Of a stretch of 28,764 nucleotides of DNA, positions 1-28,764 are shown one piece after another. The position numbers and the translations under genes were made by a program. Origin of the DNA: a virus. Under the pieces are notes generated by a model. That model searched no databases. It had not been told where the DNA came from and saw only the letters and a program-made list of their open reading frames with translations. The first letter of the stretch is position 1; every line of letters starts with the position of its first letter. The stretch covers positions 1 through 28,764 of IMG/VR virus record IMGVR_UViG_3300022602_000316. The stretch is one strand, 5' to 3'.

Positions 1-3000
1 TGGGCACCTGATATACGAATTGGTCAAAGTTCGATAACAGTCAATGGAATACCTGTACTAAGAGAATTATACACATTGAGTACTGTGGTATCAACAACAA
101 ATGGTTACACACAATATTCTGGTTTGTTAACTTTTGTTGTAGGAAATGCTCCGGCTAAAGGTTCTACCCTGTCTGTAACTTATCTTATTAATACAGTGAT
201 GCTGAATGCGGCAGACCGTGTTGAATTTTATTACGAGCCAGGATCTGGAATGTTAGGTAAGGACCTAGCACAAGTAATGACTGGAATCGATTATGGTGGA
301 ACAATCGTGGATGGTCTCGGTTTTAATGTACAAACCGGTTGGGGTTCTAGTCCATACTATAAAGATAAATGGGACAATTTTGATAGTACCTTTGATGACT
401 ACTATGTAACTGTTGCGGCCAATACACACAGTTTTACTTTGCCATATGTTCCTGCTGTTAATACAAATATCAACATTTATCAAATAAAAAATAATGTAGA
501 TAGTTATGATAATAGAACAGGAACATACAACGGACTATTAGAATTTGGTTACAATATTAATGATAGTAGCCCAGTAGCAACAACTGTTACACATATTAAT
601 ACAGCTGGCCATTCTACAACATACAATCCTGCCGGAAGTTATGAAACAACTTTAGTTGTAACAGATGCTACTGGAATATTACCAGGTATGGGAATTATAG
701 GAATTGGTTTTAGTTCTAATGTTGCTGTATTAACAACAACGGGTGCCAGCGGAACTGGTTCGGTAGTTACTTTGACTTTTGATACTCAATCAGTGCCTCC
801 TTATAGTGTCGGCCAAACAATTATTGTAAACAATGTATTACCGGCAGCATACAACGGCACTTACACAGTAACAGCATGTACTACTACCAGTGTCAGCTAT
901 TCCAGTACTGCGACCGGAACTAAAACACAATCTGGTACAATTATTGGCAGTGCGGTCCATAAAGTTGTTAGTGTAAATCAATCTACTAATACTGTTACTT
1001 TAAACAGAGCACCAGACAGTATTCCTAGCGGAACATTAGTCTTTACTTTTAACTTTGCCGGAAGTACAAAGTTAACCGTGGCCGATACTACTTACATCAA
1101 TGTTGGTGACGTAGTAGCTTGTGCTACAGTTAAATCTTTAATTTATAATTCAACAGTTACTGAGATTATTGATAGTCAAACTGTTATGCTAAATTCGATT
1201 GTATATGCGGATATTAATCCAGGAGTCGAATTAACATTTACTAAAACTCTAGTTCAGCCAACCGATATTACAATTAATGCTAATGGTACAGCAGTTTTAA
1301 ATTCTACCGCTTATCCAACCGGACTGTCTAATTTAACAGTTCTTAATATTACTGGTAAAATTAGTCCTATCAGACTAGATGATCCACATTATGGAACTGG
1401 TAGTCAGACTAATAAAAATGCTATCATGACTACTCCAGTATCAACCGGTACTCCGGATAGTCAAGTTGCTCCAGGACTGTATCAATATACAATTCATATT
1501 CCAAACGGGTATACAGTTTCTAACGGAGATGAATTTATTTTAAGACGTAGTACCAGCGATGGATCTATATTACCAAATGCTAATGATTATGATACATCAT
1601 TAGTTGGAGGCGATCTTGCTTATAGTACAGCTACTGGTTTGTCAGCAGATGATATAATTGTAGACGGGGACGGTATGGTTACTCCTACAACAAGTCCTGC
1701 TCCTGAAGAAGTAGTTCCAGGGCAAGTAGTTGATACAGTCGCTATTAAAGTATTTGATAGAGCTAGCTCAGGAGCTGCCAATGTTGCTACTGATAATTTT
1801 ATTACCGATGGCCATACAAACAAATTTACGTTGTCGCAACAACCAAATAGTCCAAAAGCATTGATTGTAAAAGTTGGCGCCAATATCAAAACATATAACA
1901 CTGATTACACAGTTAATTATAAAACTAATCAAGTCATACTAACAACAACGCCACCGGCTAACACTATTGTTACTGTATTCAATATAGGATTTGCTGGTTC
2001 TGGTATTCTCGATCTTGATTATTTTGTTGGCGATGGAATTACAACAGAATTTGTAACCAAGGCTCCTTGGCTTAAAGACATAACATCGATAGTTTATATT
2101 GACGGAATTGTGTCTAATCCTCAGTTATTTAAAACAGACAGTAGTTACGACTTTGCTAATGCTGTTGGGTTTAAGTTTATTACGCCTCCAGCGGCAGGAA
2201 GTTTAATTAATTTTATAATTGTGAGTGGTAGTCAGCAGACTTTTACTATTACTAATAAAGAAATAATAGCAACAGATGGTGTAAGTTTAACATATTCGCT
2301 AGCATATCCTGTCGGCACAAGTTTACCTTATGAATCAAATATGATAGTTCGTGTGGATCAAACTATTTTAACAGGACCTAATGATAATTATTTCACTATT
2401 GAAAACGATCAATTACAATATAATATAGATCCAGCAAAGGTTACTCCTTATTCTGCTACTATTCAAAATATTAATGTACTTGCAGATGGTATCGCTCTGA
2501 AACTAGGCTCGGATTATACTGTAGATCTTTCGGGGATCACAATTACATTGACACAAAATGCTTATACTTTATATGAAAATACAACCCTATTAGTAAGTAT
2601 TACTACCGATGAAAGTTATTTTTATAATCCTACATCTCAGACTATTACATTTACTCAAGCCTATGACAATACTCATGTGGTAGAAGTTATAAGTTCTTAC
2701 AATCATTCTGTACTAGATATAAGAAGATCAAGTGTGAATGTGACATCAAATGTTACCTTAACACCAAATACTGCTGATTATTATTACTATAAAAATCTAG
2801 CATCAGGCCTGATAAAATTAGACAGAACTGTTTTAAGTGATAATTATGTTTGGATAACTAAGAATGGTGTATTACTAACGCCTACTATTGATTATAAATT
2901 AAATGATGATAATCAAAGTGTACAGTTAGCAAAATTACCTATCAGTACTGATAAACTAACATTTATTACTTTTGGTAGTAATGTACTGGCTGCAGGTATT

Positions 3001-3912
3001 GCTTACATGCAGTTTAAAGATATGTTAAATCGTGTAAGTTACAAACGTCTAAGTCTAAGTAAGAGAACTACTCTTGCTAAAGATTTACATTGGAACGACA
3101 CTACTATTACTTTAACAGATGCTGGTAATTTTGATATTCCAAATCCTACAGCTAATAAACCAGGTGTAATTGAAATACGAGGCGAACGTATTGAATATTT
3201 TGCTATTTCAGGAAATGTATTAAGTAGACTACGCAGAGGTACATTAGGTACTGGTGTTTATAAATTACACAAAAAAGGTGCGTTTGTACAAGATATCGGG
3301 CCAACTGAAACAATCCCATATACTGAAACTACCATTACAGAACAAATTATTAGTGACGGCACAAGCACAGTTAATTTAAGTTTTGCTCCTCAGTTGTATC
3401 CTATCAATGATACAAAAACCCATTTGCCTGTAGCTCAAGTTCCAGCAGATATTGAAGTATTTGTCGGCGGATATAATGACGGTTCTGCGTGGGCAAGTGG
3501 TGTTGACTATAATGTAGGAGATATTGTTAATATTGGTAGCTATACCTATAGATGTACAACAGCTCATACTAGCGGATTGACATTTAAATCTGATAGCAGT
3601 AATTGGACATTCTTTATAGGAAATATACGTTTGAAAAAACAACCTTATAAAGTACATAATGTTAATGTTAACCCATATAGCCCTGCTGGAGATATAACTT
3701 TACCAGCAGACTTTACAGTAGATGGTGTTTCTAAATCCATAACATTGACTAATTTATTAAACAAAGGAACACATGTTACTGTAATTAAACAAATTGGAAC
3801 AGCATGGGATGGAAATAAAAATAATCCGGTTAATATTCTAAATGATAATAGTAAAATTTCAGAATTTTTAAAGGTTAGTCCGGGTGTTTGGTATACAGAT
3901 TACAAGAGTTAA
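1..3912 (+). CDS. Very large virion/tail structural protein, 5' partial
   Basis: The reading frame is open from the first base, so the N-terminus lies off the window; the TTG at 76 is only an internal codon. About 1303 residues are visible, almost all Thr/Ser/Asn/Val-rich beta-type sequence with no membrane segment. Several modules can be recognised. One, at about residues 254-316, has VGQTI and YNGTYTV motifs of a kind common in aquatic phage tail proteins. Another, at about 1055-1090, contains GVIEIRGERIEYF then LRRGTLGTG, a recurrent phage structural module. A third, at about 1163-1205, has an AW..GVDYNVGDIV...YTYRC pattern resembling small carbohydrate-binding modules (CBM5/12-like). The middle has repeated beta units built around FxVxDG-type strands. 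It is probably a baseplate or tail-associated adhesin-like protein. The family is inferred from motifs and from the fibre genes that follow; the exact virion position is unknown. Confidence 0.75.
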   Translation, partial: WAPDIRIGQSSITVNGIPVLRELYTLSTVVSTTNGYTQYSGLLTFVVGNAPAKGSTLSVTYLINTVMLNAADRVEFYYEPGSGMLGKDLAQVMTGIDYGGTIVDGLGFNVQTGWGSSPYYKDKWDNFDSTFDDYYVTVAANTHSFTLPYVPAVNTNINIYQIKNNVDSYDNRTGTYNGLLEFGYNINDSSPVATTVTHINTAGHSTTYNPAGSYETTLVVTDATGILPGMGIIGIGFSSNVAVLTTTGASGTGSVVTLTFDTQSVPPYSVGQTIIVNNVLPAAYNGTYTVTACTTTSVSYSSTATGTKTQSGTIIGSAVHKVVSVNQSTNTVTLNRAPDSIPSGTLVFTFNFAGSTKLTVADTTYINVGDVVACATVKSLIYNSTVTEIIDSQTVMLNSIVYADINPGVELTFTKTLVQPTDITINANGTAVLNSTAYPTGLSNLTVLNITGKISPIRLDDPHYGTGSQTNKNAIMTTPVSTGTPDSQVAPGLYQYTIHIPNGYTVSNGDEFILRRSTSDGSILPNANDYDTSLVGGDLAYSTATGLSADDIIVDGDGMVTPTTSPAPEEVVPGQVVDTVAIKVFDRASSGAANVATDNFITDGHTNKFTLSQQPNSPKALIVKVGANIKTYNTDYTVNYKTNQVILTTTPPANTIVTVFNIGFAGSGILDLDYFVGDGITTEFVTKAPWLKDITSIVYIDGIVSNPQLFKTDSSYDFANAVGFKFITPPAAGSLINFIIVSGSQQTFTITNKEIIATDGVSLTYSLAYPVGTSLPYESNMIVRVDQTILTGPNDNYFTIENDQLQYNIDPAKVTPYSATIQNINVLADGIALKLGSDYTVDLSGITITLTQNAYTLYENTTLLVSITTDESYFYNPTSQTITFTQAYDNTHVVEVISSYNHSVLDIRRSSVNVTSNVTLTPNTADYYYYKNLASGLIKLDRTVLSDNYVWITKNGVLLTPTIDYKLNDDNQSVQLAKLPISTDKLTFITFGSNVLAAGIAYMQFKDMLNRVSYKRLSLSKRTTLAKDLHWNDTTITLTDAGNFDIPNPTANKPGVIEIRGERIEYFAISGNVLSRLRRGTLGTGVYKLHKKGAFVQDIGPTETIPYTETTITEQIISDGTSTVNLSFAPQLYPINDTKTHLPVAQVPADIEVFVGGYNDGSAWASGVDYNVGDIVNIGSYTYRCTTAHTSGLTFKSDSSNWTFFIGNIRLKKQPYKVHNVNVNPYSPAGDITLPADFTVDGVSKSITLTNLLNKGTHVTVIKQIGTAWDGNKNNPVNILNDNSKISEFLKVSPGVWYTDYKS

Positions 3913-3931
3913 ACTAGCAGATAATGGCTTT

Positions 3932-3939
3932 GATAAATA
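3932..3939 (+). promoter_or_regulatory. Candidate T4-like late promoter element GATAAATA
   Basis: GATAAATA lies 20 bases before the ATG at 3960, in the 47-base gap after the large structural gene. T4-type late promoters have a TATAAATA element read by the phage late sigma factor; G at the first position is a common variant. Short AT-rich motifs occur by chance in a genome of this composition, so position is the main support. Confidence 0.45.
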
Positions 3940-3959
3940 TAAGATAAAGAGAGATTGAT

Positions 3960-4568
3960 ATGCAGACTAAAGACGCAACAGGAATTCATATTGAGGGTCA
4001 CATTAAGATCCACGACCCGGTTTCTAAAGAAATTTATGTGAATAAACGTAATGCTATTCATTATGAAAACATCAGCATTGCTTTAGCAGAAAGCATGGCT
4101 AACAGTGGCCAGGGATTTATCTATCAAATGGCATTTGGAAATGGCGGAACTAGCATAGATCCGACCGGAATTATTACATATCTTACCCCAAATACTAGCG
4201 GAACTAATGCCAGTCTTTACAATCAAACATATACTAAAGTAGTAAACAATAACTCTAGCACAAATTTAGATCCAAGCAGAAATTTTATTGAAAGTCGTCA
4301 CGTAACTGGAACAAATTATACAGATATTTTTGTTACTTGTTTATTAGACTACGGCGAGCCTAGTGGGCAAGGTGCTTATGATACAGCAACCAGTACAGAA
4401 GCCACTTATGTATTTGATGAACTAGGATTACAAAGTTATAATTCAGACGGATCAACATTATTATTGACTCACGTTATTTTTCATCCAGTACTAAAAAGTT
4501 TAAACCGTTTAATACAGATTGATTATACAGTTCGTATTCAAAGTTTAACTGGACTTGTAGGAGTATAA
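3960..4568 (+). CDS. Small virion structural protein, conserved in T4-like aquatic phages
   Basis: 202 residues, no signal peptide or membrane segment. The N-terminal half has the pattern GHIKIHDPVSKE..VNKRNAIHYEN followed by a Gly/Asn/Thr-rich part with FGNGGTSIDPTG, features I associate with a small structural protein of T4-like aquatic phages encoded next to the tail fibres. The start follows a GAGAG ribosome-binding site and a late-promoter-like GATAAATA. The next fibre gene begins one base after this stop codon, and the GGAG for that gene lies in the last codons here, so the two are translationally linked. A role in the baseplate or in fibre attachment is inferred from position only. Confidence 0.65.
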   Translation: MQTKDATGIHIEGHIKIHDPVSKEIYVNKRNAIHYENISIALAESMANSGQGFIYQMAFGNGGTSIDPTGIITYLTPNTSGTNASLYNQTYTKVVNNNSSTNLDPSRNFIESRHVTGTNYTDIFVTCLLDYGEPSGQGAYDTATSTEATYVFDELGLQSYNSDGSTLLLTHVIFHPVLKSLNRLIQIDYTVRIQSLTGLVGV

Positions 4569-4569
4569 G

Positions 4570-6831
4570 ATGACTTATCAAGTTACATATACTGAATCAA
4601 ATAATCCAGCTAAACCGGCTATCGTTGTACAGGATCAGAGTCTTAATAATCAAACAAGTCTTACATTTGTAGGACAAAACTATAACGGATATGCTCCGAT
4701 CATTGCCAATGATTTTTTACATCTTTTAGAAAATTTTGCGGCACCAACTGCTCCAAATAATCCAATACAAGGACAATTATGGTATGACAATAGTGCAAGC
4801 AGTCTTAAAATCTGGGATGGTACTACATGGACATCGGCAGGTAATTTAAAAAAATCAGCCACTGCTCCTGAAGTTTCAAATAGTTTACAAGGTGACTTGT
4901 GGGTTGATACAGCTAATAGTCAGTTATATTTGTTTTCAGGATCTAATTGGTTATTAGTTGGTCCTCAATTCAGTCAGGGTACACTAACTGGTCCTATTGT
5001 TGAAAATATTGTTGATACTAATAATATAACTCATAGTGTTGTTACAAACTATGCTAGTAATTCTGCAACAGGCACTAGTTATAGACTTACTATAATTAGT
5101 AAAGATACATTTATTCCTAAATTAGCAATTCCTGGTTTTGTCACAATTAATCAAGGAGTTAATTTAAGTTCAGTAGATGCTAGTACAGGTCTAACAAGAT
5201 TCTGGGGTACTGCTCAATCAGCAGACTCATTGCTAGTAAATGGCAAAACTTTGTTATCTTCAAACTTTCTTACAACAGAAGGCACAACAAATACCACAAC
5301 TAGTTCGCTTAATATAAAATCTAACGCAGGTATTAATTTAGGTACTGCTTTAGGATTTAATATTGGTGTCAACTCTAGTACTACAATTTTTACAAGTATT
5401 ACTAGTGGACATAATATTGCGTTTAATTTAAATAATGGATCTGCTACACAAACATTGACTTATTTTCAAGCTAATGGAACCGTTGGTATAGGATTTAATA
5501 ATACTGCTCCAACATCTACATTAGATGTCATGGGAACATTGACTATTAAACCTGACACAACTAATACACCTTCAGGCGGTCCAGGTAAGTTAATAGTAAC
5601 AGGAACAACTAATTCTACAAGCATAACTACTGGCAGTATCATTACTGCTGGCGGATTAGGAGTATCTTTAAACAGTAATTTTGGTAACGACATTTCTGTA
5701 TATGCTAGTCAGCCTAATACCAGCGGCGGCGGTGTTATATTAAACAATTTATCAGCTGGCGCACCAGTAGCTGGCGCAGTGATAGTTCCAGGTTATAGTA
5801 TAAGTTCTTCAGAAGCACAAAGTTTAAATATTCCTTATGTAACAGCAGGAGCAGGATTGTATGATATAGGCACTGCTACTCGTCCATTTAGAAACGTTTA
5901 TGCTCAAAGTTTTGTAGGAACATTTAATGGATCCTTTACAGGAAGTTTAGCAGGTAGTGTAAATGGTAGTGCTGCCAAACTAGCTAGTCCTACACAATTC
6001 AGTCTAACTGGCGACGTTGTAAGTAATGTTGTTAGTTTTAATGGACAAAGTACAACAGGCACTGCTATTTTTAACACACAGATTAATCAAAACTTTATTA
6101 CTACCAAATCAGACAACACACCAAGAACAAGCGCAACTGACAGTAACTTTAATGATGCCTTATTAGTATATCAAACAGGTGCTGGCCTGGTACAAATGTC
6201 TAAACAAACATTGTTCAACCATGTAGCAACTGTACCGGTAGGTTGTATTTTTCCGTTTGCTGGTACAGTAGTACCAACAGGGTATTTGCTGTGCGATGGT
6301 AGTGAAGTACAAATTTCAAAATATACTGTATTGTATAATGTAATTGGATATAATTACAAGGCAGCCATATTACTACAAGGACAGGGAACTTTTGCCTTGC
6401 CAGATCTCCGTGGACGTTTCCCGTTAGGTCGAGATAATATGAGCAACAATTTAACTGTGCCTTATAAAGACGGTTCAGGTACACAAATTTCAGCAGGCGG
6501 TGGTGCGGCTAATCGTGTTAGTGATGTTACAGCTGATATTATTGGAACAGGTTCAGGTAATCAGCAAGTTACATTAGGTGTTACAAACTTGCCAGATCAC
6601 CAACATAATTTAAAAAGTTCGCAACCTCCATACCCACAGTACTACGCAGGAGGACTTCCTGGCGCCGCATCGGATTCGGCTGCAGTTGCCGGTTTAGGTT
6701 TACCATCTACTAGTACAGGTTATGGTTTGCCTAATAGCGGTAGTGTTATTGCTCAAGCACACGGTGTACCAATTAACATTATGAATCCTTACGAAACTAT
6801 AAATTACATAATTTTCACTGGTGTCCTATAA
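4570..6831 (+). CDS. Short tail fibre-like protein with tail-collar domain (gp12-like)
   Basis: 753 residues. Residues about 29-73 carry the N-terminal module shared with three paralogs in this window: a (S/D)LTxxGxN..GY....N..FLHLLENF stretch ending in GQLWYD (68-73), then a second GDLWVD copy at 108-113. The middle is Gly/Ser/Thr/Asn-rich beta sequence typical of trimeric fibres. From about residue 555 there is a phage tail-collar domain (PF07484 type): VGCIFPFAGT, GYLLCDG, then LPDLRGRFPLGRD. It is followed by LPDHQHN near 674, whose two histidines are placed like the metal-binding His-x-His of T4 gp12, and by NPYETINYIIFTG at the C-terminus. The likely role is a trimeric receptor-binding short tail fibre. 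It starts one base after the previous gene and its stop overlaps the next start as TAATG. Confidence 0.85.
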   Translation: MTYQVTYTESNNPAKPAIVVQDQSLNNQTSLTFVGQNYNGYAPIIANDFLHLLENFAAPTAPNNPIQGQLWYDNSASSLKIWDGTTWTSAGNLKKSATAPEVSNSLQGDLWVDTANSQLYLFSGSNWLLVGPQFSQGTLTGPIVENIVDTNNITHSVVTNYASNSATGTSYRLTIISKDTFIPKLAIPGFVTINQGVNLSSVDASTGLTRFWGTAQSADSLLVNGKTLLSSNFLTTEGTTNTTTSSLNIKSNAGINLGTALGFNIGVNSSTTIFTSITSGHNIAFNLNNGSATQTLTYFQANGTVGIGFNNTAPTSTLDVMGTLTIKPDTTNTPSGGPGKLIVTGTTNSTSITTGSIITAGGLGVSLNSNFGNDISVYASQPNTSGGGVILNNLSAGAPVAGAVIVPGYSISSSEAQSLNIPYVTAGAGLYDIGTATRPFRNVYAQSFVGTFNGSFTGSLAGSVNGSAAKLASPTQFSLTGDVVSNVVSFNGQSTTGTAIFNTQINQNFITTKSDNTPRTSATDSNFNDALLVYQTGAGLVQMSKQTLFNHVATVPVGCIFPFAGTVVPTGYLLCDGSEVQISKYTVLYNVIGYNYKAAILLQGQGTFALPDLRGRFPLGRDNMSNNLTVPYKDGSGTQISAGGGAANRVSDVTADIIGTGSGNQQVTLGVTNLPDHQHNLKSSQPPYPQYYAGGLPGAASDSAAVAGLGLPSTSTGYGLPNSGSVIAQAHGVPINIMNPYETINYIIFTGVL

Positions 6832-8480
6832 TGACTTATTCAATACTTTTAACAAATGGTACAGCATTAACAAGTATAACAGATGGATCTGTTGATAATA
6901 CTACTGATTTGACTTTGATTGGAAAAAATGTTTCAGGATATGGAAATTATATCAATGAGAATTTTTTACATCTTTTAGAAAATTTTTCTAATACTAGTCC
7001 TCCTAACAGTCCTATACAAGGACAATTATGGTTTGACACCAGCGTCAATAGATTAAAAGTTTATAACGGAACTCAATTTGTTGTTAGTGGCGGCTCGATA
7101 GTTTCTAGTATAATTCCTAGCAGTCTCTCTACAGGAGATTTGTGGATTGACAATGTTCGTGAGCAATTATATTTTAATGACGGTATAGCTACCTTATTAG
7201 CGGGCCCAATATATACAGCGGCACAGGGTGTATCAGGGTTTACAGTCGAGGATCACTTAGATACTAATCAGGTGAGCCATACAGTTGTATTGTTATGGTT
7301 ATCTCAACAGTTATTAGGCGTGTTTACTAAAGAAGCATTTACTTTTAACGAACCGCCAGCTGGAATTCCAGCCACAGTTGGGGTTGGTTTTACTTGTAGT
7401 TCGATTACTAATTTTAGATTCAATGTTCCAACAAGTTCTGCTTATAATTTAATAGCGGCCACGGGTGCTTTAAAAACTGCTGAAAGTTTTATATCTACAA
7501 CAGATGATAGTCAAAGCACCGGAACTCTTAGTATTCAAAACGGAACTCCGTTAAAGTTAGGCCCAGCTGCCAATACAGAATTTGATGTTAATTCTAGTGT
7601 ATTTGAAATCAAATCGAATACGACTAATCAAAATTTCTTAATTCAATTATTAAACGCTTCAGGTACACATCCTGCGCTGTTTATTAATTCTCAAAGTCAG
7701 TATGTAGGATTATATACACAAAGTCCGCAAGCTACTTTAGATGTAGCAGGAGATGTTATTGTTGAAGGTAATTTAACAGTTAACGGTTCTACAGCTACAA
7801 TTAGTTCTACAGTAATTACACTGGCAGATAAAAATATTGAACTAAACAAAGTTACTAGTCCAACAGACACACTAGCTAATGGCGGTGGCTTCACATTACA
7901 TGGAACTACTGATAAAACATTTAGCTGGGTAAACGACGGCACAGGGTGGAATAGTACTGAAACTATTAATTTAGCCAGCGGACAAACTTATAAAATTAAT
8001 GGATTTGATGTATTATCAAGTTCTAGTTTAGGTACAGGCATTACAAGCGCCAACGGTGTAACCAGCCTTGGAAGATTAACTAGTCTTAGAACAACTAATA
8101 TTGAAATTAATTCTAATATTATCAGTTATTATAATGCTATACAACCAAATGGTAATATTATCCTACAACCAAAAGGAAATGGTTCGGTAGATGTTTACGC
8201 AACTAAAATTATTAATGTAGCAACACCGACACAACCTACAGATGCTGCCAACAAATCATATGTTGATAATACAATTCAAACAGCTAGTGTAGCAATTACA
8301 TTGACTGCTAACGGATTGTCTAATACACAGTTAGCGGCAAATTATTTGTCTAAGATTTTTCCAAATACAGAACATCAGTCAGGAACACTATGTAGAGTTT
8401 TTGTAACTGATGATTCGACTGTAAGACAATTCCAGTTAACTGGATCACCGTTGATCTGGACATTCCAGTACAACCTGTAA
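6831..8480 (+). CDS. Tail fibre-like paralog (shared N-terminal module)
   Basis: 549 residues. The N-terminus repeats the module of the neighbouring fibre genes: DLTLIGKNVSGYG, ENFLHLLENF, then PIQGQLWFD at about 61-69 and a second GDLWID copy near 104-109. The middle is Thr/Ser/Asn-rich. The segment near residue 473 (PTDAANKSYVDN) matches a motif frequent in long tail fibre and adhesin proteins just before the distal part. The C-terminus is short and has no collar domain, unlike the gene upstream, so the paralogs have swapped or lost distal modules. Its ATG overlaps the stop of the preceding gene (TAATG), which shows translational coupling. The precise fibre position is not known. Confidence 0.75.
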   Translation: MTYSILLTNGTALTSITDGSVDNTTDLTLIGKNVSGYGNYINENFLHLLENFSNTSPPNSPIQGQLWFDTSVNRLKVYNGTQFVVSGGSIVSSIIPSSLSTGDLWIDNVREQLYFNDGIATLLAGPIYTAAQGVSGFTVEDHLDTNQVSHTVVLLWLSQQLLGVFTKEAFTFNEPPAGIPATVGVGFTCSSITNFRFNVPTSSAYNLIAATGALKTAESFISTTDDSQSTGTLSIQNGTPLKLGPAANTEFDVNSSVFEIKSNTTNQNFLIQLLNASGTHPALFINSQSQYVGLYTQSPQATLDVAGDVIVEGNLTVNGSTATISSTVITLADKNIELNKVTSPTDTLANGGGFTLHGTTDKTFSWVNDGTGWNSTETINLASGQTYKINGFDVLSSSSLGTGITSANGVTSLGRLTSLRTTNIEINSNIISYYNAIQPNGNIILQPKGNGSVDVYATKIINVATPTQPTDAANKSYVDNTIQTASVAITLTANGLSNTQLAANYLSKIFPNTEHQSGTLCRVFVTDDSTVRQFQLTGSPLIWTFQYNL

Positions 8481-8488
8481 GGTAAATA
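8481..8488 (+). promoter_or_regulatory. Weak late-promoter-like element (GGTAAATA)
   Basis: GGTAAATA lies immediately after the stop of the 6831-8480 gene and 26 bases before the next ATG, the same arrangement as the better TATAAATA elements at 13070 and 15166. Two of eight bases differ from TATAAATA, so it is a weak candidate. Confidence 0.25.
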
Positions 8489-8514
8489 TTGAATAATAAC
8501 AGAGCAGAGCGAAA

Positions 8515-11415
8515 ATGTCATATAACATAACTAATTTTGATGGAACACCTTATGCTGTAGTAGCAGACGGCACAATTAATACCACTACAAGTCTTACTTT
8601 TATTGGTAAAAACTATGCCGGATACGGTGAAAAACAAAACGATAATTTTTTATGGTTATTGCAAAACTTTGCTAGTACAAGTCAGCCTGTAAAAACTACA
8701 ACAGGACAAACATGGTTTAACACAACCACAAGCGCATTAAAATTAAATGTATTTGATGGCGGTGGTTGGAAAACATTAGCGGTAAATCAAGTTGGACCTA
8801 CTTCGGGTGGAGGTCAAAATACTGCTGGAACTCCTACTTTAGGAGACATGTGGTATGACACAGTTAATAATCAATTAAAAGTATATAATGGATCCACTTA
8901 CATATTAGTAGGACCGCAAAGTGTAGCAGGGTTTGGCATTACCGAAATGCTTAGTACTACAATCGTAGATACAAATAATAACTCTCATCCTGTTCAAGAA
9001 GCTCTAGTAGATGGAAATATCTATTTCATAATTAGTTCGTATACTGATTTTACTCCTGAAGTTTCTATTCCTGGATTTTCAACTATATACCAAGGGATAA
9101 CATTAAATTCAAATTACAAAGTACACGGCACAAGCACAAACGCAGACAATTTAGGAAATAATCCTCCTAGTTTTTATGCTCCTGTTACAAATCCTGTATT
9201 TTTAACTAGTATTCAAGTACCAGACACTGGAGTCAATGTTGGTACTGCTATGACATTGTTAAATGTTAGTTCAACTCCAACCCTAAAATCTGCTTCAACA
9301 ACATTACAATTTCAAACCAGTGGCGGCGTAAATACACCATTAACTTTAGTTAATAATGATGTATTACCTAAAACTAATTTAAGCACAAATTTAGGAAGCT
9401 CTAGTCTTAAATTTAATAATTTGTATGCCGGTTATGTATTTTCAACAGCTCAAAAAGCCGACACATTAAATGATGGCAACGGTAACTATCAAACAGCTAG
9501 TGTATCTGGTGGTGCTAATACAATAGTAGTGAGAGATAATAACGGTGCTATAACTAGTGCTCATTTTATAGGTAAAGCAGATGCCGCTTCACAAGCGGAC
9601 CATGCTAATTTAGCTGACCATTCTACTTTAGCCGACATAGCTACTGTTGCAAATCAAGTTGATTGGAATAATATCTATCCTAACAAACCAAATAATTTTG
9701 TTTTTAATAATAATGCTACGTATAATATCAGTATTGTTGGAAATGTATTAGGTAATACAGAAGGACAACATAGTGGTAATGTAACTGGTAATGTAACTGG
9801 AAATTTATATGGAGATAGTTTTGGCAATCATTCGGGACAGCAGATTGGTGATGTCTTTGGCAATGTTATAGGCAATGTTCAAGGAAACATTATAGGAACA
9901 ATACATACTGCTACTGACCATTTTGTAGGAAATATATCGGGCAATCTTACTGGAAATGCTACCGGCGCAATACATACAGCTAGCAATCATTTTGCCGGCA
10001 ACTTGATAGGTAATGTAACTGGTAATGTAACTGGTAATGTAACTGGTAATGTAACTGGTAATGCCACAGGGGCAATTCATACTGCTACAAATTATTTCTT
10101 GGGTAATTTAACAGGTAATGTAATAGGTAATACCTCAGGAACTCATTCAGGCCCAGTTGTCGGTAATGTAACAGGTAATGTAACAGGTAATGTAACAGGT
10201 AATGTAACAGGCAACACCACAGGAACACATACTGGCCCAGTTATAGGTAGCGTGACTGGTAACGTAACTGGTACAATATATGCTCAAGGTGGTAGAATAT
10301 TTTTATCTGACGGAACGGCTGCTAATCCAAGTATTGCCTTTTACAGCGATGGCGCACAAGATACTGGTTTCTATTGGGGCGGAGATGGTTATATCAACAT
10401 TGCCAATAATGGTGCATATTCTGGACAGTTTGGTCCGGGAGGTAGTTTAGCATTAAATGGCACTGTTAGTGCTTCGGCGTTCTCGGGTAATTTAACAGGT
10501 AATTTAACAGGTAACAGTTATGGAACACATAATGGTCCTGTAATTGGCAATGTACAAGGAAATGCTAGCGGAACATCAAGTTCTATTACTAATCAGGGTA
10601 CGATAGCACCAGAAAATGGAACTAACGAGCCTAGTTATCAGCTTACTTTGCGTAGTATTTACAACAACGGATATCCAACAACTTATGGTAATTTAATTAC
10701 TCTAGGTGGTGCCGGAGGCGGTGAATTATTGATCGGATGGAGCGGCTCGACTGGTGCCCATGCTGATAATTATATCCGCAGTCGTAGAGATGTAGCTAAT
10801 ACTTGGAGCCCATGGGCTAAAGTTTTAACTGATGTTAATTTTGGTTCATTACTGGCAACAGTAGCAACATCAGGGAACTATAACGATTTAAGTAATACAC
10901 CTTCTATTCCTAATCCTGTTATAATTGCCCAAAATTTAAATAAAAATTTACAAAACATAGTAGAAACTATTGTTGGTACAATTGATATGCATCAGTCAGG
11001 CGGCTCAAATTACGAAGGCGGAATTATTAACGGACCTAGCGGTGGTTGGACGACAAGTTATTATAACTGGGGTTATGCGAATCAATCAGGCGGCTCAGTT
11101 ACATTAACTGTGGATCTAGCAAGTTTTTTACAACTTAGTAACAATCCAGCAGATTTAACCTGGAAAGGTAATTATGATTTGAATGTTCAATCTTCAATTA
11201 CTAGAATTTATGATGGAAGAAACAATTATTATGGTTTAGATCCGGTCACATGGTCTGTACAAGTCAGTGAATATACATCTAACAGATATGATGGTAACTA
11301 TGGCAAATTTAATATAACTGTATCTACCAGCGGTGACCATTATTATCATGGAACTAGTGTAGAAGCAAGTTGGATCGGGATAGGAAGTAGGACAAATAAT
11401 GTCTATAACCCGTAA
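8515..11415 (+). CDS. Long tail fibre paralog with GNVTGN repeat shaft
   Basis: 966 residues. The N-terminal module is shared with the other fibre genes here (SLTFIGKNYAGYG, DNFLWLLQNF, GQTWFN, then GDMWYD). Residues about 408-595 form a repeat shaft of GN(V/L/A)TG units interleaved with longer units around (A/T)IHTAxxxF and GTHxGP. Such glycine-asparagine repeats suggest a regular triple-stranded beta structure. After this come an IAFYSDGAQDTGFYW segment and, at about 703-775, a part ending in RSRRDVANTWSPWAKV that resembles pyocin-knob-type fibre domains. The C-terminal 150 residues are Tyr/Asn/Gly-rich and may be the receptor-binding tip. At DNA level the shaft contains two perfect 12-base tandem arrays. 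The last 17 bases overlap the next gene. Confidence 0.8.
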   Translation: MSYNITNFDGTPYAVVADGTINTTTSLTFIGKNYAGYGEKQNDNFLWLLQNFASTSQPVKTTTGQTWFNTTTSALKLNVFDGGGWKTLAVNQVGPTSGGGQNTAGTPTLGDMWYDTVNNQLKVYNGSTYILVGPQSVAGFGITEMLSTTIVDTNNNSHPVQEALVDGNIYFIISSYTDFTPEVSIPGFSTIYQGITLNSNYKVHGTSTNADNLGNNPPSFYAPVTNPVFLTSIQVPDTGVNVGTAMTLLNVSSTPTLKSASTTLQFQTSGGVNTPLTLVNNDVLPKTNLSTNLGSSSLKFNNLYAGYVFSTAQKADTLNDGNGNYQTASVSGGANTIVVRDNNGAITSAHFIGKADAASQADHANLADHSTLADIATVANQVDWNNIYPNKPNNFVFNNNATYNISIVGNVLGNTEGQHSGNVTGNVTGNLYGDSFGNHSGQQIGDVFGNVIGNVQGNIIGTIHTATDHFVGNISGNLTGNATGAIHTASNHFAGNLIGNVTGNVTGNVTGNVTGNATGAIHTATNYFLGNLTGNVIGNTSGTHSGPVVGNVTGNVTGNVTGNVTGNTTGTHTGPVIGSVTGNVTGTIYAQGGRIFLSDGTAANPSIAFYSDGAQDTGFYWGGDGYINIANNGAYSGQFGPGGSLALNGTVSASAFSGNLTGNLTGNSYGTHNGPVIGNVQGNASGTSSSITNQGTIAPENGTNEPSYQLTLRSIYNNGYPTTYGNLITLGGAGGGELLIGWSGSTGAHADNYIRSRRDVANTWSPWAKVLTDVNFGSLLATVATSGNYNDLSNTPSIPNPVIIAQNLNKNLQNIVETIVGTIDMHQSGGSNYEGGIINGPSGGWTTSYYNWGYANQSGGSVTLTVDLASFLQLSNNPADLTWKGNYDLNVQSSITRIYDGRNNYYGLDPVTWSVQVSEYTSNRYDGNYGKFNITVSTSGDHYYHGTSVEASWIGIGSRTNNVYNP
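10009..10056 (+). repeat. 12-base tandem array, T variant (4 perfect copies)
   Basis: Four consecutive perfect copies of GGTAATGTAACT inside the fibre gene, each encoding Gly-Asn-Val-Thr in frame, followed by a degenerate fifth unit. Copy-number change would lengthen or shorten the fibre shaft by four residues per unit without a frameshift. Confidence 0.95.
10162..10209 (+). repeat. 12-base tandem array, A variant (4 perfect copies)
   Basis: Four consecutive perfect copies of GGTAATGTAACA, also encoding Gly-Asn-Val-Thr in frame. Every copy ends in A whereas every copy in the upstream array ends in T, a synonymous difference (ACA against ACT). This suggests that each array expanded separately from its own seed unit. 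Confidence 0.95.
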
Positions 11416-12397
11416 ATTTAGTATACCTTATACCGAAGGGTCATTAGCGGCATTACAGGATTTGGATATAGATTCTATTTCTGATATCTACTTTAGTGAT
11501 AATCGTTTTGGTAGTGCCAGAAGTTTATTTGGTTCTAAGGAAATGTTTGATGAACTTTATGCTATACGTGATAAGTATGGTATAAAATTACATTATCTTA
11601 TTAACCCTAGTCTGTATAGCAACGAATTTTACGGACAAGTTTTTGATTTAATAGACCATGTTAAAGATATAGACGTAGACATGGTTACACTTAATAATTC
11701 TTATTTGTTAAGATCTAATATTATTAAGGATTTTCAAAAGAATAAACCCGATATTGTCTTAAAAAATAGTGTCAATAATCTAGTGCGTACCTTAAAAGAT
11801 TTTGTGTTTATGCATGAAGTGTTACACCTTACACATATTATTGTTGATAGAAGTCTTAATAGAGATTTAGATACACTGCGTAAGATGAGTAACTATGCTA
11901 AACAGCATGATATTAAAATTACAATGTTAGTAAATGAGGGTTGTATAGTAGATTGTAAATGGAAACAATGGGATGATTTAATTATTAGCCAAGTTAAGAT
12001 ACATGATAAAAGAGATCTAACTTCTAATGTACACAATAATTTAGGATGTGTGAGTTATTTTAAGGAAAATCCAGCAGAATGGTTAAAAACCGCATTTACA
12101 TTTCCTAACGATTTAGGTAAATTTGACGGATTAGTAGATGTAATTAAACTGGCAGGTCGTGGATATCCTATTGAAAGATGGAAACGTGTTGTAGATGCTT
12201 ACCAGAGATCTAGCGGCAACATACGTTTTGGAGAAATTTTAAGTACAACCGGGCATACGCCGTTGGCACTTACCATAATCAATGATATAACTGAATTAGG
12301 GTTTAATCAGCTAACTAATAATTGTAAGACAGTTTGTGGCATTGAGTGCGATCATTGTGATAAAGTATATGATAAATTAATAAAGGTTACAGCATGA
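11399..12397 (+). CDS. Peptidase-U32-like TIM-barrel protein with cysteine clusters (putative Fe-S enzyme)
   Basis: 332 residues, no signal peptide or membrane segment. The layout resembles the U32 family (UbiU/UbiV, TrhP, RlhA): alternating strands and helices, KLHYLINP near 64-70, IIVDRSLNRDLDTL near 147-160, then LVNEGCIVDC with Cys182 and Cys186, Cys217, and VIKLAGRGYPIERWKRVVDAY near 248-268, which matches the U32 pattern of an IKL.GR motif before a helix ending in AY. The C-terminus adds C309-x3-C313-x3-C317-x2-C320. Characterised U32 relatives hold a 4Fe-4S cluster on four cysteines and several carry out oxygen-independent hydroxylation of RNA or quinone precursors. A similar Fe-S role is inferred here. 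It overlaps the fibre gene before it by 17 bases and the next gene by 4 (ATGA), so it belongs to the tail operon. The family call comes from motif reading and is not certain. Confidence 0.6.
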   Translation: MSITRKFSIPYTEGSLAALQDLDIDSISDIYFSDNRFGSARSLFGSKEMFDELYAIRDKYGIKLHYLINPSLYSNEFYGQVFDLIDHVKDIDVDMVTLNNSYLLRSNIIKDFQKNKPDIVLKNSVNNLVRTLKDFVFMHEVLHLTHIIVDRSLNRDLDTLRKMSNYAKQHDIKITMLVNEGCIVDCKWKQWDDLIISQVKIHDKRDLTSNVHNNLGCVSYFKENPAEWLKTAFTFPNDLGKFDGLVDVIKLAGRGYPIERWKRVVDAYQRSSGNIRFGEILSTTGHTPLALTIINDITELGFNQLTNNCKTVCGIECDHCDKVYDKLIKVTA

Positions 12398-13074
12398 CAG
12401 ATACAACTTTACCCCCAGGAGTCAAAGTATCTACTGGTTGGACAGCAGATAAACAATATAGCATAGCTTTTTCTATGACTACCAGATTAATCACTGGTAT
12501 ATATGGATCTGTTGCTTCTTTTTCAGATATTACACATCCTGATTCAGATATTGAAATACACTATCTTGGACAAGTTACAGAACAGCTTTATAATGATATA
12601 GCTGAAAGTATATTGTCTCCCAGTCAACTAGCTTTCTGGACAGCAGACAATACTTTTAAAATGAGAAAAGCTATTGTAAATTTTGGTCCAAACACATATC
12701 TAGATAGCAAAAAGAAATCTGTTGTTGGAGTAGATAATTTAATTACTTTAATTCCACAGATTGTAGATCAAAATGGAGTACAATGTACAGATATTACAGA
12801 AATAGGAATTAAAAATCTACAGAAATTAGATTTTCCTATCAGTATAAATGGAGCAGATACCAGTATATACAAGTCTACAACAACAAATGGCGGATCGGTT
12901 ACGTTTCAATTAGACAAAATAGGATACGCATCCATTAGATTTAAAGCCCTAGTACCAGAACTAAGCACAGTTTGGCTTAGTATATACCCTGAATTATATG
13001 GATATGATGCCGACCAAATGATAGCGTTTAATACTTGGGTAAACAGTAATCAGTCAACGCCAAATACAGTATAA
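12394..13074 (+). CDS. Unknown protein coupled to the U32-like gene
   Basis: 226 residues, not recognised. There is no signal peptide, membrane segment or clear catalytic motif. The sequence is mostly beta-type with YSIAFSMTTRLITGIYGSVASF near the N-terminus and a Pro/Ser-rich middle; the last third (GYASIRFKALVPELSTVWLSIYPELYG) looks like a small beta-sandwich. The start overlaps the U32-like gene by four bases (ATGA) and the gene is followed by a TATAAATA element that overlaps its stop codon. Its place between two fibre paralogs suggests a virion-associated protein, a fibre assembly factor, or a partner or substrate of the U32-like enzyme. None of these is shown by the sequence. Confidence 0.6.
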   Translation: MTDTTLPPGVKVSTGWTADKQYSIAFSMTTRLITGIYGSVASFSDITHPDSDIEIHYLGQVTEQLYNDIAESILSPSQLAFWTADNTFKMRKAIVNFGPNTYLDSKKKSVVGVDNLITLIPQIVDQNGVQCTDITEIGIKNLQKLDFPISINGADTSIYKSTTTNGGSVTFQLDKIGYASIRFKALVPELSTVWLSIYPELYGYDADQMIAFNTWVNSNQSTPNTV

Positions 13075-13077
13075 ATA
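13070..13077 (+). promoter_or_regulatory. Candidate T4-like late promoter TATAAATA
   Basis: An exact TATAAATA overlaps the TAA stop of the upstream gene and lies 20 bases before the ATG at 13098, with an AAGGA ribosome-binding site in between. This matches the T4 late promoter core and the spacing seen ahead of the 3960 gene. Confidence 0.55.
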
Positions 13078-13097
13078 TAGAATAAGGAAAGAGCGAC

Positions 13098-15170
13098 ATG
13101 TCATATACAATTTACCATTATAACCCAAATTTACCAGCGATAACTACAGTTGCCGATGGTACAGTTGATACAACAACTGATCTTAAATTGATTGGTAAAA
13201 GTTATGCTGGATACGGTTTAGCACAAAACGAAAATTTTGTTTATTTGTTAGAAAATTTTGCTAATAGCGTTGCTCCAGTTAACCCGCTGACAGGACAGAT
13301 TTGGTATGATAGCTCTTCTGCTAAAATTAAATTTTATGATGGTACTCAATTCCGCGTAGTAGGCGGAGCAGATGTAAGTGCTACAACTCCATCGGGATTA
13401 AGTTTAGGTGACTTTTGGTTTGATACCCAAAGTAATCAGTTATTTGCTTATAATGGTTCTAGTTATACATTGATTGGTCCACAAGCAGTTAATGGTTCTG
13501 CTAATACACAGATGCAGAGTATTAGCCTTAAAGATACAGCAGGTGGATCACATGCTGTAATTGCCGCGTACGATAATGGTAATGTAATTTTTACTATTAG
13601 CAGTGATTCGGCATTTGAACAAGATTCAACAGCAAATGCTACATTGGGATTCAGCACTGGATATGATTGGATTTATAAAGGTGTTACACTAGTTAATACA
13701 AATAATCCTTCTCAGATTGGTGTTACAAACGGGACTCTTGATACATCTAGCAATTCAAACGACACTAATTTATTTAGATTCTGGGGAACTGCTACTAACG
13801 CAGACCAATTAGGCGGTGTTAGTGCTAGCGGATATGTTTTAAGTAGCAATGCTGTGTTTGGTACACAAGTTAATTTTAGCGACCAAGGTTATACAGTAGG
13901 TGCTAGTGTTAAGTTACAAGTATTCAATGATGGTAATACTACGCCAACTTTCAGAAGCACAGTAAACAGTACTCCTATAGTATTTGAAACAACAAACTCT
14001 AGTAGTCAAATATTAGTTCCTTTACAGTTACTTAATAATCAAGTATTACCAGGTTCGGATTTATCATGCGATTTAGGTGCGAATACTGGAGGCGGACAAA
14101 CTGGTACAAGCCAACAGCGTTGGAGAAATATATATGCTAGTTATGTTTATGCTACAGCACAGCAAGCGGATGCCTTAACAATCCAGCCATCGGTATCTGG
14201 AGCTAACCAAGCAAGCATTGCCAATTATACTAGTGGAACTAGTATTGTCGCTAGAGATGCTGGCGGCAATATCAATGTAACTCAAATGAATGGTATTGCT
14301 ACTAGCGCAAATCAGTTATTATTGGGTACTAATTATGTTCCAACGGCAGTTACAAATACTGCCAGCACAATTATGGCTAGAGATGCTAGCGGTAACACAT
14401 CTGTAAACATTTTAACAGGTACAGCTACTCAAGCAAATACGCTAGCATTTAATGGTGGGTATGTAAACGCAACAAACGCAGGAACAGCAAGTACTATTGT
14501 AGCACGTGACAGTAGTGGCAATTTTACTGCTAGTACAATTACAGCCAATTTAACAGGTAACGTAACAGGCATTTTAACAGGTAATGTTAAAGCAACTGAT
14601 AATTCAGTATTAGTCGATGCTACGGCAAAAGCATTTACTGGTAATCTAACTGGTAACGTAACTGGTATTGCTAGTAAAGCAACTACACTAATTGTTAACG
14701 GTACAACATACGAATCAGCAACTACAGCTAGTACAGCTAGTACAGTAGTTGCTAGAGATAGTTCAGGTAATGTATATGCTGGAATATTTTATGGAACTGC
14801 TACTAGTGCTAACTATGCCGACTTAGCAGAAAAATATTTGGCAGATAAAGAATATGAAGCCGGTACAGTTGTTAGTGTAGGCGGCGCTGCAGAAGTTACT
14901 GCCTGTAGTTATGGTGAGTTGGCTATTGGTGTTGTAAGTATTAACCCAGCTTATAGAATGAATGAAAGCCTAGAAGGCGGTACTTTTATTGCACTAAAAG
15001 GTCGTGTTCCAGTTAAGGTTACAGGAGCAGTACGTAAAGGACAGCGTTTGGTAGCAAGTTCAAATGGAACTGCTGTAGCTGCAGTTCCACACGCAAACGA
15101 TGTATTTGCGGTAGCATTAGAATCTAGTGATGATATCAATGTTAAACTAATAGAATGTGTAATTTTATAA
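13098..15170 (+). CDS. Tail fibre paralog with conserved C-terminal domain
   Basis: 690 residues. The N-terminus is the shared fibre module (DLKLIGKSYAGYG, ENFVYLLENF, GQIWYD, then GDFWFD). The centre contains repeats with the pattern (A/T)xTA(S/G)TI(V/M)ARD(A/S)xGN and a few GNLTGNVTG units like those in the 8515 gene. From about residue 573 a compact domain follows: YADLAEKY, AGTVVSVGG, IGVVS.NPAYRMN, then ALKGRVPVKVTGAVRKGQRLVAS. This end is common on aquatic phage fibres and loosely resembles the C-terminal chaperone or autoprotease-type domains of other phage fibres; I see no residues that prove self-cleavage. AAGGA precedes the ATG. It is the fourth member of the paralog set, separated from the others by two non-fibre genes. 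Confidence 0.75.
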   Translation: MSYTIYHYNPNLPAITTVADGTVDTTTDLKLIGKSYAGYGLAQNENFVYLLENFANSVAPVNPLTGQIWYDSSSAKIKFYDGTQFRVVGGADVSATTPSGLSLGDFWFDTQSNQLFAYNGSSYTLIGPQAVNGSANTQMQSISLKDTAGGSHAVIAAYDNGNVIFTISSDSAFEQDSTANATLGFSTGYDWIYKGVTLVNTNNPSQIGVTNGTLDTSSNSNDTNLFRFWGTATNADQLGGVSASGYVLSSNAVFGTQVNFSDQGYTVGASVKLQVFNDGNTTPTFRSTVNSTPIVFETTNSSSQILVPLQLLNNQVLPGSDLSCDLGANTGGGQTGTSQQRWRNIYASYVYATAQQADALTIQPSVSGANQASIANYTSGTSIVARDAGGNINVTQMNGIATSANQLLLGTNYVPTAVTNTASTIMARDASGNTSVNILTGTATQANTLAFNGGYVNATNAGTASTIVARDSSGNFTASTITANLTGNVTGILTGNVKATDNSVLVDATAKAFTGNLTGNVTGIASKATTLIVNGTTYESATTASTASTVVARDSSGNVYAGIFYGTATSANYADLAEKYLADKEYEAGTVVSVGGAAEVTACSYGELAIGVVSINPAYRMNESLEGGTFIALKGRVPVKVTGAVRKGQRLVASSNGTAVAAVPHANDVFAVALESSDDINVKLIECVIL

Positions 15171-15173
15171 ATA
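15166..15173 (+). promoter_or_regulatory. Candidate T4-like late promoter TATAAATA
   Basis: An exact TATAAATA overlaps the stop codon of the fibre gene and lies 25 bases before the ATG at 15199. It is the second exact match to the T4 late core in this arm with the same stop-overlapping placement. Confidence 0.55.
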
Positions 15174-15198
15174 AAATACTTTAATTGTAGAGGATTAT

Positions 15199-16110
15199 AT
15201 GGCATCAGTAGGTTCAAAAATATTAGCAAGCGATTTTAATGGTGTTCAATCGACTATTAATACAGTGTTGGGAACATACTATGGCCAGTCAGTTACTAGT
15301 AGTCAAGTTTCAGCAACAACATCAAAAATTACTGCAGCTCAATGGCAAGCACTATACGTAGATACTTTAAAAACTTACAATCACCAAAATTATGTAAATG
15401 GTACTTTGACCTATCCATCCACAAATAATACAGTTAAAGCTGCAGATTTTTTAGCATATCAAACAATGGCAAATAGTTGTTTGACTAATTATACACAATT
15501 CCTTTCAGGGTATTCGGCAACTCAAGCATTTAGCGCATTATCAATACCAGGTGGATGGGGCAATAGTTCAACTAACACAGCTATCCACACTCTTTCAGTG
15601 GTGTTTGCTAACGCAAATTACGCTAGTTATTATTTTAATGCCGGCGGACAAATAAGATTTACAGCTAGTTTGGCCAGCAACGGTAGTGCTAAAGATAATA
15701 GTTGGAGCAGTATGTTAAATCATATGGGAACTATAGCGTTTGGTTCGGATACTACAACAACATTATCAGGAGCCACTACACCTGGCACTGGATCCAACGT
15801 AGGGTTTCATCAATTAACTGGATCTTATCAGCAGATCTACTCTAAAGGTACAGAAAACTCTACCTATACGCCAAACACTTATAATATCTACGCTAGTATT
15901 AGTGGTGGAACAATAACTTTTAAAATAGAATTTGAAGATTTGTCAGGACCAGCTTATCAAGGTATATATAATATTGACGAAGCAGTAGGTGGTACAGCTA
16001 CTAGTTCAACTTCTTTATACTATGCTTCTGGATCGGGACAAGTATCAGTAACAAGTTATTTGCCAAGTCTTGGTACTAATAGCTACGCCTATAGTACTCC
16101 AAATCCTTAA
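15199..16110 (+). CDS. Virion structural protein, probably tail-associated
   Basis: 303 residues. The start ATG follows a GAGG ribosome-binding site. The N-terminal part (SKILASDFNGVQSTINTVLG, then ITAAQWQAL) looks helical and the C-terminal two thirds are beta-rich with YYFNAGGQIRFTASL near residue 145, a motif I recognise from structural proteins of T4-like aquatic phages. There is no membrane segment. It closes the late virion operon: its stop is followed within 13 bases by a sigma70-type promoter for the next cassette. Exact virion location is unknown. Confidence 0.65.
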   Translation: MASVGSKILASDFNGVQSTINTVLGTYYGQSVTSSQVSATTSKITAAQWQALYVDTLKTYNHQNYVNGTLTYPSTNNTVKAADFLAYQTMANSCLTNYTQFLSGYSATQAFSALSIPGGWGNSSTNTAIHTLSVVFANANYASYYFNAGGQIRFTASLASNGSAKDNSWSSMLNHMGTIAFGSDTTTTLSGATTPGTGSNVGFHQLTGSYQQIYSKGTENSTYTPNTYNIYASISGGTITFKIEFEDLSGPAYQGIYNIDEAVGGTATSSTSLYYASGSGQVSVTSYLPSLGTNSYAYSTPNP

Positions 16111-16122
16111 TACCAATATCCA

Positions 16123-16151
16123 TTGACAAACTAATTACAGTAGCGTATTAT
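16123..16151 (+). promoter_or_regulatory. Sigma70-type promoter for the glycosyltransferase cassette
   Basis: TTGACA at 16123-16128, a 17-base spacer, then TATTAT at 16146-16151: full -35 consensus, one mismatch in -10 and ideal spacing. Transcription would start near 16158, and a CGGAG ribosome-binding site and ATG follow at 16161 and 16172. It marks the switch from late virion genes to a cassette that host RNA polymerase could read directly. Confidence 0.85.
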
Positions 16152-16171
16152 AGTACACTACGGAGTTTGTC

Positions 16172-16522
16172 ATGGACGAAAGAATAGAAAAAGCCTTTGC
16201 TGTTGCCAATTATATGTCAACACTGAGCAATCAAAGAAGAATACTATTAGAAGAATATAGTCAAAAACTAGTATTCTACATCAATGGTGCTAGTTTTAAA
16301 ATAACACCAGAATTAATTACTTTTACTAAAACTATTTTAGATCTTGGCTATACAGAAGATGTGGCTTTTATTGATGCAAATAATTTTCCTGTCATCATAA
16401 ATGATGTACAAGATTTTTTCGATAAAATTAGTCTTACTTATTTTGAATCGACTAATGATTATGCGGCTAGATATGCTGATTTAAAAAGCAAAAGAAAAAT
16501 TTCTGATATAGTAGAGCTATGA
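16172..16522 (+). CDS. Small conserved T4-like phage protein of unknown function
   Basis: 116 residues, soluble and probably mostly helical. The N-terminal ANYMSTLSNQRRILLEEYSQ followed by LVFYINGASFKIT is a pattern I recognise from uncharacterised proteins of T4-like cyanophages and relatives. No catalytic motif is visible. It is the first gene behind the sigma70-type promoter, so it should be made early and strongly. The next gene starts inside its last codons (ATGA overlap), which ties it to the putative glycosyltransferases downstream. Confidence 0.65.
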   Translation: MDERIEKAFAVANYMSTLSNQRRILLEEYSQKLVFYINGASFKITPELITFTKTILDLGYTEDVAFIDANNFPVIINDVQDFFDKISLTYFESTNDYAARYADLKSKRKISDIVEL

Positions 16523-17367
16523 TAAACGGAGCAATAATTTTTGCTCAAAATAATTCTAGTTTAGACTATGTTAAACTAGCAGTATTTGCGGCTAGACGTG
16601 TAAGAGAATATTTAGACATTCCTGTTAGCATAATTACAGATAGTGTTGACTGGCTTAATACAGGATACCCGGATCATCCATTTGATCAAATAATACCAAT
16701 TGGTTATCAAGATACAACACAGTACAAAAAGTTTAATGATGGAACTGTGGCTAGCAAAACCCTTGAGTGGAAAAATTTAACAAGAAATTTAGTATATGAT
16801 CTTACTCCTTACGATCGTACACTAGTTATTGATAGCGACTATATAATTAATTCAAGTGTATTAAAACCTGCTTTTCTTAATGATTATGATTTTCAAATTT
16901 ATCACACTAACATGGATTTAGCATCATGGCGTAGCACAGCAGAATTTACAAGATTAAATCAGTACAGCATACCTTTTTATTGGGCTACAACATTTGTATT
17001 TCAAAAGAATACAATTACACAAGCCTTTTTTGATCTAGTAAGTTATATTAAATCTAATTGGTTATACTTTAGAAATTTGTATAGTATAGATGATAATAAA
17101 TTTAGAAATGATTTTGCCTTTAGTATAGCAATACACATTATGAATGGAAAAACAAATGGCGGGTTTGCCACAGAGTTACCGGGCATTATGACTTTTATTA
17201 CAGATAAAGATATAATGATATCTTTAGAAAAAGACAAAATGAAGTTTTTAATAGAGAAAGAAAATTATTTGGGAGAATACACGTTAGCTAAAACTCAAGG
17301 AATTGATGTACATGTTATGAATAAACTAAGTCTTAGCAGATTCATAGATGGAGGTTCTGGTGTCTAA
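16519..17367 (+). CDS. GT-A-like glycosyltransferase candidate
   Basis: 282 residues. The N-terminus (GAIIFAQNNSSLDYVKLAVFAA) and IPVSIITDS look like the first strands of a GT-A fold, and LVIDSDYII places a DSD metal/nucleotide-sugar motif at 105-107 at the expected distance. There is no membrane segment. It resembles the following gene in length and layout (both have an (L/I)xFAxNxxxxDYV start and DxD near residue 90-106), so the two are probably divergent paralogs in the GT8-like range. Donor and acceptor cannot be read from sequence; phage DNA bases, virion proteins or host glycans are options. It overlaps the upstream gene by 4 bases. Confidence 0.6.
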   Translation: MINGAIIFAQNNSSLDYVKLAVFAARRVREYLDIPVSIITDSVDWLNTGYPDHPFDQIIPIGYQDTTQYKKFNDGTVASKTLEWKNLTRNLVYDLTPYDRTLVIDSDYIINSSVLKPAFLNDYDFQIYHTNMDLASWRSTAEFTRLNQYSIPFYWATTFVFQKNTITQAFFDLVSYIKSNWLYFRNLYSIDDNKFRNDFAFSIAIHIMNGKTNGGFATELPGIMTFITDKDIMISLEKDKMKFLIEKENYLGEYTLAKTQGIDVHVMNKLSLSRFIDGGSGV

Positions 17368-18196
17368 GGGATTTTTAATTTTTGCTAAAAATACAGATGT
17401 TGATTACGTTGAACAAGTATGTGCGTTAGCATTGAGTATTAAGTATAGTCAAACTATTGATAGTGTAAGCATAGTAACAGATGATAGTGTTCCTGAAAAA
17501 TATTCTAGATTATTTGATAATATTATTCCTATTCCGTTCAATACTGATACTACCAGCACCTTAGCAACTGAACATAGATGGAAGTTATTCCATGCTAGTC
17601 CTTATAATGAAACAATAGTGCTAGATGCCGACATGTTATTATTAGAAGATATTAAAACATGGTGGGATTATTGTGCCAATTATGACCTTAAATTCTGTAA
17701 TAGAATAAAAAATTACAAACTAGAAACAGTAGTTGATACTGTCCATAGAAAAACATTTATAGCAAATAAATTAACTAATCCATACTTTGCTCTACACTAC
17801 TTTAAAAAAACAAATACAGCACTTGAATTTTATAAATTGCTAGAATTTATTTGTAATAACTGGGAATGGTGTTGGGGGAAATTCGCTCCTGAAGAATACC
17901 AAAATTGGCCTAGTATGGATCTTGCCAGTGCTATTGCTATAGAAATGATGATGTGCCAAGATACTGTATTTGATCAATATTGTCCTTTAGAATTTATACA
18001 TATGAAAAGTCCGTTACAAGGATGGACTGTTTATCCAGAAAAATGGACAGATTCAGTATCTTGTATATTAAACAGTAAAGGTGATTTAGTAGTAAACAAT
18101 ATCAAGCAAGGAAAAATATTTCATTATGTAGAAAAGGATTTTATAACTCCTAAACTACTAGAACGGTTAGAAGGATTGGCAAATGGCAAAGCGTAA
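17360..18196 (+). CDS. GT-A-like glycosyltransferase candidate (GTG start)
   Basis: 278 residues from a GTG at 17360. I prefer this start because GGAGG at 17350-17354 sits five bases before it and because the protein then begins like its upstream paralog. An ATG exists at 17348 but would have the ribosome-binding site inside its own first codons. The fold looks GT-A-like: SIVTDDSVPE near 40-50, then TIVLDADMLLLED with the DAD motif at 89-91. A later FIHMKSPLQGW resembles the C-terminal His motif of GT8-type enzymes. It overlaps the upstream gene by 8 bases and the downstream gene by 14. The enzyme class is fairly likely; the substrate is unknown. Confidence 0.6.
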   Translation: MSKGFLIFAKNTDVDYVEQVCALALSIKYSQTIDSVSIVTDDSVPEKYSRLFDNIIPIPFNTDTTSTLATEHRWKLFHASPYNETIVLDADMLLLEDIKTWWDYCANYDLKFCNRIKNYKLETVVDTVHRKTFIANKLTNPYFALHYFKKTNTALEFYKLLEFICNNWEWCWGKFAPEEYQNWPSMDLASAIAIEMMMCQDTVFDQYCPLEFIHMKSPLQGWTVYPEKWTDSVSCILNSKGDLVVNNIKQGKIFHYVEKDFITPKLLERLEGLANGKA

Positions 18197-18785
18197 ATTT
18201 AAACCAATTGATAATTCTGATCATGAGTATTATGCTTATTTCGATCCATTAACCGATAAAGTATTTTTAGTTACAGCAGAGCAACACCCTGCCCACAAAT
18301 ATTTTGCTAAGATAACTAAAGATCAACATGCCGAAATAACATCTGATAAAGTTAAATTTGAAGACTGTATAATTGATCGCGTAGTTCAATCTGACGGATC
18401 TATCGAACATAAATTGCTGACTAAACAAATGTCAGACGAATTTAGTTTTAAAAGAAATAGTTTTTTATGGATTACAGAACCAGTAGATGCTAATACCGAG
18501 TTTGTTGTTACATGGAACAAAGAAAATAAACAATGGAGATTCCATGTAACTGACGCTGGTCGTAGTGTATTGTCGGGAGCAAGTTATGATAATACACTTG
18601 TAGTATTTGTTACATTATCTACAGACTTAGATTTTTTAGTAAGAACTTTTTATATAAGAATACACGATGTTCTTAAAGCAGGTGAAATTATTTTTGATTT
18701 TGAAAGTACATTAGAATCTCACATTGAAAACTTGTCAGTATCTACTAAAAAGTTTTTTACATATTATGGAATAAAACATGATTAA
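18183..18785 (+). CDS. Unknown protein within the glycosyltransferase cassette
   Basis: 200 residues, not recognised. It starts with a basic stretch (MAKRKFKPI) and is otherwise acidic, mixed alpha/beta, with no membrane segment. AEQHPAHKYFAKITKDQHAEI is a notable His/Lys-rich part, and the centre (FLWITEPVDANTEFVVTWN) looks like a small beta domain. An AGAAGGA ribosome-binding site lies inside the previous gene. It overlaps that gene by 14 bases and the next by 8, so it is translated as part of the cassette. A helper or accessory role for the flanking glycosyltransferases is possible from position only. Confidence 0.6.
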   Translation: MAKRKFKPIDNSDHEYYAYFDPLTDKVFLVTAEQHPAHKYFAKITKDQHAEITSDKVKFEDCIIDRVVQSDGSIEHKLLTKQMSDEFSFKRNSFLWITEPVDANTEFVVTWNKENKQWRFHVTDAGRSVLSGASYDNTLVVFVTLSTDLDFLVRTFYIRIHDVLKAGEIIFDFESTLESHIENLSVSTKKFFTYYGIKHD

Positions 18786-19674
18786 AATTATAGAACAGGA
18801 TATTATATTTCTCAGCTATGATGAACCAAATGCTGAAAAAAATTACGCAGATTTATGCGATAAAGTACCTTGGGCAAAACGTGTTCATGGAGTTAAAGGC
18901 AGCGATGCAGCGCACAAGGCTTGCGCCGCCTTAAGTGAAACAGAATATTTCGTTACTGTGGATGCTGACAATATCGTCGATCCAAAATTTTTAGAAGTTG
19001 AAATTGACCTTGATAAATTAGGTCTTACACCCGAGCATGTATTCAGTTGGTGCGGTCGTGTACATGTAAATGGACTTATGTATGGTAATGGTGGTTTAAA
19101 ATTATGGACACGCAAGTTCGTAAATGAAATGCGTACACACGAAAATAGTGACCCAACGGATACTAAAGGTCTAGTTGAATTTTGTTTTGACGACAAGTAT
19201 TATCAGTTTAATGAAAGTTATAGTGAAAGTTTTACTAACGCAACTCCCTTTCAAGCGTGGCGAGCAGGGTTTCGTGAAGGTGTAAAAATGAGTTTAGACC
19301 AAGGAGCTAAGGTAAAAGATCTTAAAACAATTTGGTGGCAAAATTATCATAGGCTTTTAGTATGGGCTAGTGTTGGCACAGATGTAGAAAATGGTATATG
19401 GAGTATAATGGGTGCTAGAGAAGGTTGTTGGAAAACAAACTGTACTGATTGGGACTATAGCCAAGTAAGAGATTTCGAATGGTTAACAGACTACTGGAAT
19501 ACTACACACGAGCAAGCCAAGCCTGAAGAGATGACAAAATACATTAATTTTTTAGGATCAGAATTAAAAGAAAAATGCAAATTGGAGATAGCAAATTTAG
19601 ATTCTGCTGGCAGTCGATTTTTCAAAACAGTATATAATAATAGTCCTCGTATATTGAGAAAACGCCATGTATGA
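18778..19674 (+). CDS. GT-A-like glycosyltransferase candidate, second family (copy A)
   Basis: 298 residues. The N-terminus (DIIFLSYDEPNAEKNYADL, then AKRVHGVKG and AAHKACA) followed by YFVTVDADNIVDPKFL with DAD at 62-64 is the pattern of a GT-A family found in T4-like aquatic phages. A second conserved block, PFQAWRAGFREGVKMSL, lies in the C-terminal half. The next gene carries both blocks, so the two are a tandem duplicate, and this copy has about 70 more residues, partly a Trp-rich C-terminal extension. It overlaps the neighbours on both sides by 8 bases. The substrate is unknown. Confidence 0.65.
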   Translation: MIKIIEQDIIFLSYDEPNAEKNYADLCDKVPWAKRVHGVKGSDAAHKACAALSETEYFVTVDADNIVDPKFLEVEIDLDKLGLTPEHVFSWCGRVHVNGLMYGNGGLKLWTRKFVNEMRTHENSDPTDTKGLVEFCFDDKYYQFNESYSESFTNATPFQAWRAGFREGVKMSLDQGAKVKDLKTIWWQNYHRLLVWASVGTDVENGIWSIMGAREGCWKTNCTDWDYSQVRDFEWLTDYWNTTHEQAKPEEMTKYINFLGSELKEKCKLEIANLDSAGSRFFKTVYNNSPRILRKRHV

Positions 19675-20347
19675 TATAGTCTTTATTAGTTACAACGAAA
19701 AGTACGCAGATGAAAATTTTGCTAATCTAAAAGAACGATTTCCTTTAGCAAAACGTGTACACGGAGTTGAAGGCATACATCAAGCACATATAGCCGCTGC
19801 ACGTAAATCGTTTACTAAAATGTTTTGGGTAGTAGATGCGGATGCTGTGATATTAAATGATTTTAAATTTGATTATCAAGTTCCAGATTGGGATTTAGAT
19901 GTAGTTCATGTATGGCGTAGTTTAAATCCCGTTAATAATTTGTCATACGGATACGGCGGAGTTAAACTGCTACCAAAATTTCTTACACTTAAAATGAACA
20001 CTGATACTATAGATATGACTACAAATATCAGTGCTAATTTTAAAGCTATGGATGCTATTAGCAACATTACAGCATTTAATACAGATCCATTTAGTACATG
20101 GCGTAGTGCCTTTAGAGAATCTTGTAAATTAGCAGTAATTAATAATGAAGAATCTTTATCTAGATTAGATGCTTGGTGTAACTTAAACACAAATGCCGAG
20201 TATGGATTTTATGCGTATATAGGAGCATTGTCTGGAAGAGATTACGGAGAAAAAAGTGCCTCCAATAAGGAGGCACTTGCTAAGATAAATGATTTTAATT
20301 GGCTAGAAGTTCGTTGGCTAGCGGAAAAATCTCAGATATCACTTTAG
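19667..20347 (+). CDS. GT-A-like glycosyltransferase candidate, second family (copy B)
   Basis: 226 residues. It shares with the upstream gene the start (YDIVFISYNEKYADENFANL), AKRVHGVEG, VVDADAVILNDF with DAD at 57-59, and PFSTWRSAFRESCKLAV. It is shorter because it lacks the Trp-rich insert and C-terminal extension of copy A. Its last 53 bases overlap the 3' end of thyX on the other strand, and codons near 196-204 contain the hairpin that terminates the opposite operon, so its C-terminal sequence is constrained by that signal. I see no terminator for its own strand. Confidence 0.65.
   Translation: MYDIVFISYNEKYADENFANLKERFPLAKRVHGVEGIHQAHIAAARKSFTKMFWVVDADAVILNDFKFDYQVPDWDLDVVHVWRSLNPVNNLSYGYGGVKLLPKFLTLKMNTDTIDMTTNISANFKAMDAISNITAFNTDPFSTWRSAFRESCKLAVINNEESLSRLDAWCNLNTNAEYGFYAYIGALSGRDYGEKSASNKEALAKINDFNWLEVRWLAEKSQISL
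20250..20278 (-). terminator. Intrinsic terminator of the minus-strand operon, inside the opposing gene
   Basis: AAGTGCCTCC (20254-20263) and GGAGGCACTT (20269-20278) form a perfect 10-bp stem with a 5-base loop. On the minus strand the stem leads directly into six T, a classic Rho-independent terminator, 16 bases after the thyX stop. On the plus strand no T-run follows, so it works in one direction only. Confidence 0.9.
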
Positions 20348-20981
20348 CACAAGCAATAGCAACTTCCTGGTGCTCTTTTTGGGTGCCGTTTGCGCTACGT
20401 AATTCGATAAAATGAATCCAACTACGCAACGTACCATTCATGTACAACCGGCTTTCAATCAATCCTTCTGGCAATACAGCACGGGCTTGTTCTTTAGCAA
20501 TGCCTTTTAGAATAGCCCACTCATATGCTTCGCGTGATTGTTTAATAACTAACTCTTGCATACGTTCCCACTGATAAGCCAGGAATCTATCTTCGTCATT
20601 ATTGTGAACGTCTAATTCTATGCTGTTTTGTCTATTTTTGAGATCTTGTCTTCTCGCATCTCGCAATACAAACGACAAGTCTCGAGTAGGGTCAGCATAT
20701 CGCTGACTGAACTCTTGGAAACTGAAGCTTCTATGTCTAAGGATTTGTCGGGCAATATCTCTTGTTGTGGTGATTTCAATACAGGCTGAGACCATTTCGA
20801 GTGGGCTCCAGTGTTGGTGTTTAACCAAGTAGCGGATGAGTTTGTCTGACGTCTCTGTGTTGAGTTGATTCGATGGATTGGACACACGGGCGCAATAGGC
20901 AATGAGTTCTTGAGCGTCTGAGATTCCCATATTAGAGAATTCTTCAGTTGGTTTGCTGTAACTAAGTAGTCTAACATTCAT
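20295..20981 (-). CDS. thyX: FAD-dependent thymidylate synthase ThyX
   Basis: 228 residues, a normal length for ThyX. It makes dTMP from dUMP using methylene-tetrahydrofolate with FAD and NADPH, and so supplies thymidine for phage DNA. The signature RHRSFSFQEFSQRY at 82-95 fits the ThyX motif RHRxxSxxxxSxR exactly. HWSPLEM at 56-63 and the C-terminal ARAVLPEG and LRSWIHFIELR segments also match the family. It is the last gene of the minus-strand operon, one codon downstream of the previous stop, and is followed by a strong intrinsic terminator. Its 3' end overlaps a plus-strand putative glycosyltransferase gene. Confidence 0.95.
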   Translation of the reverse strand: MNVRLLSYSKPTEEFSNMGISDAQELIAYCARVSNPSNQLNTETSDKLIRYLVKHQHWSPLEMVSACIEITTTRDIARQILRHRSFSFQEFSQRYADPTRDLSFVLRDARRQDLKNRQNSIELDVHNNDEDRFLAYQWERMQELVIKQSREAYEWAILKGIAKEQARAVLPEGLIESRLYMNGTLRSWIHFIELRSANGTQKEHQEVAIACAKVISEIFPLANELLAN

Positions 20982-20984
20982 TAT

Positions 20985-21305
20985 TTATAACTTCTTTTTC
21001 TTTAAAAATTTTTGAGTGCTGGCTTCTACATCTTTGCGAACTAGCTTTGTATCCAATTTAAAATCTACATTATCTATATTAGATTCGTATTCTTTAAAAA
21101 GCTCAGCAAGATTCTTTTCAAAGGCTTCCCAGCCCTCTTTCTTAGTCTTTGCTGTTATTTTAATTTCCCAAGACTTGCCGTCCTTAAAATTGACCAAAAC
21201 GGTATGGAGATACCTTAAAGGTACGACATTTAAATGTACGTCACCGAATACTTCTGGCCAATGCTCTATGACATCCTTGGGAAGAGGTCTTCCCGTGTTA
21301 GTCAT
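20985..21305 (-). CDS. Conserved hypothetical protein next to thyX
   Basis: 106 residues, soluble, with a lysine-rich C-terminus (FLKKKKL). PLPKDVIEHWPEVFGDV followed by VPLRYLHTVLVNFKDGKSWEI is a pattern I recognise from an uncharacterised protein of T4-like cyanophages. No catalytic motif is seen. The ATG follows directly after the TAA of the upstream gene, and thyX begins three bases after its own stop, so the three genes form one tight translational unit. Confidence 0.65.
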   Translation of the reverse strand: MTNTGRPLPKDVIEHWPEVFGDVHLNVVPLRYLHTVLVNFKDGKSWEIKITAKTKKEGWEAFEKNLAELFKEYESNIDNVDFKLDTKLVRKDVEASTQKFLKKKKL

Positions 21306-21908
21306 TTACGCTTTTTTCTTGGTCGGAGACAATTCCTCTGCCTTGCGTCGATAGTTAGCGGCTTCTTTCGCTAGCTTGTCAGCTTGACTGCGATAGAATT
21401 TAGCTTCAGCTTCTGGGCTTTCAAAAGTAGTTGGAGCAACAGAATCAGTTTTTACAATAGCTGGAACTTCTGCTACTGTAGCTGTTTCTTTTTTATCCTC
21501 TAATTTCTTATCTAGAGTTTCTTTAAGACTTAGATCATCAACTGCTACACCGCGTTGTTCAGCAATAATCTGATTAAGTTCACTTAATAAAACTCCCATG
21601 CCAGGAACTGGAGTCATTTCAATAGCACTAGTCGGTGCCTTAATCAATCTATTGTTCATATGTAGCCAAGGCAACATACGTGAACCATCTGGAAATTGAG
21701 TACGATCCAATGCTTCGGCAAATTCCCATGAAGCTTGACCTGATTGACTTTCTACCAAATTAATAATAGCATCATGATAGATATCAGGCATATTTTCGGT
21801 TGGCACAATCAAACATGCATGTGCTTCGCCAGGCAATGTGCGATATGCCACTAGACATTTCTTATTAGTGGCAACAACACGACCTACGTGTTTAAGTTCT
21901 TGGGCCAT
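21306..21908 (-). CDS. Conserved hypothetical T4-like phage protein with coiled-coil tail
   Basis: 200 residues. The N-terminal 120 residues (HVGRVVATNKKCLVAYRTLPGE, HDAIINLVESQSGQASWEFAEAL, LLSELNQIIAEQRGV) match a protein I recognise as widely conserved in T4-like cyanophages and relatives but of unknown function. A Pro/Thr/Val linker follows and then a charged helix (about 163-195) rich in Ala, Glu and Lys that looks coiled-coil. There is no enzyme motif. The start lies one base after the stop of the upstream gene. A structural or scaffold-type interaction role is only a guess. Confidence 0.7.
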   Translation of the reverse strand: MAQELKHVGRVVATNKKCLVAYRTLPGEAHACLIVPTENMPDIYHDAIINLVESQSGQASWEFAEALDRTQFPDGSRMLPWLHMNNRLIKAPTSAIEMTPVPGMGVLLSELNQIIAEQRGVAVDDLSLKETLDKKLEDKKETATVAEVPAIVKTDSVAPTTFESPEAEAKFYRSQADKLAKEAANYRRKAEELSPTKKKA

Positions 21909-21909
21909 A

Positions 21910-22176
21910 TTAAGCTCCTGTTGGTGCTGTCGCTGGTGCTGTCGGTGCGGCTGGCTGTTGTGGTTGTGCGGCTTGTTGTGAAGCTACTGTTTCTAAAAAT
22001 GATGTTAGTTTGGTATATGTTTGACCAACTGCTACCATTTCATTTGGTTTGAATGCGCCACGTGAACTAGCGATATCGATAATAACCTTCATTGCGTTTA
22101 AATCATTGATAGTTAGATCGTTAGATTGTTGTGCTTCAGCGGCGCCTGCGGCTGGTTGTTGTACAGTATCAGTCAT
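21910..22176 (-). CDS. Small conserved protein with Pro/Ala/Gln-rich ends
   Basis: 88 residues from the ATG at 22176, chosen because AAAGGAG lies at the right distance just upstream; the longer frame to 22275 would run back into the preceding gene and lacks such a site. The core LTINDLNAMKVIIDIASSRGAFKPNEMVAVGQ is a helical block known from uncharacterised T4-like phage proteins. Both ends are low-complexity Ala/Gln/Pro/Thr. It pairs with the following gene, with only one base between them. Confidence 0.7.
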   Translation of the reverse strand: MTDTVQQPAAGAAEAQQSNDLTINDLNAMKVIIDIASSRGAFKPNEMVAVGQTYTKLTSFLETVASQQAAQPQQPAAPTAPATAPTGA

Positions 22177-22207
22177 AGTATCTCCTTTTGTAAAGTACGT
22201 ATATAAT

Positions 22208-22495
22208 TTATCTCGTCTGTAAAAAAGGACAGGCAATCGTGAAGAAACTGAGTTCTTTTTCTGATTCAAAACCAATACGGGTTGTATATATGATTGTGTT
22301 AGTATTGTCTAACATAATACCCTGTCCTATATAGTACCTATTATTTAGATTCTTACGAATCCAACCATCGATGGATTTGACTAGGCTAGGGTTATATTTG
22401 TCTACGTTTGTATATTTAAAATGAGGGCAGGCAAACTCGACCCTCCTAAGATCGAAATAATCCAAAGGATTGGGCTTGCCATTCTTTAATGCCAT
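22208..22495 (-). CDS. Conserved hypothetical protein
   Basis: 95 residues. The conserved-looking core is NPLDYFDLRRVEFACPHFKY and, later, RYYIGQGIMLDNTNTIIY; two cysteines (CPHF, ACPF) are placed near the two ends. There is no membrane segment. Its ATG overlaps the TAA of the metallopeptidase/VWA gene (TAATG), so it is translated with it and may belong to the same function. I do not recognise a domain. Confidence 0.6.
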   Translation of the reverse strand: MALKNGKPNPLDYFDLRRVEFACPHFKYTNVDKYNPSLVKSIDGWIRKNLNNRYYIGQGIMLDNTNTIIYTTRIGFESEKELSFFTIACPFLQTR

Positions 22496-23679
22496 TACGC
22501 CGCCTCTTTAGCAAATTCGTAATAAGCATATTCTCCAAAAGGTGGAACAATCTTATCTGTGCCGTGAATGATGAACACTGTATCACAGTAGTTTTCATCA
22601 CCCCAGCTACCCCAAGGATAACCATCTGTAAACATGATAAACTTTTTAGGTTGAATGTCATGTTCTTTCATGTATTCCCAGTTAGCATCAAACTCGGTGC
22701 CGCCACCGCCCATTGGCTCATAGCTATCGAACTCGTCGATGTTATAACCGTCGAAGTCGGCTTCGTTGTAAACACGAGTATCAAAGCACCATACTTTAAT
22801 CTTAAAGTCTTTGTATTCTTCCATAATGCCTTTGATCTCTGTTAAGAAATCTTTGGCTTGTTCATCACCAATAGAACCAGACATGTCAATTGCCACGCAG
22901 ATATCGATTGTTTCTTGGAACTGAGTTCCAGGCAATACAGCACTCATGTGCCAGCCCTTGCGGTTAGGACGCATGAATGAATAGTCGTTTTTAATAGTAC
23001 TTTGGATTTGTTGACGCAGAATTTCACGCCAATTCATCTTAGGCTCTGTCAATTCTTTAATCATGCGTTGTACACTAGCAGGAGTATTGCCAGCACCTGC
23101 GGCTTGTGCGGCTTGCATTGTAGCTTCACGGATCTCGTCACGGATCTGTTTTAGTTCTTCTTTAGTGTACTTTGGCTGACCATCTTTACCATTCTCGCCC
23201 CAGTCAATGTGATCATCAAGTAGTTGACCCAATTGGTTAAGTTCTTCTTCATCCATTTCGTCGAAGATCTTGTCGTAGACTTCTTCTGCTCCCATGCCAT
23301 AGTATTTTGGATCATGGAAGATTTTGATACCTTCGATATTGTGTTCACCAATTCGGTCACGTACTAACTGTCCATTAACACAATAGTCTGCGGCAATATT
23401 AAAAATACGAGGATCACGGTGATCTCTACGACCCATATGATCAAATACATTATGTAAGATTTCGTGAGCAATAACGAACTCTACTTGTTTAACTGATAGA
23501 GGTTCAAAAAATTCACGATTAAAATAGATAGTACGACCATCTGTAGCCGCGGTACCCATCCATTCGGAACCTTCTTCAATCTTTAGGCGTGTAGCCATAT
23601 TACCAAAGAATGGATGGCGAAGTAGTAGACCTACACGGGCTACGATAATTTTGTCGATGATTGGATCTACGTTAGACAT
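22495..23679 (-). CDS. Metallopeptidase-like plus VWA-domain protein (DUF2201 type)
   Basis: 394 residues. The N-terminal half holds a zinc-metallopeptidase signature HEILH at 72-76, preceded by IYFNREFF and followed by IFNIAADYCVNGQL, as in DUF2201 putative metallopeptidases. The C-terminal half is a VWA-like domain with a complete MIDAS: D265-M-S267-G-S269, T328 after a GGGG run, and D352 in FTDG. Such proteins work with MoxR-type AAA+ ATPases, encoded here by the next gene upstream in the same direction. The pair probably remodels, assembles or cleaves a target protein complex; the target is unknown. It has its own strong promoter at 23704-23732 and an AAAGGAG site. The next gene downstream overlaps its stop. 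Confidence 0.85.
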   Translation of the reverse strand: MSNVDPIIDKIIVARVGLLLRHPFFGNMATRLKIEEGSEWMGTAATDGRTIYFNREFFEPLSVKQVEFVIAHEILHNVFDHMGRRDHRDPRIFNIAADYCVNGQLVRDRIGEHNIEGIKIFHDPKYYGMGAEEVYDKIFDEMDEEELNQLGQLLDDHIDWGENGKDGQPKYTKEELKQIRDEIREATMQAAQAAGAGNTPASVQRMIKELTEPKMNWREILRQQIQSTIKNDYSFMRPNRKGWHMSAVLPGTQFQETIDICVAIDMSGSIGDEQAKDFLTEIKGIMEEYKDFKIKVWCFDTRVYNEADFDGYNIDEFDSYEPMGGGGTEFDANWEYMKEHDIQPKKFIMFTDGYPWGSWGDENYCDTVFIIHGTDKIVPPFGEYAYYEFAKEAA

Positions 23680-23703
23680 AATGCTCCTTTACTATATGTA
23701 TAT

Positions 23704-23732
23704 ATTATAACACCTCCCGCAGGAGGTGTCAA
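23704..23732 (-). promoter_or_regulatory. Perfect-consensus sigma70 promoter of the VWA gene with inverted-repeat spacer
   Basis: On the minus strand TTGACA (23732-23727), exactly 17 bases, then TATAAT (23709-23704): both hexamers are full consensus. The spacer contains most of a perfect inverted repeat, ACACCTCC/GGAGGTGT with a TGCG loop (23710-23729), that runs into the -35 box. It may be an operator, or a hairpin in transcripts arriving from the upstream ATPase gene. Confidence 0.9.
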
Positions 23733-23747
23733 ATGCTACCAAATCAA

Positions 23748-24836
23748 TTACTTTTCAGTAGCTTGGGCAATAAAGCGTCCATATTTGGCATGGAAATCAT
23801 CAAAACATTTGATCTCATCTGGATCCAATGGCAATTTGTAAGTGCTCAAAGCCAATTTAGTACCCATAATAACCAATTCTGTTTCAAAGTTATTCATCAT
23901 AAATTCGAAGAAATTGTTTACTTGCTCATTCCAATTTTTAGCTTTCTTCTCGCAGGAATCTTTCAATTCATAGCATAAGGAAACTGTCAAACTATACATG
24001 GCACTAATTTCTTTAGAATCCATCTTTTTAACTTTACCACTCAAAATGTCGCTTGGATTTGGCATTTTGCTAGCAACTTTTCGGTGAGCCATAAAACTCA
24101 CAGCCAAACCTTCACCGACAGAACCTGAAACCAAATCAGTTAAAGTGTCAGTATCTACGTCATCGTCAGTAAGCAATTCGCTTACAAATGACCAAGAGCG
24201 TGGAGTAGCAAATGCACGTGAGCTAGATTTTGGATCAAAATCATACAAGCTCTTTTTAGAGAAACTCAAAAAGCCCACAACATCCTGGTGAATCTTGTTC
24301 TCTACAGCCCACTCAAAATAGTCGTCCCAATTAACAGCCATTTCCAAGTGAACAAAACGGTTAGCTAACGGAGCAGGCATACGGAATGTAACGCCTTTGT
24401 CAGTTTCACGATTACCAGCCGCAACTAGTACAACATTGTCGGGAAGGTGATAGGTACCTACACGACGGTTTAAAATAAGCTGATAAGCTGCCGCTTGAAC
24501 AGCAGGAGCCGCACTATTCATTTCATCCAAGAATAGGATAATTTGTTTATGTTGTTTAGCCAATTCTGCATTTGGCAATTCGCTAGGAGGTGCCCAACGC
24601 ATTGTGCTATCGTTGCTATCAAAATATGGAATACCTTTGATGTCTGTAGGTTCCCACAGACTCAACCGAACATCGATCACGTGAGCATCAAGCTCAGTAC
24701 CAAGTTGTTTGATAATATCGGATTTGCCAATTCCTGGAGGACCCCACAGGAAGATTGGACGCTTGTTTTGGAAAGCCTTACGCAGGGACTTTTTAGCACC
24801 GCTAGGGCCTACTGTACGGCTTGAAATTTCTGGCAT
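23748..24836 (-). CDS. MoxR-type AAA+ ATPase (cyanophage CobS-like)
   Basis: 362 residues, a single AAA+ module. Walker A is GPPGIGKS at 32-39, Walker B LFLDE at 101-105, sensor 1 the N142 in AAGNRE, and an arginine-finger candidate is R160 in PLANRF. The order and the MPAPLANRF segment fit MoxR-family ATPases. Related phage genes are often annotated cobS, but no cobalt-chelatase partner is present here. The DUF2201/VWA protein immediately downstream is the usual type of partner: the ATPase drives remodelling and the VWA protein contacts the target through its metal site. The C-terminal third is helical and less conserved. It has its own sigma70 promoter and a TAGGA ribosome-binding site. Confidence 0.85.
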   Translation of the reverse strand: MPEISSRTVGPSGAKKSLRKAFQNKRPIFLWGPPGIGKSDIIKQLGTELDAHVIDVRLSLWEPTDIKGIPYFDSNDSTMRWAPPSELPNAELAKQHKQIILFLDEMNSAAPAVQAAAYQLILNRRVGTYHLPDNVVLVAAGNRETDKGVTFRMPAPLANRFVHLEMAVNWDDYFEWAVENKIHQDVVGFLSFSKKSLYDFDPKSSSRAFATPRSWSFVSELLTDDDVDTDTLTDLVSGSVGEGLAVSFMAHRKVASKMPNPSDILSGKVKKMDSKEISAMYSLTVSLCYELKDSCEKKAKNWNEQVNNFFEFMMNNFETELVIMGTKLALSTYKLPLDPDEIKCFDDFHAKYGRFIAQATEK

Positions 24837-24891
24837 TTTATTTCCTATCTTAGTTGAAAAAATACAAGTTGATGTAACGCTGTATATATGT

Positions 24892-24920
24892 ATTGTATAG
24901 GAAACCTAGGGTTGTGTCAA
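24892..24920 (-). promoter_or_regulatory. Sigma70 promoter of the MoxR-like ATPase gene
   Basis: On the minus strand TTGACA (24920-24915), 17 bases, then TACAAT (24897-24892), one mismatch in total. The -35 box overlaps the TGA stop of the upstream gene. The spacer contains CCTAGG inside a longer imperfect palindrome. The untranslated leader to the ATG at 24836 is about 50 bases. Confidence 0.85.
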
Positions 24921-25324
24921 CTATTATCTTGAGCGGCCAATTCTTTTTCTCGCTCATTCATAGCTTTAATTATGCCAAATTTTCTAATGTCGTCCGAAAA
25001 CAACATAAGCTCAAAACCTTTGCGTTCCGAAAAGACAGTGATTGACATAGGAGTTAGATAATATGGACAGTCCACATACCTTTCCAAAAATATGATAGTT
25101 TGAGGACTTAGTTCAATTGGTTCGGTAAATGGAATCTCGTACTCTTTCAAATCCAATTCTTGCGTAAGGAACTCATATCCTTCGTCGCTTAATCTAAAAT
25201 TGTTTTGTTTACCTGCTCGAGTGCTTTGCCACCATTTTCGACTGAATAGTTTTACATTGGCTTCGTCGGTACTCTTACCCCATTGTTGTAAGAATATTTT
25301 GGTTAATGTATCTCTGTTGATCAT
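24917..25324 (-). CDS. Conserved hypothetical protein
   Basis: 135 residues, soluble. The first half (KLFSRKWWQSTRAGKQNNFRLSDEGYEFL written in part: KWWQSTR, FRLSDEGYEFL) suggests a small helical, perhaps winged-helix, domain. The second half (ELSPQTIIFLERYVDCPYYL, then FELMLFSDDIRKFGIIKAM) ends in a helix. The pattern looks like an uncharacterised protein of T4-like aquatic phages. The ATG overlaps the upstream stop by 4 bases (ATGA), and its own stop forms part of the -35 box of the ATPase promoter. Confidence 0.6.
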   Translation of the reverse strand: MINRDTLTKIFLQQWGKSTDEANVKLFSRKWWQSTRAGKQNNFRLSDEGYEFLTQELDLKEYEIPFTEPIELSPQTIIFLERYVDCPYYLTPMSITVFSERKGFELMLFSDDIRKFGIIKAMNEREKELAAQDNS

Positions 25325-25605
25325 TTTACAATAGTGCCTTGGGTCAATTTAACTACTTGGAAGTCTTCTGTTCCAAATTGTAAATTGAGTTTCTTGGCAA
25401 GATTGTGTGCGTGGCCGGGATTAGAGAAAGAGACCTTTTTATACTTTGGCCCAGGGTAGCTAGTAAGGCTATTAAAACTTTTTAGGTTAAAAGGTTCGTT
25501 TTTGTAGAATACTGCCCAAATGGCTTCAGCTTCTAAAATCTGTTCAGATTTATAAGTTCTTTTGTTAGTATGCTCTAACAACACTTTTGGCTTTGGGCGA
25601 CTCAT
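25321..25605 (-). CDS. Conserved hypothetical protein
   Basis: 94 residues, basic. The pattern KPKVLLEHTNKRTYKSEQIL, IWAVFYKNEPFNLKS and YKKVSFSNPGHAHNLAKKLN is one I have seen in uncharacterised T4-like phage proteins. There is no catalytic motif and no membrane segment; the high Lys content would allow nucleic-acid contact, which is a guess. A GAGGA ribosome-binding site precedes the ATG, and an AT-rich leader with a GATAAATA element separates it from the gene upstream. Confidence 0.6.
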   Translation of the reverse strand: MSRPKPKVLLEHTNKRTYKSEQILEAEAIWAVFYKNEPFNLKSFNSLTSYPGPKYKKVSFSNPGHAHNLAKKLNLQFGTEDFQVVKLTQGTIVK

Positions 25606-25632
25606 TGCGTATCCTCACATTATATACGCATA

Positions 25633-25640
25633 TATTTATC
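25633..25640 (-). promoter_or_regulatory. Candidate late-promoter-like element GATAAATA
   Basis: On the minus strand GATAAATA occurs in the 35-base gap ahead of the 25605 gene, followed by TATGCGTATATAAT. The second part could also act as a -10 box, but no matching -35 is seen. The call rests on motif and position only. Confidence 0.35.
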
Positions 25641-25886
25641 TTATTTGTCGCTAAACCCGCCACCATCCATGCTTACACTTACCACTTCGGTATTAGTACT
25701 GTTTTTAAGAGCATTGAACATTGTTTCATAGTCTTGGTGCAATTGATCCATCAATTCAACAAACGCTAGATTCATTAGTCTAGCTTGTTGAATGGGAATT
25801 TTTACTTCCTTGCTTTGACTTAGTTCTGCAGCTCTTACTATTTGAGCAAACTGTGTGATCGGGCTGAGATTAATCTGATTTGACAT
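25641..25886 (-). CDS. Small helical conserved protein
   Basis: 81 residues, probably almost all helix (LSPITQFAQIVRAAELSQSKEV, then ARLMNLAFVELMDQLHQDYE), with a flexible end in MDGGGF. This block is familiar from T4-like aquatic phage proteins of unknown function. No enzyme motif is visible. It starts 17 bases inside the end of the upstream gene. Confidence 0.6.
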   Translation of the reverse strand: MSNQINLSPITQFAQIVRAAELSQSKEVKIPIQQARLMNLAFVELMDQLHQDYETMFNALKNSTNTEVVSVSMDGGGFSDK

Positions 25887-26349
25887 TGCTCAATACCTGT
25901 TTCATTTCAATTTCAGTCTTAAACGGGCCTTTATAATCGTTACGTTCTAGTGTAATAACCTTAGGACAGAATGATTTAACCCATCCTTTGTTGAATTTAA
26001 TAGTATAGTAACCGGCACAATATAGACTTTTACTAGCATTACTCTTGGTAAATAGAGGTAATTTACGTCTTACATCATACATACTGTTATATGGACGAAC
26101 ACTAGTTGGATATCCGTGACATTCGTTAGGTTCTGCCTGCGTAACTTTAACTTTGGTGCTTGTTAAAAAGAACCCTTCTCCAAACTGTTTGGTTAAGTCT
26201 TGTTTTTTGTTAAACATTACTTCACCGTTTGTATTGCTTAATACAAATTTGTTGTTTTCTTTTTTGTGTAGTGTTGCGATTTTAGAACCATCTTGTTCTA
26301 CAATCCAAAACTTACCATCCACAATAGGCTTGGCGTATATTTCAGTCAT
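25870..26349 (-). CDS. Conserved hypothetical beta-rich protein
   Basis: 159 residues. The N-terminus (KFWIVEQDGSKIATLHK, NNKFVLSNTNGEVMF) predicts two or three beta hairpins; the C-terminal half contains AGYYTIKFNKGWVKSFCPKV and looks like a second beta unit. The arrangement is known to me from uncharacterised proteins of T4-like cyanophages. AAGGAG lies at 26358-26353 ahead of the ATG. The leader contains a short GC-rich hairpin-like stretch and a GATAAATA element. Function unknown. Confidence 0.65.
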   Translation of the reverse strand: MTEIYAKPIVDGKFWIVEQDGSKIATLHKKENNKFVLSNTNGEVMFNKKQDLTKQFGEGFFLTSTKVKVTQAEPNECHGYPTSVRPYNSMYDVRRKLPLFTKSNASKSLYCAGYYTIKFNKGWVKSFCPKVITLERNDYKGPFKTEIEMKQVLSNVKSD

Positions 26350-26371
26350 ATTTTTCTCCTTGGTACTACAA

Positions 26372-26388
26372 GGGCCCTGACGGCGCCC
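26372..26388 (-). promoter_or_regulatory. GC-rich hairpin-like stretch in the leader of the 26349 gene
   Basis: A 17-base stretch with GGGCCC (26372-26377) and GGCGCC (26382-26387) stands out in an AT-rich gap. The outer GGGC and GCCC can pair as a short stem. No T-run follows on either strand, so a terminator is unlikely; an RNA leader structure or protein site is possible. Confidence 0.35.
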
Positions 26389-26400
26389 GAGTAATATACG

Positions 26401-26408
26401 TATTTATC
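26401..26408 (-). promoter_or_regulatory. Candidate late-promoter-like element GATAAATA
   Basis: On the minus strand GATAAATA lies just after the stop of the 26602 gene and is followed by CGTATATTAC, close to the arrangement ahead of the 25605 gene. It lies about 50 bases before the ATG at 26349. No sigma70 -35 box accompanies it. Confidence 0.35.
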
Positions 26409-26410
26409 TC

Positions 26411-26602
26411 TCAATTATCGAGATCCATTGTGGTCCACTCTTGTACTACGGCAAGCATGTCATCTTCTGTTGTACAGAGAATTTTGGCGGTTTTCCACTC
26501 GCTTTCATCATCACGCCCACCTACTTCAACCATGAATCCGTTGTCATAACGATTAATAGTGATTGATTCGTTTACTTTTGCTAGTTTAGTTAGATATGCC
26601 AT
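26411..26602 (-). CDS. Small acidic hypothetical protein downstream of rnh
   Basis: 63 residues: a short beta-type protein (ESITINRYDNGFMVEVGGRDD) with a helical acidic end (TEDDMLAVVQEW). It starts 17 bases inside the end of rnh with an AAGGAG site at good distance, which supports it as a real gene. The function is unknown; co-translation with rnh suggests a replication-related accessory role, as an inference. Confidence 0.6.
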   Translation of the reverse strand: MAYLTKLAKVNESITINRYDNGFMVEVGGRDDESEWKTAKILCTTEDDMLAVVQEWTTMDLDN

Positions 26603-27590
26603 TTAGTTCTCCTTGATATTTGGCTTGTAATGGTTCTGCGTATGACTGAATATTATCAGCAATTTTCTTCATATCCCAAGCGTTGCAGAATTTAAGCATA
26701 CGGATGCCTACTTGGGTTACATCTTTAGGAACCGCATTGGTAGCGATTGTTTCCTTAATTTTTTGTTTTATATCGTCAGGTTGTGCTGTAAGATCGCATA
26801 ATTGTACATTACGCTGATAATCTTCTAAGACTCTGTGTTCTTCGCCATTGTGGTCAACCCATCTCTGAAGCATAAGATTGTTCCACGCATATCCGCGGCT
26901 TTTACGATCTTCGAACGCTTCAGTAAGACCAACTTTGTTTTTAGAACCTTTAGTACGCACACCTGGATACGCCGAGAAGACATTATCACTGGTATCACCA
27001 CGCATACATTTCTCGAATAGCATCCACTCTGGGTCTTGTGCTGGCTTTGGCTCGCCTGTCTTTTTGTCTTTAACGGGTTTACCTTTGGCATCAAAGATTC
27101 CTTCATGTGTAATATGTAAGTCGCCTACACCATTATATTGACTAACTGTAGGACTTACTAATTGTGCAAAATCTCCATCTGTCGAAATAATAACATGTTT
27201 GGAATCTGGATGTGCTTGTACCCAGCCAGCAATTAAATCATCTGCTTCTAGATTGGGATGTTGCATTACAGTACAGTTAGTTTTTTCTGTAATGAAATTT
27301 TTAAACTCGTCAAATGCTTCCCAGAACAATTTATCTTCATCTTGTTCTCGTTGTGTCATAGCCGCACGAGTTTCTTGTCTGTTGCGTTTGTATGGAGCGT
27401 AAAAATCTTTACGCCACGAACGACCTTCGAGGCAGAACACTACATGTGTACCGCCAAAATCTTGCCATGCTTTCTTGATACTGTTAAAGGTAATATGAAA
27501 TGCCATGCCCAACTTAATGTCGGCAGAGCCTTGAACTACGTGCCTAGCACGAAAAAACGTGTTAGCAGTATCAACTATGATATATGTCAT
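26586..27590 (-). CDS. rnh: T4 RNase H-like 5'-3' exonuclease (FEN family)
   Basis: 334 residues, close to the length of T4 RNase H. This enzyme removes RNA primers and adjacent DNA from lagging-strand fragments. Metal-binding acidic residues follow the FEN order: D7 in IIVDTANT, E115, D117 and D118 in NLEADDLIAGW, D138 and D140 in STDGDFAQL, and D199 and D202 in RGDTSDNVF, where the helix-turn-helix DNA clamp normally begins. A basic YKRNRQETR stretch at 67-75 is also typical. The ATG overlaps the upstream stop by 4 bases (ATGA), and the downstream small gene starts within its last codons. Confidence 0.92.
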   Translation of the reverse strand: MTYIIVDTANTFFRARHVVQGSADIKLGMAFHITFNSIKKAWQDFGGTHVVFCLEGRSWRKDFYAPYKRNRQETRAAMTQREQDEDKLFWEAFDEFKNFITEKTNCTVMQHPNLEADDLIAGWVQAHPDSKHVIISTDGDFAQLVSPTVSQYNGVGDLHITHEGIFDAKGKPVKDKKTGEPKPAQDPEWMLFEKCMRGDTSDNVFSAYPGVRTKGSKNKVGLTEAFEDRKSRGYAWNNLMLQRWVDHNGEEHRVLEDYQRNVQLCDLTAQPDDIKQKIKETIATNAVPKDVTQVGIRMLKFCNAWDMKKIADNIQSYAEPLQAKYQGELNGISN

Positions 27591-28021
27591 TCTACTGCGG
27601 CTTTGCCACCGCCCAATTTACTTACGTTAATATAACCAGCACTAGATCTACTAGGATCTTGTCCTGCCTCTACTAGCATGTTTGCGGCTAAATCTCTAAA
27701 CCATCGATCTACAATTTCTTCATCAGGATCGCCATCAAAACCATAACCAGCTTGTTTTAATTGTACTATAAAATATTCGTTCCAGTCAAGTTCAAAAAAA
27801 CCGTTGCGCACATTATCTGGATTAACTTTTGTATCCAAAACTGATACATACGCTTCGCCTCGAGCAGTAGCACGAGTTTTTGGATCCATTTTAGCTTGTT
27901 CTTCAGCAATCTGCGCCTTAGCCGTTTCTGCTACAGCTATTGACTCCATCTCTTTGAGCATTTTTAAGTTTTCTTCTAACTTATCGATGCCAAACCATCT
28001 TTTAACTAAATTTTTAATCAT
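27587..28021 (-). CDS. Conserved T4-like phage protein, helical N-terminus
   Basis: 144 residues from the ATG at 28021, chosen because it overlaps the TGA of the upstream gene (ATGA) and follows an AGGAAAAG site; a start at 28039 would only add six residues. Residues about 10-50 are a long charged helix (LEENLKMLKEMESIAVAETA). The C-terminal part has a conserved block, GEAYVSVLDTKV, NGFFELDWNEYFIVQL, then DEEIVDRWFRDLAANM, that I know from uncharacterised proteins of T4-like cyanophages. No catalytic motif is seen. It is translationally linked to rnh. Confidence 0.65.
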   Translation of the reverse strand: MIKNLVKRWFGIDKLEENLKMLKEMESIAVAETAKAQIAEEQAKMDPKTRATARGEAYVSVLDTKVNPDNVRNGFFELDWNEYFIVQLKQAGYGFDGDPDEEIVDRWFRDLAANMLVEAGQDPSRSSAGYINVSKLGGGKAAVE

Positions 28022-28158
28022 TTTTCTTTTCCTGAACAATCACAATTTCTGCCTTGTCTACAATTACCATTACAGGCAGTTGGTACATTTTTAACCCATC
28101 TTAGCAAAAGTATTATTAGCAATACCCAACCAATTATAAAACAAGACATAAAAAACAT
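28018..28158 (-). CDS. Small membrane protein with cysteine-rich tail
   Basis: 46 residues from the ATG at 28158, the first one after the stop of queE; the frame continues to 28206 but that part lies inside queE and has no ribosome-binding site. One transmembrane helix (FIIGWVLLIILLLRWV) follows a very short N-terminus. The tail, with CNGNCRQGRNCDC, contains four cysteines in a pattern that recurs in small phage membrane proteins. The tail probably lies in the cytoplasm, since the positive charges (RWVK) are on that side. Function unknown. Confidence 0.65.
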   Translation of the reverse strand: MFFMSCFIIGWVLLIILLLRWVKNVPTACNGNCRQGRNCDCSGKEK

Positions 28159-28159
28159 T

Positions 28160-28764
28160 TTAGGTTCCCCATTCATTTTTAAATAACGGTACTTGTAAGC
28201 GATCACTATAACGTAATCCGTGTTTCATTGCCATCAATGCCACTGACTTAGCATTTAAATTATAAACGCTTTCAACACCGCCTACTGGCATAAAGTAAAC
28301 ATGTCCTTTAAACCCAGCCGCACGATATTCACTTGCGGCCTTTAATGCGTAATCTCTATCCTCTTCGGTAGCAATTACAAATTTAAGATATGCTGTACCA
28401 ACTTGTTCATATTCGCAAACTACTTCTGGAAGAATTGCTTCTTCCCACTTCTCTCCACTACATGGAAGTTTAGCACTTACACTAAATGTAATCTCGCGAT
28501 TATTCCATTTGCTCCATTCTTGTAAATATGATTTAAACTCCGGAGTTAATTTTTGAGTACCGTTTGTTTCAAACGTAATTTCTTTTAATCCGGACATTTT
28601 AGGATGATCCAACAAGTCTGGATAAGCACGTTGCCATCCTAGTAAAGGTTCACCGCCTGTGATCACAAGATGTTCATCAATCCAGGATTGATAAGGCAAG
28701 ATCTCCATAATTCGATCTACGATAGCTTCACTGGTCAACATTGGACTGAGATCTTTAAAACTAG
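28160..28764 (-). CDS. queE: QueE-like 7-carboxy-7-deazaguanine synthase, 5' partial
   Basis: About 200 residues are visible; the frame is still open at the window edge, so the N-terminal part with the radical-SAM CxxxCxxC cluster is missing. QueE converts carboxy-tetrahydropterin to 7-carboxy-7-deazaguanine, the precursor of preQ0. Family features seen are FKDLSPMLTSEAI, LVITGGEPLL (SAM-binding GGE), ITFETNGT, SVSAKLPCSGE, then a region ending in YFMPVGG. In phages the pathway often feeds 7-deazaguanine modification of phage DNA that protects against restriction; the other genes would lie outside this window. The ATG at 28741 is internal. Confidence 0.85.
   Translation of the reverse strand, partial: SFKDLSPMLTSEAIVDRIMEILPYQSWIDEHLVITGGEPLLGWQRAYPDLLDHPKMSGLKEITFETNGTQKLTPEFKSYLQEWSKWNNREITFSVSAKLPCSGEKWEEAILPEVVCEYEQVGTAYLKFVIATEEDRDYALKAASEYRAAGFKGHVYFMPVGGVESVYNLNAKSVALMAMKHGLRYSDRLQVPLFKNEWGT

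Follow-up and report, generated by a model that had tools for sequence, protein, structure and literature searches.

Why does an aquatic virus of bacteria carry, wedged among its tail-fiber genes, a gene for a protein that resembles the U32 Fe-S enzymes? The window analyzed here is a stretch of 28,764 nucleotides (IMG/VR record IMGVR_UViG_3300022602_000316), and the protein in question is called P0001. The original prediction was that P0001 is a U32-like Fe-S protein that could modify fiber residues by O2-independent hydroxylation.

Fold and cysteines of P0001

The best structural match to the AlphaFold model of P0001 (pLDDT 83) was the U32 protein Mk0906 (PDB 5d88), with Z 17.2 over 223 residues versus 13.3 for the next barrel. 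Mk0906, an uncharacterized protein, was the top fold match in two models and is the closest structure to P0001, the match being restricted to P0001 residues 2-261. The Pfam U32 profile (PF01136) scored only 12.0 bits (E 0.13), below its curated cut-off of 22.4 bits, and a direct sequence search of solved structures returned nothing relevant. The PHROG 5757 "peptidase" profile matched residues 83-271 (E 5.2e-5), and comparison of a pooled phage profile with the U32 hydroxylases gave an hhalign value of 93.5%. Matches to mitochondrial L28 found by phmmer (E 0.2-0.3) were rejected as chance. The likeness of P0001 to U32 is real but remote. The modeled fold is almost certainly a U32-type TIM barrel, as the original prediction held, though the Pfam cut-off was missed; a search without any U32 or TIM-barrel match, named beforehand as the refuting outcome, was not what we obtained.

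P0001 has seven cysteines (Cys182, Cys186, Cys217, Cys309, Cys313, Cys317, and Cys320) spaced CX3CX30C and then, at the C-terminus, CX3CX3CX2C. The protein ends at 332 residues, just past the cysteine cluster, and has no C-terminal Methyltransf_24 domain. The C-terminal C-x3-C-x3-C-x2-C was found in all close relatives (18/18), and the seven cysteines are common to three phage clades despite identities of ~20-28%. Motifs N-E and K-x-x-G-R together with the cysteine motifs were invariant in 110 proteins from these clades. Hence, the cysteines singled out in the original prediction are present, and all seven are invariant throughout the clade rather than lost in homologs. Their alignment with the known cluster ligands fared less well. 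The U32 Fe-S hydroxylases have a four-Cys motif, CX6CX15CX3/4C (PMC6747719), which is absent from P0001, and the spacing of the P0001 cysteines deviates from it. Moreover, TrhP E162 precedes the first essential Cys by eight residues, whereas the window protein has I174 at that position and its conserved Glu is E180. The seven invariant cysteines are consistent with Fe-S binding, and by analogy with the sister clades and the characterized U32 proteins P0001 very probably carries an Fe-S cluster. We picture a divergent seven-cysteine U32-type TIM-barrel enzyme in which C182, C186, and C217 plus some or all of C309-C320 would hold at least one such cluster.

The seven-cysteine branch and its gene neighbors

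P0001 belongs to a seven-cysteine U32 branch that also contains cyanophage fusions, the "U32 peptidase" of RB69-like phages and archaeal proteins, the last of which link the branch to PF01136 by profile. The T4-like cyanophage proteins (phrog_1458/T4-GC 354, including P-SSM4 PSSM4_035 and Syn19_046, annotated "hypothetical protein") form a sister clade (99/97). Like P0001 they have the seven cysteines and are encoded near fiber genes, but they are ~555 residues long owing to a C-terminal Methyltransf_24 domain (demonstrated for L051). The flanking genes are also unlike those of the window: 2OG-Fe(II) oxygenases lie nearby, with Trp-halogenases in metagenomic relatives, and window-type and cyanophage-type loci had no tested neighbor family in common except the U32-like gene. 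Thus, the predicted 2OG-Fe(II) oxygenase setting was found beside the cyanophage gene and not at the window gene, which no such oxygenase adjoins, the nearest found in window-type contigs being ~10-35 kb away. In a genome collection scanned with the cyanophage-type profile, a single sequence matched, a MAG contig of 3 kb and probable phage origin.

The proteins of RB69-like, Thanatos, and other Straboviridae phages (phrog_5757) share the U32-like fold (they are the top viral match) and the seven cysteines, but have NExC-x10-C where P0001 has x3. Their gene lies between gp43 and uvsX together with sugar-nucleotide genes, a chorismate mutase gene, and a thymidylate-synthase-like gene. Short archaeal U32 proteins (L157-L179) show the same cysteine pattern, with N-Q-x-C and K-x-S-G-R; unlike P0001 they are cellular, pass the Pfam cut-off (three tested), and have a divergent chorismate mutase as neighbor. 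TrhP, RlhA, and UbiU-UbiV are TIM-barrel homologs that catalyze prephenate-dependent O2-independent hydroxylation, a reaction we infer for P0001, whereas P0001 lacks the canonical motif, has the extra C-terminal four-Cys cluster, and occurs in another substrate setting. The original claim of an undescribed system is half true, as many phages have relatives that already bear the annotation "peptidase" or "hypothetical protein". Nothing relevant emerged from literature searches on U32 hydroxylases in phages or on U32 proteins with tail fibers.

A type-II chorismate mutase gene adjoins the U32-like gene in 13 of 16 Straboviridae phage loci and in 13 of 23 archaeal loci, a link to this branch that is new. 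TrhP and RlhA require prephenate (PMC6599085), which is treated as the oxygen source of U32 hydroxylases (PMC11574389). As chorismate mutase makes prephenate, the U32 co-substrate, its presence in two sister clades lends support to the O2-independent hydroxylation put forward in the original prediction. By analogy with these clades and with the characterized U32 proteins, P0001 is probably a prephenate-dependent hydroxylase, which, like TrhP and RlhA, would draw on host prephenate to hydroxylate a C-H position without O2. Counting against this are the missing Pfam-level match, canonical motif, and TrhP E162 equivalent, plus the finding that neither chorismate mutase nor 2OG oxygenase adjoins the gene in the window clade: chorismate mutase was found neither beside the window gene nor in eight window-type contigs, all of which are fragments.

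Candidate substrates

Fiber genes flank the U32-like gene on both sides, and the fiber overlap and ATGA coupling read from the sequence are both in place (Table 1). Of the 20 loci compared, 18 have a downstream overlap of -4 and the other 2 have one of -1. The upstream fiber matched PHROG tail fiber 22609 (E 7e-10) and others in a profile search, and its tip (C-terminal, about residues 880-966) is kept throughout the clade. No homolog of the 226-residue neighbor was found in a search of phage records. The U32-like gene is under strong purifying selection (dN/dS ~0.03-0.07 versus four relatives, values that are approximate because dS is near saturation). Further downstream, the genes of 16519-20347 are co-directional and encode two pairs of related proteins. 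These proteins resemble glycosyltransferases, a reading for which profile support was not significant.

Table 1 Features of the U32-like locus (window coordinates)
Feature	Position	Strand	Remarks
Upstream tail-fiber gene, 966 aa	8515..11415	+	3' end overlaps U32-like gene
Overlap of fiber stop and U32-like start, 17 nt	11399..11415	+	20/20 loci
U32-like seven-cysteine enzyme P0001, 332 aa	11399..12397	+	
Cys182 codon, motif N-E-G-C	11942..11944	+	Invariant, 110 proteins, three phage clades
Cys186 codon	11954..11956	+	Invariant
Cys217 codon	12047..12049	+	Invariant
C-terminal cluster, Cys309, Cys313, Cys317, Cys320	12323..12358	+	110/110 proteins; spacing varies slightly between clades
226-aa gene, ATGA-coupled to U32-like gene	12394..13074	+	Constant neighbor in compared loci
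Downstream fiber-like gene, 690 aa	13098..15170	+	PHROG 19602 tail fiber (E 3e-10) and others

As translation of the gene is locked between those of the fiber and the 226-residue protein, one of these two proteins is the most likely substrate. The enzyme would be made together with the fibers and would act on the fiber tip or the 226-residue partner, thereby modifying fiber or adhesin residues. If the chemistry is as proposed, the chances that the substrate is a fiber or a co-encoded virion protein are evenly balanced, and it is gene position alone that points to the fiber. Taken as a whole, an Fe-S, prephenate-dependent O2-independent hydroxylase acting on the fiber or the 226-residue protein is the best explanation, and we advance it tentatively.

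The Straboviridae relatives point to a nucleotide rather than a protein substrate. RlhA and TrhP act at pyrimidine C5 (PMC6599085), and the Straboviridae gene shares an operon with the thymidylate-synthase-like gene in phages of the arabinosyl-hydroxycytosine-DNA kind. A nucleotide or nucleic acid substrate (DNA base, tRNA, or rRNA), with the location among fiber genes a mere matter of gene organization, is nevertheless unlikely for P0001. A thymidylate-synthase-like gene does not adjoin the window gene, and searches of eight window-type contigs (all fragments) and four cyanophage genomes turned up none. The U32-like gene lies between fiber genes with conserved overlaps, and the cyanophage relatives are likewise close to fiber genes. 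Base-modification genes of T4-like phages are usually grouped with replication genes.

Rather less likely is that the same Fe-S chemistry serves a small molecule or sugar for the 16519-20347 genes, which is then placed on the fiber or host surface. The co-directional genes with their two related pairs would fit, as would the methyltransferase fusion and the halogenase and oxygenase neighbors of the cyanophage clade, which recall natural-product tailoring. However, eight compared loci lack the 16519-20347 cassette and keep the U32-like gene, and the glycosyltransferase reading is the one without significant profile support.

We give a similarly low probability to a non-hydroxylating U32-fold Fe-S or metal protein that functions in fiber assembly, in cluster-dependent folding, or as a virion component. 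The tight coupling to structural genes agrees with such a role, and many proteins of cyanophage virions are unassigned (PMC3037559), but the invariant N-E, K-x-x-G-R, and cysteine motifs appear catalytic, and the methyltransferase fusion and oxygenase neighbors of one sister clade and the chorismate mutase link in two others count against it. A protease that matures the fiber is very improbable, as only the "peptidase U32" annotation favors it, those U32 proteins that keep the cysteines and have been characterized act as Fe-S hydroxylases (PMC6747719, PMC11574389), and chorismate mutase neighbors suit no protease.

Implications for phage biology

A broader reading, which we consider doubtful, joins these observations. 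P0001 would be a phage O2-independent, prephenate-using hydroxylase that acts post-translationally on the phage's own tail fibers, within a wider fiber-adjacent oxidative tailoring of aquatic T4-like phages, and in Straboviridae the branch, with its own chorismate mutase, would help make 5-hydroxycytosine DNA. If right, this would define a branch of U32 marked by a cysteine signature of its own, with a co-substrate made testable by the chorismate mutase linkage. In arabinosylated phage DNA, the branch would also be a candidate for a part in the C5-hydroxylation of dC. For the hydroxyl group the Thanatos authors state that they lack a valid hypothesis (PMC12838424), while other work credits a thymidylate-synthase-like 5-hodCMP synthase (PMC13390438). 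Finally, chemical modification of tail fibers, the proteins on which host recognition depends, would be a layer still unexplored in these abundant phages of aquatic habitats.

Predicted fold and locus of the U32-like protein

The U32-like ORF encodes 332 residues with exactly seven cysteines, and its translation bears out the original prediction for Cys182, Cys186 and Cys217 and for the C-terminal cluster (309, 313, 317 and 320). The overlap with a fibre gene and the ATGA coupling described there are likewise present: the upstream fibre stop codon lies 17 nt inside the ORF, and the ATGA of the ORF is the start of the downstream 226-aa gene. The 17-nt overlap was found in 20/20 same-clade loci, and the overlap with the 226-aa gene was -4 in 18 of these and -1 in two. 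In all compared loci covering those positions the genes run fibre, U32-like, 226 aa, fibre, including loci without the downstream cassette of window 16519-20347. Alignment with 17 relatives gave 70-92% identity for the protein, and the adjacent fibres drop to about 35-55% in more distant relatives of its clade (window-type). The dN/dS of the U32-like gene was ~0.03-0.07 against four relatives, with dS close to saturation. The C-terminal tip of the upstream fibre (around residues 880-966) is conserved, with invariant aromatic residues and histidine.

Sequence searches gave a Pfam U32 score of 12.0 bits, below the 22.4 cut-off, a match to PHROG 5757 ('peptidase', E 5e-5), and distant tblastn matches in 218 phage records, chiefly T4-like phages of enterobacteria. 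Predicted structure identifies the protein more clearly than these weak searches do. AlphaFold2 model 1, built from close relatives, had a pLDDT of 71, and model 2, for which the input was 57 sequences drawn from three phage clades, had a pLDDT of 83 and pTM of 0.85. The best solved-structure match of both was the U32 protein Mk0906 (5d88), bearing out the U32-like fold proposed at the outset. For model 2, Foldseek gave E 1.5e-6 and VIA-align a Z of 17.2 across 223 residues, against 13.3 for the next barrel; the match spans residues 2-261, leaving the C-terminal cysteine region outside. When aligned to four E. coli U32 proteins by hhalign, the pooled phage profile gave 93.5% and the window clade alone a weak match. 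As the phage profile matched archaeal intermediates (E 3e-22 to 3e-21) and three members of the archaeal clade pass the Pfam U32 cut-off, homology to U32 also follows via archaea.

Elsewhere in the window, the glycosyltransferase-like cassette had no significant family match and is missing from eight compared window-type loci, where thyX comes straight after the fibre. The MoxR-like ATPase is 53% identical to its Pseudomonas jumbo phage counterpart (e.g., PA5oct), and the QueE-like protein could belong to 7-deazaguanine synthesis.

Coordinates of features in the window and in compared loci
Feature	Location	Remarks
U32-like ORF	window 11399-12397 (+)
Large ORF	window 1-3912	at least 1303 aa, cut by window start; CBM_5_12 carbohydrate-binding module near C-terminus
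Cassette resembling glycosyltransferase genes	window 15199-20347	two pairs of related proteins
MoxR-like AAA ATPase and VWA/DUF2201 pair	window 22495-24836 (-)
QueE-like radical SAM protein	window 28160-28762 (-)	truncated by window end
2OG-Fe(II) oxygenase run, two Trp-halogenase genes, U32::methyltransferase fusion	L051:6425-16596	cyanophage-type; 3' of fibre-like ORFs
Radical SAM protein, weak SPASM match	L045:14475-15569	window-type relative; within fibre cassette
Chorismate mutase overlapping U32-like gene (ATGA), thymidylate-synthase-like gene next	L025:8843-9100, L026:9035-9280, L151:5155-5394, L152:5158-5502	Straboviridae
Seven-Cys U32 genes with divergent chorismate mutase	L159-L165, L167-L169, L171, L172, L174	archaeal

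A seven-cysteine branch and its surroundings

Scans revealed two further phage clades, cyanophage-type and Straboviridae-type (PHROG 5757). The former (PHROG 1458; T4-GC 354 in P-SSM4 and Syn19) has a member in 123 phage records, every one a cyanophage, and relatives in 272 matched IMG/VR stretches, of which 80 were fetched. Its proteins are mostly about 540-570 aa long, with a C-terminal Methyltransf_24 domain (Pfam, shown for L051). A cyanophage-type protein (59% identity) was also seen on a 3-kb contig in a Euryarchaeota MAG bin (UBA439; L150, DANB01000001.1, and L153); the contig is probably phage DNA inside the bin.

Identity between phage clades is only about 20-28%. The cysteines on which an Fe-S enzyme had been proposed proved conserved in homologues, all seven being retained in 110 proteins across the three clades; a 57-sequence alignment has 19 invariant columns, including six of the seven cysteines (chance ~1e-7). 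The window, cyanophage, Straboviridae and archaeal seven-Cys groups split from the E. coli U32 proteins in a tree at 97/95, with the window and cyanophage clades together at 99/97, values to be read with caution given several long branches, above all that of the outgroup. CX6CX15CX3/4C, the recognition motif of the U32 family (PMC6747719), does not occur in the window protein. As its Pfam score also lies below the cut-off, we name a seven-cysteine U32-like branch rather than filing the protein under PF01136.

Fibre genes lie near cyanophage-type U32-like genes, and the metagenomic genes sit in runs of overlapping genes; by Pfam, the L051 run has both 2OG-Fe(II) oxygenases and flavin-dependent Trp-halogenases. 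The distance from the U32-like gene to a 2OG-FeII_Oxy_5 match was 5 kb or less in 15/17 records having one (3.3 expected for a random U32 position), and for Trp-halogenase in 10/11 (1.6 expected). The expected association of 2OG oxygenases with fibres holds for this sister clade but not beside the window-clade gene, which has no 2OG oxygenase next to it (nearest matches about 10-35 kb off). For cyanophage 2OG oxygenases, the literature has suggested a part in controlling 2-oxoglutarate levels (PMC3037559) or in DNA repair (PMC2984593). The L045 radical SAM protein is possibly another protein-modifying enzyme.

Chorismate mutase linkage

Prephenate is the product of chorismate mutase. In Thanatos-2 and Klebsiella phage F48, Pfam identifies the gene that shares an ATGA overlap with the U32-like gene as a type-II chorismate mutase (E 8e-8 and 7e-10, respectively), and two other Straboviridae records annotate it likewise, followed by a thymidylate-synthase gene. 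By profile search, chorismate mutase lies downstream in 13/16 Straboviridae loci, directly adjoining in at least eight; the same profile found none in two RB69-like loci and one other. Among 390 sampled archaeal genomes 22 have a relative, and at 13 of 23 archaeal loci the opposite strand carries a chorismate-mutase-like match that lies some 100-140 bp upstream of the seven-Cys U32 gene. Two of the 13 score weakly (E about 0.003); all seven checked by Pfam were confirmed (E <=1.4e-13). No chorismate mutase was found in eight window-type contigs, all of them fragments. The Straboviridae and archaeal linkages, two separate ones inside a single branch, speak for prephenate use by the seven-Cys branch. 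TrhP and RlhA need prephenate for ho5U34 and ho5C2501, respectively (PMC6599085), and a review takes it to supply the oxygen for U32 hydroxylases (PMC11574389).

The Straboviridae operon neighbours are sugar-nucleotide genes, and its hosts are phages of the kind carrying arabinosylated 5-hydroxycytosine DNA. The hydroxylated nucleotide is credited to a thymidylate-synthase-like 5-hodCMP synthase (PMC13390438), and the Thanatos authors had no valid hypothesis for the origin of the hydroxyl group (PMC12838424). The U32-like protein may share in this hydroxylation step, with the chorismate mutase possibly giving the phage its own prephenate for making 5-hydroxycytosine DNA.

Proposed activity of the window protein

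The window protein probably works like a U32 hydroxylase, and most likely would be a prephenate-dependent, O2-independent one with at least one Fe-S cluster. The ligands would be the barrel cysteines, probably together with one or more of the four C-terminal ones, and prephenate from the host would be enough. Given the conserved gene coupling, the first substrate candidates would be either the fibre encoded upstream or the 226-aa protein. On our analysis, O2-independent hydroxylation is better supported than when it was originally predicted, and the fibre is a plausible target of modification.
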